A stretch of 57,017 nucleotides of DNA from Komagataeibacter swingsii (GTDB taxonomy: Bacteria > Pseudomonadota > Alphaproteobacteria > Acetobacterales > Acetobacteraceae), in the NCBI RefSeq assembly GCF_003207895.1, contig NZ_NKUB01000018.1, positions 1-57,017 on the forward strand, given 5' to 3'. This document shows, in pieces, positions 1-57,017 of this stretch (position 1 is the first letter of the stretch; each line of letters starts with the position of its first letter). Position numbers and translations under genes: made by a program. A model generated the notes under the pieces. It was given only the letters and a program-made list of their open reading frames with translations, searched no databases and was not told the origin of the DNA.

Positions 1-84
1 AAACGCATCGGCTCACTCATCAAAGGCTTCTCACCACAGGAATGTGCCAACTACCTCAAAAACTCAGGATATGCATCAACCTAA
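1..84 (+). mobile_element. 3' end of an IS630-family transposase (partial)
   Basis: The first 27 codons read in frame to a TAA at 82-84 and end in a segment containing FSPQECANYL followed by GYAST. That resembles the C-terminal tail of IS630-family DDE transposases (family recognition from memory). The rest of the gene lies left of the window. IS630 elements insert at TA, and a TA occurs at 98-99, where sequence resembling a permease fragment begins, so the element probably ends near 99. Whether the element is intact cannot be judged from this tail. Confidence 0.6.
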
Positions 85-99
85 TCACAGAATGCTCTA

Positions 100-356
100 G
101 TGACCGCTCCAACCTTGACGGCCCGTATTTCCTCAGCACTTACGCCTTTCCGCTGGTATCGCAGTATCCCGGCGCATGGTCGGGGCGTGGTGACGGGATT
201 GCAGATGGTCACATCCTCCACGATCGCGCCGATCCATGCGCAGGCCAGCACGCCGTACAGTGTGATGCCGGTCTGGATGGTGCTGACCAGTCCCGCTTCC
301 ATCAGCACCAGGGCGATGGCCACGTTGAATATGACATAGAACACCCGGCCCGGATG
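100..356 (-). pseudogene. Truncated NCS1-type permease fragment, related to the permease-kinase at 16830-20186
   Basis: Read on the minus strand this stretch gives HPGRVFYVIFNVAIALVL, then MEAG and, further on, WIGA. It aligns with residues about 357-410 of the NCS1 permease part of the hybrid kinase encoded at 16830-20186 (HPGRVVWLVFNALLALLI, METG, WIGA). Neither side continues as a permease. Upstream the frame loses similarity, and downstream it breaks off near the IS630 end at about 99. It is therefore a relic of a second NCS1 transporter or transporter-kinase gene, probably cut by the insertion element. No function is expected. Confidence 0.6.
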
Positions 357-588
357 GGTATTGGGTATGGGGCAGGCGTGTGATCTCGTGGCGGAGGACG
401 TGCGGGCCTACATCACCATCTGAGCATCAGGAACGGATCGATATGCCCAAGGGCGTTCGCCATCGGGCAGGCGGCATGATGTGCGGCCTGCCGTTGGGCC
501 ATGCTGGCAACGGGGGAACAGGCCGTGGGCACGCCGGAGGCGGGGCGGGACTTTTGGCACGCTTGAATATTTTCGAAGGTTAGCCTGA
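357..588. other. Gene-free spacer
   Basis: I see no convincing gene between the permease relic and the tetR stop codon. Short open frames here have no recognisable domain. The stretch may hold further decayed permease sequence and the terminator of the tetR gene, but I could not identify a clear hairpin with a T-run. Confidence 0.3.
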
Positions 589-1197
589 TCAGTTGCTGCG
601 GCACATGCCATCCAGCAGCACATCCAGCGCGGCCGGGATCGGCGCTGGCCCGACCTTTTCTTCAAGCAGTTGATGACTGATCGCCAGCATGGCCAGGCCA
701 TGCACCTGCGCCCAGCCTGCCGCTGCCTGCGCGCTTATGGCAACTGGCCGGAAGCTTCCGTCGCGCTGTCCCTTTTCCAGAAGCCCCAGCAGAATCCCGA
801 AGGTATTCATGGCCGCGTCATGGAGCGACGGATCTATTGTCTTGTCGGCATCGGAACTGAACATCAGCCGATAAAGGCCGGGATTTTGACAGGCAAACCC
901 GATACAGGCCTGCGCCGCCGCCATGAATTGCGCGCGCGTGGACGGCAGATCGGGGGACATTGCCTCTGTCATGGCCTCCCCAAGCCTGTTGAAGCCGATC
1001 CGGGCCAGTTCGCGCAGCAGCATTTCGCGATCCCGGAAATGCTTGTAGGGTGCTGCATGACTGACACCCGTGCGCCGCGCCACTTCCCGCAGGGTGAAGG
1101 CCCAGTTCTGGTCCGTGGCCAGCATGTCCAGCGCCGTGTCGATCAGGGCGCGGCGCAGGTCGCCGTGATGGTAGGGGCGGTCCTTGGTTTCACTCAT
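589..1197 (-). CDS. TetR/AcrR-family transcriptional regulator
   Basis: A 202-residue protein of normal length for a TetR repressor. The N-terminal helix-turn-helix covers roughly residues 10-60 (YHHGDLRRALIDTAL, then FTLREVARRTGVSHAAPYKHF). The YHHGDLR start and the C-terminal half (about 85-190) are typical of the TetR subgroup with a WHG-type ligand-binding domain. It is divergent from the aldehyde dehydrogenase gene at 1298, and an imperfect inverted repeat fills the gap between them. It probably represses that gene pair and itself and responds to an aldehyde, aromatic or related small molecule (inference). The start ATG at 1197 is the only good one. Confidence 0.85.
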   Translation of the reverse strand: MSETKDRPYHHGDLRRALIDTALDMLATDQNWAFTLREVARRTGVSHAAPYKHFRDREMLLRELARIGFNRLGEAMTEAMSPDLPSTRAQFMAAAQACIGFACQNPGLYRLMFSSDADKTIDPSLHDAAMNTFGILLGLLEKGQRDGSFRPVAISAQAAAGWAQVHGLAMLAISHQLLEEKVGPAPIPAALDVLLDGMCRSN

Positions 1198-1207
1198 TCG
1201 TGAGGTC

Positions 1208-1288
1208 CATGTTTACACAAGAAACTTTTGTTGACACCAGATCGTCATGCTCCATACCCTGCCTGTATAAGTTTCTCCTGTAAACATG
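1208..1288. promoter_or_regulatory. Divergent promoter/operator region with long inverted half-sites
   Basis: The 18 bases at 1208-1225 (arm CATGTTTACACAAGAAAC) recur inverted at 1271-1288 (GTTTCTCCTGTAAACATG) with two mismatches, separated by 45 bases. One copy lies next to each start codon, as expected for TetR half-sites or two operators of an autoregulated divergent pair. A TTGACA at 1231-1236 could be the -35 box toward the dehydrogenase; the matching -10 is unclear (CATACC around 1253 or TATAAG at 1266). Operator function is inferred from symmetry and position only. Confidence 0.6.
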
Positions 1289-1297
1289 GAGGGCGCG

Positions 1298-2704
1298 ATG
1301 TCCGATGTTACCGCCATTGAACTGCACAGTATTCTCGACCGGCAGCGTGCCACGTTCCTGAATGCAGGGCCACCGGCCCTGAAACAGCGCCGGACCGACC
1401 TGCGCCGCCTGAAAGCCGAGATCCTGAAGCGGCGGACGGACATCCTGCGCGCCCTGAAAACGGATTTCGGCCAGCGCTCGGAACGCGAAAGCGCGATTGT
1501 GGAACTGATTCCGCTGGTGCAGTCGATCAACTACATGATCGCGCATCTGGGGCACTGGATGAAACCGCAGCGCCGCCACGTCTCGGCCTATTTCCAGTGC
1601 GGTCGTGCCTGGGTGGTTCGGCAGCCGGTGGGTGTCGTGGGCATGATCGCGCCGTGGAACTACCCGGTCTCGCTTGCCCTCGTGCCGCTGGCCACAGCCG
1701 TTGCGGCTGGCAACCGGGCCATGCTCAAACCGTCGGAATTCACGCCGGCTACATCGGCGGTGATCGGCGAAATCGTCCGGGCCATCTTTCCGCCAGAGCA
1801 GGTTGCTGTCGTCACGGGAGGTGGCGAAGTGGGCGCTGCGTTCTCGGCCCTGCCGTTCGATCATATCCTGTTTACCGGCAGCACGGCGGTTGGAAAGAAG
1901 GTGGCTGAGGCGGCCGCGCGCAATCTGACCCCGGTCACGCTTGAACTGGGCGGCAAGTCTCCCGTAGTGATCGCCCCCGGTTTTGCCATGCGGCGGGTGG
2001 CGGATCGCGTGGCATTCGGCAAGCTAACCAATGCCGGGCAGACCTGCATCGCGCCGGATTACGTGCTGGTGCATGAAGACGACAGGGACGCTTTTGCCGC
2101 AGTCTATCAGGACGCCGTGAAAAAGCTGCATCCAGGTGGTTACGCGGGGTCGCCTGATTATACGGCCATTCTCAACACGCATCATTACGAGCGCCTGAGC
2201 AGTCTGATCGACAATGCCGCAGCACAGGGTGCGCAGGTTATCCGGTTGGGGACTGATTCAGCTCCGGATCACGTCCTGGCCCCCGTGCTGCTGCTGGATG
2301 TGACACCGCAGATGGCAGTCATGCAGGAGGAGATTTTCGGACCCGTCCTGCCTGTGCTGACCTACCGCACGCTGGATGAAGCGATTGCCTTCATCAACGC
2401 CCGTCCCCGGCCTCTGGCCCTGTATTATTTTGGCGACAACCGTGCTGAACGCGACAGGGTGTTGAAGAACACGGTTTCAGGAAACGTGACGATCAACGGT
2501 ACATTGATGCATTATGTGCAGGATGACCTGCCATTCGGCGGCGTGGGGGACAGTGGCATCGGGGCGTATCATGGAAAGGAAGGCTTCATCGCGCTCACGC
2601 ATGCCCGTGGCGTGTACCGACAGGGGCGTTTCAATGCGGCAACGCTGCTTCAGCCGCCTTTCGGCAAACTTGCCGATGCCATCATAAATCTGATCCTGCG
2701 ATGA
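1298..2704 (+). CDS. NAD(P)-dependent aldehyde dehydrogenase (coniferyl aldehyde dehydrogenase type)
   Basis: This 468-residue cytosolic enzyme should oxidise an aldehyde to its acid. It has the ALDH hallmarks: the IAPWNYP cofactor segment, the FTGST loop, catalytic Glu in LELGGKSP (residue ~216), nucleophilic Cys in GQTCIAPDYV (~250) and the EEIFGPVLPV motif. Length and the C-terminal hydrophobic end fit the shorter coniferyl-aldehyde/fatty-aldehyde branch (CalB-like). The start at 1298 has a GGAGGG ribosome site four bases away; the ATG at 1286 lies inside the inverted repeat and is less likely. The stop overlaps the next start (ATGA), so the two genes are co-expressed. Exact substrate unknown. 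Confidence 0.88.
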   Translation: MSDVTAIELHSILDRQRATFLNAGPPALKQRRTDLRRLKAEILKRRTDILRALKTDFGQRSERESAIVELIPLVQSINYMIAHLGHWMKPQRRHVSAYFQCGRAWVVRQPVGVVGMIAPWNYPVSLALVPLATAVAAGNRAMLKPSEFTPATSAVIGEIVRAIFPPEQVAVVTGGGEVGAAFSALPFDHILFTGSTAVGKKVAEAAARNLTPVTLELGGKSPVVIAPGFAMRRVADRVAFGKLTNAGQTCIAPDYVLVHEDDRDAFAAVYQDAVKKLHPGGYAGSPDYTAILNTHHYERLSSLIDNAAAQGAQVIRLGTDSAPDHVLAPVLLLDVTPQMAVMQEEIFGPVLPVLTYRTLDEAIAFINARPRPLALYYFGDNRAERDRVLKNTVSGNVTINGTLMHYVQDDLPFGGVGDSGIGAYHGKEGFIALTHARGVYRQGRFNAATLLQPPFGKLADAIINLILR

Positions 2705-3375
2705 CGACGCGCATTCTGCTTATCGGTGGCAGCGGCCTGATCGGGCATTTCGTTAATGAAAAGCTTGCGACACGGCCTGATACCGTCGTCACCAGCCTGA
2801 CGCGTCGGAAATCATCTGGTGTCGATCACGTCATTGACTTCGAACGTCTGTGTGCAGCACCGGAGGCGACGTTACGGGCTGTAGCCCTAACTGGCGCTGA
2901 CGTGGCGATTTCCTGCCTGGGCACGACAATTCGTGCCGCGGGATCGCAGGCGGCCATGTTCCGCGTCGATCACGAATACGTCCTTGCCTTCGCCACAGCG
3001 GCGCATGCGCTTGGCGCGCGCCGGTTCATTCTCGTATCTTCCGTGGGGGCGGGTGGTCCCGGTTTTTACCTCAGGACCAAGGGCGCGATCGAGCGCGACA
3101 TCAGGGCACTCGGTTTCAGCCGCGTGGATATCCTGCGCCCCGGCATGCTGCTGGGCCACCGTGCACAGGCACGACCGATGGAGGCGATCGGGCAGCGGCT
3201 GGCGATGGTGCTGGCACCACTCATGGTCGGCAGGCTGGCCAGATATGGCGCGATTGACGCGGAAACCGTCGCAGAGGCGATTGTGGCGCTGGTGCGGCAG
3301 ACGGGTGATGGATGCCGGACATATGACAATGCGGACCTGCGCCGCATCGTCAGTCAGGCTGCCAGACCATGTTGA
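2701..3375 (+). CDS. NAD(P)-binding Rossmann-fold protein (atypical SDR, HTATIP2-like)
   Basis: A 224-residue protein beginning with a Rossmann dinucleotide motif (LLIGGSGLIGHFV), a middle strand ending in LVSSVGA, and a YLRTK segment in the YxxxK position of short-chain dehydrogenases. Overall layout resembles atypical SDRs of the HTATIP2/YwnB type, which bind NAD(P) and often have unknown substrates. It is translationally coupled to the aldehyde dehydrogenase by a 4-base overlap, so it may act on the same metabolite as an oxidoreductase. The specific reaction cannot be assigned. Confidence 0.75.
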   Translation: MTTRILLIGGSGLIGHFVNEKLATRPDTVVTSLTRRKSSGVDHVIDFERLCAAPEATLRAVALTGADVAISCLGTTIRAAGSQAAMFRVDHEYVLAFATAAHALGARRFILVSSVGAGGPGFYLRTKGAIERDIRALGFSRVDILRPGMLLGHRAQARPMEAIGQRLAMVLAPLMVGRLARYGAIDAETVAEAIVALVRQTGDGCRTYDNADLRRIVSQAARPC

Positions 3376-3649
3376 TGCGGGCGCGATGTCCATGCCAGTT
3401 CGGTGGTGGTCTGGCCATTTGCGCCCAAGTTTGCCCTTGTAGTGTTCATGTTGCCGTCAGATTTGGTAACAGACCATATATTGATCCTCAATCGGACTTC
3501 TTTTCATATGGGCAACAGGCCGCGCCTGCCTTTCCCGTAACGCGCACATCATGGCGGCGTAGGGCATGAAGCGTGCGTGGCGTGGTTTGTGGTTCTGGCG
3601 GCGTATGATAATATCCCCCTGAGTCAGGCATTGCAGGGGTAATGGAATA

Positions 3650-4954
3650 ATGGAAAGCAGCCGGCCTTTGTCCCTGAAGGAAAAGATGGCCTATGGCTGT
3701 GGTGATGCCGCCTCCAACATGATGTGGGGCATGACGTCATCCTACCTGATGTATTATTACACGGATATTTATGGCCTGCCGCTTGTTGCCGTATCGTGGA
3801 TACTGCTGGTAGCCCGTGTTGTTGACGCCTTCTGTGATCCGGCCATCGGCTATATTATTGACCGCATAGGTGGGGTGGTCGTGCCGCGCCTGATCCGCGC
3901 CCTTGCCATTCCCTTCGGCGTAACGGGATTCCTGTGCTTTCTGGCCCTGCCGCTTTCGCCCACGGGAAAGGTCCTGTGGGCGGGGCTGACTTATATTGTG
4001 TTCGGTGCGATCTATTCCTGCATCAACACGCCCTATGGTGCGCTGGCGGTCATGATCAGCCGTTCCGCAACACCGCGGGTTGACCTGAATGCCTTCCGCA
4101 TGATGGGCTGCCAGGCCGGATCGCTGCTCGTCGCGTTGCTGACCATTCCCGCCATTACCTGGCTGGGTGGGGGCGAAAGCGCGGCGCAGCATCAGTATGG
4201 CATGGCGGTGTATGTGCTGGTCCTGTCGGTTCTTGGTGGTTTTTTATGGCTGTGCGTGGCGCATGGCTGCACCGTGCGGCATCCGCCAGCCCCCGTGCGG
4301 CGGGATCTGGTGGTCACGGTGCGGCTTCTCTGCCAGAACCGGCGGTGGGTGCTGAGCAACCTGCTTGCGTTCTTCTATTTCGTGGGGCAGGCGGCCCTGT
4401 TCGGGTTTGCCCTGTATTACGCCCGTGTCATTCTTGGCGGCACGGAGCAGGTGGGGGCCAATATCATTACCTTTGTCACCGTGCTGCTGTTTGCGGGCGT
4501 GCCCGCATGCCTTCCCCTTGCCAGACGCCTGGGGACCGTGCGCAGTGGGATCATATGCCTGATCGCGCAGGGCGCCGCCTATCTGGCGATGGCTGTAGCA
4601 GGGGCGTCCATGACAGGTTTTTTCCTGTCGGTATCCCTTCTGGCGCTGGCGCAGGGCGTGATGTCCCCCCTATATTATACCCTGCTGGCGCAGGCCGTGG
4701 ATGATGGTGATCCGCATGCCTCCACCGGGTCGGCAGGTCTTGCCTATTCGATCAATACATGGGTCACGAAACTGGCGATGGGCCTGACCGGCTTTGTCCT
4801 GGCGCAATTCCTGTCGCTGGGTCATTACGTCGAGAACGGCGTGACACAGCCACCGGCTCTGTCATTGTGGGTTACGGCGGGATTTGTCTGGCTGCCGCTG
4901 GGGGCGGTCTGCATGCAGACCCTTTGCCTTCTGGCATGGCGTGACAGGGGCTGA
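3650..4954 (+). CDS. GPH-family (MelB-like) sugar:cation symporter
   Basis: A 434-residue inner-membrane protein with about 12 hydrophobic segments. The N-terminus (LKEKMAYGCGDAASN, then YYYTDIYGLP and DAFCDPAIGYIIDR) is characteristic of the glycoside-pentoside-hexuronide:cation symporters, including the conserved acidic residues of the first helices that bind the coupling cation and sugar in MelB. The C-terminal half retains the VDDGD-like loop. It stands alone downstream of the NAD(P)-binding gene with a ~275-base gap and probably has its own promoter. The substrate is likely a glycoside or uronide but cannot be read from sequence. Confidence 0.85.
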   Translation: MESSRPLSLKEKMAYGCGDAASNMMWGMTSSYLMYYYTDIYGLPLVAVSWILLVARVVDAFCDPAIGYIIDRIGGVVVPRLIRALAIPFGVTGFLCFLALPLSPTGKVLWAGLTYIVFGAIYSCINTPYGALAVMISRSATPRVDLNAFRMMGCQAGSLLVALLTIPAITWLGGGESAAQHQYGMAVYVLVLSVLGGFLWLCVAHGCTVRHPPAPVRRDLVVTVRLLCQNRRWVLSNLLAFFYFVGQAALFGFALYYARVILGGTEQVGANIITFVTVLLFAGVPACLPLARRLGTVRSGIICLIAQGAAYLAMAVAGASMTGFFLSVSLLALAQGVMSPLYYTLLAQAVDDGDPHASTGSAGLAYSINTWVTKLAMGLTGFVLAQFLSLGHYVENGVTQPPALSLWVTAGFVWLPLGAVCMQTLCLLAWRDRG

Positions 4955-5106
4955 GTATTCCGCTGGCGCGCTCATCAACTCCGCAAGGGTTGTGCCGGAT
5001 TGCCCGCCACGCCACGGACTGTTCGTTCGGGCCTGCGTCCCGGCCCCCACGAGCATGCCGCCCGCATGCCTGTACTGACTGCCATCATGCGCGAATGGAT
5101 GCAGGC

Positions 5107-6065
5107 TAGATGTTTAGTCCCAGGATTTGATGGTGCATTATTTTCATGAGAGTGGAAGGATGCGCTATGGGCCAGGTTCACCACGGATGCGCCACGACGA
5201 CAGCGGCAGTCCGTCGAGCGATACAGCATAGTCAAGAAAGCCTGAGATCTCTGGCGAAACGCTACGGGGGCAACCCGAAGACGGTCGCCAATTGGAAGGG
5301 ACGGCCCGATACAGCGGATCGGCACACTGGCCCGAAGGCTCCTCTTTCGACGGTCTTGTCGATCGAGGAGAAGGGCATCGTCGTGGCGTTCCGTCGCCAT
5401 ACATTATTGCCCCTGGACGACTGCCTTTACGCGCTACAGGCGACGATCCCGCGTCTGACGCGCTCTTCATTGCATCGTTGTCTTCAGCGCCATGGAATCA
5501 GCCGCCTGCCCGACACCGAGGGCGACAAGCCCAGGCGCTCGAAGTTCAAGACTTATCTGATCGGCTATTTTCATATCGACATCGCCGAAGTTCGCATTCG
5601 TCCAACTGCACGAGAAAGCAACACGTCGCGTTGCCGGTGACTTCCTGCGCACCCTCGCCGCTGCGGTTCCATACCGCATCCATACCGTGCTGACCGGCAA
5701 CGGCATGCATTTCACCGATCCGACCGGCGACGGATGGACACCGGACGATATCAAAGCCATGCGGGCCGATGGCGTCCAGTTCCGTTGCCATTCTTTCGAA
5801 GTGGCCTGTGCCGACCTCGATATCGAGCATCGCCTGACAAAACCCCGACATCCGTGGACGAATGGCCAGGTCGAACGCATGAACCGGACGATCAAGGAGG
5901 CGACGGTCAAGCGCGTCTATTACGAAACGCATGACCAACTGTGCCAGCACCTCACCGATTTGGTCGCGGCCTCACCCCATATGAATTCATTTACCAGCAG
6001 TGGGAAAAAGAACCATCACGGTTCATACAAAATCCGCACCATCAAATCCTGGGACTAAACATCTA
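5107..6065 (+). mobile_element. Degenerate IS481-like insertion element with perfect 30-bp terminal inverted repeats
   Basis: The 30 bases at 5107-5136 are exactly repeated, inverted, at 6036-6065; both ends contain TGTTTAGTCCCAGGATTTGA in one or the other orientation. The ~960-base body encodes one transposase reading frame broken in several places. The right repeat contains the transposase stop codon, as is usual for compact elements. No clear direct target duplication flanks it, since the adjacent bases differ after CTA. The ends could in principle be mobilised in trans by an intact relative. Confidence 0.85.
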
Positions 6066-6066
6066 A
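5167..6066 (+). pseudogene. IS481-family transposase, broken by deletion and frameshifts
   Basis: The N-terminal part (MGQVHHGCATTTAAVRRAI onward) is the IS481 helix-turn-helix region. The first catalytic Asp is in FHIDIAEV near 5575. Directly after this the frame jumps from AEV to FAFVQLHEKAT, losing about 20 residues and shifting frame. The second catalytic motif reads LTGNGMHF instead of the usual TDNG, so the second Asp is lost. The Glu motif NGQVERMNRTIKEA is kept. A second shift near 5970 puts the end (LTPYEFIYQQWEKEP) in a third frame. The enzyme cannot be active. Confidence 0.85.
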
Positions 6067-6469
6067 TATATGTCGTGAAACATAATTTTATAACAAAATT
6101 CAGAAATTTTCATTAAATTATAATGAAATTAATTCAGTTACTTATTTTTTATTAATATTATAAATAAAAATTATATTAAACGGATGTGTTTTTGTGGATC
6201 AGTCCCATTGCCGGTATGGGGGCATCACTCTGCAGAGCAATCTCGTTCAATAGGGTATATGATTTGAATTTATCACGTCGATGCGTGCAACTGCAGTTCT
6301 GAAGGGCAGATTCAGAATTCCTGTCTATTATAAAAACTGGATTGGCACGTTAGATATTTAGTCCCATGGATAATATTTTCGAATTTTTAAGTATCGAATA
6401 TTCAATACAGTTGCATCTGTCATTACTATTATAGCGTATAGATCAGTATGATATTTTCATATTGCCGGA
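6066..6469. other. AT-rich gene-free region after the IS481 relic
   Basis: No gene is visible. Bases 6066-6180 are strikingly AT-rich compared with the rest of the window and include a small perfect dyad (TTTCATTA at 6108-6115, TAATGAAA at 6121-6128). It lies downstream of urtE, so no operon promoter is required here. A second copy-like IS end sits at 6351-6370. Such AT-rich stretches in high-GC genomes are often insertion targets or transferred DNA (inference). Confidence 0.5.
6351..6370. repeat. Solo IS481-type terminal repeat remnant
   Basis: TAGATATTTAGTCCCA at 6351-6366 matches the outer end of the IS481-like element at 5107 (TAGATGTTTAGTCCCA) in all but one base. No transposase gene is attached. 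It probably marks the end of an earlier, mostly deleted copy. Confidence 0.5.
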
Positions 6470-7165
6470 TCAGATTGCCACATGACTGCGGATTATATCT
6501 GCATCAAGCGTTTCGGTCGGTCCGGATGCGACAACCTGTCCACGATCCAGAACAATCACTGACTGCGCCAGGGCAAAAGCAAATTCGAAATACTGTTCCA
6601 CCAGCAGGATCGCCATTTCGCCGCTTTCTCTCAATCGATCGATGACGTGGCCAATATCCTTGATAATGCTGGGCTGAATGCCTTCGGTCGGTTCATCAAG
6701 AACAAGTAGTCGAGGGCGGATGACCAGGGCACGGGCAATGGCAAGCTGTTGCTGTTGGCCACCGGACAGGTCACCGCCCTGCCGATTGAGCATCTGGGCC
6801 AGAACCGGAAAGGTCTCAAAAATGGCATCCGGTATTTTACGCTGCCCACGTGGCAGCAGGCCAAAGCCTGTCTCGAGATTTTCGCGTACTGTCAATAAAG
6901 GAAAAATATCGCGTCCCTGTGGAACGGTGGCGATGCCGCGTCGGGCGCGTTCATAGGCGGGCAGGCGGGTGATGTCCTCGCCTTCCCATTCAATCCGCCC
7001 TGACGAGACGGCATGCATGCCCGTAACGGCCCGCAGCACGGTTGTCTTGCCCACCCCGTTGCGACCCAGCAGGCAGGTGACCTGCCCGACACGTGCTTCC
7101 AGCGAGACGCCACGTAGCGCGATGGCCGCCCCATAATGAAGACGGATGTCCCTGACCCTGAGCAT
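6470..7165 (-). CDS. urtE: Urea ABC transporter ATP-binding protein UrtE
   Basis: A 231-residue cytoplasmic ATPase with Walker A GRNGVGKTT (about residue 36), signature LSGGQQQQLAIARAL and Walker B LLVLDEPTEGIQPSI. The EPTEGIQPS wording is typical of the LivF/UrtE branch. Together with UrtD it powers high-affinity urea (and short amide) uptake through UrtBC. It is the last gene of the urtABCDE operon, 11 bases after urtD. Identification rests on the complete five-gene order, which is diagnostic of urea rather than branched-chain amino acid transporters. Confidence 0.92.
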   Translation of the reverse strand: MLRVRDIRLHYGAAIALRGVSLEARVGQVTCLLGRNGVGKTTVLRAVTGMHAVSSGRIEWEGEDITRLPAYERARRGIATVPQGRDIFPLLTVRENLETGFGLLPRGQRKIPDAIFETFPVLAQMLNRQGGDLSGGQQQQLAIARALVIRPRLLVLDEPTEGIQPSIIKDIGHVIDRLRESGEMAILLVEQYFEFAFALAQSVIVLDRGQVVASGPTETLDADIIRSHVAI

Positions 7166-7176
7166 GCCGTTTTTCC

Positions 7177-7917
7177 TTACCGTCCCAGATATACGTCAAT
7201 AACCCGCGGATCGGCACTGACTTCGTCAAGCGGTCCCTCAGCTAGAACCGAACCCTCATGAAGAACCGTCACACTCACATTGAGGGCACGGACAAATTCC
7301 ATGTCATGTTCAACCACCACCACGCTGCGCGTGCGGTTTATATCGCGCAACAGGTCAGCGGTCGCCATTGTTTCGGCATCTGTCATGCCGGCAACCGGTT
7401 CATCCACCAGCAGAAGTTGCGGTTCCTGACCCAGAAGCATGCCAATTTCCAGCCACTGTTTCTGCCCATGGCTGAGACTGCCCGCCTGTTCTTCCGCCCG
7501 GGCCGCAAGGCGGGTGGTTTCCAGAAGCGCCCTTATGCGGAACGTCTCGACTTCCGTTTTCTTGGCAAAAAGCAGGGAGAAAGGTGAACGTAATCCTTTT
7601 AGTGACAAAAGCAGGTTATCGCGTACGCTCAGCGCTTCGAATACGGTTGGTTTCTGGAATTTGCGTCCGATCCCAAGACGGGCAATGGCAGGTTCATCAA
7701 GCCTTGTCAGATCGCGTCCCTCAAACCGCACGATGCCGGTATCAGGGCGGGTCTTGCCCGTGATGATGTCCATCATGGTCGTCTTGCCCGCGCCGTTGGG
7801 GCCGATGATCGCCCGCATTTCTCCCGGCTGCAGACTTAAAGACAGGTCATTGATGGCCCGGAAACCATCAAAACTGACCGAAACGTTGCGAAGTTCAAGC
7901 AGTGGGGATGCATTCAT
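7177..7917 (-). CDS. urtD: Urea ABC transporter ATP-binding protein UrtD
   Basis: A 246-residue ATPase of the LivG/UrtD type: Walker A GPNGAGKTTMMDII, signature LSHGQKQWLEIGM and Walker B LLLVDEPVAGMTDAE. The HGQKQWLEIGM and AGMTD variants are UrtD-typical. The ATG at 7917 overlaps the urtC stop (ATGA) and gives the N-terminus MNASPLLELRNVSVSF; a longer reading to 8073 would add low-complexity residues from within urtC and is rejected. It works as heterodimer partner of UrtE at the inner membrane. Confidence 0.92.
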   Translation of the reverse strand: MNASPLLELRNVSVSFDGFRAINDLSLSLQPGEMRAIIGPNGAGKTTMMDIITGKTRPDTGIVRFEGRDLTRLDEPAIARLGIGRKFQKPTVFEALSVRDNLLLSLKGLRSPFSLLFAKKTEVETFRIRALLETTRLAARAEEQAGSLSHGQKQWLEIGMLLGQEPQLLLVDEPVAGMTDAETMATADLLRDINRTRSVVVVEHDMEFVRALNVSVTVLHEGSVLAEGPLDEVSADPRVIDVYLGR

Positions 7918-9038
7918 GATTCGGCGTCCCCTTCCGTCTGGGTCACTTCGGGTGTGACCTCGGCACGCCGTCGCATGACCTGGTGGCCTAGTCCCATCAG
8001 TCCTTCCGGCAGAAAGAGCGTTGTCAGAATGAAAAGCAGCCCCAGCCCATAAAGCCATGCTTCGGGTAACCATGCGGTCAGAAGCGTCTTGCCAAAATTG
8101 ACAAGAACGGCGCCGATAACCGCCCCACAGATCGTACCCCGGCCGCCGACGGCGACCCAGATGACAGATTCGATCGAATTGGCAGGGGCGAATTCACCGG
8201 GGTTGATGATCCCGACCTGAATGACATATAGCGCGCCACCCAGTGCTGCGATCATGGCGGAAACCACCCAGACCAGCAGCTTGACCTGTTCAGGCCGGTA
8301 GCCAAGGAAACGCGTGCGGCTTTCCGCATCCCGCACGGCAATCAGCAGCCGTCCAAACCGCCCACTAACCAGCCAGCGTGCGCCAATCATGGTGCCTGCC
8401 AGTAGCAGGGCGCTGAATACAAGCATGGTCGCGCGCGTTGTCTGGCTGTGAAGGTCAAAGCCAAGGATATCCTTGAAATCCGTCAGGCCATTATTGCCGC
8501 CAAAGCCCAGCCCGTTCTGGAAAAATGCTAGCATGAGCGCGTATGTCAGGGCCTGGGTAACGATCGACAGATAGACGCCGCTCACCCGTGAACGGAATGC
8601 AAGCCAGCCGAACAGGCCAGCCAGAATGCCCGGCACAAGGAAAACAAGCACGATCGCCATAAGGATATGGTTGCTGCCCCACCAGTACCACGGAAGTGAT
8701 TTCCATGACAGGAACACCATGAAATCAGGCAGGTCGGGATTGCCATACACGCCCCGTGTTCCGATCTCACGCGTCAGGTACATCCCCATCGCGTAACCGC
8801 CCAGCGCGAAGAACGCCGCATGGCCCAGTGTCAGGATCCCCGCGAAACCCCATACCAGATCGACCGCGACCGCCAGCATGGCATAGGCAAGGTATTTCCC
8901 GACCAGCGTGACAATGAACGGCGATACGGATAGCGGGTTTGAATCGGGCAGCAGGCTGCCGAGGGAAAGAAATCCAGCCACGATCACCACCATGCAGGCA
9001 ATACGCGGCACGTTGCGAAAGCCGAACCCAGCCGTCAC
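7914..9038 (-). CDS. urtC: Urea ABC transporter permease UrtC
   Basis: A 374-residue inner-membrane permease of the LivM type, with about ten hydrophobic segments. It includes the LTLGHAAFFALGGYAMGMYL segment common to branched-chain amide permeases and the SIESVIWVAVGGRGT loop. It carries a short charged C-terminal tail. It pairs with UrtB to form the membrane channel for urea. The start at 9038 overlaps the urtB stop by four bases and its stop overlaps urtD, indicating tight translational coupling. Confidence 0.92.
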   Translation of the reverse strand: MTAGFGFRNVPRIACMVVIVAGFLSLGSLLPDSNPLSVSPFIVTLVGKYLAYAMLAVAVDLVWGFAGILTLGHAAFFALGGYAMGMYLTREIGTRGVYGNPDLPDFMVFLSWKSLPWYWWGSNHILMAIVLVFLVPGILAGLFGWLAFRSRVSGVYLSIVTQALTYALMLAFFQNGLGFGGNNGLTDFKDILGFDLHSQTTRATMLVFSALLLAGTMIGARWLVSGRFGRLLIAVRDAESRTRFLGYRPEQVKLLVWVVSAMIAALGGALYVIQVGIINPGEFAPANSIESVIWVAVGGRGTICGAVIGAVLVNFGKTLLTAWLPEAWLYGLGLLFILTTLFLPEGLMGLGHQVMRRRAEVTPEVTQTEGDAES

Positions 9039-10729
9039 GATTCAATCCCCCGTCCCCGCAGCGGGAACATGCCGCGCGGGCAACGCTGGATAAACACAAT
9101 AACCAGAACGAGAAGCAGTATCTTGCCCGATACGGCCCCCAGCAGGGGTTCAAGCGTCTTGCCGCCAATGCCCAGCGTCATGGCGGCGGCCAGTGTGCCC
9201 CACAGGTTGCCTACGCCACCGAATACCACGACCAGAAAACTGTCAATGATATAACCCTGTCCCAGATTGGGGCTGACATTATCGATCTGGCTGACGGCAA
9301 CGCCCGCCAATCCAGCCACACCGGACCCCAATGCGAAGGTCAGCGCATCAACCCGGGCCGTACGGATACCCATGAGTGTCGCCATGCGCCGGTTCTGTGT
9401 TACGGCGCGCATTTCAAGGCCAAGCGCGGTACGACGGAGTACGAGCATCAGTGCAACCATCACTGCGGCTGCGAACAGCATGATCGCCAGCCGGTTCATG
9501 GTGATTGTCATTCCTCCCAACTGAAAAGCGCCCGAAAGCCAGCCGGGGGTCGAGACCGCCACATTTGTCGACCCGAAGACCGAGCGCACAGCCTGCTGGA
9601 TGATCAGGGAAAGCCCCCATGTCGCCAGCAGGGTTTCCAGCGGGCGACCATACAGGAAACGGATCAGGCTGCGTTCAATCAGGACACCGATCGCAGAGCA
9701 GACCACAAAAGCCGCTGGCGCGGCCAGAACCAGCGTGAATCCCGACAGGCCAGGCGCTACGGCCAGCACGCCTTTCTGGACCAGATAGGTGGTATAGGCC
9801 CCAAGCATGACCAGTTCACCGTGCGCCATGTTGATGACGCCCATGACCCCAAAGGTAATGGCAAGACCCATCGCCACCAGAAGCAGGACGGAGCCGAGGC
9901 TGAGGCCATAAAATGCCTGCTGGCCCAGCGCCCAGATCTTTTCACGTCGGTCGATGGAGGCCATGGCATGACGGGCGGCGTCGCGAGCCTGCGTGGGTGC
10001 GGTTTCATTACCAGCGAACCCGGCCAGCACGGCACGGGATGTCAGGCCACCCTGCGCCCGCAGGCTCGCCACCGCCGCCAGCAATGTCGCCGGATTGCTG
10101 ACCGGGGCGCCTGGACTGAGTATGATCGCCGCTTTTGCACGCTTCAATGTGGCATCCAGCGCTGCATCATGTGATGTATCAAGTGCATGATCGACAAGCA
10201 GAAGCAGCGCAGGATCGGGATGTTCCGCAAGACGCGATGCCGCTGCAAGTCGCTGTGCAGGCGTTCCGGTCACCAGCGCCTGTCCGGCCTGGACTTCGGC
10301 AAGGGCCAAGCGCACACGGTTGTTGACCCGCACCGGATGCACCTGGTTCGGATCGGGACTGGCTGGGATGCCTGTTCGCACGTCACGCCAGCCATCGCCA
10401 TCATGGATATAAAGCGCGTGGCCGTCATTACCGGCAAACAGGTGATGTGACGCAAGCGCCTTCAGCGTATCGTGGGCCTGCGGTGTCTCCTGTGAACCGA
10501 TCTGGGCAATGCTGGCCGCGATTACGTCAAAATGGGTTGAGGCCAGGCCGCTATAGGCATCGGGTGCAGGTGTAACAGCAACAACCGGGGCCGGGGCGGC
10601 AGGCTGGTCGGCCTGCCGTTGGATGGCGGACGGCGTGTCCGTTTGCGCCTGCACGGGCGATACGGCCATGTAGCCTGATGCCGTCAGGATTATGGTCGCA
10701 AGCGCAAGACGCCACCGAATGTCACGCAT
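9035..10729 (-). CDS. urtB: Urea ABC transporter permease UrtB with long N-terminal periplasmic region
   Basis: About 564 residues. After a signal-like segment (RLALATIILTASGYMAVS) there is a ~250-residue soluble region rich in Ala/Asp, then a LivH-type permease beginning near AFYGLSLGSVLLLVAMGLAI and containing GVINMAHGELVMLGAY. UrtB proteins are longer than LivH because of this extra N-terminal domain, so length supports the urea assignment. The ATG at 10729 overlaps the urtA end by 8 bases; the ATG at 10765 is an alternative but would overlap urtA by 44 bases. Neither has a strong ribosome site. Confidence 0.9.
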   Translation of the reverse strand: MRDIRWRLALATIILTASGYMAVSPVQAQTDTPSAIQRQADQPAAPAPVVAVTPAPDAYSGLASTHFDVIAASIAQIGSQETPQAHDTLKALASHHLFAGNDGHALYIHDGDGWRDVRTGIPASPDPNQVHPVRVNNRVRLALAEVQAGQALVTGTPAQRLAAASRLAEHPDPALLLLVDHALDTSHDAALDATLKRAKAAIILSPGAPVSNPATLLAAVASLRAQGGLTSRAVLAGFAGNETAPTQARDAARHAMASIDRREKIWALGQQAFYGLSLGSVLLLVAMGLAITFGVMGVINMAHGELVMLGAYTTYLVQKGVLAVAPGLSGFTLVLAAPAAFVVCSAIGVLIERSLIRFLYGRPLETLLATWGLSLIIQQAVRSVFGSTNVAVSTPGWLSGAFQLGGMTITMNRLAIMLFAAAVMVALMLVLRRTALGLEMRAVTQNRRMATLMGIRTARVDALTFALGSGVAGLAGVAVSQIDNVSPNLGQGYIIDSFLVVVFGGVGNLWGTLAAAMTLGIGGKTLEPLLGAVSGKILLLVLVIVFIQRCPRGMFPLRGRGIES

Positions 10730-12062
10730 GGCGCGTGCCAAGACAGGCTTTCTTTGCTGTATCATAGTTGCCGCAGGAGATGGGTGCGCGCCAGTCCCCG
10801 GTCAGGTTGCGTGTTTCCGGAACATAAGGTGACCATGCCTGAGCAGGAATTTCCTGGGGGGTCTGCCAGACGACATTGAACTGTCCGTCGTCCTGAATCT
10901 CCCCGATATAGACAGGTTTGGTAATGTGATGATTGGGCAGGACCTCGGCAATGCCGCCTGTCAGGTTGGGCTGTTTCAGCCCGACCATTGCCGCGATGAC
11001 CTTATCATGATCGGTGGTACCGGTCTTCTCGACCGCCTGAACCCAGAGATTGAAGCCGATGTAATGGGCCTCCATCGGATCATTGGTGACCCGTTTGGGG
11101 GACTTGGTGAACGTGTGCCAGGCATTGATGAAGGCTTTGTTGGCGGGGGTATCGATGCTTTCGAAATAATTCCATGCCGCAAGTTGCCCCACCAGCGGTT
11201 TCGTATCCATGCCTGCCAGTTCTTCCTCCCCTACGCTGAATGCCATGACGGGAATATCGGTCGCGGCGATGCCCTGTGCGCCGAGTTCCTTGTAAAACGG
11301 CACGTTTGCATCGCCATTGATGGTGGAGATGACAGCGGTTTTCTTGCCTGCCGAACCGAAGGCCTTGATCTGCGATACGGTGGTCTGCCAGTCTGATTGG
11401 CCAAAGGGCATGTAGCTGACCATTACATCAGCGTCGGCAATGCCTTTCTGTTTCAGATATGCCTGCAGGATCTGGTTGGTCGTGCGCGGATAGACGTAGT
11501 CCGTGCCAATCAAGGCAAAGCGCCGGGCGGATCCGCCATCCTCGCCCAACAGGTAGTCAACTGCGGGAATGGCCTGCTGGTTGGGGGCTGCCCCCATGTA
11601 GAAGACGTTCCGGCTGCATTCCTGTCCTTCATACTGCACGGGGTAGAACAGGATGCCGTTCAGTTCCTCGAACACCGGGAGGACGGCCTTGCGCGATACG
11701 CTTGTCCAGCAGCCAAAAACCGCCGCGACCTTGTCCACGGCAAGAAGCTGCCGGGCCTTTTCCGTATAAAGTGGCCAGTTGGAAGCGGGATCGACCACCA
11801 CCGCTTCCAGCGGGCGGCCGCCGACGCCACCCTTTTTGTTCTGCAGGTCAACCAGCATCAGGATCACGTCTTTCAGCGTTGTTTCGCTGATTGCCATGGT
11901 GCCGGAAAGGGAATGGAGGACACCGATGCGGATTGGCTCACCCGTCGGGGCGGCCGCGCGTGCCGTCTTGCCGCCGACAAGCATCGCCGCAGACGCTGCA
12001 AGGCTGAACCGGGCAAAATCGCGGCGGGAAACGCACATTGTCGGGTCTGTCATCTGATCCAT
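10722..12062 (-). CDS. urtA: Urea ABC transporter substrate-binding protein UrtA
   Basis: A periplasmic binding protein of about 446 residues. The N-terminus has a twin-arginine signal (SRRDFARFSLAASAAML, cleavage near TARAAA). The mature part starts with the receptor-family motif IRIGVLHSLSGTMAISE and contains FYPVQYEGQECSRNVFYMGA, typical of UrtA/FmdD rather than amino-acid binding proteins. It captures urea for UrtBC. It is first of the five urt genes and follows the sulfotransferase gene on the same strand, with ~105 bases between them. The start is 12062 or 12053; upstream extension to 12194 is unlikely. Confidence 0.92.
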   Translation of the reverse strand: MDQMTDPTMCVSRRDFARFSLAASAAMLVGGKTARAAAPTGEPIRIGVLHSLSGTMAISETTLKDVILMLVDLQNKKGGVGGRPLEAVVVDPASNWPLYTEKARQLLAVDKVAAVFGCWTSVSRKAVLPVFEELNGILFYPVQYEGQECSRNVFYMGAAPNQQAIPAVDYLLGEDGGSARRFALIGTDYVYPRTTNQILQAYLKQKGIADADVMVSYMPFGQSDWQTTVSQIKAFGSAGKKTAVISTINGDANVPFYKELGAQGIAATDIPVMAFSVGEEELAGMDTKPLVGQLAAWNYFESIDTPANKAFINAWHTFTKSPKRVTNDPMEAHYIGFNLWVQAVEKTGTTDHDKVIAAMVGLKQPNLTGGIAEVLPNHHITKPVYIGEIQDDGQFNVVWQTPQEIPAQAWSPYVPETRNLTGDWRAPISCGNYDTAKKACLGTRHA

Positions 12063-12168
12063 TCCATTAGAATAACGGAGGCATTTGTCCCTTATCCGCA
12101 ACGTGTTGGCCATACGTAATCTTGCGTAGGGTGAAGCCTTTGTGGAAACCGAAAAAAGTGATTGTTGT

Positions 12169-13740
12169 CTATACGCTAATTCCGTTTTGTTCAAAAATTA
12201 CGCGCGCAGGTTCCAGTTCCACCTCATGGCGTTTCCACCGCGCCAGGGCATCACGATAGATGGGGCGGCGCACCTGTGCCGCGCTTGGTGTGGAGACGGG
12301 GGCAGCGTTGGTGTGGAAGGCAAGACACTCTTCCGACCAGGGCAGCCCGCAATGAGCAAGCAGACGGCGCGTGGCGCCTTCCTGGTCTTCCACAATATCC
12401 TCATAGCGGATTTCGAGTACACGACCGGGAATGGCCTTTTGCCACAACCGCATCAGCCGATCGAAACGGACATAATATCGTGCAATGTCTTCAATGCAGT
12501 AACTATAGTCATAGTAGCGTGATGTCGTGGCGAACAGATTCTTGAAATTGCTTAATACGGTATCCATCGGATGGCGACGAAGGCATATGAGGCGCGCCCG
12601 GGGCAGGGCGCGGGCAATCAGCCCCGCATATATGAAATTGCCCGGGAATTTATCGCTGAAACGGGGACTGTCCTTCGGTACGTGGGGATGCGCACGTTCC
12701 AGATAGGCCTGTCCGATGGCGCCCAGATCCCGACCTGCCGTATGGGCCACCGTTTCAGGGTCGAGCACCATGCGGGTGCGCACGCGTGATGCGATCTTGA
12801 CAGCAATCGGAAACGCCTGAAGTTCGCCTGCACTGGCTATGTCGGGATGGGAAGAAAGAATGCGATCCACCAGGGTTGTGCCCGTGCGGGGCATGCCCAT
12901 GACAAAAACGGGTGCCGCATCGGGTGGATTGCTGACGGGGGCTTGAGCGAAGAGAGACCAGTTTTTTTCAATCGCATCAAAGATGGCGGCATCCCGGTCA
13001 AAGCTGTAAGGCAGGTTTTTCCTGTGTTCGGCATTGGCATTCCGCAACGCACGGAAGGATGCCTGCGTATCTCCCAGATCCTCCAGTTCCTTGGATAGGG
13101 CATAGCCGAGCAACAGCCGGTCTTCCGGGGTGCGCGTGGCCCCGTGGGCAGCGTTCAGGCGCGGCACATGGTTGTTTTCGGCCGTCTGGCGACGCAGGCG
13201 CGACAGGGCATGATGAGCACGCGCATGGCCCGGCGCGCTGGCAAGCAGCCTTTCAAACGCTTGTTCCGCTTCCTTGACGCGTCCGACAAAGCTTAACGCC
13301 ACGGCAAGATTGTAGAGAAACTGCTCATGGCGCGGCTTGCCCTGCACGGCAGCTTCGAAATGCGGGACGGAAGCGGCGTGTTCACCTAGTCGGGCATAGG
13401 CGCAACCAATCGTGTCCCGTGTCAGGGGATCGGATTTTTCCCCAGCTTCCAGGCAGCCTTCCGCGTCACGCAGCGCAGCCGCCGCATCGGCGTCACGCCG
13501 CAAAAGCAGGAGGCAGCGCGCAAGTTGCGCAAAGAACTCGGCAGAGCGTCCCAATGTTACCGCCTGTTCCATATGCGCCGCGCCGGGCCGGATATTGCCC
13601 AGGGTCACTTCGCTCAGTCCAAGCAGGAAATGGGCTTCCGCCCGATCCGGTTCACGGGCGATGATCATGGCCGCAATATTACGTGCCTGAACCGGATTGC
13701 CACGTGAAAGGGCATATCGGGCCTGGCGGACATTGCCCAT
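12169..13740 (-). CDS. TPR-repeat sulfotransferase
   Basis: About 523 residues. The N-terminal ~230 residues are tandem tetratricopeptide-like helices (for example AIMIAREPDRAEAHFLLGL and CAYARLGEHAASVPHFEAAV), a protein-binding scaffold. The C-terminal half is a PAPS-dependent sulfotransferase fold: 5'-phosphosulfate loop VFVMGMPRTGTTLVDRIL and later LICLRRHPMDTVLSNF, the 3'-phosphate binding region. Such TPR-sulfotransferases are common in alphaproteobacteria but mostly of unknown substrate. The start overlaps the hupE-like stop (TGATG), and urtA follows on the same strand, so it may be part of one urea-uptake transcript. Its link with urea is unexplained. Confidence 0.8.
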   Translation of the reverse strand: MGNVRQARYALSRGNPVQARNIAAMIIAREPDRAEAHFLLGLSEVTLGNIRPGAAHMEQAVTLGRSAEFFAQLARCLLLLRRDADAAAALRDAEGCLEAGEKSDPLTRDTIGCAYARLGEHAASVPHFEAAVQGKPRHEQFLYNLAVALSFVGRVKEAEQAFERLLASAPGHARAHHALSRLRRQTAENNHVPRLNAAHGATRTPEDRLLLGYALSKELEDLGDTQASFRALRNANAEHRKNLPYSFDRDAAIFDAIEKNWSLFAQAPVSNPPDAAPVFVMGMPRTGTTLVDRILSSHPDIASAGELQAFPIAVKIASRVRTRMVLDPETVAHTAGRDLGAIGQAYLERAHPHVPKDSPRFSDKFPGNFIYAGLIARALPRARLICLRRHPMDTVLSNFKNLFATTSRYYDYSYCIEDIARYYVRFDRLMRLWQKAIPGRVLEIRYEDIVEDQEGATRRLLAHCGLPWSEECLAFHTNAAPVSTPSAAQVRRPIYRDALARWKRHEVELEPARVIFEQNGISV

Positions 13741-14795
13741 CACAATGCCGCCACTAGTCCAAATATCGAGGCAATCCTGTCAATCATCCAGAAAGCTCCC
13801 AGTGAACCGGCGGCATACAAAAGAAGGCTGCGTGTCTGTTGCGATACGCCGATGGAGCGGCATAGCCAGAAGGTTGTCTCAACAATGGCGACAAAGATCA
13901 ACTGTCCGATCTCGACGCCAATGTTGAAGCTGACCAGAGCTACAAGCCGTTCGTGCGGTGCGACGCCAATTTCCTTTAGCGCATCGGCAAAGCCCAGACC
14001 ATGCAGCAGCCCAAAGCTTCCTACCACAAAGGCGTAGCGTGCAAGGGGAAATGCTGCAGTCACGGGGCGGTGGGCCGCCAGTATGCCTTCTTGTGCCATG
14101 AACATGATCGACAGGGCGATTACCGCTTCGACCGGCGGTTCAGGCACGTTCACGACATGCAGAAAAGACAGTACCAGCGATATGGAATGGCCGATGGTAA
14201 AGGTCGTGATAAGCAGCAGCAGACGTGATCCACCCGTCAGCATGCACAGGCACAGTACGAAGGTAAGGTGGTCCCATCCCGTCAGGATATGCATGATGCC
14301 GTGATCGAGATAGGCGCGCGCCGCAGCGATCAGGGAACGTTCCACAGGCATGCCCATGGCCACAGGCAGGATGGCGCGCCCGGCTTCAAGTTCCAGTGGA
14401 TGGCGGGCATGATCGGCGCTGAGGGCGCTCTGGAATCTTGCCCCATCCAGACGCCAGGGGGTGCCGATCCGGTCATTTTCTGTCAGTGGTCGGTCACAGT
14501 GCAGCGAAATGGCGATGCCCAGGCGGCCACCAGATCCCGTTTCTTCCCGTTGTGTTTCCGCACATCCGGCGGGAAGAGTCAGGGGATCGGGTGTCATTAC
14601 GGTCCGGGGCAGATCAACGGTCAGGACATAGGTTCCTGCCGTAGCGCCACGTGTGAAGCTGAAATCCCCTGCGTTGAATACATCCGCCTTTGCCACGCCT
14701 GTCAGCGTAAGGAGAACGGCCGCCACGAATGCAAGGTTCAGGGCAAGGGCAGAAATCCGCCCGGTGAAGCGCCTATTTCTGAATAATGACGTCAT
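13740..14795 (-). CDS. HupE/UreJ-family membrane protein
   Basis: About 351 residues: signal-like N-terminus (ISALALNLAFVAAVLLTL, then ADVFNAG), a ~110-residue periplasmic domain, then six to seven hydrophobic helices. The membrane half contains GWDHLTFVLCLCMLTG, TTFTIGHSISLVLSFL and LLHGLGFADAL, matching HupE/UreJ-like proteins, whose His residues are thought to bind nickel. UreJ is associated with urease, so a place upstream of urtABCDE fits nickel supply for urea use (inference; no urease genes are in the window). The start at 14795 has a strong GGAGG ribosome site; it overlaps the isomerase gene by 23 bases. Confidence 0.82.
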   Translation of the reverse strand: MTSLFRNRRFTGRISALALNLAFVAAVLLTLTGVAKADVFNAGDFSFTRGATAGTYVLTVDLPRTVMTPDPLTLPAGCAETQREETGSGGRLGIAISLHCDRPLTENDRIGTPWRLDGARFQSALSADHARHPLELEAGRAILPVAMGMPVERSLIAAARAYLDHGIMHILTGWDHLTFVLCLCMLTGGSRLLLLITTFTIGHSISLVLSFLHVVNVPEPPVEAVIALSIMFMAQEGILAAHRPVTAAFPLARYAFVVGSFGLLHGLGFADALKEIGVAPHERLVALVSFNIGVEIGQLIFVAIVETTFWLCRSIGVSQQTRSLLLYAAGSLGAFWMIDRIASIFGLVAAL

Positions 14796-15600
14796 AGCTC
14801 CTCCGCAGACGGGTAATCTCGGTTGCGATGGCGTCATCACGCATTTCGGATGTCATGTCGGCTTCGATTTCATGCTTTACGCTGTCATAAGGCATCTGGA
14901 TGGCGGACGTGCGGGCCGTGACCTTTACGAAGTGGAAACCACGACTTGACCGGATTGGTCCCGACCAACTGTCTAACGGCGCTTTTTCCAGTGCATGCAG
15001 GAAATCAAGCCCGAACATGCTGCTGATCATCGATGCGCCATAGGATGGAAGTTCATGGCCCATCCAGAAATCATCGCCTTTTACATCTGTCCCTTCGCGC
15101 AGGGCGAGCAGTATGGAGACGGGATCTGCTGGCATCGTTCTGAAAAAGACATGCTGGAAACTGATTTCCGGTTCCTGCCGATAGAGATCGGCATGGGCTG
15201 CGTAATAGGCCCGCATCTGTGCCTCAGTCGGGTCGCCGGGCGAACCGCCAATCAGGAAACGGGCCTGATCAATCATGCGCTGGCGAATGTTTCCATCTGA
15301 CAGGTAGAGACGGCGGCGCAGGGATTCGCGAAACAGGATTTCATCGGAAATATAGCTGTCGACTATCTTTTTCTTTTCCTGCGCATCCGGCTCGTGGCCT
15401 GACAGGGTGGCATAATCCTCAAACAGCATATCCTGTGTCGAACGGCTTACGTCAATCGTTTCCCGTCGCCCGTCCACCATCCAGTAAAGCAGGAAACAGC
15501 AGCCGCCGATCAGCAGGAAAACAAGAAACGGCAGCGCATCACGCCATATGGCGGGTCGCGCGGTCGGGGGCACTCGACGGTCATTCGTATCCATTGCCAT
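14773..15600 (-). CDS. Membrane-anchored parvulin-like peptidyl-prolyl cis-trans isomerase
   Basis: About 275 residues. One N-terminal transmembrane helix (ALPFLVFLLIGGCCFLLYW) anchors a periplasmic part. A SurA/PrsA-like helical region (about 55-140) precedes a degenerate parvulin domain (EISFQHVFFRT ... GFHFVKVTART). It probably assists folding of exported proteins, perhaps the HupE-like protein or UrtA. The ATG at 15600 has AGG six bases upstream and is preferred over 15606. This gene heads the presumed ppi-hupE-sulfotransferase-urt transcript. Enzymatic activity is uncertain because the parvulin core is short. Confidence 0.72.
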   Translation of the reverse strand: MAMDTNDRRVPPTARPAIWRDALPFLVFLLIGGCCFLLYWMVDGRRETIDVSRSTQDMLFEDYATLSGHEPDAQEKKKIVDSYISDEILFRESLRRRLYLSDGNIRQRMIDQARFLIGGSPGDPTEAQMRAYYAAHADLYRQEPEISFQHVFFRTMPADPVSILLALREGTDVKGDDFWMGHELPSYGASMISSMFGLDFLHALEKAPLDSWSGPIRSSRGFHFVKVTARTSAIQMPYDSVKHEIEADMTSEMRDDAIATEITRLRRSYDVIIQK

Positions 15601-15916
15601 GCTCATCCTGCCCGACAGGCATCAGGCCACGGGCACCGATCCCGCATGTTCCATAGGGAAATGGGGCGGCGGGACAGGATATATGTCGGCATGAACGGAA
15701 TGTCCCAGGTAACGGAAGAAAGGCCCGGCATAAAGGCAGGACTGCCCCTGAATGTCATGATATCAGGAACATGACTGTCTCATGTTCCGAAATATGCGGA
15801 TTGCGGAATGGATGACATTCTCCATGGACGTGACTTGGTTGCGACATATCATCGTTGTCTGCAGTTTATGGTGTCACTACGTCAAATACCGCAGGCCGGT
15901 TGATGCATGCATGGGA
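15601..15916. promoter_or_regulatory. Presumed promoter region of the ppi-hupE-urt operon
   Basis: Gene-free region of 316 bases between the response regulator stop and the isomerase start. It contains the perfect dyad at 15766-15788 and otherwise no coding signal. It is the only sizeable gap upstream of the urea-uptake genes, so their promoter most likely lies here. I cannot place -35/-10 boxes with confidence. Confidence 0.5.
15766..15788. promoter_or_regulatory. Perfect 9-bp inverted repeat, candidate response-regulator operator
   Basis: GGAACATGA (15766-15774) and TCATGTTCC (15780-15788) are exact inverted copies separated by CTGTC. No T-run follows on the minus strand, which argues against a terminator for the upstream kinase genes. 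It lies ~165 bases upstream of the first gene of the urea-uptake cluster and directly after the LuxR-type regulator gene, so it is a good candidate binding site for that regulator (inference). Confidence 0.5.
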
Positions 15917-16849
15917 CTATTCGCTTAGTGTCGTGACAGCGATAGCGGCTGCAGAAGCACGGTTTTCCACCCCGAGCTTGGCAAATATCTGCTCAAGATG
16001 CTTGTTGACCGTACGGGGACTGATCTTGAGGATCTCACTCACGTCACGGTTCGGCTTGCCGCGACTGATCCATAGCAGGACCTCCGCTTCACGGGTTGTC
16101 AGGCCATGGCTTTCAGCCAGGCGTCTTTCTTCTTCTTTCGGTCGTTTCAGCAGGAGCGTAACACACATCGATCCGTCGTTCATGGTACCGCCCATGACGC
16201 AATCCAGATTGCCCTGCGGTACCTCTATCGTCTGCCGGGTAACCAGCGGGCGCTGGGCGGCAAGTTTCATGACCGCCGTGCGAAGGGGGGCGGGTAGTGG
16301 ATCTCCTACTTTCCATCCAGGAAAGCCACCCGACAGGACGGACGCCGCCCCCGGTGTATGCCACAGCAGTATACCAGCCGTATCGGTCCCTATGGTTGGC
16401 CGATGCCCGAAATCCAGTGCCATCTGACTGGCCCGGGTGGCGCGGGCATTGCGTAGGTGAACCCGTACCCGTGCAATCAGTTCGTCCACAACAATGGGCT
16501 TGTGGACGTAATCCACGCCACCGGCCTCAAGTCCGCGTATGACATCCGTGGTTTCTGTCAGGCCCGTCATGAATATGACCGGGATATGCCCCAGTGTCGG
16601 GTCGTTTCTGATTCGCACCGTCGTCCCGAAGCCGTCAAGCCCCGGCATGACGGCATCCATCAGGATAAGATCAGGCACCGCATCGTGCAGCAGGTCAAGG
16701 GCGGCATGACCGTCCGGCGCGATAAGCACAGTCATGCCCGCGCTTTCCAGCGCGCGCATTACAAAACGCAAGGACTGCGGGGTATCATCAACGACCAGAA
16801 CGCATGGTGGACCCGCCTCGATCAGTCGGTCAGGATGCTGCATCATCAA
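15917..16849 (-). CDS. LuxR/FixJ-family response regulator
   Basis: 310 residues: receiver domain at about 15-130 (CVLVVDDTPQ; phospho-acceptor Asp in LILMDAVMPGLDGFG; conserved Lys in YVHKPIVV), a middle linker of ~90 residues, and a C-terminal LuxR-type helix-turn-helix (LTTREAEVLLWISRGKPNRD to NKHLEQIFAKLGV). It overlaps the end of the hybrid kinase gene by about 20 bases, so the two form one transcript and a cognate pair. Likely target is the urea-uptake cluster immediately downstream (inference from position). The start is one of three consecutive ATGs at 16849-16843. Confidence 0.9.
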   Translation of the reverse strand: MMMQHPDRLIEAGPPCVLVVDDTPQSLRFVMRALESAGMTVLIAPDGHAALDLLHDAVPDLILMDAVMPGLDGFGTTVRIRNDPTLGHIPVIFMTGLTETTDVIRGLEAGGVDYVHKPIVVDELIARVRVHLRNARATRASQMALDFGHRPTIGTDTAGILLWHTPGAASVLSGGFPGWKVGDPLPAPLRTAVMKLAAQRPLVTRQTIEVPQGNLDCVMGGTMNDGSMCVTLLLKRPKEEERRLAESHGLTTREAEVLLWISRGKPNRDVSEILKISPRTVNKHLEQIFAKLGVENRASAAAIAVTTLSE

Positions 16850-19800
16850 TTACCTTCACTATACTTTTCAGATCGAATGTCTCCAGATGTACCCCGACAA
16901 CCGTGAGAAAACGCCGGTCTTCCTCCGTTATGGGCACCAGTTGGGCCAGCGATGTCTCGACTGCCCGTACATGACCCAGTTTCGCCGCACGCCGGAGTTC
17001 GGACAGGCTATGAAGCAATGAGGGCGACAGGGCACGGATTGGCAGATCCGGACGCGGTTGGCGTTCGCTCGTGTTTTCCGGCATTGCCGCATGGATCCAC
17101 TCCAGTTCCAGCAGTCGTGCCATCATAGCAAGGAGCGCGTCCACATCCACCGGTTTTGTCACGAATCCATCATGGGCGGCCCGCCCGTCCCCTCCGGTGC
17201 TGAATTCCCCGGCATTGGCTGATACCATGACGATTCGCAGCCCCGCCCCTTCCAGCGACCGGAGACGCGACGCCACATCCCACCCGCTTTCGCCAGGTAA
17301 CTGGATGTCAAGCAGGGCAAGATCGAGATCGGACCCAAGGGATATGGCCAGTTCCTGCGCCTCAGCCCCATGTCTGGCCTTGTGAACGATAAAGCCCAGC
17401 GGCGTCAGCAGGCCGTCAAGAAAATTACGCTGCAGGGTATCGTCATCAATTACCAGCACATGGCGTGCCCGACCATGAAATCCTGTTATCTGGCCGTACG
17501 CCGTAGCTGGTATGGCGTTATGAACGGCTGGTAGCATCATGCGCAGACGGAACATGCTACCCTGACCGGGAACGCTTTCAGCCGTAATATCACCACCCAG
17601 GATACGAGTCAGGACACGTGTGATGGACAGGCCCAGCCCTATGCCCGGCTCGCGCTGGACTTCCGCGCCGGTTCCGCGTTCGAAGGGTTCGAATATCCGC
17701 TTCAGATCCGTGGCAGCGATACCGGGGCCGGTGTCGCTTACCTCGATACGTACGACTTCACTGCGATACCAGACGGAAACGACCGCGCCGCCACGGCCCG
17801 TATATTTCACGGCATTGGAAATAAGGTTGATCAGGATCTGGCGAAACCGCTTTTCATCCGTTTTCACGTGATGCGGAAGACGGTCATGAATGACAAGGCC
17901 AAGCGTGATTCCCTTGGCCGCCGCCTGCATTCTGAACATCGTGACAAGATGATGGAGCAGTGATTCGATGGGGACGATATCCGACCGAAGTTCGACCACG
18001 CCACTTTCAACGCGTGAGATTTCCAGAAGCCCTTCCACCAGATTGGTCAGATGTTCGGCGGACTGGCGGATCACACTGCCAGCCTCGGTCGGATCGATGC
18101 TATTGCCCCGTTCAAGAAGCTGGGCATAGCCATAGATTGCATTGAGGGGGGAACGGATCTCGTGACTGACGGCCACGAGATAGCGCGTTTTCGCCACATT
18201 GGCCGATTCCGCCGCGTCCCGCGCTTTTTGCAGCGCCGCATCGGTTTCGATATGGGCTGCGACTTCCTGGCGCAGCATGGCGGTCTGCTGCCGGGTTTCG
18301 CGTTCGGCTGCGCACCGGCTGTCATGCGCCAGCACAAACAGCCATGCCACGATCCCGGCCAGTACCTCCAGTGTTACGAAAATATCGACAAGATCACGGC
18401 GCAGGGCTTCAGCCATCGGCTCGCCGAAGGTTATCCAGTAGAACACGACAGCCAGGGTCACGCTGAAGGCCAGCATGATGACCAGGAAATGCGCGACGCT
18501 GCCGTCTATGTAACGTTCAATGCCCCGGGGCGAGATCCTGCGCAGGAGATTGCGTGCCTGCTGGATGAAATCACTGTTTTCCTTGCATTGGTCATGACAG
18601 CGGTTTTCGAGCGTGCAGCACAGTGAACAGACCGGCCCACGATGAAATGGGCAGGCCACCATGTCTGGCGCTTCATACACGATATCGCAGGCCGTGCAGC
18701 GCAGGCTGGTCCTGAAGGTGGCCGACGTCCGGGCGATATAGAAACGGCCCCGTGTAATCCAGGCAAGAATGGGCGCGCTGACAAAGGCAACAACCAGGCC
18801 GAGCACGGGGGCGAATGCCTGCATGGTCGCCCCGGCAAGATCGGTCAGCGCCACGGAGGCCGCGAAAAAGGACAGGGCCATCGCGCCGACCCCGACGGGA
18901 TTGACATCATAGAGGTAGGCGCGTCGGAATTCGACCTGTTTCGGACTCAGGCCAAGGGGTTTGGAGATCATGAGATCGCCAGAAAGGGCGCCAATCCAGC
19001 CTGCGGCTAGATTGGCGTAAAGTGCCAGCAATGTCGCCGTGGCCCCGATGACACCTGTTTCCATGATAAGCAGGGCCAGCAGGGCATTGAAGACAAGCCA
19101 GACCACGCGTCCGGGATGGGCATGGGTCAGGCGCGCAAAGAAATTCGACCATGCCAGCGACCCGGCATAGACATTGGTCACATTGATTTTCATCTGGCAG
19201 ATCACGACGAATATGAGCATGAGGGCCAATGCCACTCCCGATGATCCGGTAATCTCCTGAAACAGGACCGTGTACATGATTGGGGGACTGTCCGCCTGGG
19301 CTACGCTGGTGACTTCAGTCAGCGTAAACATGACCAGGAACGATCCGGCAGCCAGTTTCAGTCCGCCGATAATTCCCCATCCGGGGCCGCCCACCAGCAC
19401 GGCCGCCCACCAGCGCATGTCGGTACGGTTGCGTGCTTTGCGCAGGAAGCGGAGGTAATCAGCCTGTTCCCCGATCTGGGGCAGCAGGGACAAAATGGTG
19501 GAAAGGGCCAGCCCGAAGAAAATGAGGTTGCCTTGCGTGGCATGTCCCGTGCCATCCGGCCCGGTCCAGATTGCAACGGCCGCGTTCCAGTGAAAGAACA
19601 GATAGACCAGAGGACCGAATTGTAAAAAAAGCCATATGGGCTGGGTCGCGATCTGCATGCGGGTAATAGCCTTCATGCCATGCAAGGCAACCGGCAGGAC
19701 ACCAAGCGCACTAATGACATAGGACAGGGCTATGGGCAGACTGGTCGCAAGCGTTATGGCCAGCGCCATGATGCTGGCCTCCACCGCGAAAAGCAGGAAG

Positions 19801-20186
19801 GTGAAACTGGCGTAGATAAGTGACGTTACCGTGGATCCCAGATAACCAAATCCCGCGCCCCGCGTCAGCAGGTCGATATCCAGTCCCTCACGCGCCGCAC
19901 AGATTGCAATGGGCGCGCCAACCACCAGAAAAATTACCATGCCAGCGGCAATGGCCAGCATGGCGTTGTAAAAACCGAACTGCAGGGTGATCGTGCCGCC
20001 AATCGCCTCGCACGCAAGGAAGCTTGCGGCGCCCAGCGCCGTATTTGCGATCCGCCAGTCGCTCCAACGTCGTCCACGTTGCGCCGTATAGCGCAGCGCG
20101 TAATCCTCCAGCGTCTGGGTATTGACCCACTGGTTGTAGGTCCGTCGTTCCAGGGGGAGGGGTTCATTGGTGGGATCCGCCACCAT
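16830..20186 (-). CDS. NCS1 permease fused to a hybrid sensor histidine kinase
   Basis: 1118 residues. Residues ~40-480 are a complete-looking NCS1 (nucleobase/allantoin/hydantoin-type) permease of about 12 helices. Residues 497-534 are a Cys-rich knuckle with eight Cys and nearby His. Two further membrane helices lie at ~565-620 and a coiled coil at ~625-665. A HisKA domain with phospho-His in VSHEIRSPLNA (H675) is followed by an ATPase domain (ISNAVKYTGRGG, SDTGPGIAA, GIGLGLS) and a receiver domain with phospho-Asp near D960 (LLDIQLPGESG). The C-terminal ~80 residues could be a phosphotransfer-like helix bundle. Such transporter-kinases sense a solute directly or through transport. Position upstream of urt suggests urea or a urea-yielding ureide/purine (inference). 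Confidence 0.88.
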   Translation of the reverse strand: MVADPTNEPLPLERRTYNQWVNTQTLEDYALRYTAQRGRRWSDWRIANTALGAASFLACEAIGGTITLQFGFYNAMLAIAAGMVIFLVVGAPIAICAAREGLDIDLLTRGAGFGYLGSTVTSLIYASFTFLLFAVEASIMALAITLATSLPIALSYVISALGVLPVALHGMKAITRMQIATQPIWLFLQFGPLVYLFFHWNAAVAIWTGPDGTGHATQGNLIFFGLALSTILSLLPQIGEQADYLRFLRKARNRTDMRWWAAVLVGGPGWGIIGGLKLAAGSFLVMFTLTEVTSVAQADSPPIMYTVLFQEITGSSGVALALMLIFVVICQMKINVTNVYAGSLAWSNFFARLTHAHPGRVVWLVFNALLALLIMETGVIGATATLLALYANLAAGWIGALSGDLMISKPLGLSPKQVEFRRAYLYDVNPVGVGAMALSFFAASVALTDLAGATMQAFAPVLGLVVAFVSAPILAWITRGRFYIARTSATFRTSLRCTACDIVYEAPDMVACPFHRGPVCSLCCTLENRCHDQCKENSDFIQQARNLLRRISPRGIERYIDGSVAHFLVIMLAFSVTLAVVFYWITFGEPMAEALRRDLVDIFVTLEVLAGIVAWLFVLAHDSRCAAERETRQQTAMLRQEVAAHIETDAALQKARDAAESANVAKTRYLVAVSHEIRSPLNAIYGYAQLLERGNSIDPTEAGSVIRQSAEHLTNLVEGLLEISRVESGVVELRSDIVPIESLLHHLVTMFRMQAAAKGITLGLVIHDRLPHHVKTDEKRFRQILINLISNAVKYTGRGGAVVSVWYRSEVVRIEVSDTGPGIAATDLKRIFEPFERGTGAEVQREPGIGLGLSITRVLTRILGGDITAESVPGQGSMFRLRMMLPAVHNAIPATAYGQITGFHGRARHVLVIDDDTLQRNFLDGLLTPLGFIVHKARHGAEAQELAISLGSDLDLALLDIQLPGESGWDVASRLRSLEGAGLRIVMVSANAGEFSTGGDGRAAHDGFVTKPVDVDALLAMMARLLELEWIHAAMPENTSERQPRPDLPIRALSPSLLHSLSELRRAAKLGHVRAVETSLAQLVPITEEDRRFLTVVGVHLETFDLKSIVKVIDDAAS

Positions 20187-20464
20187 CAGATACCTTTCAT
20201 GCGATGGAGCATCCTGACTTCGTTGTTATAAAATAATAATATGGACGCGGTTGCATTTATTGCCATCCCCACCCCGATGCGTTCAGCCAGATGTAAACTA
20301 TAGTACGAATCGGTCAGGCAACCAAGGTTTACGTCAAATAACCCATATCTATATCGAAACGACATCTCCAGATTATCAGAAATAGCAGGTCAGTGTGAAA
20401 GCGACCCTTTGTTTCGAAGGGGAAATGCAGGCCAGGGCTGGGCACATGGGATTGTAGGGGGAGA
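20187..20464. promoter_or_regulatory. Divergent promoter region between permease-kinase and TonB receptor genes
   Basis: This 278-base gap separates two outward-facing genes and must hold both promoters. It includes an AT-rich patch at about 20228-20245 (TTATAAAATAATAATATG) next to the kinase side. A GGGGGAG ribosome site ends just before the receptor start. No clear long dyad was found. Confidence 0.45.
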
Positions 20465-22975
20465 ATGATGAAGGGCCTTTCCACAAAGAAGACGTGGCTA
20501 CTTTGTGCTACCATGTTCATCAGTTGCGCACCGATGGGGCTTGTCGTGTCGGCTTCCGCCGCGGATACAGCGACCAAGTCCACAAAGGCCGGGCAGTCCG
20601 CAACGGGAAAGGCAGGTGCCACGACCGCCAGTGCGCCCCCGAAACCGTCTGGCACAACACAACAGTCCACCACGACGGTTTCAGCCGCAGAGCCGACAGC
20701 GAAGGCGTCCGGCGGCGGGGAGCAACTTTTTGTCACCGCCTCACGGCGTCGCACGAAGCTTGAGGATTCGGCGATCAACATCTCTGTCGTGGACAAGAAG
20801 TTGATGCAGAAAGAGCGCATCAATGACATTCGTGACCTGAGTTCCTTCGTGCCCGGTCTGACCATCACGGATACAGGACCCGGCAGTTCCGGCAACATCA
20901 TCATGCGCGGCCTGTCATCGGCCAGCACGTCGACCTTCGGGACCAATACCAACAACTCCGTTGGTGTCTATCTTGGGGAAGTGCCGCTTTATGCCGATTT
21001 CAAGATGATCGATATCGATCAGCTTGAAGTTCTGCAGGGGCCGCAGGGTACTCTGTACGGTCTTGGCACGCTGGCGGGCGCAGTGCGTTACATGCCGCAT
21101 CGTCCCGATCTCAATAAATGGTCCGCTGACATGACCAGCAAGGTATTCGGGGAAAGTCACAGCGACTCACCGGGCGGCGAAGTAACGGGAACCTTTAACA
21201 TACCGATCATAAAGGATCACGTGGCGTTCCGCACGGTCCTTGGTTATTACAATGATCCCGGCTTCATGGACTACAATTATACGCTGAAGAATCCCGGTGT
21301 ATCCAGTCCGCAGGCCGGTACGGGGACGTTTGGTACACCCGGCCAGCAGGCTGAGAACTATAACAGGCGCAGGGACCTCAACTACGATCATACATTCACG
21401 ACCCGTAACCAGTTGCTGGTACAGGTCAATCCGAATATCAAAGCCTATCTGACATACATGCATCAGGAAACAAAGACCGGTGGCCGGCAGGCCAACGGTG
21501 CGGGTGTCATGGGGACCAGCGAGTACGAATCCCCGTGGCGTTATGCCGAACCTTCGGATCGTACGACCGACCTGTTCAGCGGCGAATTCTTTTTCAATCT
21601 GTTCCACTTCGCGCAGCTGGTCCACACAGCGGCATATACGCACCAGACTGTTGATTATACCGAAGATAATACCGATCTGCTGATCGATCTCGATTACGGA
21701 TATCAGGAATATCCCAAATTTTCGTCCTATGCGAAAAACCACTACAAATATACGCAGTTCAATGAAGAACTACGTCTGGTTTCCACCCACAAGGGGCCGG
21801 TAAGCTGGGTTCTCGGTGGCTTCTATAACGATCTTAAGAGTGATTATGACCGTCATGAATATACCCCGGGCTATGCGCAGTGGGCGGGTATCGATCGGCC
21901 GGACAATCTTGAATATGCTTCGATCGTTCATAACAAGACCCAGGAACGTGCCGTCTATGGTGAACTGACCTATCACATCATCAAGGGACTCCAGATTACG
22001 GGTGGCTTCCGTTACTTCGACTACGACGCCCTGGTGACGGGTGGTACGGCCCTGCCACTTTTCCAGACCTATCCCGGTGTCAATTATTCCATGAATCATG
22101 GCACGACAGGGGCGAACGGCACGATATGGAAAGCCAACGTTTCCTATCGTTTCAACCCGAACATCATGGCGTATTTTACCTACAGCACCGGTTATCGTGT
22201 TGGTGGGGCGAACAGGGTGGCCCCCTGTCAGATGCCCATGAACCCGAATACGCAGCATGCCTGCGCCCTACCGAACGAAATGTTTTACGAGCCTGATAAA
22301 ACCCGCAACGTGGAACTGGGCGTACGCGGCAACTTCTTTCATCGGCGTCTAGTATTCACCCTTGCCGGTTATAACATCGACTGGACCAACGTACAGATAC
22401 CCGGTCAGACGAAATACGGTAATGTGGGTATCACCAAGAATGGAGCGGCCGCTGTTTCCCGCGGGTTCGATGCTTCTGTCAATGTAAGGGTAACACCCAA
22501 CTTCACTGTCTCGGCCACATATGCCTATACGGATGCACATCTGACGAAATACTCGCCGGATCTGGTCAGTAACGTGCTGGGTTCCTATCCGGGGCGTCCT
22601 GGCGATCGTCTGCCTGGTTCAACCAAGAATTCCGGCAGTATCATTGCTAACTATACGATACCGCTCGACAACGGGCGCAGCCTGCAGCTTAACTGGGCGA
22701 CCACGTATGTGGGCAGCATCTATTCCCGCGTCGGGCTTGAGGGATATGGCTACCGGATGCCCAGTTACGTGACGCATCGCGCGGCGCTGACCTATAACAC
22801 CAAGCAGTGGAGCCTGGATCTGTTCGTCAATAACCTGACAAATCAGTACGCCGTTACCGCCGTCAGTAATGATTCCAGTTCCATCCGGTCGCGTGATGGC
22901 GTGACTGAACGTTATTATGCCTATAGTGTTCTGACGCCACGTACATTCGGACTGGAAGGTCGCGTGCATTTCTAA
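20465..22975 (+). CDS. TonB-dependent outer-membrane receptor
   Basis: 836 residues: signal peptide (KTWLLCATMFISCAPMGL to SASA), an Ala/Thr-rich linker, TonB-box-like segment near LFVTASRRRT, plug domain (~105-220; INISVVDKKLMQ, GNIIMRGLSSA, LEVLQGPQGTLYGLGTLAGA) and a 22-strand barrel ending in the aromatic TFGLEGRVHF. This is the layout of iron-complex and other energised receptors. It sits directly upstream of, and on the same strand as, the amine dehydrogenase operon, so it may import a metal chelate needed for that haem enzyme or an amine substrate (inference). The ligand cannot be read from sequence. Confidence 0.9.
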   Translation: MMKGLSTKKTWLLCATMFISCAPMGLVVSASAADTATKSTKAGQSATGKAGATTASAPPKPSGTTQQSTTTVSAAEPTAKASGGGEQLFVTASRRRTKLEDSAINISVVDKKLMQKERINDIRDLSSFVPGLTITDTGPGSSGNIIMRGLSSASTSTFGTNTNNSVGVYLGEVPLYADFKMIDIDQLEVLQGPQGTLYGLGTLAGAVRYMPHRPDLNKWSADMTSKVFGESHSDSPGGEVTGTFNIPIIKDHVAFRTVLGYYNDPGFMDYNYTLKNPGVSSPQAGTGTFGTPGQQAENYNRRRDLNYDHTFTTRNQLLVQVNPNIKAYLTYMHQETKTGGRQANGAGVMGTSEYESPWRYAEPSDRTTDLFSGEFFFNLFHFAQLVHTAAYTHQTVDYTEDNTDLLIDLDYGYQEYPKFSSYAKNHYKYTQFNEELRLVSTHKGPVSWVLGGFYNDLKSDYDRHEYTPGYAQWAGIDRPDNLEYASIVHNKTQERAVYGELTYHIIKGLQITGGFRYFDYDALVTGGTALPLFQTYPGVNYSMNHGTTGANGTIWKANVSYRFNPNIMAYFTYSTGYRVGGANRVAPCQMPMNPNTQHACALPNEMFYEPDKTRNVELGVRGNFFHRRLVFTLAGYNIDWTNVQIPGQTKYGNVGITKNGAAAVSRGFDASVNVRVTPNFTVSATYAYTDAHLTKYSPDLVSNVLGSYPGRPGDRLPGSTKNSGSIIANYTIPLDNGRSLQLNWATTYVGSIYSRVGLEGYGYRMPSYVTHRAALTYNTKQWSLDLFVNNLTNQYAVTAVSNDSSSIRSRDGVTERYYAYSVLTPRTFGLEGRVHF

Positions 22976-23063
22976 GGTCGGATTGCAGCGGTCATGTGTT
23001 TTCGTCCCACGCGGACATGGTGCCGCGCAGTTCAGGCAACACGGGAATAACCGGTGACGTCAT

Positions 23064-23102
23064 GTATTCTGTCATTTTCTGGCGTGGGAAATGACAGAAT
23101 AC
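23064..23102. terminator. Perfect 14-bp inverted repeat between receptor and qhp operon
   Basis: GTATTCTGTCATTT (23064-23077) is repeated exactly inverted as AAATGACAGAATAC (23089-23102) around an 11-base loop. It follows the receptor stop by ~90 bases and precedes qhpA by ~155. The stem would stop transcription, but no T-run follows on the plus strand, so it may instead be an operator of the qhp promoter or an mRNA stabiliser. Confidence 0.45.
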
Positions 23103-23257
23103 ACCGTGCGGATGCCAGCAGGAAACCGGCTGGCATGACACAATCCCCAAATCGAAATATTCCGGGCTGGATATTATGAAATGTCCAGAAAGCTGTACAG
23201 CAACGATCGCTTGGCGGAGCGGCCGTCTGACCGATCTAACAGGAGGGTCCGCCGCAT

Positions 23258-25099
23258 ATGAGCACCTTGTCCGCTACCGTCGGTGATCAGAAGCCGGATT
23301 CTGCGCCCTTACGTTTCAAACGCGGACGTCCGTCGTCGCGGATGCCGCTTGGCATGATATTACTGACCTGTCTGTGCGCCACTTCGATAACGGCCGCGCA
23401 TGCACAGGATAAGGCGGGAGTTGGCAAGGATCCGGCAGACTGGGTCGAGACCGAAACTGGAATTCCCGTAACCGATCTCCTGACCACGCAGAAATGTGGC
23501 GCGTGTCATACGCCAGATGGCAAGGGAAATCTTTCCCGTATTTCGTGGACCCGTACGACACCCGAGGGTTGGTCCCAGACGATCAAGCGTATGGTGAAGC
23601 TCAATGGTCTGTCCATCACGCCGGATGATGCGCGCGCAATAGTCAAATACCTTTCGACCTATCACGGTCTTGCGCCCGAAGAAGCGAAGCCGGTGATGTA
23701 TTTTGCCGAGCATCGCGCCGTGGATGAAACAATTATTCCCAATAATACGATGCGCCAGACATGCGCCAGTTGTCATGCCTTCGCACAGCCGATGTCGTCG
23801 CGTCGTAGCCACCGTGAATGGGCGCTGGTGGAAAACCTGCACAAGGCCATGTATTCAACGGCACAGCGGATATATGAGACCCCGATCAAGGATCACGCCA
23901 ACGAAGAAGGCGAGGCAGAACCGGACAATGTTCCGAAACCCGTGCTTCAGGGGCAGGCAGCACTTGACTGGCTGAGCAAAAATGCACCTGTCAACACGGC
24001 GGAATGGGCGGCGTGGCGGCCACGTATCCGGCCGCCAGATCTGGGCGGAAAATGGCTGGTGGCCGGCAGCATGAGTGGCCATGGACGTTTTGTGGGTGAA
24101 ATGACCATCACACCCAAAGCGCCCGGATCGGATGAATTCATGACCACGACAACCCTGCGTGCGCTTGATGACAACCATACCTATACCCGGACGGGTGTTG
24201 CGCTCGTCTATGCGGGCTATTCATGGCGGGGCACGTCACAGGGGCAGGGGGCGACACAGCCTGGCCATCCGGATGATCCGACAGGCATGATGCGTGAGGC
24301 GATGTGGTTCGCACCGGACCAGACGGCAGGGCAGGGACGTTGGTACTGGGGTGACTATCATGAGTTTGGTCTTGACGTCACGCTGGCGCGTGAAACGAAA
24401 GCGCCCGTTCTTGTCATGGCGTCCCCCGATGCGCTCAGGACCGGTACACAGGAAAAGGAACTGCATCTTTATGGCGCGGATCTGCCAACCGACCTCCAGC
24501 CGCGGGATATTGATTTTGGTGGCGGGGTAAGCGTCCGCAGGATTGTATCCGCATCACCCACGGAAGTGGTGGCTGTGGTTGATGTCGCCAGGGATGCCGT
24601 GGCTGGCATGCGTGATGTTTCCGTGCGTGGCGCAGTTTTGCAGAAGGCCGTGCCGGTCTATTCAGGGATCGATTATATCAAAGTATCGCCTGAAACCGGG
24701 TTGGCCCGTCTGGGTGGTATTAAATATGGTAAGGGATACCAGCAGTTTTCCGCGATCGGATGGTCGAATGGTCCGGATGGCAAGCCAGATACGTCAGACG
24801 ATTTTCCTGTTCATGTCGTAGATGCAGACTGGTCGCTGGCGGAGATGCCAACCGTCACATATGATGATGACATCAGGTTTGTTGGCAAACTTGACCCTGC
24901 TACCGGCTTCTTTACCCCAAATGTGGAAGGACCGGATCCGCAGCGACGCTTCATGCGCAATAATTATGGGGAAGTCTGGGTTGTCGCGAATTCGAAAACA
25001 GAAAAGGACGCGCAAGGCAAACCACTGACAGCTCGGGCCTATCTCGTCACGACGGTGCCTACGTACAAGCGTTGGGATCAGCCGGAGGTTTCAAAATGA
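23258..25099 (+). CDS. qhpA: Quinohemoprotein amine dehydrogenase alpha subunit (diheme)
   Basis: 613 residues with a Sec-type signal (long basic n-region, then MILLTCLCATSITAAHA). Two c-type haem sites, CGACH (C80-H84) and CASCH (C169-H173), lie in the N-terminal cytochrome domain; the remaining ~400 residues form the beta-barrel domains. The enzyme oxidises primary amines to aldehyde and ammonia in the periplasm; electrons pass from the quinone cofactor in the gamma subunit through these haems to an external acceptor. An AGGAGGG ribosome site lies ten bases upstream. It heads the qhpA-D-C-B-G-F-E gene set, whose content and order make the call firm. Confidence 0.95.
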   Translation: MSTLSATVGDQKPDSAPLRFKRGRPSSRMPLGMILLTCLCATSITAAHAQDKAGVGKDPADWVETETGIPVTDLLTTQKCGACHTPDGKGNLSRISWTRTTPEGWSQTIKRMVKLNGLSITPDDARAIVKYLSTYHGLAPEEAKPVMYFAEHRAVDETIIPNNTMRQTCASCHAFAQPMSSRRSHREWALVENLHKAMYSTAQRIYETPIKDHANEEGEAEPDNVPKPVLQGQAALDWLSKNAPVNTAEWAAWRPRIRPPDLGGKWLVAGSMSGHGRFVGEMTITPKAPGSDEFMTTTTLRALDDNHTYTRTGVALVYAGYSWRGTSQGQGATQPGHPDDPTGMMREAMWFAPDQTAGQGRWYWGDYHEFGLDVTLARETKAPVLVMASPDALRTGTQEKELHLYGADLPTDLQPRDIDFGGGVSVRRIVSASPTEVVAVVDVARDAVAGMRDVSVRGAVLQKAVPVYSGIDYIKVSPETGLARLGGIKYGKGYQQFSAIGWSNGPDGKPDTSDDFPVHVVDADWSLAEMPTVTYDDDIRFVGKLDPATGFFTPNVEGPDPQRRFMRNNYGEVWVVANSKTEKDAQGKPLTARAYLVTTVPTYKRWDQPEVSK

Positions 25100-26571
25100 A
25101 CGCTATAGTGGAAGCAGCCCCTCGCGCACCGGCCGTACGCTACAGGACTGGTGAACTGCATGAGTTCGATGCTGCTGGCCAGAACTTTGTCTATCTTGTC
25201 GCGGCTGGCGCCATTTTCATGCTTGATGAAGGTGCATATGCGGTAATCAGACGGCTGGATGATGGCGCGCTGGAACATCATCAACTGGTGGCGGCCCTGA
25301 TGGAAAATGGCTATTCTCATGAGGATGCCATGGACCTCATCCGTGAACTGCTTGCGGTGCAGGGAATTGTTACGGATCAGAGGGACATGGCGGCGTCTGG
25401 GCCTGTTTCGCCACCCGCCGATTTTCCGTTACAGGCACTGGTTCTCAATATTACCAATCAATGTAATCTTGCGTGTACTTACTGTTACGAATTTGGTTCC
25501 GACAAGATCGCGACCCCACACGGCAAGCAGAAATTCATGACGCTGGAAACGGCAAAAATGTCGGTGGATTTCCTTCTGGCGCAATCGCCGGGGCGCAAGG
25601 CGGTTCACATCACCTTCTTTGGTGGTGAAACCCTTATGAATTTTCGCCTGCTGCGTGATGTCGTGTTCCATGCCAGTGAACAGGCGGCGGCGCATGGTAA
25701 GGCGATTACCTTCAGTCTGACCACAAACGCAACCTTGCTGACTGATGAGATTATTGCCTTCCTGTCTGAACACGAAATTGGTGTGACCGTCAGCATGGAT
25801 GGTCCCCCCGACCTGCAGGACCGACACCGCGTTTACAAAAATGGCAAGGGGTCGTACGATGTTATTGAACCACGCTTGCGCAAGCTGATAGCAGCCCACA
25901 GGACCCGTGCCATAACCGCCCGTGTGACACTGAGTGACGGCGTGACCGATGTCAGGCGCATATACCATCATCTGAAAGACGAACTGGGTTTCCATGAAGT
26001 CGGGTTTGCGCCTGTCACCAATTCCGGGAAACAGGACTACGCCATTAACGCAGTCGATATGGACGAAGTACTGCGGGCGTTCAATGAACTGGCCAATGAA
26101 TGGCTGGAAGACGCATTGCAGGGAAAAACACACGGTTTTTCGAATGTTTCGGAAACAATAGGCGAACTGTTCCGGGGCGTGAACAAATCACACCCCTGTG
26201 GCGCGGGCCTGGGGCTATTGGGTGTCAGCGCATCGGGTGATCTTTCGCCCTGTCATCGTTTCACGGATGCCGACACGCATACACTGGGCAATGTCAGAAA
26301 TGGTATTGACGCAGCCAGACGTGTGGATTTTCTGGCGCGGGGGCACGTCGGCACCAAATATGACTGCCAGTCTTGCTGGGCACGTCCATTATGTGCTGGT
26401 GGTTGCCATCACGAGGCATTCGTCCGTTATGGTGATACAGGCCACGCAAACCTGCATTATTGTGACTGGATTCGCGAATGGACGGATACATGTCTTCGGA
26501 TCTATGGCGTCCTCGCTGTGAAAAATCCTGAATTCCTTGATCGTTTTGCCGTGCGGAAGGGTCTGTCATGA
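25096..26571 (+). CDS. qhpD: Radical SAM/SPASM peptide crosslinking maturase QhpD
   Basis: 491 residues from the ATG at 25096, which overlaps the qhpA stop (ATGA). The N-terminal ~100 residues resemble a peptide-recognition region. The radical SAM cluster motif is CNLACTYC (C123, C127, C130), and the FFGGETLMNF segment is typical of sactisynthase-like enzymes. Several Cys near the C-terminus (SCWARPLCAGGCHHEA) fit SPASM auxiliary clusters. In Paracoccus, QhpD forms the three Cys-to-Asp/Glu thioether bonds in the gamma subunit precursor. The substrate gene follows directly and is overlapped by four bases. Confidence 0.95.
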   Translation: MNAIVEAAPRAPAVRYRTGELHEFDAAGQNFVYLVAAGAIFMLDEGAYAVIRRLDDGALEHHQLVAALMENGYSHEDAMDLIRELLAVQGIVTDQRDMAASGPVSPPADFPLQALVLNITNQCNLACTYCYEFGSDKIATPHGKQKFMTLETAKMSVDFLLAQSPGRKAVHITFFGGETLMNFRLLRDVVFHASEQAAAHGKAITFSLTTNATLLTDEIIAFLSEHEIGVTVSMDGPPDLQDRHRVYKNGKGSYDVIEPRLRKLIAAHRTRAITARVTLSDGVTDVRRIYHHLKDELGFHEVGFAPVTNSGKQDYAINAVDMDEVLRAFNELANEWLEDALQGKTHGFSNVSETIGELFRGVNKSHPCGAGLGLLGVSASGDLSPCHRFTDADTHTLGNVRNGIDAARRVDFLARGHVGTKYDCQSCWARPLCAGGCHHEAFVRYGDTGHANLHYCDWIREWTDTCLRIYGVLAVKNPEFLDRFAVRKGLS

Positions 26572-26900
26572 AGCATCTGAAACCGGTTAATCAGAAGGCC
26601 CGGCGTATTGACGACCTTACGTCCTCTACCGACGAGGATTTTGTCGCGCTCCAACATACGCCGCCCCGTCCTCATGTCCCGATGGGATGTACCCTTGCCT
26701 TTTCACCGGGATGGGAAGTTGATGCAGGGGGTGGTACGGCAGGTCTGTGCCAACCCGTCGAACGCGATATTTATGATTGTTATGTTACCTGTTTCTGGCC
26801 GGTGCAGGTAGCAGATCACGTCAATTATTCGCCCGACTGGGCCAGCAACTGTGCATCGGCTACCAAGGACTGGCGTAATCTGGACATTGTTTTTCCCTGA
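26568..26900 (+). CDS. qhpC: Quinohemoprotein amine dehydrogenase gamma subunit precursor (CTQ-bearing)
   Basis: 110 residues: a leader of about 28-34 residues without a hydrophobic signal, then a Cys-rich core. The spacing matches the known crosslinks of the Paracoccus protein with a constant offset of 34: C41-E50, C61-D67 and C75-D83 for the three thioethers, and C71-W77 for the cysteine tryptophylquinone (CTQ) cofactor. All eight residues are present, so the peptide should be fully modifiable. It is modified in the cytoplasm, trimmed by the QhpE protease, exported by QhpF and assembled with alpha and beta subunits in the periplasm. Confidence 0.95.
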   Translation: MKHLKPVNQKARRIDDLTSSTDEDFVALQHTPPRPHVPMGCTLAFSPGWEVDAGGGTAGLCQPVERDIYDCYVTCFWPVQVADHVNYSPDWASNCASATKDWRNLDIVFP

Positions 26901-26989
26901 TCGTCGCGTCCTTTCATTCAATGTTATTTTCAGGCCGTTCCCGGCATGTTTCCGGGGCATGGTCCCCGCTTCGAGGAAGAGCATGTATC

Positions 26990-28081
26990 ATGAATATGCT
27001 TCGTCCCGCCCTTGCACTGTTTGCCTCAGCGTTTGCATTTGTCTCCTCAGCCTGCGCTGGGACAGTGGTACTTGGCGGTTATCCTGATCAGCTTCAGTTT
27101 ATCAATGACATAAATGGCACGGTTGTCCAGAAAGTAACACTAGAAACCGGGCTTCCCGCGAGTATCCAGCTTTCAGCAAATCGCAGCAGGATCTATGTGC
27201 GCACGCTCACGACATCCGGTATTGAAGTGCTGGATGCGACAAGTCACAAGGTACTGACACGGTTCAGCCTTAATACCCCGGTCACGAAATATCGGTTCTC
27301 CGGTGGCATACCGGATGCGAGTGGTCATTATTTTTATGCCACAGGCTGGCGAATGGACAAGGAAATCGACCGCTATCGTTTCAGCAGGCCACAGTATTTC
27401 CAGATCGATATGAATGCCCGGAAAATCATCCGCGCGGTGGATATGGCGGATGAAGATATTTCCGAAAATAGCCGCGGGGCGCTGGCAATTTCACCGGATG
27501 AAAAAATACTCTACGTTTTTGACAAGAAGTTACGGGTTATCAGCACCACAGATTTCAAGGTTATCCAGCGCATTGACCTGGCGAAACCCGATCTGCCCTG
27601 GAAACAGGACATCAGCATGGGAAGCGCCCTTGAAACGCTGCGTGACCCCAGACATTACGTCTCCCTGTTTCAGGCGGAAGACCCCTATATCCATAACAAG
27701 GTCTTCGGGATCGCCCATTTCGATCTTGTAACGCGTAATTTTTCATTCCATCCCGTGGGACCTGCACCCAAAGCTGTTGATCGCCTGCAGGTTACACCAG
27801 ATGGCAGGGATGGTTATACCGTGGTGATTAATGGGGAATATGGGAATCAGCGCTGTGAATTCTGGCATTTTGACCTTAACGCCAACATTGCCATGAACAA
27901 GGCGGAGTTCCCCTGCCGCCGCCGTTTCTATTTTGGCATGTCGGAAGACGGAAAAAAGCTTTATATTTACGGAGCGGGTTTTGACGTCGCGGTTTACGAT
28001 GCAAAATCATTGAAATATGAAACTGACTGGGTGCTGGGAAACGACATTACCATGTCGGGTATCATTACATTAAAACAATGA
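26990..28081 (+). CDS. qhpB: Quinohemoprotein amine dehydrogenase beta subunit (beta-propeller)
   Basis: 363 residues from the ATG at 26990, with GAGGAAGAG about ten bases upstream. A signal peptide (LRPALALFASAFAFVSSACA) is followed by repeating blade-like units (for example LVLD/LYVF strands with YVRTLTTSGIEVLDATSHKV and LYIYGAGFDVAVYDAKSLKYE) consistent with the seven-bladed propeller of this subunit. It cradles the small gamma subunit in the periplasm. It lies 89 bases after qhpC and just before qhpG. A longer start at 26921 would precede the signal peptide by 23 unlikely residues. Confidence 0.92.
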   Translation: MNMLRPALALFASAFAFVSSACAGTVVLGGYPDQLQFINDINGTVVQKVTLETGLPASIQLSANRSRIYVRTLTTSGIEVLDATSHKVLTRFSLNTPVTKYRFSGGIPDASGHYFYATGWRMDKEIDRYRFSRPQYFQIDMNARKIIRAVDMADEDISENSRGALAISPDEKILYVFDKKLRVISTTDFKVIQRIDLAKPDLPWKQDISMGSALETLRDPRHYVSLFQAEDPYIHNKVFGIAHFDLVTRNFSFHPVGPAPKAVDRLQVTPDGRDGYTVVINGEYGNQRCEFWHFDLNANIAMNKAEFPCRRRFYFGMSEDGKKLYIYGAGFDVAVYDAKSLKYETDWVLGNDITMSGIITLKQ

Positions 28082-28133
28082 TATGATGAACAGATACCGT
28101 GATGTATGGTATCTGAATCAGAGGAGTAACCGT

Positions 28134-29177
28134 ATGGTCGTCCCCCCGCTGTCGCGAATGCCTGCTCATGTTACCATTCGGGGTTCGGGCATGGCGGCAC
28201 GGTGTTGCGCCCGGTTGCTGACCCAAAATGGGATTATGACTAAATGCGCGGGCGCGGTGACTTCTACCGGGCCTGCCGTGCTGCTTGGTGAAACCGCGCA
28301 GGTATTGCTGCGTGACTGTATGGGTAAATCATTGCAACAGTCGCGCTATATGCCCGTGACCCGGCGTATCGTTGCATGGGGCGGTCAGGAACCAGTTGTG
28401 GTGCCGCACCGTGGTGCCGCGTTTGCCCCCGGGGCGCTTAATGCCCTGTTCCATCAGCCAGGACGGCAAGAAGCGGATATGATCGGGGCGCCTTTGTTTA
28501 TTGTGCATGGCATCGGGCCATTTCCGAAGTCCCGTCTTCGTCGTTTCGGCAGTCGGCCAGCGACAGCTGCTTCGGTCACACTTCTCCATCCTGAAGACGA
28601 AGATGCATGCTGGATCGAAGCGCTCGATCATGGCTGGCTTTTCATGCTGTCAACCGCACCGGGGCAGGGGTGGTTACTCGGTGTGGGGGCGCCACTGGAT
28701 GATTTATGCCAGATGAGTCGCCATCTCGCCCCCCGGGTGGTAGTGACCGGACAGCCCCAGGGACCATTTGAGACCGCGCCACGGTTGCTTGAATGTCTTG
28801 CTGCCCCCGGTTGGCTTGCCTGTGGCAATGAAGCGATTGCTTTTGATCCCCTGTGTGGTGACGGCACGGCGCAGGCCGCGCGTGAAGCCATTCTTGCCGC
28901 CGCAGTCATTACGGCGATTATGGAATATCCTGACGATCCTCATGCCATGGAGACATTGCTCATGCATTATCGTTCGATGTTGCTGGCATCAATGCGGCGT
29001 CATCTGCGGTTTTGCGCGCAATTTTACAGTATGGGTGGGAACAGCCCCTGGTGGCGCACGCAGATTTCGGCCCTTGCTACGGGTTTTGAATGGTGTTCCG
29101 GACAGCTCGCGGGCCTGCCCCAACCGCGTTATGAACTGCATGGGCTGCGTCTGGTGCCGCGAATGGTTCCCGCGTGA
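28134..29177 (+). CDS. qhpG: FAD-dependent monooxygenase QhpG (tryptophan hydroxylase for CTQ)
   Basis: 347 residues from the ATG at 28134, chosen because GAGGAG lies seven bases upstream; the ATG at 28083 lacks such a site. The N-terminus has a dinucleotide-binding loop (VTIRGSGMAARCCARLL), and the GD-type motif of flavoprotein hydroxylases appears as FDPLCGDGTAQAARE in the C-terminal half. In characterised systems QhpG dihydroxylates the cofactor tryptophan of the crosslinked gamma subunit. Here the target would be W77 of QhpC. It is coupled to the exporter gene by a GTGA overlap. Confidence 0.88.
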   Translation: MVVPPLSRMPAHVTIRGSGMAARCCARLLTQNGIMTKCAGAVTSTGPAVLLGETAQVLLRDCMGKSLQQSRYMPVTRRIVAWGGQEPVVVPHRGAAFAPGALNALFHQPGRQEADMIGAPLFIVHGIGPFPKSRLRRFGSRPATAASVTLLHPEDEDACWIEALDHGWLFMLSTAPGQGWLLGVGAPLDDLCQMSRHLAPRVVVTGQPQGPFETAPRLLECLAAPGWLACGNEAIAFDPLCGDGTAQAAREAILAAAVITAIMEYPDDPHAMETLLMHYRSMLLASMRRHLRFCAQFYSMGGNSPWWRTQISALATGFEWCSGQLAGLPQPRYELHGLRLVPRMVPA

Positions 29178-30874
29178 CGCGGCCATCACCCGTGGCGCAA
29201 TGGCGCAGCTATCGTCTATTGCTGCCATTTCTGCGGCCATATGTGTATTCGCTGCTGTTTGTCGTTGTGGTCAGCCTCATGGCCACATGTCTGGGACTGG
29301 CCCAGCCGTGGTTGTCCAAGCTGATGATCGATCAGGCCTTGCTGCCACGGGATATGACGGCACTGGTCCGGATCGCCGTACTCATGGTGGTGGTGGCAGT
29401 GGCGAATTATGCTCTTAATATCATTGCCAGTTATCGTTATGTAGCCACTTCCGCTGCGATGCTGTTTGACATACGGGCGGCGTTGCTGCGCCATCTGCAA
29501 ACCCTGTCGCCACGTTTCTACAGCCGCTTCCGGCTGGGGGATCTGATGTCGCGGATCAATAGTGACGTAAGCGACATCCAGCGTGTGACTGCGGATACCC
29601 TGCTGTCGGTAATCAGTAATATGATGATGCTGACAGGATGCGTCGGCATCATGCTGTGGCTGGACTGGAAGCTGTTCGTGATCAGTGTGGTGGTCATTCC
29701 CGGTTGCGTGCTGCTTTTTCTTTATTATCAGCGGCGCATTACGGCGCTGACCCGTCAGATGCGGGCGCGTGGGGCCGATCTGGGCTGCATGCTGGTCGAC
29801 AGCCTGATGGGCATGCGGGTGATTACCTCCCTCAATGCAGGGGAACAGGAAGTCTCCCGTTTTCATAAATGCAATACGGCGTTTGTCTCCGTCATGATGC
29901 GAATGCAGGTGGCGTCATTCATGGCCGGAGCGGTTCCCGGCACATTATTGACCGCGACGACCTCTGGCGTGGTGATTTATGGCGGCGCGCAGATCATTAT
30001 GGGCAAGATGACGGTGGGAACACTCGTTGCTTTCATGACCTATCAGATGCGTCTGTTCGGACCTGTTCAGACGCTGATGGGGCTTGTGTCAGGATTGAGT
30101 TCTGCCCGGGTGTCCCTTGCACGTATTCTTGAACTGTTTGAAATGCGGGCTGATGTCGTTGACTCGCCTGATCCTGTCGCATTGACACGGGTGGCGCGGG
30201 AACTGCGTGTCACGGATGTATCGTTGCGCCATGAAACGCGTGAGGTGCTGAAACGCGTCAATCTGCTGGTTCCACAGGGTGCCTTCTGTGCCGTGCTTGG
30301 TCCCAGTGGGGCTGGTAAATCGACCCTTGCGGATCTGATTGTCCGTAATCTTGATCCCGACAGTGGACGGATTACGGTTGATGGCATCGATATACGTGAT
30401 GTGAAGCTGTCCGATGTGCACCGTGAAATACTGCTTGTGGATCAGTCCCCGCATTTGTTCAATGATACGATTCTTGCAAACATTACGTTTGCGTTTCCTG
30501 CGGCAAGCGAGGCTGATGTGGCACGGGTGGTGCGTCTTGCCGGACTGGAACATCTGGTCGCACGGCTGCCCCATGGCTTACGGACCCAGGTGGGGGAGCG
30601 TGGGCTGGCGCTCTCGGCAGGGGAGCGACACAGGGTTGCCCTGGCGCGCGCGTTGCTGCGCCATCCCAGCGTGCTGATTCTTGATGAACCGACCGCAGCA
30701 CTTGATGGGGAGACCGAGCAACTGGTGGCCAAAGGACTGCGTGCGGCATTTCCTGGGACGACACTCATTGTCATAACACATAAACCGGCACTGGCCGCGA
30801 TGGCCGATATGGTTGTCACCCTGAGAGAGGGGCACGTCGATGTAGAACGTCCCGCCCTGCACGCGCATGCTTGA
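29174..30874 (+). CDS. qhpF: ABC exporter QhpF (fused membrane and ATPase domains)
   Basis: 566 residues with a GTG start overlapping the qhpG stop. Six membrane helices (~20-300) are followed by a nucleotide-binding domain: Walker A GPSGAGKSTLADL, signature LSAGERHR, Walker B VLILDEPTAALDGE. The overall form is that of MsbA/peptide-exporter half-transporters acting as homodimers. There is no N-terminal C39 peptidase domain, consistent with leader removal by the separate protease encoded next. Its likely cargo is the modified QhpC gamma subunit, which lacks a Sec signal. Confidence 0.92.
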   Translation: MTRPSPVAQWRSYRLLLPFLRPYVYSLLFVVVVSLMATCLGLAQPWLSKLMIDQALLPRDMTALVRIAVLMVVVAVANYALNIIASYRYVATSAAMLFDIRAALLRHLQTLSPRFYSRFRLGDLMSRINSDVSDIQRVTADTLLSVISNMMMLTGCVGIMLWLDWKLFVISVVVIPGCVLLFLYYQRRITALTRQMRARGADLGCMLVDSLMGMRVITSLNAGEQEVSRFHKCNTAFVSVMMRMQVASFMAGAVPGTLLTATTSGVVIYGGAQIIMGKMTVGTLVAFMTYQMRLFGPVQTLMGLVSGLSSARVSLARILELFEMRADVVDSPDPVALTRVARELRVTDVSLRHETREVLKRVNLLVPQGAFCAVLGPSGAGKSTLADLIVRNLDPDSGRITVDGIDIRDVKLSDVHREILLVDQSPHLFNDTILANITFAFPAASEADVARVVRLAGLEHLVARLPHGLRTQVGERGLALSAGERHRVALARALLRHPSVLILDEPTAALDGETEQLVAKGLRAAFPGTTLIVITHKPALAAMADMVVTLREGHVDVERPALHAHA

Positions 30875-31631
30875 TGCCAGTGATCCGTCATTCGGTCGTC
30901 CGATCGCCCTGCCACCGCTTTTCCCCGGTATGACAGGCGCTGGCGTGCGGATTGCGGTAATTGATAGTGGCGTGCAGGCTATTCATCCGCATATTGACGC
31001 AACCCGACTTGCACCCGGCATCATGATCGGGACGGATGGGCGGCTGGATACAGGTCTGGAAGCCACCTGTGATCAGCTTGGTCATGGTACGGCCGTTATC
31101 GCGGCAATTCAGGAAAAAGCGCCCGATGCCGTCTGTCTGCCCGTAAGGGTTTTCGGTTCCGTGCTGCGTACCAGTGGGGCTGCGCTGGTTACGGCCATCC
31201 ATTGGGCAGTGCGGCAGGAAGTCGATCTGATCAATCTCAGTCTTGGTTCGACCAATCCGGCCCATATGCCCCTATTAAGTCAGGCCATCGGGATGGCAGT
31301 CAACCATGGCGTGAGCGTAATCGCCGCGCGGGATACAGGTGGCAGGCCGTGTTACCCGGGAATGATAAAAGACGTGATCGGGGTTACCCTCGATTGGGAT
31401 ATTCCGCGCACGCACTACCGGATCATGCAGCAGGACGGGGCATGCGTGATTAGCACTGCGGGTTATCCGCGTGCCATTCCCGGGGTGCCGCTTCGACGTA
31501 ATCTTTACGGTGTCAGTTTTGCGGTGGCGCAGGTAACGGGTTTTGCCGCCCTTGCACTGGAACCGATCGCCCGACCGCGATGCAGGCGAAGTCTCGAAAC
31601 AGCACTGAAGGCCGCGTTGGAAGTGATGTGA
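30867..31631 (+). CDS. qhpE: Subtilisin-like leader peptidase QhpE
   Basis: 254 residues, short for a subtilase because there is no signal or propeptide, fitting an intracellular enzyme. The catalytic triad is visible: Asp in AVIDSGV (D33), His in LGHGTAV (H73) and Ser in YGVSFAVAQVTG (S217). In Paracoccus, QhpE cuts the leader off the crosslinked gamma subunit before export. The start overlaps the qhpF end by eight bases. It is the last gene of the operon and converges with the molybdenum hydroxylase gene 43 bases away. Confidence 0.92.
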   Translation: MLDASDPSFGRPIALPPLFPGMTGAGVRIAVIDSGVQAIHPHIDATRLAPGIMIGTDGRLDTGLEATCDQLGHGTAVIAAIQEKAPDAVCLPVRVFGSVLRTSGAALVTAIHWAVRQEVDLINLSLGSTNPAHMPLLSQAIGMAVNHGVSVIAARDTGGRPCYPGMIKDVIGVTLDWDIPRTHYRIMQQDGACVISTAGYPRAIPGVPLRRNLYGVSFAVAQVTGFAALALEPIARPRCRRSLETALKAALEVM

Positions 31632-31674
31632 AGCGGGCCATCCTGAAGCAGGTTTCGCGGCAGGGCGTCATTTT

Positions 31675-33900
31675 TCAGGTCGGGTCAGAAGTATCCGCGT
31701 CACCGGAAATACGGAAAGGATATCTGCGAAAGCGTTTCCCCGTGGCGGCAAACAGGGCGTTGCCAAGAGCTGGAAATGCCGAAACCGTTCCCACTTCACC
31801 TATGCCGCCCGGTTCAGCGCCACTGTTGATGATATGTACGTCGATGCGTGGAATCTCATTAATTCTCATAAGCTGGTAATTATGAAAATTGCTTTGTTCC
31901 ACGCACCCGTTCCTGATTGTGATTTCACCATATAATGCAGCTGAAAAACCGAATAGCAGGCCGCCTTCCATCTGGGCGATCAGGGAATCGGGATTGATCG
32001 CCATTCCACAATCCACCACGGCTGTGACGCGTACGATCTGTATTGCTGTCGTCGGCAGGACCGAAACTTCCACGACGACGGCGCAATGCGAACCAAAGGC
32101 ATTGTGCAATGATACTCCGCGCCCCGAACCCGGTGGCAGCGGCTGTCCCCACAGGCTTTGCCTTGCAACAAGATCAAGAACGGCCAGCGATCGGGGATTT
32201 TGCGACAGAAGACGCCGTCTGTATTCAATTGGGTCCATGCGGGCTTCAGCCGCCAGCTCATCCATGAAGCTTTCAACGACATAGGCATTATGCGCGGGTC
32301 CGACGCCTCGCCACCAACTGACCGGAACCGGTGTATCCGCCCGTGTCCACATCACGCGCATGTGGGACAGGGTGTATGGCGTATCAACAGCACCGGCCAC
32401 GGCATCCCGGTCCAGCGTGCCCTGTGGCAGCCCACCGGGGGAAAATCTGTCAACCACAGATGGGCCAGTGACATGATGCATCCATGCGACCGGCAGGCCG
32501 TCATCACCCAGTGTGGCGGTCATCCGGTCATGGTATGCGGGCCGGAACAGGTCATGCCGGATATCTTCTTCCCGGGTCCATATGAATTTGACCGGATAGG
32601 AAAGCTGGCACGCAAAGCTCGCGGCCTGTTCCAGTGAATCAACCGCCAGTCTGCGTCCAAAGCTACCGCCGATCATGTAATTGTGGATGTAAACCTTCTC
32701 GCGGGGCAGTTTTGTAATTCTGGCAATGGCGTCCTGCCCGCGGGTGGGCACCTGTGTACCGACCCAGACATCACAGCCATCGGGGCGAACATGGATTGTG
32801 GTATTGATCGGTTCCATGGTGGCATGCGCCAGGAAGGGCAGGTCATAAGTACGTTCGACTTTTTTCCCCTCTGCAAGGGCTGTATCCATTCCCTTATCAT
32901 CATGCGCCATAACCGGTGCGCCATGGGTAGCTGCATCATGCAGGGTCTGCCGCACCTGATCCGTGGACAGGGATGCGTTCGCACCATCGTTCCAGACAAT
33001 CCCGAGGGCGGCCAGCCCCTTGCGGGCAGTCCAGTAGCTTGTCGCGGTGACCGCGACGGCCGAACCGATATTGACGACATCGCGCACGCCGGGCATGGCC
33101 CGTGCCTTGCGCGCATCTACTGACCGGACCGTTCCACCCAGAACCGGACAGGCCATTACGGCGCCAAACGCCATCTTGGGAACACGGACATCAATCCCGA
33201 AAACAGCCTGTCCCGTGATCTTGGCGGGAATGTCAACGCGGGGAATGGATTTTCCCAGCAGCTTCCAGCGTCCCGGTTCCTTGAGGGGGACAGGATTGGG
33301 GACGGGCTGCTTTACGGCGTCGGTAACAAGATCACCATATGTTGCCTGATGGCGTCCCGCCGTATCGCGGACAATACCGTTTTCCGCCATGACATCCGCC
33401 ATGCTGATCCCCCACCTGTTAGCGGCAGCGGCCAGAAGCATCAACCGCGCGGCTGCCCCTGCCTGACGTAGCGGCAGCCAGCCCTTGCGGATGGAGCGCG
33501 AACCACCGGTGGAGAGGGATTTGAGCAGGTCAGGCGAAATATCAGATGTTTCCTGGGGCAGGGCGGTCAGGACATGGACTTTCCCGGGGGCCACTTCAAG
33601 TTCTTCGGCAATCAGCATCGCTTCCGCCGTGTATATTCCCTGTCCCATTTCGATATTGGGAACGATCAGGGATATCTGGTTATCAGCACAGATACGAACG
33701 AAACCGCCAAGCGCGACATAGGGTTCATTATCCGGTCCCGGGGTTTTGGTATCAGCTGCTGCGCCACGGCCCTTCGGAACGGCTGCGAATGCCAGCAGCA
33801 GTCCCCCGCCAATCAGGAAACGTCGTCGGGATGCATCATTCAGGGTGTTCGTGGCAAGGCAGACGAATGAGGGGGCCGTCTTGTCTGATCTGTTTGTCAT
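31675..33900 (-). CDS. Tat-exported molybdopterin oxidoreductase, isoquinoline 1-oxidoreductase beta-like (orphan large subunit)
   Basis: 741 residues of the xanthine dehydrogenase superfamily large-subunit type, close in layout to IorB and the large subunit of acetic-acid-bacterial aldehyde dehydrogenase AldFGH. A twin-arginine signal (SRRRFLIGGGLLLAFAAVP) shows folded, cofactor-loaded export. Cofactor motifs include GGSFGRR and the catalytic Glu in GGIGEVGTVSA near the C-terminus. The usual [2Fe-2S] small subunit and cytochrome subunit genes are absent on both sides, so the partner must be encoded elsewhere or be shared. It converges on the qhp operon; oxidation of the aldehydes made there is an attractive but unproven role. 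Confidence 0.82.
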   Translation of the reverse strand: MTNRSDKTAPSFVCLATNTLNDASRRRFLIGGGLLLAFAAVPKGRGAAADTKTPGPDNEPYVALGGFVRICADNQISLIVPNIEMGQGIYTAEAMLIAEELEVAPGKVHVLTALPQETSDISPDLLKSLSTGGSRSIRKGWLPLRQAGAAARLMLLAAAANRWGISMADVMAENGIVRDTAGRHQATYGDLVTDAVKQPVPNPVPLKEPGRWKLLGKSIPRVDIPAKITGQAVFGIDVRVPKMAFGAVMACPVLGGTVRSVDARKARAMPGVRDVVNIGSAVAVTATSYWTARKGLAALGIVWNDGANASLSTDQVRQTLHDAATHGAPVMAHDDKGMDTALAEGKKVERTYDLPFLAHATMEPINTTIHVRPDGCDVWVGTQVPTRGQDAIARITKLPREKVYIHNYMIGGSFGRRLAVDSLEQAASFACQLSYPVKFIWTREEDIRHDLFRPAYHDRMTATLGDDGLPVAWMHHVTGPSVVDRFSPGGLPQGTLDRDAVAGAVDTPYTLSHMRVMWTRADTPVPVSWWRGVGPAHNAYVVESFMDELAAEARMDPIEYRRRLLSQNPRSLAVLDLVARQSLWGQPLPPGSGRGVSLHNAFGSHCAVVVEVSVLPTTAIQIVRVTAVVDCGMAINPDSLIAQMEGGLLFGFSAALYGEITIRNGCVEQSNFHNYQLMRINEIPRIDVHIINSGAEPGGIGEVGTVSAFPALGNALFAATGKRFRRYPFRISGDADTSDPT

Positions 33901-34273
33901 CCGTAGACTGTCTCTAAATATTATCAGTGGTTATTATGACTGTCGAATGGGTACGTCACGCCGCATCTGGCTGGCCTGTATAGTATTTTAAGGAGCAAAG
34001 GACCGGGATGCATGGGCGCAATGTCAGTCTGGGTATCACGTATCGTCAGTATCCACCATGGGAAAGAAGGTTTCGTAGCCTTGAGGAAACGTTATGGACA
34101 CCATGGGTAGCCAATATCATGACATCAATTTTTTTCAGGACGCGCCACCTTCTTTTTCTACGTCAAACGCCCTATGTTCGTTTCGATTTCGTATGCCATT
34201 GTAATGTCTGTTTCCGGGGTCTTTACTAAGGCTGCGGCGGTATATGTCGCGATCTTTTCGACTGGGGCTTTAA
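33901..34273. promoter_or_regulatory. Divergent intergenic region, molybdenum hydroxylase / ureohydrolase genes
   Basis: 373 bases without a convincing gene. It must hold the promoter of the minus-strand oxidoreductase and that of the two ureohydrolase genes. Short open frames within it (for example 34008-34229) have no recognisable domain or good ribosome site. No strong dyad or riboswitch-like architecture was recognised. Confidence 0.4.
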
Positions 34274-35797
34274 ATGAGAACACGTCTTGCGCTCATGGCT
34301 GCTGCATCGCTGATGCTGCCACTTCTGGCAGGTGGCCATGCTGTTGCCGCACCGACTGGTGATACGCCTTCTTTTCCGAAGGTGCCCCCAACCAAGCCAG
34401 GCGAAATCCCCAAATACATTGATGCTTACACGCCGGGTATCATGAAGACGGAGCCTCTGGACATTCCGGCCGATGTCATGGAACGCCTCAAGGGCCTGCC
34501 TGCCGAGAAAATTGATTTCATCAAAAGCGGCAAGAGCGCGGCCGTTCTTTCGTCAAAGCAGCTTTTCAAGCAGATCAACGAGACATCCTCGCAGCAGGAA
34601 CTGGCGCAGTATGTCGATACCGTGATGACGGTCTACGATCAGGTGCAGTTTCACAAGGGCGTTGATGTGGAAACCATCCCGCTTGATACGAAATCACCCA
34701 GATTCAATGACTGGCATCTACGTCGCCCCGCGGAGCTTGATCCCCCCCGCAAGCCGGGACTGATCGATACATCCCGTTATGTCCGTAGTTATGGATCAGG
34801 ACTGCCGACCTTCGCCGGTTCCCAGATTGCCCTTACCCCGGAAGACCTGAAGGCCGGGAAGGTCGATGTTGCCATCCTGGGCGCCCCCCTGGATATGGGG
34901 TCCGGCTGGCGTGATGCCCGTCACGGACCCAACGCGATGCGCGTCATGCGCGACGGGACTGGTGGCACGGAAGTCAGCAGCATGATTTCGCCCAGCGAAG
35001 AACTGAAAATCGTGGATTACGGTAACGCCGCCATTGACCAGAACAGTACGGAACGCAGTATGCAGGAAGTGCGCCGCATGGTTGGTGAAGTCGCCAAGGC
35101 CGGCGCCATTCCCGTCGTGATCGGTGGCGATCACAGTCTGGAATATCCGGATGTTGCCGCCATGGCCGATGTGTATGGCAAGGGACAGGTCGGTGTCATC
35201 CACTTTGACTCCCATCTTGATACGGGGCGTGGGCGTATTCACCTGCTTGATCATGGTCAGCCCATCTATCGCGCCATGAAGGAAGGGCACATCCGTCCGG
35301 AAAATTATATCCAGGTTGGCATCAAGGCCCATTATTCAAAGGATTATTACGAGTGGGAACGCCTGATCGGCATGCGTTACCATACGATGGCGGAAGTCGA
35401 GAAACATGGCTGGACGGCCGTGATGGAACGCGCCATTCAGGAAGCGAAAAAGAACACGAAATACCTGTGGATCTCGTTTGACGTGGATGTGCTTGATCCC
35501 GCCTTCGAACCCGGAACGGGCACCCCCGTGGCTGGTGGTCTGACCATGCGTGAGGCCATTCCCATCATGCGACGCCTGTGCGCGGAAGCCAATGTCGTTG
35601 GGTTCGACGTTGTGGAACTCGCCCCTTCGCTCGACCCGACCTATCGCAGTGCGTTGAATGCCAACACGATCATGTTCAGCTGCCTGACAGGGCTTGCGAT
35701 GCATAAGAAGGGCATTACCCAGGCCAATTACTTCAGCCCGCTTTCTTCCGAGCATGGGCAGGATAATTATTACGCGACCAAGGGGACGAAGCAGTGA
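34274..35797 (+). CDS. Secreted ureohydrolase (arginase/agmatinase family), metal site intact
   Basis: 507 residues, far longer than the ~300 of typical agmatinases. A signal peptide (RLALMAAASLMLPLLAGGHA) and a ~150-residue N-terminal extension precede the ureohydrolase domain. All six metal ligands of the binuclear Mn site are present: H287 in GGDHS, D312/H314/D316 in FDSHLD, D403/D405 in SFDVDVLDP. Family members hydrolyse guanidino compounds such as agmatine, arginine or guanidinobutyrate to urea plus an amine. Export is unusual, since most members are cytosolic. It is coupled to a second paralogue by a GTGA overlap. Substrate unassigned. Confidence 0.85.
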   Translation: MRTRLALMAAASLMLPLLAGGHAVAAPTGDTPSFPKVPPTKPGEIPKYIDAYTPGIMKTEPLDIPADVMERLKGLPAEKIDFIKSGKSAAVLSSKQLFKQINETSSQQELAQYVDTVMTVYDQVQFHKGVDVETIPLDTKSPRFNDWHLRRPAELDPPRKPGLIDTSRYVRSYGSGLPTFAGSQIALTPEDLKAGKVDVAILGAPLDMGSGWRDARHGPNAMRVMRDGTGGTEVSSMISPSEELKIVDYGNAAIDQNSTERSMQEVRRMVGEVAKAGAIPVVIGGDHSLEYPDVAAMADVYGKGQVGVIHFDSHLDTGRGRIHLLDHGQPIYRAMKEGHIRPENYIQVGIKAHYSKDYYEWERLIGMRYHTMAEVEKHGWTAVMERAIQEAKKNTKYLWISFDVDVLDPAFEPGTGTPVAGGLTMREAIPIMRRLCAEANVVGFDVVELAPSLDPTYRSALNANTIMFSCLTGLAMHKKGITQANYFSPLSSEHGQDNYYATKGTKQ

Positions 35798-37269
35798 TAC
35801 ATCCAGCAAGCTTTCGGACCATGAAACTTCCGTCCCTGTGTCACCGCACCGGTCGCCGTGCGGCCTTGGCCGCACTCACCCTTGCGGGTCTTTCCCCTCT
35901 TGCCGGGCCTGTTGGCGCGTGGGCCGCGACAAGTCCCTCGATCGACGGGCTGACAACAGAACAGAAAGCGTTCATTGCCGATAACTCGGTTCTGGAACGT
36001 TTCCACCTGACACCAGAAAAAATCGAGAACATTCTGGCAGCCAAGTCACCTGATGATGCGCGTAAAGCTGTGTCGGCCATGATGCGCACGATTGAGGCAG
36101 ATAAGTTCCAGCCTGCAAAAGGACCAGCCGAACCAGGCAGATCTGCCCTTGACCCTGACGGGGACATGGCAGCGGTTGAACTGAATACCACCGCTGGGGA
36201 TTTCAATGCCTCGACGGTTCTGCGGCCACCCGCGCTGGATGCGACGCAGCGTGCGCCCGGCCCGTTCAGTGTCAAGCGTTATATGTATGAAACGGACAGT
36301 ATCCCCACCTTTGCCGGGGCACCATTTGCACTGCGTAAGGAGGACCTGATCGCGGGCAAGGTGGATGTCGCCTTTGTCGGTGTGCCGATTGACTTCAGCA
36401 GTGGCTGGCGTGATGCGAAAAATTCAACGGCTGTCCTGCGTGCAATGTATGGTCTGGGTGATTATGACGTCTATGCGGGCGTCAATCCGGGCACCTTGCT
36501 CAACATCGTTGACTACGGCAATTTCGCCGTTGACAGGATGAGTGTTGAACTGTCCATCAGCCATGTTCGCAAAATGGTTGGCGAGATGGTGGATGCAAAG
36601 GTTGTTCCCTTTATCGTCGGGGGGGATCATTCGACCCTGATCCCGGCGGTCGAAGCGATGGCGGACAAATATGGCGCCGGCAGTATCAGCCTGGTCCAGA
36701 TCGATGCACATAATAATGTCGCCCGCGATCAGGCACATTTTTATTCGGATGAGCAGGCGGTGTCCCGCCTCGTTACTGAAGGCAGCGTAAAAGGCGGGTC
36801 GGTTGTCCAGATCGGCACGCGTGGACCCGGTCTGGCTACGTCTGATTTCGAGTGGATGAAAAGCCACGGTATCCATTACCATACCATGGCACAGGTCGAG
36901 ACGAATGGATGGCAGAATGTGGTCGATACAACATTGCATGAAATCGAAGGAGGGCCACAAAACGTCTTTGTTTCCTTTGATATCAGCGCGCTTGACCCGT
37001 CTTATGCCAGCGGTGCGGGGCGGCCAGCTTCAAATGGTCTGACAATGCGGGAGGCCGTGCCGCTTGTCCGGCGCATCTGCGCGGAAACAAAGGTCGTGGG
37101 TTTTGCTATGCTTGATGTCGCCCCCTATCTCGACCTCAGCTATGCAACTGCGCTGAATGCCAATCAGATCATGAATGCCTGCCTGACGGGGGTCGCGATG
37201 CGCAAGATCGGGGTCAAGGGCATAAACTATCATGATTCCCTGACCGTCGGCATGGCCGCAACGCCCTAA
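35794..37269 (+). CDS. Secreted ureohydrolase paralogue lacking two metal ligands (likely pseudoenzyme partner)
   Basis: 491 residues from the GTG at 35794, or 482 from the ATG at 35821. It has an export signal (GRRAALAALTLAGLSPLAG) and the same long extension as the upstream gene, to which it is clearly related. Numbering from the GTG, GGDHS keeps H279 and IDAHNN keeps D304 and H306 but has N308 where the ligand Asp should be. SFDISALDP has S398 in place of the second Asp. Two of six Mn ligands are therefore gone and normal binuclear chemistry is unlikely. Tight coupling suggests a hetero-oligomer with the intact paralogue, as scaffold or regulator (inference). Confidence 0.82.
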   Translation: MIHPASFRTMKLPSLCHRTGRRAALAALTLAGLSPLAGPVGAWAATSPSIDGLTTEQKAFIADNSVLERFHLTPEKIENILAAKSPDDARKAVSAMMRTIEADKFQPAKGPAEPGRSALDPDGDMAAVELNTTAGDFNASTVLRPPALDATQRAPGPFSVKRYMYETDSIPTFAGAPFALRKEDLIAGKVDVAFVGVPIDFSSGWRDAKNSTAVLRAMYGLGDYDVYAGVNPGTLLNIVDYGNFAVDRMSVELSISHVRKMVGEMVDAKVVPFIVGGDHSTLIPAVEAMADKYGAGSISLVQIDAHNNVARDQAHFYSDEQAVSRLVTEGSVKGGSVVQIGTRGPGLATSDFEWMKSHGIHYHTMAQVETNGWQNVVDTTLHEIEGGPQNVFVSFDISALDPSYASGAGRPASNGLTMREAVPLVRRICAETKVVGFAMLDVAPYLDLSYATALNANQIMNACLTGVAMRKIGVKGINYHDSLTVGMAATP

Positions 37270-37362
37270 ACCCAAGATAGCCTGCCAATGTCACTTGACC
37301 TTATGGCGTGGATGGTTTTTCTCGACCGGACCATTGTCAGGCTATTGCAGGGGAGGTCTATC

Positions 37363-37845
37363 GTGTCAGAATGGAGCAGGCACGCCACTATCGGCCGAAT
37401 ACGGTCTGGTTCATGGGTAGTTGGCGCTGTTGTCATCCTGACGATGACCGGCGCCAGCCCCGTTTATGCGGCGCCGCGCGAATTCATCTGTCAGGGAAAA
37501 ACGACGGCGCGCAGCATGTCGGATGAAAAAAGCCATTTGTTCAATGCCGACTTCATTTTCGATCAGGCGGCGCGAAGCTGGGTCAGGACTGATTCCAACA
37601 CCGGGGCGTCCCTGCCGATGTGTGATACCCCTGATTGCACGGTGACGTTCAGTCCAGCCAAGGTCATTGCCCGCACTGGCACGCTGGTGGCGACCTTTGA
37701 CGCGAAGCAGAAAACCTTTGTCGCAGCCGATCTTAAAGATATTGATGGAACAATGGCTGAAATCGTGACCCATGCGCAGTGTCGTGCCGCAACGTCCGCC
37801 CTGTCCGGCACAACGGGCAAGAACGCGCGCTCAGGAAAACGCTGA
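37363..37845 (+). CDS. Small secreted protein of unknown function
   Basis: About 160 residues. I prefer the GTG at 37363 because GGGAGG lies six bases upstream and it directly precedes a clean signal peptide (SWVVGAVVILTMTGASPVYA cut before APREF); the ATG at 37288 lacks these. The mature part has four Cys (FICQG, MCDTPDC, AQCRA), suggesting two disulfides in the periplasm. It follows the ureohydrolase pair by ~90 bases on the same strand and may belong to that unit. No family recognised. Confidence 0.6.
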   Translation: MSEWSRHATIGRIRSGSWVVGAVVILTMTGASPVYAAPREFICQGKTTARSMSDEKSHLFNADFIFDQAARSWVRTDSNTGASLPMCDTPDCTVTFSPAKVIARTGTLVATFDAKQKTFVAADLKDIDGTMAEIVTHAQCRAATSALSGTTGKNARSGKR

Positions 37846-37882
37846 TCGCCGCTTGTGGAACGTGGCATGGTCACCTCCCGGC

Positions 37883-38581
37883 TCACGGCTTTTCAGGCAG
37901 GCGGTGTTCCGACCTGCGCTCGCTATAGCGATCGACGAGGTAGTCGGCCCGGTCCCGCAGCAGCCACGTGAACTTCATCAGTTCCTCCATGACATCCACC
38001 ATCCGGTCATAGAGCGGGGACGGCTTCATCCGGTCATCATCCCCAAACTGGGTATAGGCCATCGGTACGCTGGACTGGTTGGGGATGGTGAACATCCGCA
38101 TCCACCGGCCCAGAACCCGCAGGGCGTTGACGGAATTGAAGCTCTGCGATCCGCCGGAGACCTGCATGACCGCCAGCGTGCGGCCCTGGGTCGGGCGGAT
38201 AGCCCCTTCGGACAATGGCAGCCAGTCGATCTGGTTCTTGAACACGGCGGTGATGTTGCCGTGCCGTTCAGGGCTGCACCAGACCTGGCCTTCCGACCAG
38301 ATCGACAGTTCCCGCAGTTCCTGCACTTTCGGATGCGTGGCAGGCACGGAATCCACTATCGGCAGGCCGGCCGGGTCGAATACCCGCGTTTCCGCGCCGA
38401 GGACATTCAGGATGCGCTCCGCCTCCAGCACCAGCAGGCGGCTGAACGAGCGTGGCCGCAGCGAGCCATAGAGCAGCAGGATGCGCGGCGGGTGGCCAAC
38501 CCGTGGCAGCGGCTCAAGCCGCGCGAGGTCGACCCGTTCGAGGTATTCCGGGTGCAGGGCGGGCAGGTCGGGGTTGGTCAT
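37883..38581 (-). CDS. arsH: Arsenical resistance flavoprotein ArsH
   Basis: 232 residues from the ATG at 38581 (AAAGGAG upstream). It is an NADPH-dependent FMN reductase-type flavodoxin fold: phosphate-binding loop [15 protein letters not shown] and the segment [18 protein letters not shown], characteristic of ArsH. The enzyme oxidises trivalent organoarsenicals to less toxic pentavalent forms or acts as a quinone reductase. It is the last gene of arsRCBH, 23 bases after arsB. A longer frame to 38746 would run into arsB and is rejected. Confidence 0.9.
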
Positions 38582-38604
38582 TGCGGCAGCGTCTCCTTTG
38601 CCTG

Positions 38605-39899
<1,295 letters not shown>

Positions 39900-39900
<1 letters not shown>

Positions 39901-40322
39901 CAGACGATCCGCTTTCCAGCCGCGTCCACGATCTTCTCACCGTCCTCCCTGGCAAACGCGCCGCGCTGCGGGGCGGGAAGAATGTCCAGCACCGTCTCGG
40001 ATGGACGGCACAGCGCAACACCGAGCGGAGTGGCAACGATGGGCCGGTTGATCAGGATCGGATGTGCGATCATGGCGTCGATCAGCGCGTCATCCGTCAG
40101 GGCCGGATTATCAAGGCCGAGTTCATGAAAGGGCGTGCCCTTTTCCCGCAGCACCGAGCGCACCGGGATTTTCATACGGGCGATCAGATCGACCAGTTCC
40201 GCACGGCCGGGCGGTGTTTCCAGATAGGCGATGACCGTCGGCTCGATCCCGGCATTGCGGATCATCGCCAGCACGTTGCGTGATGTGCCGCAGGCCGGGT
40301 TATGCCAGATCGTGACGGTCAT
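39900..40322 (-). CDS. arsC: Glutaredoxin-dependent arsenate reductase ArsC
   Basis: 140 residues from the ATG at 40322. Active-site Cys in [10 protein letters not shown] (C11) and the Arg-containing C-terminal segment ([19 protein letters not shown]) define the R773-type ArsC family. It reduces arsenate to arsenite for export by ArsB, with glutathione/glutaredoxin as electron source. Its start overlaps the arsR stop (ATGA). The in-frame upstream ATG at 40403 would add arsR-overlapping residues and is not used. Confidence 0.93.
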
Positions 40323-40672
40323 GGGCAGGATTCCGTAGCGGGGCAACATGAGACCAGGTTCGCGAGAAGGGGCGCGCAGAGTTCGGGACTGCTCGCGCAG
40401 CAATCCCTGACAAGGAAGACCATCAGCGCCCGTAGCCGCGCCAGACTGGCGCGATAGATGATCAGGCGGCTATGGCGTCGTGAGGTCAGCAGGCCGGCAC
40501 GGCTCAGGATCGCGAGGTGGGTCGAGATGGTGTTCTGCGGGATATCGAGATGGCGCGCGACGTCTCCGGCGGGCAGACCGTCCGGTTCATGGCGCACCAG
40601 CAGGCGGAAGATATCCAGCCGCGTGGACTGGGACAGGGCGCTGAGCGCGGCAAGGGCTGATTCCATATCCAT
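40319..40672 (-). CDS. arsR: ArsR-family metalloregulatory repressor
   Basis: 117 residues from the ATG at 40672 (or 115 from 40666): a winged helix-turn-helix (LAALSALSQSTRLDIFRLL, then VARHLDIPQNTISTHLAILSRAGLL). The classic ELCVCD metal site of the alpha3 helix is missing. Instead there is a Cys-rich tail (DCCASSPELC, and CCPATESC), a layout like the Acidithiobacillus-type ArsR that senses As(III) near the C-terminus. It represses arsRCBH; a perfect dyad overlaps its own start codon. The frame continues open upstream to 40744 without a good ribosome site. Confidence 0.9.
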   Translation of the reverse strand: MDMESALAALSALSQSTRLDIFRLLVRHEPDGLPAGDVARHLDIPQNTISTHLAILSRAGLLTSRRHSRLIIYRASLARLRALMVFLVRDCCASSPELCAPLLANLVSCCPATESCP

Positions 40673-40694
40673 ATATCCTTGATTGTGGATATAT
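40671..40694 (-). promoter_or_regulatory. Probable ArsR operator
   Basis: ATATATCC (40671-40678) and GGATATAT (40687-40694) are perfect inverted copies around an 8-base spacer. This size and symmetry fits ArsR/SmtB operators. It touches the arsR start codon and covers the ribosome site, so bound repressor would block initiation directly. Confidence 0.65.
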
Positions 40695-40792
40695 AAAATA
40701 ATGTCAATCCCTGTTCTGGCACGCGGTTTCGCGCGTTCACACAAAAGCCATGAGGGCCTGTATTCCTTACCCTGCTTGTCCGTGGAGGCATC

Positions 40793-41203
40793 ATGATAGA
40801 TCGATTTCCGGCCGCCATCCTGTCAGCCTGCCTGATCATGGCCAGTGCGACGGCCCATGCGGACCCGCCATGGGGGCACGGCGGGCATGACCGTCATGAC
40901 GGGGGGCGCGGCCATGGCCACATGAGGGACTGGCGAAGGGGGGAGTATTATGCCAACTGGCGCTCGCAGCGGTGGCGGGTCCGTGACTGGCGGCGCTACC
41001 ATGGCCTGTGGGCGCCGCCATCGGGCTATTACTGGATGCAGTCCGGGGCGCAGTACCTGCTTGTGGCGGCGGCAACCGGACTGATCGCGGGTGTGGTCGC
41101 TGCCACTGCCGGCGTGGCGCCGCCTGCTCCGGTCGGTCCGGTAGCGCCCGGTTACCCGGCGGCGCCCTATCCGGCGGCGCCGGCCTATCCGCCACCCTAT
41201 TGA
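40793..41203 (+). CDS. RcnB-like secreted protein
   Basis: 136 residues: signal peptide (FPAAILSACLIMASATAHA), a His/Gly/Arg-rich stretch (GHGGHDRHDGGRGHGHM), the RcnB-type core (DWRRYHGLWAPPSGYYWM, then AQYLLVAAATGLIAGVV) and a Pro/Ala-rich tail. RcnB in E. coli is a periplasmic factor for Ni/Co balance, and His-rich segments here fit metal binding. GGAGG lies five bases before the ATG. Divergent from arsR and convergent with the multicopper oxidase gene. Confidence 0.75.
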   Translation: MIDRFPAAILSACLIMASATAHADPPWGHGGHDRHDGGRGHGHMRDWRRGEYYANWRSQRWRVRDWRRYHGLWAPPSGYYWMQSGAQYLLVAAATGLIAGVVAATAGVAPPAPVGPVAPGYPAAPYPAAPAYPPPY

Positions 41204-41246
41204 ACGGGCCGTTGATCGCGGGCGCTGGCGGTCATGTCCGTCGCCA

Positions 41247-42710
41247 TCACGCATAATCGAAAAGCGCCATGAACCCGAAATCCATGTGGAGCTGCTGGTG
41301 GCAGTGAAAAAGCGTCGGTCCCGGGTTGTCGGCGACGAAATCGCATTCAAGTTCCTGGAAGCCACCCAGCATCACGACATCCTTGATCACGCCCCGGGTT
41401 GCCCTGCCGCCAACCCGGATCAGTTCGAAGCTGTGGCGGTGCAGGTGCAGCGGATGGATGTCGTCGCTGGCGTTGCGGACCCGCAGGCGGTAACGCCGCC
41501 CCTGTTGCAGGATATGGCGCGGCCACGGTGCCGCCATCGGGAAGGCTTCCCCGTTGAGGGTCCACTGGTTGAAGCCGTTCAGGACTGCATTGCGCTTGAT
41601 GATCGTCATTTCGATCGTCTCATCCGGTGTGATGGCGGGAAGGGAAGCGCCAAAGCGCGCCCCAAAGCGCGCATAATCCCAGCGCGCGGGCCGGGGGGCG
41701 ATCCACCGTGGCCTGCCCGTCTGTCCGGCATACGCGACGACAATGCCCATCCCGCGCCGGCGGTCATCATCCGCCACGTCACCCATCACCCAGACGCCCG
41801 GGTGATCCATCCGCACCATGGCCGAGATACGCTCCGCCGTGCCCAGCCACAGCACCGGAACCTCGGCCTGCGTGGGCACCGGGTTGCCATCAAGGGCCAT
41901 GACCCGGAAGGTGTGGCCCGGCAGGGCCAGGCTGCGGATTTCACCGGCGCTGGCGTTCAGGATGTGAAACAGCACATGCTCCCCCTGTTTCACCCGGACG
42001 GGTTCGCCATGTCCCAGCATCTTTCCGTTGATCGTGAATGACCCGTAGCCGACCTCGAATCCCTTCGTCCCTTGCGTGGCGGCCGCGTCGGCGGCCTTTC
42101 CCATCCGCTGGAGTTCGGCTACCGGATCACCCGCAAGCGCATCCACCGCCATGTCGCCACCACGGCTGAAAAATGGCGCGAATTCCTTCAGCACAAGGAA
42201 GACCTCGCGGTCATGGGCGCCGGGATTATCCTTCGGCTCGATATAGAGCGGCCCGACCTGCCCGGTATAGGTGCCACGGTTGAGATCGCCCCCGGCCATG
42301 ACATGCGTGTGGTAGAAGCGGAAGCCCGAAGGCCGTGGCAGGAAGCTGATCCGCCGCATGCCATGTGGTGGTATGAAGGGCGTGCCTTCCTCCGCCGCCC
42401 CGTCCACCGCGCTCGGGATCATCTGGCCATGCCAGTGCACCAGTTCCGGCGTGTCGGTATCATTGAAGATGTCGATCACGCTCCGCCTGCCTTCCTCAAG
42501 TCGCAGCAGGGGGCCGGGAAACTGGCCATTATAGAGCGTGGTTGAAATGATGCGCCCGGGGGCAGGTTCGACCTGTCCCGTGGCGATCCGCAGCGTATGG
42601 TCCGCTTTTCCACCCATGGCGGGGCCTGCGCCACGGACCCGGCCCGGGATCATGGCCGCCAGCGCCGTTGGCCCGGATAGTGCCAGAAAGGAACGGCGGT
42701 CCAGCGTCAT
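41247..42710 (-). CDS. Tat-exported multicopper oxidase
   Basis: 487 residues. Twin-arginine signal (LDRRSFLALSGPTALAAM). All four copper-ligand motifs are visible: HWHGQ (~residue 95), YHTHV (~132), HPLHLHRHSFE (~420) and HCHQQLHMDFGFM near the C-terminus, giving type 1 and trinuclear type 2/3 sites. The last motif ends in Met as the likely axial ligand. Such enzymes oxidise Cu(I), Fe(II) or phenols in the periplasm and are often part of copper tolerance. It is divergent from the fetAB-like exporter, suggesting a shared metal-responsive promoter region. Confidence 0.9.
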   Translation of the reverse strand: MTLDRRSFLALSGPTALAAMIPGRVRGAGPAMGGKADHTLRIATGQVEPAPGRIISTTLYNGQFPGPLLRLEEGRRSVIDIFNDTDTPELVHWHGQMIPSAVDGAAEEGTPFIPPHGMRRISFLPRPSGFRFYHTHVMAGGDLNRGTYTGQVGPLYIEPKDNPGAHDREVFLVLKEFAPFFSRGGDMAVDALAGDPVAELQRMGKAADAAATQGTKGFEVGYGSFTINGKMLGHGEPVRVKQGEHVLFHILNASAGEIRSLALPGHTFRVMALDGNPVPTQAEVPVLWLGTAERISAMVRMDHPGVWVMGDVADDDRRRGMGIVVAYAGQTGRPRWIAPRPARWDYARFGARFGASLPAITPDETIEMTIIKRNAVLNGFNQWTLNGEAFPMAAPWPRHILQQGRRYRLRVRNASDDIHPLHLHRHSFELIRVGGRATRGVIKDVVMLGGFQELECDFVADNPGPTLFHCHQQLHMDFGFMALFDYA

Positions 42711-42995
42711 GGTACTGTCCGATCATGGGGAAGCAGGCAGGATTCCCAACGCCCGCAGCCATTGGCCGGTTCCATCGGGCCGGCGCGGGGGTGGGCCGTC
42801 CCGTCGCCGGGACCTGTCCGTAAATGGGCTATGGACCGGGCCATGCACACCGTCAGGGTGCCGGTCGCCATGTCTGGCGAGGATATAATATTTCCTCATA
42901 TCGAGAAATTCAGATATGGGAAAAGGCCCGGGACTGGACGCAACATGGCTGATGTCTTCGCGCGAACGGGCAGGGATGGCTGTTCAGGAGGATGG
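42711..42995. promoter_or_regulatory. Divergent promoter region of multicopper oxidase and metal exporter
   Basis: About 285 bases between two outward-facing genes. CATATC at 42897-42902 and GATATG at 42913-42918 form a perfect 6-bp dyad with a 10-base spacer, preceded by the AT-rich GGATATAATATTTCC, which could be a -10 region or part of the operator. The metal-related neighbours make a metalloregulator site plausible; no such regulator gene is adjacent. Confidence 0.4.
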
Positions 42996-43625
42996 ATGAC
43001 TGTAGCGACAGATCAGGCCAGGCCCGTGGCGCTGGAGGTACTGGCCTTGCGCAGCGCCCATGGTGGCCCGTTTGCATTTACTGTCCCGGCGGGGGCGTGC
43101 GTGGCGATCACCGGGCCATCAGGCAGCGGGAAGTCGGTACTGCTGCGCATGATCGCCGATCTTGACCCGCATGAAGGCGATGCACGGGTCGATGGACAGG
43201 CATGCTCGGGCATGCCCGCGGCGCAGTGGCGGCGTCTGGTGCAGTATGTTCCGGCGGAACCCGCGTGGTGGTCCGATAGTGTGCTGGACCACATGGCGGA
43301 TACGGACGCGGTGCGCGCGCTGGTCGCGCGCCTTGGCCTGCGGGAAGACTGCCTGCGCACGCCGCTGTCGCGCCTGTCCACGGGGGAACGCCAGCGGCTG
43401 TCCCTGATCCGCGCCCTGCTGCTGCGCCCCCGTGTCCTGCTGCTCGATGAACCCTGTTCGGCGCTGGATGCGGCCACGACGGACAGGGTCGAAGCCGTCC
43501 TGCAGGAGGTGCGGGCGCAGGGGACGGCCATTGTCCTGGTCTCGCACGACATGGGGCAAGCGGGACGCATGGCCGGGACGCAGTTCCGGATGGCACGGGG
43601 CCACATGGAAGAAATCGCGCCATGA
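42996..43625 (+). CDS. fetA: FetA-like ABC transporter ATPase (iron/metal efflux)
   Basis: 209 residues from the ATG at 42996, which has AGGAGG six bases upstream; longer starts back to 42762 run through the promoter region. Walker A is GPSGSGKSVLLRMIADL, with signature LSTGERQRLSLIRALL and Walker B VLLLDEPCSALD. It resembles FetA/YbbL of E. coli, which with FetB exports iron. The downstream gene, overlapping by four bases, is the FetB-type permease, which fixes the assignment to this pair; the metal is not certain. Confidence 0.85.
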   Translation: MTVATDQARPVALEVLALRSAHGGPFAFTVPAGACVAITGPSGSGKSVLLRMIADLDPHEGDARVDGQACSGMPAAQWRRLVQYVPAEPAWWSDSVLDHMADTDAVRALVARLGLREDCLRTPLSRLSTGERQRLSLIRALLLRPRVLLLDEPCSALDAATTDRVEAVLQEVRAQGTAIVLVSHDMGQAGRMAGTQFRMARGHMEEIAP

Positions 43626-44431
43626 CCCCCATCGTGCTGACGACCGGGGACATGCTGGTGGCCGCTGCGCTGATCGCCATTGGCAGCGCGCTGTCGTTCC
43701 TGCTGTCGCTGGGGTTGCAGCGGGTGCTGCTGGTCTCCGCCGTGCGCATGGCGGTACAGCTTGCGCTTGTCGGCAGCGTGCTTCTGTTCGTGTTTGGCCA
43801 TGCGTCCGTGTGGCTGACCATCGGGCTGCTGGCCTTCATGTTCACCGCCGCCGCCTGGGAAGCGGGGTCGCGCCAGCAGGTCCGCCTTGGCCTGCGGTGG
43901 CATTTCGGGATTGCTGGCATCGCCACGGTGACGGGGACGGTCATCGTGGTGCTGATCGGGCTGCTGACCGCGCTCCAGCCCCACCCGTGGTACGTGGCCC
44001 GTACCGCCATTCCCCTGACGGGCCTGCTGCTGGGCAATGTCATGAATGCCACCAGCCTGTCGATGAACACGCTCCTGTCCGCCATCATGCGTGAACGCCA
44101 GGCCATCGAGGCGCGGATCATTCTCGGCGCGACCCGCGCGCAGGCGATGAACGGCCTGATCCGCCAGGCAATCCGGACGGCCCTGCTGCCTACGCTGAAC
44201 CAGATGGCGGCCGCCGGGATCATTACCATGCCCGGCATCATGACAGGGCAGATCCTGGCGGGCATGAATCCGCTGGATGCCTCAAGGTACCAGGTCCTGC
44301 TGATGTCGCTTATCGTCAGTGGCAACCTGATCGGCGCGACAGTCGCGGCCTACCTGGCCGCCTGGCGGCTGACGGACAGCCGGGGGAGGCTGCGGCTGGA
44401 ACGCCTGCTTTCCCGATTGCGGAAGGACTGA
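43622..44431 (+). CDS. fetB: FetB/UPF0014-family ABC permease
   Basis: 269 residues with about seven hydrophobic helices. The segments LVGSVLLFVFGHASVW, AAWEAGSRQQVR, LLGNVMNATSLSMN, ERQAIEARIILGATRAQAM and AAAGIITMPGIMTGQILAG are typical of the UPF0014/FetB (YbbM) family. With the upstream ATPase it forms an exporter implicated in iron release and peroxide tolerance. Start overlaps the fetA stop (ATGA). A hairpin with a T-run follows at about 44548. Confidence 0.88.
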   Translation: MTPIVLTTGDMLVAAALIAIGSALSFLLSLGLQRVLLVSAVRMAVQLALVGSVLLFVFGHASVWLTIGLLAFMFTAAAWEAGSRQQVRLGLRWHFGIAGIATVTGTVIVVLIGLLTALQPHPWYVARTAIPLTGLLLGNVMNATSLSMNTLLSAIMRERQAIEARIILGATRAQAMNGLIRQAIRTALLPTLNQMAAAGIITMPGIMTGQILAGMNPLDASRYQVLLMSLIVSGNLIGATVAAYLAAWRLTDSRGRLRLERLLSRLRKD

Positions 44432-44547
44432 GGAAGTGGTCGCATCGGCTGCACGGAAATCGGGGGGAAACCGATGTGGTCCTGACAGTCCCGGCCGGTT
44501 TGCCGCCCCCTACCGGGTTTTCGTCGCAGGGACCGGCTGTTGGCCGA

Positions 44548-44571
44548 CGCCCGGAGACGGCGGTATTTTTT
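44548..44571 (+). terminator. Possible intrinsic terminator after fetB
   Basis: CGCC (44548-44551) and GGCG (44559-44562) can pair, with flanking G/C bases allowing alternatives, and TATTTTTT follows at 44564-44571. The stem is short, so the call is tentative. Confidence 0.4.
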
Positions 44572-44675
44572 CGTTCGTGGCGGCGGTATCACATGTCGTG
44601 GCATGACAGCGCCGATCGGGGTCATGCAGGCGCAGGGCCGGTTTCCAGATCATGATCCGGGGCAACCCATATGAA

Positions 44676-45761
44676 CTAATTGGACGAAGGATAGCGCCGC
44701 ATCAGCCTGAGTTGCCGCCACCATGCCCTGGCAAGCGCCATGGCGCTGATCGGGACCGCGCCATCGGCCCGCATCCGGGCGGCCAGCGCGAACAGGGCGT
44801 CCTGCTTGGCGAACACGCCATGATAGGCATCCCGCAGGCGCAGCGTCGGGTCCCAGAACTGGATGGCTTCGGATCCGGCGCCGTTGATTTCGATAATCCG
44901 GAACTCCCCGCGTTGCAGGGCCGCCTCGCTGGCAAAACGTACGTCCAGGCGACCGAAATGGAAACCGTTCATGGAGCGGGCTATGGCATCGACACGGCCT
45001 TCAAGGGCAGGGGTATTGAGCCGCATGGCATCCTCATAGCGGCCGCCCACCCGCAGGGATGCGACCGTGCCAAGGATGACGCGTTCGCCACGCATCGGAA
45101 CACGGTCAATCCCTCTGGTGGAAAGGGCGCGCCGGTAATGCCCGATCCGCGAACACAGCCGTGGGTCGGCGGCCATCAGGGCCGCGATGGAACGCACGCC
45201 GTCGCCCGTGACCTGTGGTGAATGCCGGATGGCGAGACCGATAAGGCGGCCACGGGCTTCGGTCGGGCCACGGCTGTAGAACAGTCCGGCCTCAAAGGGG
45301 CCGGGCACGAATTCCTGCAAGAGGAAGCTGGCGTCGGGGGGGAAGGCCGCGATGTAGGCCGTCAGCCCATCTACGGTATCGATCCGTCGCACGCCATGGC
45401 CGCACCAGCCGATATCGGGCTTGGCAACCAGCGGGTAGCCCAGTGTCCGCGCCATGGAGGCTGCCGCCGGGATGTCGGCGGGAGAGACGAGGACGGTGCG
45501 GGCGACCCATGGCGCATGCGCCTGACCGATCCGGGCCAGGCAGGCGGCTTTTGATTCGCCCGCCAGCCCACCGGTCTCGATCGCCGGGTTGACCACCGAT
45601 GGCAGCGTCAGGCTGCGGTAACGCAGCCCCAGCCATAGCCACTGCAGGACAAGGGGTATACACAATACCGGCTTCGGGAGCCGTTCCATCGCGCCAAAGC
45701 CGTAGGCGTTGCCGGCATGGTGGGAACAGGCGTCATTCGTGCTGCGTTGGGGCTTCATCAT
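44676..45761 (-). CDS. ATP-grasp domain protein (D-Ala-D-Ala ligase-like)
   Basis: About 361 residues. Central ATP-grasp features: PLVAKPDIGWCGHGVRRI (nucleotide-binding loop), SFLLQEFVPGPFEAGLFY (hinge and ATP contacts), and metal-binding RIIEINGAGSEAIQFWD near the C-terminus. Such enzymes join a carboxylate to an amine or other nucleophile using ATP. The ATG at 45761 has AGGA six bases upstream; the ATG at 45689 (MERLPKPVL) is an alternative with a weaker site. It is head-to-head with the methyltransferase gene, start codons overlapping, so the two are likely co-regulated. Substrate unknown. Confidence 0.75.
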   Translation of the reverse strand: MMKPQRSTNDACSHHAGNAYGFGAMERLPKPVLCIPLVLQWLWLGLRYRSLTLPSVVNPAIETGGLAGESKAACLARIGQAHAPWVARTVLVSPADIPAAASMARTLGYPLVAKPDIGWCGHGVRRIDTVDGLTAYIAAFPPDASFLLQEFVPGPFEAGLFYSRGPTEARGRLIGLAIRHSPQVTGDGVRSIAALMAADPRLCSRIGHYRRALSTRGIDRVPMRGERVILGTVASLRVGGRYEDAMRLNTPALEGRVDAIARSMNGFHFGRLDVRFASEAALQRGEFRIIEINGAGSEAIQFWDPTLRLRDAYHGVFAKQDALFALAARMRADGAVPISAMALARAWWRQLRLMRRYPSSN

Positions 45762-46710
45762 GGACAATCCTATCTTTCCCGCGGCAGTTCGGGATCACGC
45801 AATGCGACAGGTGGGGATCACGCTGTTGCGATCAGGCTACAGATTCGTCTGCCCCACGCCAGAGACCCAGCGCCGTGTCAATGCGCGGCCGGGCAATGGG
45901 TGGGCGGCGAACCCCGTCGATATCTTTGGCTGGAGCCGGCCCTTCCGGCGTGATGCGCTGCCCGCGCCCCTCTTCATGCAGGCGATGGAGGCGGGGATGC
46001 TTGTTGCGGATAACGGGGCCTGGCGCAGCCGGTTCCGGTTCTCGACGCTGGGGGGCAACGGGTTCTTCCATTCCGCCTTTCCCACCGTGGCGGCGGACGC
46101 GGTGTTCTTCGGCCCCGACAGCTACCGGTTCGGGGCGGTGCTGGCGGCCCATCTGCGCACCGCCCCGCCGCCCGTGCGGGCAGTAGACATTGGCTGCGGC
46201 ACGGGCCTCGGTGCGATCATGGTCGCGCAGGCCAGTCCGGGGACCGAGGTGGTGATGGTCGATATCAATCCCGAGGCCCTGCGGCTGGCGCGCATCAATG
46301 CGCGTATTGCGGGCGTTGATGGCATCATGGCGTGGCAGGGCGATCTCCTGTCGGGGCTTTCGGGTGAATTCGACCTGATCATCTCCAACCCGCCCTACCT
46401 GCCGGACCCCGGCTGTCGGCTGTACCGCAACGGTGGCGGCAGGCTGGGGGAGGGGCTGTCGCTGGCGGTCGTCAGGACGGCCATGGAGCGGCTGGCGCCC
46501 GGCGGGACATTGCTGCTGTACACCGGGAGCGCGATCATCGATGGGGACAATCCTTTCCTGCGCGATGTGGCGGCCCTGCTGGATGGCAGGGATTTCACGT
46601 GGGAAGCCAGTGAACTCGACCCGGATGTATTTGGCGAGGAACTGGAAGGTGGCCCGCTCTCCGTGGCGGAGCGGATCGCCGTGATCTGCCTGACCGTGAC
46701 ACGACGATAG
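45760..46710 (+). CDS. HemK-like class I SAM-dependent methyltransferase
   Basis: 316 residues. SAM-binding motif VDIGCGTGLGAIMVA and acidic loop VVMVDINPEAL are followed by IISNPPYLPDPG, the NPPY signature of N-methyltransferases acting on amide or amino groups (PrmC/HemK-like). The N-terminal ~140 residues are distinct from PrmC, so it is unlikely to be the release-factor enzyme. It lies ten bases before the diiron-oxidase gene, making an operon, and shares its start region with the ATP-grasp gene. It may methylate a small molecule made by this locus (inference). Confidence 0.8.
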   Translation: MDNPIFPAAVRDHAMRQVGITLLRSGYRFVCPTPETQRRVNARPGNGWAANPVDIFGWSRPFRRDALPAPLFMQAMEAGMLVADNGAWRSRFRFSTLGGNGFFHSAFPTVAADAVFFGPDSYRFGAVLAAHLRTAPPPVRAVDIGCGTGLGAIMVAQASPGTEVVMVDINPEALRLARINARIAGVDGIMAWQGDLLSGLSGEFDLIISNPPYLPDPGCRLYRNGGGRLGEGLSLAVVRTAMERLAPGGTLLLYTGSAIIDGDNPFLRDVAALLDGRDFTWEASELDPDVFGEELEGGPLSVAERIAVICLTVTRR

Positions 46711-46720
46711 CAGGACAGGA

Positions 46721-47614
46721 ATGGCCCCAATGAACGATATCATGGCTGGCGACAGTATCGAACGGACGCAGCGGGATCTCCATCTGGCCCTGGCCGGACT
46801 CAATCGCCTGCGCCTGACGCCATGCCTGCCGGAGGAAGACGGCAGGGCGGATGTGGACCTGCCCCGCCTGCTGGCGGGGGAAGCCGGTTTTCTGCGCGCC
46901 CTGCGTGCGCGGGTTGCGCCACTTGCCGCGCGGGCGCCCCGGGAACCCGCGGCATTCCTTGCATGGTTTGAAGGGCTGGAACAAACCGGCCCCGGCCAGC
47001 GTGACCGGCTGTTCCCCTGGCTGGCGCATGAAGCGCCGCGTGCGGCCATGTGCTGGTTTGTGGAACAGGAAGCGGCGGGAGAAGCGGGTTTCGAGGACCT
47101 GACGGCGCTGGTGCAGGTGCGCATGCCAACGCGACCCAAGCTGGAACTGGCGCGTAATTACTGGGATGAAATGGGGCATGGCCGGAAAGCCGGCATGCAC
47201 GGGCCGATGCTGGCGCATCTGGTCCATGCCCTTGGGCTGCGGCCCCGGCCGGAGGATACGGTCTGGCAGTCGCTGGCCCTGGCCAACACCATGGCCGGTC
47301 TGGCGTGCCACCGGCATCTGGCGTTTCACGCGGTCGGCGCGCTGGGCGTGATCGAACTGACCGCGCCGGGCCGGGCCGCCATGGTTGCGGCCGGGCTGAA
47401 ACGACTGGGCGTGCAACCGGATGACCGGCATTATTTCGACCTGCATGCCGTGCTGGATGTGCGTCATTCCGCAGCGTGGAATGCGGAGGTTATCGTGCCG
47501 CTGATCATGGAAGATCCGCGTCGTGCCCCGGCCATAGCCGAAGGGGCGCTGATGCGGCTGGAGTGTGGCGCCGCCTGCTTTCGTCGTTATCGGGACCATC
47601 TGGGCCTGAAGTGA
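46721..47614 (+). CDS. Heme-oxygenase-like diiron oxidase (HDO) family protein
   Basis: 297 residues, helical. It shows the ligand set of HDO enzymes (UndA, SznF, BesC family): E150-x-x-H153 in WDEMGHG, E212 in GALGVIEL, and H242, D246, H249 in DLHAVLDVRH. Relatives activate O2 for decarboxylation, N-oxygenation or C-C cleavage of amino or fatty acids. The first ATG has AGGACAGGA just upstream. It is co-transcribed with the methyltransferase and adjacent to the ATP-grasp gene, which suggests a natural-product or modified-metabolite pathway. The product is unknown. Confidence 0.75.
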   Translation: MAPMNDIMAGDSIERTQRDLHLALAGLNRLRLTPCLPEEDGRADVDLPRLLAGEAGFLRALRARVAPLAARAPREPAAFLAWFEGLEQTGPGQRDRLFPWLAHEAPRAAMCWFVEQEAAGEAGFEDLTALVQVRMPTRPKLELARNYWDEMGHGRKAGMHGPMLAHLVHALGLRPRPEDTVWQSLALANTMAGLACHRHLAFHAVGALGVIELTAPGRAAMVAAGLKRLGVQPDDRHYFDLHAVLDVRHSAAWNAEVIVPLIMEDPRRAPAIAEGALMRLECGAACFRRYRDHLGLK

Positions 47615-47965
47615 CAGCGGGCCGGATACGGGCGGGATGATGGCCCATGCGGGGTAGCGCGCCGCGTGCCGGCCCCCGTGGCGATCGCGTCATGACCCGC
47701 CCGGTCGGCCTTATGCCCGTAACCTGGCGCCAGTAATGGCGAATGCGCGGGCTGGGAACCGGAAACCGGCCATAGCGCGCCTGAAACAGGCCGGGTTGCC
47801 CGCGTGGCCGTTCCATCCGCGCCCGATGCCGGGGGAACGGATGCTTCGGAGCGTACGTGCCCCAGAGGCGGAGTGGATGCAATCCAGTCCGCCTTTTTTA
47901 CGCGCTGCTGCTTCATTGTGACATGGTGTATTATGCTCACGGGTATTTGAGAGTGGAGGCCAGAT
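47615..47965. other. Gene-free GC-rich spacer
   Basis: 351 bases with no convincing coding frame or RNA gene. It carries the presumed promoter of the next gene, whose GGAGG ribosome site is at 47955-47959. I saw no strong hairpin or operator-like dyad. Confidence 0.35.
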
Positions 47966-48511
47966 GTGAGCCAGACTTGGGGTGATTTTCAGGCGGTCGT
48001 GCAGTTGTCAGCGGCCCTGAATGTGGCAATTCTCAGTTTTGTCGATATCAGCCTGCCCGCCATCAAGGAACGGCGGCGGGTTTTTGCCAAGGCCCAGCAG
48101 GAACTGAGCATGTACCGCACCGCGCCGACGAAGCTGGTCAGTGCGCAGCAACTGGAACGCGACTGTCAAATTGAGGAAGTGAACCAGAAGCTCTATCTGC
48201 TGTGGCAGGAAAGTGCCGACTACAGCAAGGAGGAAGACACGCTGGTCTATTATACCGGGGTGCTTGGCTTTCTGGGCGCCGTGCTCAGCCTGGTGCTGTT
48301 GTGGTATTCGGCGGAATGTTACGACGTTGTTATTGGTGGGCTGGGACAGGCGATGATCGCACTGTCGTTCTGTTCGCTGGTGGTGGCGTTCATCATCAAT
48401 TTCATGACGGCCTCCCAATCAAGTGTCTTTACAAAGAAATGCAATGATATCAGGGAACAGGCGCGCAAGAACCTGGGCCAGCAGAATAGCCCCCCAAGCA
48501 AACCGTCGTAA
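47966..48511 (+). CDS. Membrane protein of unknown function
   Basis: 181 residues with a GTG start and a GGAGG site six bases upstream. Three hydrophobic segments are visible at about 12-33 (VVQLSAALNVAILSFVDISL), 93-114 (YYTGVLGFLGAVLSLVLLWY) and 121-145 (GGLGQAMIALSFCSLVVAFI). A ~55-residue charged, probably helical loop separates the first two, and the tail is hydrophilic and Pro/Ser-rich. I do not recognise the family. It stands alone between the HDO operon and the broken kinase. Confidence 0.65.
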   Translation: MSQTWGDFQAVVQLSAALNVAILSFVDISLPAIKERRRVFAKAQQELSMYRTAPTKLVSAQQLERDCQIEEVNQKLYLLWQESADYSKEEDTLVYYTGVLGFLGAVLSLVLLWYSAECYDVVIGGLGQAMIALSFCSLVVAFIINFMTASQSSVFTKKCNDIREQARKNLGQQNSPPSKPS

Positions 48512-48729
48512 GGGTACGGTACATATCCGGTCCCCGAGACACCGTCTGGTGGCGTAAGGTCCGTCCAGTGGTACTTCCGGGCCATGCCCATGGCCGGAGC
48601 AATGCGCACATGCGGGGCTGGTGTTACAGCCCGGCCGGACAGGGCCATATCGAGGGCGCGCCGCATGCAACAGGCTGGTTTCTTCAGGCTCACATCCCTT
48701 TTCCAGAAGGCCCGCGCGGGATACGGCGG

Positions 48730-50222
48730 TCAGAAGTTTGCAGCGTCCACGTTCCCGGCGGACTGCGCGCCAGGCCGATCCGGCCTGCGCGGGAAGTCTG
48801 CTCCGGGCCAGATCGTGGCGGTCGGGTGAAGTTCCTGCGGCAGTTGGATCACACATCTTAAGCCAGGGCTGTTATCGTATAAAGCAATGGTGCCGGCGTG
48901 AAGCCGTACGATGGCCTTCACCATGCTCAGCCCAAGCCCGTTACCCTCATGCGTGCGGCTTGTGTCAAGACGGACAAAGCGGTCGAACACCCGCTGCATG
49001 GCCTCGGCGGGGATGCCGGGACCGTTATCGGCAATCTCTATGTGAATACTGTTGCCTGATGACTTTATGCTGGCAGTGATGGTGGTCTGGCCCGGCGTGT
49101 GGCGTATGGCGTTCTCGATCAGGTTGGAAAAGGCCTGCCGCAGCAGGACAGGGTGCCCGATGACGGCGGGGCATGTGGGCATGATTTCGCCCAGCAGGTG
49201 CTGCCCGTGGTCCTCCATGACGGATCGGTACGGTTCGAGGACCGATCCCAGCAGCCGGGCAGGATCAAGGGATTCCATCTCATCCTTCCAGGCCCCCGAT
49301 TCAAGCTGCGCCAGCTTGAGCAGGGAGGAAAATATTTCCAGCGCGGCGTCCAGTTCCCCGATTGCGCACTCGACCTGTTCATACATGGGATCGGAGGGGG
49401 CATGCGTCAGGATGGCCCGTTCAAGGTTCTGGCGCATCCGCGCGAGCGGACGGCGCATGTCATGCGCGATGTCATTGGAGACCTGTTTCAGGCTTGCGAT
49501 CAGGAATTCATTCTGGTCGAGCATCGCATTGAGGCTTTCCGAGAGATGATCAAGCTCGTCATCCGTGCCACGCAGGGGGATGCGACGCGACATGTCCCCT
49601 GCATGATGCTGCGTGCCGTCCTGCTTATGGTCTCGATCCATTTCAGGATCAGGCTGCTCAGGAAAAGGCCGCCCGCCATTCCGGTCAGGCCAAACCCCGC
49701 GATTTCCCAGAAGATCGTTGCCCATAACGCATGTTGCAGATGCGTCAGGGGGGAGGCATCCATGCCGACAAAGTAATAGCCGCCATCATCCAGTATATAG
49801 CCGGTTCCATAAACGATATTCCGGTTTGTTTCCCTTGGCAGGCGGTGGGACCATGCCAGCCAGCGTTCGCCGGGCACCGGCCGTAGATGCAGCATGTTGC
49901 CCGCGACAATGGCCTGCCCCGGGTCCTGAAGCAGGTAATGGAAACCCGGCTCATGTTCGATCAGTCCCTGTACGACCGGCAGCAGGTGATGGACATCCGC
50001 GGCCCCGGCATCCGCAAATGTCTCATGGGCTTCGTTCTCTACTTCCCGGTGAAGCTGCTGGCGCATGGCCGACTGGCTGTACAGGCCAGACATCACGGTC
50101 ATGACCATGCCACCCAATATGAAAAGACTGGCGAACAGCGTGACGATGCGAAATGACGTGCTGGCAATAATGCGTCGCATCGCCATGTTCCGGCGTTTCG
50201 CCATCGTGTTCCAGAACCTCAT
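48730..50222 (-). pseudogene. Sensor histidine kinase, interrupted by a one-base frameshift in the HAMP region
   Basis: The N-terminal frame (50222 down to ~49600) encodes TM1 (FRIVTLFASLFILGGMVMTV), a ~120-residue periplasmic sensor, TM2 (IFWEIAGFGLTGMAGGLFL) and the HAMP start (ARSIMQG). The coding then continues one base out of frame as GDMSRRIPLRGTDDELDHL, HisKA (DIAHDMRRPLARM) and the ATPase domain (NLIENAIRHTPG, DNGPGIPAEA, GNGLGLSMVK), to the stop at 48730. Adding one G to the GGGG run at 49596-49599 restores a single kinase. It is divergent from an OmpR-type regulator at 50490, its probable partner. The shift may be a mutation, phase variation or a sequencing error. Confidence 0.8.
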
Positions 50223-50489
50223 TGAACATATCCATCATGGAGCGACATCCGTTCTGGACGTGGATGGCTGGCCAGCATACCGATCATGTTCCTTGCGCGC
50301 CCTGTGGGCATTAACCCTGCCATGAATGCTGTGGCGCTGATTCCATGTGAAGGGATGCGCAGATTAAAAAATGCCAATCATCGCCGCGCCGCCACCATGA
50401 ATGGTGTCATGCCACGATGAAGCTGGTAGACTGCCGGAATGGTCGGCCCGGCTGGCCGGGATGCTGAACCTCCTGATTGGCCTGCATGT

Positions 50490-51176
50490 ATGACGCTGGT
50501 AGCCCGCCCCCGCCTGCTTTTGGTCGAAGATGACCGTGCAACCACGGAATATTTAAGGCAGGGGCTGGAAGAAAGCGGAATTGATGTGGTTTCCGTCGCA
50601 AATGGCAATGATGGGTCACAGTATGCCCTGTCGCAGCCATGGGATGTCATCATTCTGGACCGGATGCTGCCGGGTCTGGACGGGCTGACAGTTCTCATGC
50701 GCCTGCGCGCCCATGCCATCACGACCCCGGTACTGTTCCTGACGACGATGGATGGCGTGCCGAGCCGTGTCGCCGGTCTGCGGCATGGTGCGGATGATTA
50801 CATGATCAAGCCATTTGCATTGCGTGAACTCGTGGCGCGCGTGCAGGTGCTGCTGCGCCGATCATCCTCTTTTCAGCATGCGACTGTCATGAATGTGGCT
50901 GATGTCGAACTCAACCTGCTGACGCTGGCGGTGACACGGAATGGGGAAAAGATTCTTTTACAGCCGCAGGAATTGAAACTTCTGGAATATTTCATGAGGA
51001 ATGCTGGCACGGTGCTTTCCCGGAAAATGTTGCTGAAGGATGTCTGGCATATGGATTTCCCGGTTCGTACAAACCTTGTTGAAACGCATGTCTGCCGCCT
51101 GAGGGAAAAGCTGGGGCAGGATGGACAGTCCCTGATCCGTACCGTCCGGGGCAGCGGTTATGTCATGGGTGCGTGA
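50490..51176 (+). CDS. OmpR/PhoB-family response regulator
   Basis: 228 residues from the ATG at 50490 (MTLVARPRLLLVEDD). The receiver domain has the phospho-acceptor Asp in VIILDRMLPGLDG and Lys in YMIKPFALRE; the C-terminal winged helix (KLLEYFMRNAGTVLSRKMLL to RTVRGSGYVMGA) binds DNA. The divergent gene encodes its likely kinase, which is frameshifted in this sequence. Targets unknown; the following genes concern iron and cytochrome functions. Confidence 0.9.
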   Translation: MTLVARPRLLLVEDDRATTEYLRQGLEESGIDVVSVANGNDGSQYALSQPWDVIILDRMLPGLDGLTVLMRLRAHAITTPVLFLTTMDGVPSRVAGLRHGADDYMIKPFALRELVARVQVLLRRSSSFQHATVMNVADVELNLLTLAVTRNGEKILLQPQELKLLEYFMRNAGTVLSRKMLLKDVWHMDFPVRTNLVETHVCRLREKLGQDGQSLIRTVRGSGYVMGA

Positions 51177-51423
51177 CCCCGGCGGTCGGGCAATACCATA
51201 GGCAGCCTGCTCCACGATCCCGTTTCCCGGTCATCAATGGGGGCATGGCTGCTGGCCCTGCCCCCGGATTTGGTTCTATGGAACTTCATATTGTTTTGGT
51301 TGCGACGTAAATAAAGAATGCTCCGTATACATAGAAAGGAAACGACCAGCTTCGATAGGGCGATTACAGGAATTACACTCATGATGTGTTTCCGTTCATG
51401 TACTATATGAAATATTCAGTGCG

Positions 51424-52137
51424 TCATGCCTGCACCCCGAATATCCGGCCGATGGCAGCCGTCACGGCCATCGCCATGACGCCCCAGAATATGACCCGTA
51501 GCGCCGGGCGCCATGGTTCCGCCCCCCCGGCCCGTGCGCCCACGACCCCCAGTACCGCCAGCCCGACCAGCGATACGGTGGATACAATCCATGACACAAC
51601 CCCGGCGGGTGACAGCAGGGCAGCCAGCACTGGCAATATGGCGCCGGACGAGAATGCGCACGCTGATGCAAGGGCGGCCTGTACCGGACGTGCCGCGGTG
51701 GCTTCGGAAATGCCGAGTTCATCGCGGGCATGGGCGCCCAGTGCATCATGCTTCATAAGCTGGAGGGCGACCTTGCGGGCCAGAATGTCATCCAGGCCGC
51801 GCTGACGGTATATGCCGGCCAGTTCACTGACTTCCGCATCCCAACTGCTGCCCAGTTCCTTTTTTTCGCGGGCAAGGTCGGCCTTCTCTGAATCCGCCTG
51901 CGAACTGACGGATACGTATTCCCCCGCGGCCATGGACATGGCCCCGGCAACCAGGCTGGAAATCCCGGCCAGCAGGATGCTGCCCTGTGTCGCATGGGCG
52001 CTGGCGACACCAATGATCAGGCTGGATGTTGACAGGATACCGTCATTCGCCCCCAGAACAGCCGCCCGCAGCCACCCCAGCCGCGATGTCGCGTGGACTT
52101 CCTTGGGGCGTGGCGCCGTTCTATTTTCCATATTCAT
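51424..52137 (-). CDS. VIT1/CCC1-family iron/manganese transporter
   Basis: 237 residues with about five helices. The motif LGANDGILSTSSLIIGVASA and GAMSMAAGEYVSVSSQADSE are diagnostic of the VIT/CCC1 family; the charged segment (EKADLAREKKELG) is the metal-capturing cytoplasmic part. These proteins move Fe2+ or Mn2+ out of the cytoplasm in exchange for protons. The start (52137 or 52131) overlaps the cytochrome b561 gene end, so they are co-transcribed. Confidence 0.88.
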   Translation of the reverse strand: MNMENRTAPRPKEVHATSRLGWLRAAVLGANDGILSTSSLIIGVASAHATQGSILLAGISSLVAGAMSMAAGEYVSVSSQADSEKADLAREKKELGSSWDAEVSELAGIYRQRGLDDILARKVALQLMKHDALGAHARDELGISEATAARPVQAALASACAFSSGAILPVLAALLSPAGVVSWIVSTVSLVGLAVLGVVGARAGGAEPWRPALRVIFWGVMAMAVTAAIGRIFGVQA

Positions 52138-52714
52138 CAGATACAGTACCTTTTACCAGCATTCTCTGAAAAACATCGTCCCTGAGAATGAAATAATGAA
52201 AACATGCGGCCAGCCCATGACCCGTGGCCAGTATGATGATCAGCCAGCCATTCCACTGGTGCAGCCAGTGCAGGAGGTCGACCGTCGATGCTGAAAACCT
52301 GCCGAAAGGGGGCGGGATCTGGATGGCCAGGAAGCTCATGGGCTGCCCGTTGCCCCATCGCCACAGATATCCAAGGATGATTTCCAGCAAGACCAGGCCA
52401 TAAAGGCCATATTCCACACTGCGGGCCAGGACGGCGTCAAGCCAGCGATCCGCGGCGCGGATATGCCGCCCCCGGCTCATCCGCCACAAAAGGCGCGCTG
52501 GCATGAGCATGCTCAGGATGATGCCAAGCGTCAGGTGCGTGACCACCAGCTGGTGATGCAGTGGATTGCGGAACAGGCCCCATATATTCGCGGTTGCGAA
52601 CTGCAGCACGATAATGGCGGCACAACTCCAGTGGAAAACAATCGTTGGCAGGTCATAGCGTGCTGGCGAAGGGCTGGGTTTCTGTTCCATGCGGTCAATA
52701 TACATGACGGACAT
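52121..52714 (-). CDS. Cytochrome b561-type diheme membrane protein
   Basis: 197 residues, four helices. Conserved histidines placed as haem ligands: VFHWSCAAIIVL (helix 1), VVTHLTLGIIL (helix 2), LLHWLHQWNGWL and TGHGLAACFHYF (last helices). The family passes electrons between ubiquinone and periplasmic partners such as superoxide. Start could be 52714, 52705 or 52690; no clear ribosome site decides. It overlaps the VIT-family gene by 17 bases. Confidence 0.85.
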   Translation of the reverse strand: MSVMYIDRMEQKPSPSPARYDLPTIVFHWSCAAIIVLQFATANIWGLFRNPLHHQLVVTHLTLGIILSMLMPARLLWRMSRGRHIRAADRWLDAVLARSVEYGLYGLVLLEIILGYLWRWGNGQPMSFLAIQIPPPFGRFSASTVDLLHWLHQWNGWLIIILATGHGLAACFHYFILRDDVFQRMLVKGTVSDEYGK

Positions 52715-52816
52715 GACGCGAACCTGAACGACCGGCCATCAACCCGGCCTGAAGGTGCGTGGCCGGTTGCGTGGCGCGAACTGGGGTGGACGTGCCGCCC
52801 CGGGCATGCCTGTCCA

Positions 52817-53293
52817 TCATGGAATGGCCGGTTTCCCCTGCGCGACCCGGGCTGCCAGGTCATCCCACAGGCGTGCGGTCGCAAGATTGATATCGGCCTT
52901 TACCGAAAACGGGGACTGGCTGCGTGAGAAAGGAGACAGCGCCATGCGTTCGCCGATGACGAAATGTCCCTGGGAGAACAGCATGACGGACACCGATCCC
53001 TGCTGCCCCTGTCCTGTCGGGCGCATGACCGCTATACGCATGTGCGGGGGCGGCACGGCAATGGCGTCGAAAGCGCGCATCTCGGCCTGGCCCGATGGGC
53101 AGGACACGCTTTCCAGTACCACGTCACGCAGGACCGAATGCGGATATCCGCCATATACGCCGTCAACATGCAGGCGGACGCCGTGTTCCACCGTCTTGCA
53201 GATTTCATCCGTTCCGGTTTCGGCATGAGCCGAGCAGCCAGCGACGCCGAACGTCATCAGGATGGCCAACCCGTAACGCAAGGTCCATTTCAT
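52817..53293 (-). CDS. Putative lipoprotein of unknown function
   Basis: 158 residues from the ATG at 53293, chosen because it directly precedes a lipoprotein signal (LRYGLAILMTFGVAGC, lipobox VAGC) with AGGAGG further upstream. The mature part has two more Cys (EICKTV, VSCPSG) and alternating beta-like segments. I recognise no domain. It lies ~100 bases from the cytochrome b561 gene on the same strand and may belong to that operon. Confidence 0.6.
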   Translation of the reverse strand: MKWTLRYGLAILMTFGVAGCSAHAETGTDEICKTVEHGVRLHVDGVYGGYPHSVLRDVVLESVSCPSGQAEMRAFDAIAVPPPHMRIAVMRPTGQGQQGSVSVMLFSQGHFVIGERMALSPFSRSQSPFSVKADINLATARLWDDLAARVAQGKPAIP

Positions 53294-53682
53294 GGTGTGT
53301 GCCCGGCCTCCTGTCGCATGACCCTGTCCTTGGCATCGTGTTGATGCGTTCTGTTCTTGTAACAGGCCAAGATGACGTGAACCTGAACAGGAAAGGATTG
53401 CGGCAGGTCTGCCTGTGGCAGGGAGGCGCATGGCCGGGATGATGGATGTTTTACAGGCAGTATCTCCTATTCATCCGTCATGACCACGAATGGAATGGCA
53501 CGGTACGGGAATTCAGGCTGATATTTCCTGAATAAAAAATAAATACAAAAGGGAAAAGCAATATTTTTCTCTGTTTTATTTATATTTTATGTTTAACAAA
53601 AACATCATGTTGTGAAAAGACAGGCGCGCATATAATATCTGGCCAGGCTATGAAGGGTTCCTTGCGATAATATGAGAATCAT
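53294..53682. promoter_or_regulatory. Divergent intergenic region upstream of the first porin gene
   Basis: 389 bases. Bases 53520-53600 are markedly AT-rich with several A/T runs (for example AATAAAAAATAAATACAAAA), suited to a promoter of the porin gene. No gene or strong dyad is visible. Confidence 0.45.
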
Positions 53683-55266
53683 TTGCGACCGTGCAGACTG
53701 ACACCATGCGGGATTCCGGCCGTTTCCAGGCCCGCATTCTTCCGGCATGTCTGTGGGGGAATTCTTGTCTGGGGCATTGGCGGTTTCATCTCCGTCCCGG
53801 GCCATGCCCAGACTGCCATCGCTGACGGACATTCCCGCCTGGGGTCTTCCGCGCCTTTTCTTGCCCAGATTGACCCCGCAGCCATCCGTGATTCGTGGCA
53901 GGCTGACGAAATTGATGCCAGCCGGAGCCAGGATACACCGTCCGCCGCAGGCGGAAGCCTGCTGGGGGATATGGGGGGACTGCGTCCATGGCTGGCCCGG
54001 TACGGCATGACGCTGAGCATCCAGGATGTCAACGAGTTATGGGGCAACGCCACGGGCGGGATCGCCAGTACCAATGGCGATGGCAGGGGGGCTGGCACGG
54101 GCGCATCATATATTGGCATCACCATGCCAAGCCTGACAGCGGATCTGGAAAAACTCATCGGGCTTAGGGGGGGGACGTTCAATGTCAGCGCCCTGCAGAT
54201 CCGCGGACGCGCCATTACCCAGGACCACCTGGGCGATTTCAACCCCATCAGCGGATTTGAGGCGGACCGTTCCACCCGCCTGTTCGAATTGTGGTACCAG
54301 CAATCTTTCCTGAAAGGCGCGCTGGACATCAAGGTAGGCCAGCAGGATCTTGATACGGAATTCCTGATCAGTGATTACGCTTCCCAGTATCTCAACGCCA
54401 ATTTCGGGTGGCCAATGGGGCCTTCGGTCAATCTGTATGCCGGCGGCCCCTCATGGCCTCTTGCCGCGCCCGCGATCCGGTTCCGCTACCGGCCCAGCGG
54501 AAAATATACGTTCATGTTCGCGGCCTCTGACGACAATCCAACAGGCAATCGGGACAGTAATGTCTTTGGCGTGACCGGGAACCCGTCTGACCCAACCAGC
54601 CAGACAACAAACGATGGCAGCGGCACGCTCTTCAATATGGGAACCGGCGCCCTGCTGATTACTGAAGTCCAGTATGCCCTCAATCCCCAGGATGGCGTTC
54701 ATCACCCGGGCCTGTCAGGCGTTTATAAACTCGGTGGTTATTATGATACGGCACGATTTCCGGATTATCGGTACAACACGCTGGGACAGTCCCTTGGGGC
54801 ACAGGGGGGCACGCCGCGCTGGGATCGCGGGAACTGGCTGGTTTACGGGATAATGGACCAACTGATCTGGAGACCTTCGCCCGCTTCGCCACGCGCGCTG
54901 GGGGTGTTCGTCCGGGCGACGGGAAACAGTGGTGACCGCAACATCATAAGTTTTGCCATTGACGCGGGCCTGAACCTGAAGGCCCCATTCCGGGGCCGGA
55001 CGAATGATACGCTGGGCATCGGCTGGGGCATCGGTCGTGTGACATCGGGCGTGCGCGCGTATGACCGCGCGCGCGGGGCGCTGGTGCAGGGAAACGAAAA
55101 CCATTTCGAACTGACCTATCAGGCCCAGATATTGCCATGGTTGGTCGTGCAGCCCGATTTCCAGTATGTCCTTGACCCATCGGGCGGCATGGGCGACCCG
55201 TCCTGTCCAACGCGCCGTATCGGTAATGAAGCCGTATTCGGGCTGCATACGAATGTGAATTTCTAG
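53683..55266 (+). CDS. OprB-family carbohydrate porin
   Basis: 527 residues. A hydrophobic signal region (CGGILVWGIGGFISVPGHAQ) precedes an outer-membrane barrel with OprB features: LRPWLARYGMTLSIQDVNELWGN at the start, LFELWYQQSFLKGALDIKVGQQD, and the end NEAVFGLHTNVNF. It allows diffusion of sugars. The only in-frame start close by is the TTG at 53683, an unusual choice with no good ribosome site, so the 5' end may be misread or altered. It faces a paralogous porin gene at 55347. Confidence 0.85.
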   Translation: MRPCRLTPCGIPAVSRPAFFRHVCGGILVWGIGGFISVPGHAQTAIADGHSRLGSSAPFLAQIDPAAIRDSWQADEIDASRSQDTPSAAGGSLLGDMGGLRPWLARYGMTLSIQDVNELWGNATGGIASTNGDGRGAGTGASYIGITMPSLTADLEKLIGLRGGTFNVSALQIRGRAITQDHLGDFNPISGFEADRSTRLFELWYQQSFLKGALDIKVGQQDLDTEFLISDYASQYLNANFGWPMGPSVNLYAGGPSWPLAAPAIRFRYRPSGKYTFMFAASDDNPTGNRDSNVFGVTGNPSDPTSQTTNDGSGTLFNMGTGALLITEVQYALNPQDGVHHPGLSGVYKLGGYYDTARFPDYRYNTLGQSLGAQGGTPRWDRGNWLVYGIMDQLIWRPSPASPRALGVFVRATGNSGDRNIISFAIDAGLNLKAPFRGRTNDTLGIGWGIGRVTSGVRAYDRARGALVQGNENHFELTYQAQILPWLVVQPDFQYVLDPSGGMGDPSCPTRRIGNEAVFGLHTNVNF

Positions 55267-55346
55267 CGCGGATCGGGACAGGAGCGGGGACGATCCGGAC
55301 AAGTCCCATTCCCCATGAAATAGGGGGGCAGGCGCATGGCGGTCGT

Positions 55347-56699
55347 TCAGAATGTTACGTTGCTATGCAGGCCGAAAGTCGCCTCATCACGTACACGCTC
55401 CCCTTTACTGTCAAGGATGCCGCCACTGGGCGACACGATACCCTGGATATCGGGCTGAAGCATGAACCATGGCGTGATCTGGACCTGATAGGTCAGTTCC
55501 AGATGATATTCGGTGCCCTGCATGGGCAGGCCGGCGCGCCTGTCCGCCCGGGCAAGGCAGGGACTGGCGGCCCCCAGCCCCGCCCCAAGTCCCAGCACGT
55601 CGCCCGCACGCCCGAACGGTCCCTTCAGGGCGAACCCGCCATCCACGGCGTAGACGATCTGGTTGCGGTCGGTGTCCGCTGTCCAGTTTCCCCTGACAAA
55701 GGCATCCAGTTCCGTAATCCGCCCGAAATGCTGGAGCGTCTGGTCCGCGATGCCATAGATCGCCCAGTTGGTTTTATGGCTTTTCGCAAGATCAGACTGG
55801 TCGGGGAAGCGCCCGGTATCAAAGTAGCCGCCGAATTTGTATGTGCCCTGCCTGCCGGATATGTCCCTGCGGTACTGGACCTCCCCGAAGAAAAGGGCGC
55901 CCGTGTTGAAATTGAACCGTGTGCCACCCGGGTCGCGGTTCTGGTTCCACGGGTCCCTGGCGTTGATGAAAGGGCCGCCGACAGGATTGTCATCGGCCGC
56001 CGCGAACAGGAAATTCCATTGTGGGGACAAGGTATAGCGTAACCGTATCGCAGGCGTGGCCACGGGTGAGACTGGCCCCTGATCATACAGGTCATTATCG
56101 GGCATGATAGGCCAGGAAAAGGATGCGTTCAGGAAGTTCAGCCCGACGCCGCTGATCATGAAATCATGCCCGAGATCCAGCTTGCCGATCCGGAAGGCCA
56201 GCCGCTCCCCCATGAATTTCTGGCTGTACCACAGTTCATACAGTCGCCCGTTATCATCCGCTTCGATATTTGATGTCTGGTTGAAAACATACAGGGGCGT
56301 ATTACTGAATGGTCGCCCACGGATTTCCATGGCGCTGATGTCGAATGTACCCAGCGGCAGGCCCGTCAGGGTATGCAGATCCGTCACCATTTCAACTGCC
56401 GTGGACCCAATGTAGTTGCTGGACGCCTGCGCGCCCCCCACCGGGTTGGACCAGAATTCATTGGTATCCGATATACGGATATCAATACCCTGTGCCAGCA
56501 GCCAGTCCCGTATCCCGCCCCAGTTGCCGGACAGGCGGGTGCGCGGGTCAATATGGTCGGGAATATTCTGCTGCGGTGTAACGCCCGCGCTCAGCACGCT
56601 GACAGGAACAGGCTGGGCATATGCAGTAGAGAATGCCGCCGGAAAAATAATGATAATCAGCCATGCATGACGATGATTGTTATCACGGAAGCATCTCAT
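55347..56699 (-). CDS. OprB-family carbohydrate porin (second copy)
   Basis: 450 residues: signal peptide (HAWLIIIIFPAAFSTAYAQ), then SGNWGGIRDWLLAQGIDIRI, LYELWYSQKFMGERLAFRIG and the C-terminal aromatic end DEATFGLHSNVTF, closely parallel to the porin at 53683. It is convergent with that gene across an 80-base gap. Both are probably glucose/sugar channels; differences in loops suggest different specificity or regulation (inference). Confidence 0.88.
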   Translation of the reverse strand: MRCFRDNNHRHAWLIIIIFPAAFSTAYAQPVPVSVLSAGVTPQQNIPDHIDPRTRLSGNWGGIRDWLLAQGIDIRISDTNEFWSNPVGGAQASSNYIGSTAVEMVTDLHTLTGLPLGTFDISAMEIRGRPFSNTPLYVFNQTSNIEADDNGRLYELWYSQKFMGERLAFRIGKLDLGHDFMISGVGLNFLNASFSWPIMPDNDLYDQGPVSPVATPAIRLRYTLSPQWNFLFAAADDNPVGGPFINARDPWNQNRDPGGTRFNFNTGALFFGEVQYRRDISGRQGTYKFGGYFDTGRFPDQSDLAKSHKTNWAIYGIADQTLQHFGRITELDAFVRGNWTADTDRNQIVYAVDGGFALKGPFGRAGDVLGLGAGLGAASPCLARADRRAGLPMQGTEYHLELTYQVQITPWFMLQPDIQGIVSPSGGILDSKGERVRDEATFGLHSNVTF

Positions 56700-56898
56700 G
56701 TTCTTGATATAGCGTCATGCAGAAAAATTTAAAATAAACTATTTATTGAATTATTCTTTTCATTAATTCAAAATATATTTTAATAAGAGGAATGGCTTCA
56801 TTATGCCGAAATATGTACAAAATACGCCTTAATACGGAATACATGCCAGAGTTCTTACTGTACATGGCGTACACTCCTTAATCCGTTCTTAACGCGGG
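56700..56898. promoter_or_regulatory. AT-rich upstream region of the second porin gene
   Basis: About 200 bases with AT-rich sequence (56715-56790) directly upstream of the minus-strand porin start. It likely contains its promoter. No gene seen. Confidence 0.45.
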
Positions 56899-57017
56899 TC
56901 ACGCAGGTTCAAGCTCTGCCTCGACGGGCCGCATGACGGGCGGGGCGTGCCAGCGGCCGTGGTCCACATCCGCGATCTCGCGGTCGATCTCGGCGATGAC
57001 CTGGCGTGAAAACGGGC
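56899..57017 (-). CDS. C-terminal end of an unidentified protein (partial)
   Basis: On the minus strand a frame enters from the right edge and ends at the TGA at 56899-56901, encoding about 39 residues that include FSRQVIAEIDREIADVDHG and end in EAELEPA. The other two minus-strand frames are stopped or have low-complexity content. The rest of the gene lies outside the window, and no family can be assigned. Confidence 0.4.
   Translation of the reverse strand, partial: PFSRQVIAEIDREIADVDHGRWHAPPVMRPVEAELEPA

Follow-up and report, generated by a model that had tools for sequence, protein, structure and literature searches.

Two overlapping genes on the forward strand of the window, the 57,017-nucleotide stretch of Komagataeibacter swingsii DNA analysed here, encode a pair of exported-looking ureohydrolase paralogues, A (34274..35797; 507 amino acids) and B (35794..37269; 491 amino acids), which we suggest, with a probability of about 0.62, form a single exported hetero-oligomeric enzyme. 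The catalytic-looking A chain would convert a guanidino group to urea at a two-metal site, while B, in which key residues of the ligand set and the active site are missing, would be an obligate pseudo-subunit kept for assembly, stability or the shaping of the A site. We infer this complex, together with its stoichiometry, metal, location and substrate, from features of the sequences, namely the fold, the metal ligands, a fixed signature in B, gene adjacency, co-divergence, purifying selection and signal-like N termini.

The original prediction of two overlapping paralogues is borne out: the two reading frames share 4 bases, with the GTG start of B lying over the TGA stop of A, both products contain a PF00491 domain (262 bits in A and 177 bits in B), and they share 42% amino acid identity over 363 columns. 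A second possible start for B is an in-frame ATG at codon 10 (position 35821). The domain and six His/Asp metal ligands place A in the superfamily, while B belongs to it at the level of the domain and the arginase fold of its predicted model (AlphaFold2 mean pLDDT: 87.4 for A; 84.0 for B). The top PDB match of the A sequence is 7esr, a likeness to the guanidine hydrolases GdmH and Nitrospira guanidinase, and guanidine hydrolases are found among both the sequence and the fold matches. The top Foldseek PDB match of the A model is the guanidinopropionase 3niq, and SpeB, guanidinobutyrase and guanidinopropionase, which are among the closest solved folds, share with A the arginase fold and the two-metal ligand set. 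The latter three enzymes are single-gene homo-oligomers without an export signal, and GdmH and the Nitrospira guanidinase are single-gene and cytosolic, all of them thereby differing from A/B. A also scores below the NCBIfam agmatinase cut-offs (TIGR01230: 149.5 against 174.3; NF002564: 204.3 against 302). Downstream of B, a small ORF (37288..37845, forward strand) encodes a hydrophobic segment, judged by eye, and has no Pfam match; in Gluconacetobacter johannae and G. azotocaptans, A/B is likewise followed by a homolog of this ORF. Promoter and terminator scans gave results near chance.

Alignment confirmed the six metal ligands originally proposed for A (H287, D312, H314, D316, D403 and D405), and the same set (HDHDDD) is kept in all 99 aligned A proteins. 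The corresponding residues in B are H279, D304, H306, N308, D396 and S398, in agreement with the two substitutions, N308 and S398, noted before. Across the 34 aligned B proteins (A numbering), D405 is replaced by Ser and H327 by Asp in every member, T417 by Arg and E448 by Asp in 33/34, while H314 and D403 are always retained. That B also lacks the His, Thr and Glu usually present in the active site had been overlooked in the original prediction; the active-site positions of the window B hold N308, D319, S398, R410 and D441. Three of the six ligand positions are variable among B proteins and none of the 34 has the full set, as would be found in an active ureohydrolase. S398 is thus a family-wide trait, whereas N308 is a lineage extra, by which the window B is one ligand change beyond its nearest relatives. 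That the same active-site replacement occurs throughout the B family suggests that B is a structural partner rather than a failing enzyme.

It had been allowed that homologs of B might commonly keep all ligands, with this copy an isolated case of decay, but no such homolog was observed. The additional ligand change and the faster evolution of B relative to A would fit a decaying duplicate; however, the signature is fixed across several proteobacterial orders and dN/dS lies well below 1 (0.07–0.18 for B and 0.05–0.09 for A, from five comparisons each, one of each with saturated dS), which disfavors isolated decay and makes this explanation barely conceivable. Judging by these ratios, B is under purifying selection. 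In the phylogeny, for which 157 rows were thinned to 117 at 86% identity and four long-branch rows were removed, B forms one clade inside the exported-looking A family (SH-aLRT: 100; 99 after masking of the signature columns). The distances among A and among B proteins are strongly correlated (Mantel r = 0.934 for 20 chosen pairs, against a maximum of 0.47 among 5000 permutations), a co-divergence that is partly due to shared inheritance.

Conserved co-occurrence of the pair, one of the checks proposed at the outset, was evident in the collected loci, where all 33 B genes have an adjacent A gene on the same strand; no B without an adjacent A was found among those examined. B is present in 31 of the 80 collected loci and absent from the remaining 49, suggesting that A-type chains are probably able to work alone in other lineages. 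The latter count includes L056, which holds a cut gene only, and may include loci with a B cut off, as in L065, which stops directly after A, or with a B elsewhere in the genome, as is possible for L066, whose contig also carries the pair locus L048. A second A, absent from the locus gene calls, is carried by L090. Duplicate loci (L001, L002, L005, L006, L010, L011 and L036), the duplicates of L007 and a piece of the third gene in L047, which is broken, were left out. Searches with the B query of 385 alphaproteobacterial genomes and 298 genomes of the G066 family, in which at most four or five candidates were scored per genome, located B in G000 (two copies), G785, G064 and G066, each beside an A. 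At an E-value of 1e-60, 2/385 alphaproteobacterial genomes matched (G000, and G494 via an A), while 6/298 genomes matched in the G066-family search, three of them with a B; of these three, only G785 was newly found to carry B, G066 having been picked as the centre of the search and G064 having been recorded before. Among plasmids, one clear pair was present in the best 40 of 489 matching records, on a Novosphingobium megaplasmid.

The N-terminal extensions first described for both proteins are real. The arginase domain begins at residue 198 in A and 191 in B, and the region aligned to A residues 66–124 occurs in 87/99 A and 33/34 B proteins, compared to 0/24 ordinary or metformin proteins. Signal-like segments are encoded at 34274..34351 for A and, from the in-frame ATG, at 35821..35928 for B, where an RR pair lies inside (both on the forward strand, by hydrophobicity heuristic, with ends set by eye). 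By the same kind of heuristic, developed here, a hydrophobic uncharged stretch precedes the family core in 93/99 A, 33/34 B, 0/22 ordinary ureohydrolases and 0/2 metformin chains, the controls being short in this region (median 9 residues). A looser earlier version gave 92/99 A, 31/34 B and 2/22 controls, with at least one false positive within the domain (L109). Signal-like stretches are thus predicted where export signals had been proposed, as judged by a heuristic against controls whose N termini are short, and A and B may both reside in the periplasm. Among the open-licence papers surveyed by title and abstract opening, none concerned a comparable arginase or agmatinase exported by bacteria.

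The claim that a hetero-oligomer of active and inactive chains would be a new arrangement was not supported, because metformin hydrolase already has it. PMC11399263 and PMC11271267 describe the metformin and dimethylguanidine hydrolases as hexamers of active and inactive chains with metal in the alpha chain only; the architecture typical of that family is alpha2beta4. Like MetCaCb/MfmAB/MefH and DmgH, the window pair consists of neighboring ureohydrolase genes, of which one encodes the full ligand set and the other does not, and a HupE-like gene beside the pair is a further likeness to the metformin cluster; the union of both chains in one hexamer, demonstrated there, would apply to A/B by analogy. 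The two systems nevertheless differ in several respects. Identity is only 26% between A and MetCa and 24% between B and MetCb, the HypB and HypA genes that adjoin the metformin pair were not found among the 12 window genes scanned, and the metformin chains have neither the A/B-type N-terminal extension nor a signal-like stretch. MetCa and MetCb cluster together (99), apart from A and B, and a clade uniting B with MetCb was rejected by the tree and the AU test (p = 0.00046, ~0.0005), with a single, long-branched metformin pair representing that family. A/B thus falls outside the metformin/dimethylguanidine family in both grouping and the gene content scanned. The dead sites also differ: in MetCb five of the six ligands are changed in our alignment, against four of six according to PMC11399263, and the Glu is kept, while B keeps H314 and D403 but has the His, Thr and Glu replaced. 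What sets A/B apart is export, as predicted from sequence, a different branch and a different dead site. The supplement of PMC11271267 contains 56 arginase pairs, some of which may belong to the exported A/B family.

Other roles for B would leave it outside a catalytic complex or make it an enzyme in its own right. A predicted fold that is kept and a pocket that is changed but conserved would suit an exported binding or sensor protein of ureohydrolase ancestry, acting alone, as would a lipobox-like Cys in four B proteins (L044, L064, L077 and L082), for which the same loose test was positive in 3/99 A and 1/22 controls. The gene overlap, the A-B co-divergence and the constant presence of an adjacent A among the B genes examined argue against a solitary protein, which we regard as quite unlikely. 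A chaperone role, in which B helps A to assemble or to load metal but is absent from the final enzyme, would explain the adjacency and has a parallel in the metformin hydrolase alpha chain, which is inactive without beta (PMC11271267); the partner there remains in the hexamer, however, and a transient role for B is considered improbable. Finally, several B proteins, such as some from Sphingobium, differ from A at one of the six ligands only, and catalysis with one metal or a different chemistry might be envisaged, yet almost every B protein also has other residues in place of the active-site His, Thr and Glu, and three ligand positions vary, rendering an active B highly improbable. The pseudo-subunit reading is accordingly the one preferred here.

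The pair lies downstream of a quinohemoprotein amine dehydrogenase (qhp) operon, a neighbor outside the A/B enzyme to which a pathway link is proposed. QhpA, the alpha subunit (23258..25099; TIGR03908: 512.7 bits, cut-off 274.35), the radical SAM maturase QhpD (25072..26571; TIGR03906: 658 bits, cut-off 453), the gamma subunit QhpC (26568..26900; PF08992), which shares 89% identity over 110 amino acids with a Novosphingobium album homolog, and the subtilisin-like processing protease QhpE (30867..31631; NF049966: 168.3 bits, cut-off 165) were identified by models over cut-off. Weaker evidence supports a probable QhpB beta subunit (26921..28081; TIGR03907 below cut-off, E-value: 1.4e-13), with up to 50% identity to ORFs located close to QhpA in three loci, a probable QhpG flavoprotein (28083..29177; NF049967 below cut-off, E-value: 1.4e-13) without a homolog among the collected loci, and an ABC exporter (29174..30874; PF00664 and PF00005) that is probably QhpF by position. 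All are encoded on the forward strand, as is an upstream TonB-dependent receptor (20465..22975; PF00593) with homologs in 22 loci and at most 53% identity to the receptors in other loci of the A/B family. Between the operon and A, the reverse strand encodes a Mo-hydroxylase large subunit, possibly an aldehyde oxidase (31675..33900; PF20256 and PF02738), with an RR signal-like start judged by eye and homologs in 16 loci; identity is 35–37% for the top three matches by that measure.

QhpA occurs near the pair in 12/31 loci with B against 0/49 without, the window being a further case, and these 12 loci are related, nine being named Sphingobium or Novosphingobium and three being MAGs with looser names. 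Among 249 Acetobacteraceae genomes, that of the window alone passes the QhpA cut-off. No QhpA match was found genome-wide in G. johannae or G. azotocaptans, the hosts of the closest orthologs, so that the amine dehydrogenase is not required. The gene for urease alpha is found near A in 4/31 loci with B and is commoner in those without (19/49).

We put at a little short of even odds the possibility that, in this genome, the amine dehydrogenase, the possible Mo-dependent aldehyde oxidase and A/B together process a guanidino amine, for instance agmatine, outside the cytoplasm. Amine oxidation and the A/B step could proceed in either order, A/B acting on the guanidino amine or its oxidation product, to release urea that urease could use and leave a carbon residue. 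Were the amine dehydrogenase an accidental neighbor, the substrate might instead be free guanidine or an alkylguanidine, which would be compatible with B as a pseudo-subunit. The guanidine hydrolases among the sequence and fold matches and the HupE-type genes in 28/80 loci, reminiscent of the metformin cluster, point in this direction, while the recurrence of the TonB receptor, amine dehydrogenase or Mo-hydroxylase near the family, the lack of HypA/HypB among the genes scanned and the absence of any guanidine riboswitch at the gathering threshold in six sources, where the three matches were all 5_ureB_sRNA (L041, L044 and L063), speak against it, making such a substrate rather unlikely.

The Glu of arginases holds the guanidinium. 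With Asp in its stead and the near-invariant R410 in place of the Thr of the GTGTP loop, B may place a guanidinium of its own where the substrate would lie, so that its dead site would be locked by a built-in substrate mimic. This putative role of R410, a second origin of an enzyme-pseudoenzyme ureohydrolase pair, and a periplasmic pathway that turns guanidino amines into urea, formed by the TonB receptor, amine dehydrogenase, Mo-hydroxylase, urease and the pair are together offered as a doubtful, speculative extension. If true, the pairing of a live and a dead ureohydrolase would be a recurrent solution rather than something unique to the recent metformin enzyme, open to study in a family that spans several proteobacterial orders and has a fixed dead-site signature. 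The pair would furthermore point to guanidino-compound breakdown outside the cytoplasm, tied to amine oxidation and urease, and genes that bear only general arginase-family names would gain concrete candidate functions.

The genes for the exported-looking ureohydrolase A (34274–35797, + strand) and its ligand-poor paralogue B (35794–37269, + strand) overlap by 4 bases, and their translated products, which share 42% identity across 363 columns, both match the Pfam Arginase family (PF00491). The source assembly comprises 3.73 Mb in 113 contigs, the window being one entire contig of 57,017 bases, and the nearest named orthologues of the pair in a 117-row tree belong to Gluconacetobacter. A second A/B pair (P0004 and P0003) is located on another contig of this genome, its B carrying Glu and Ser where the window B has N308 and S398, and two additional PF00491 genes each retain six of six ligands. 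The second pair (L007, 7734–15126) is divergent from hydantoinase A-like, S-Me-THD-like (DUF917) and cytosine/purine permease genes. An arsenic-resistance-like cluster, including an FMN reductase with a Pfam match, was recognized by eye at 37883–40744 of the window.

The ligand positions originally assigned to both proteins are correct. When 99 A were aligned with 34 B and 22 ordinary ureohydrolases, near-copies being kept in, H287, D312, H314, D316, D403 and D405 proved intact in 99/99 A. In B, by A numbering, position 405 is Ser and position 327 Asp in 34/34 sequences, while positions 417 and 448 are Arg and Asp, respectively, in 33/34; the ordinary enzymes carry His327 (20/22), Thr417 (18/22) and Glu448 (22/22). 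In rat arginase I, the residues equivalent to positions 327, 405, 417 and 448 are presumably H141, D234, T246 and E277. H314 and D403 are retained in all 34 B, and H287, D312 and D316 in 26, 22 and 20 of the 34. By this shared signature, the decay of B was not random: a single common active-site replacement took place, with drift of the other ligands occurring later in some lineages.

Relatives were gathered through A: fragments of the two A of this genome were aligned and used to scan a single genome for each species; the best 80 of the 100 relative-encoding stretches were used, giving an incomplete set of 77 loci, to which L007, L037 and L040 were added (80 loci). Scored by ligands, 31 of the 80 loci contain B and 49 do not. 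The former are called as AB (11), ABA (8), AB plus a third gene that is broken (1; L047), BA (7), ABAB (2), AAB (1) and AAAB (1), where L007 reads BA only because of its minus-strand location and L083 because its partner A falls outside the locus. The latter comprise A (43), AA (5) and a cut gene (1), the second A of L090 having been dropped by the gene caller. Tandem A-B-A-B arrangements followed by PpiC and HupE genes occur in the Pseudohongiella loci L064 (3760–11423) and L082. Two full-ligand A, mostly in tandem and often adjoined by urease, are found in L061, L078, L080, L087, L090 and L117, where hetero-oligomers of two active chains are possible.

In the collected loci, 32 of the 33 B overlap a same-strand A or are separated from it by a gap within 13 bases, some overlap lengths being inflated by ORF starts called too early, while the A adjoining the remaining B (L083), with six of six ligands, lies outside the locus. 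A is thus found beside B in 33/33 cases, and in these loci the co-occurrence singled out as a check in the original prediction is conserved. Searches with B against 385 alphaproteobacterial genomes and 298 genomes of the family of G066 found B in the genomes G000 (twice), G785, G064 and G066, with A alongside every time; G785 is the only new B genome, as the search had been centred on G066 by choice and B of G064 was known beforehand. A and B distances are correlated (r 0.934, 20 chosen pairs; 0/5000 permutations as high), to which common descent of the genomes contributes. The dN/dS values are 0.07–0.18 for B and 0.05–0.09 for A (five comparisons each, of which, per gene, one has saturated dS and one very few changes).

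A hydrophobic uncharged stretch precedes the family core in 93/99 A and 33/34 B, the sole exception among B being truncated at a locus edge, versus 0/22 ordinary ureohydrolases and 0/2 metformin hydrolase chains, although these controls have little sequence there. This heuristic is our own rather than SignalP and is blind to periplasm versus outer surface; a looser first version gave 92/99 A, 31/34 B and 2/22 ordinary enzymes, and one or more of its calls were false positives (L109). Lipobox-like Cys residues occur in B of L044, L064, L077 and L082, under a loose test that rings in 7/34 B, 3/99 A and 1/22 controls. AlphaFold2 single-chain models (mean pLDDT: A 87.4; B 84.0) predict a helical N-terminal extension with mostly high confidence. 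Among the best 50 Foldseek matches in the PDB, A and B alike retrieve guanidinopropionase, guanidinobutyrase, agmatinases, guanidinase and metformin hydrolase.

The original prediction regarded a hetero-oligomer of active and inactive ureohydrolase chains as a new arrangement, but one was reported in 2024 for metformin and dimethylguanidine hydrolase, where both chains share one hexamer (PMC11271267, PMC11399263, PMC11647477; background in PMC9699525, plasmid accession in PMC9800807). The first of these papers describes 56 homologous pairs and a clade of the inactive chain MetCb with three to five ligand changes (PMC11271267). Both systems combine a ligand-complete and a ligand-poor chain, a complex being only proposed for A and B. 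In the 117-row tree, B forms one clade inside the exported-looking family (25 rows; SH-aLRT 100), while the metformin hydrolase chains (plasmid pMET-2) pair with each other elsewhere (99). After masking of the active-site columns and removal of four rows on long branches, the B clade persists (99), and a clade uniting B and MetCb is rejected (AU p 0.00046). Each tree comes from a fast, non-bootstrapped search, and long branches leave the precise position of the metformin chains uncertain. A and B thus differ from metformin hydrolase in their export, as judged by sequence, their separate origin on these trees and their other, fixed dead site.

Upstream of the pair, from 20465, are found in order a TonB receptor, QhpA, QhpD, QhpC, probable QhpB, probable QhpG, an ABC exporter and QhpE, with the qhpA-G genes of a quinohemoprotein amine dehydrogenase operon spanning 23258–31631 (B, F and G on weaker evidence). 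This enzyme is described as being made in the periplasm and deaminating aliphatic primary amines (PMC7876137). Neighbours in the collected loci were labelled by BLAST to seeds, most of them Pfam-checked, QhpF by an ABC ATPase match only. Among 249 Acetobacteraceae genomes, only that of the window passes the QhpA cut-off, with weak partial matches in 23 others, and the 89% identity of its QhpC to a Novosphingobium protein suggests transfer. QhpA and QhpD follow the pair in 12/31 loci with B versus 0/49 without, but nine of the twelve are named Sphingobium or Novosphingobium and three are MAGs with looser names, a narrow spread indicating few independent events. Genome-wide, QhpA exceeds the cut-off in 14/28 genomes with the pair at the locus versus 5/21 without (50 of the 77 loci scanned; L056 genome excluded for fragments below the cut-off and a cut locus).

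TonB receptors are likewise nearby in 15/31 loci with B versus 7/49 without, whereas urease alpha (4/31 versus 19/49) and Mo-hydroxylase (1/31 versus 15/49) show the reverse; PpiC (12/31 versus 20/49) and HupE (10/31 versus 18/49) occur in both. In Gluconacetobacter johannae and G. azotocaptans, which harbor close orthologues of the window pair, urease genes follow, and QhpA was not found genome-wide; urease alpha of the window's genome is on another contig. A Mo-hydroxylase large subunit gene (31675–33900, opposite strand) separates QhpE from the pair, and no 2Fe-2S partner was noticed in its adjoining genes, while homologues with such a partner adjoin A-urease loci. TPR-sulfotransferase, PpiC-type isomerase and HupE genes repeatedly adjoin exported-looking ureohydrolases (L055 and other loci). 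Urea-importer-like ABC transporter genes are located near exported-looking A in L040, L091 (Peripla_BP_5) and L100 (permease family).

We propose, with a probability of about 0.62, that A and B form an exported enzyme-pseudoenzyme complex, in which A would hydrolyse a guanidino group to release urea, with B as a structural subunit beside it. The neighbouring genes tentatively suggest, at somewhat below even odds, a guanidino amine or its derived acid (agmatine, guanidinobutyrate) as substrate. HupE neighbours hint at nickel as the metal, although HupE may serve urease. The principle of pairing an active with an inactive ureohydrolase being known already, A and B would extend it to a family exported by sequence, of separate origin on the present trees and with a different, fixed dead site.
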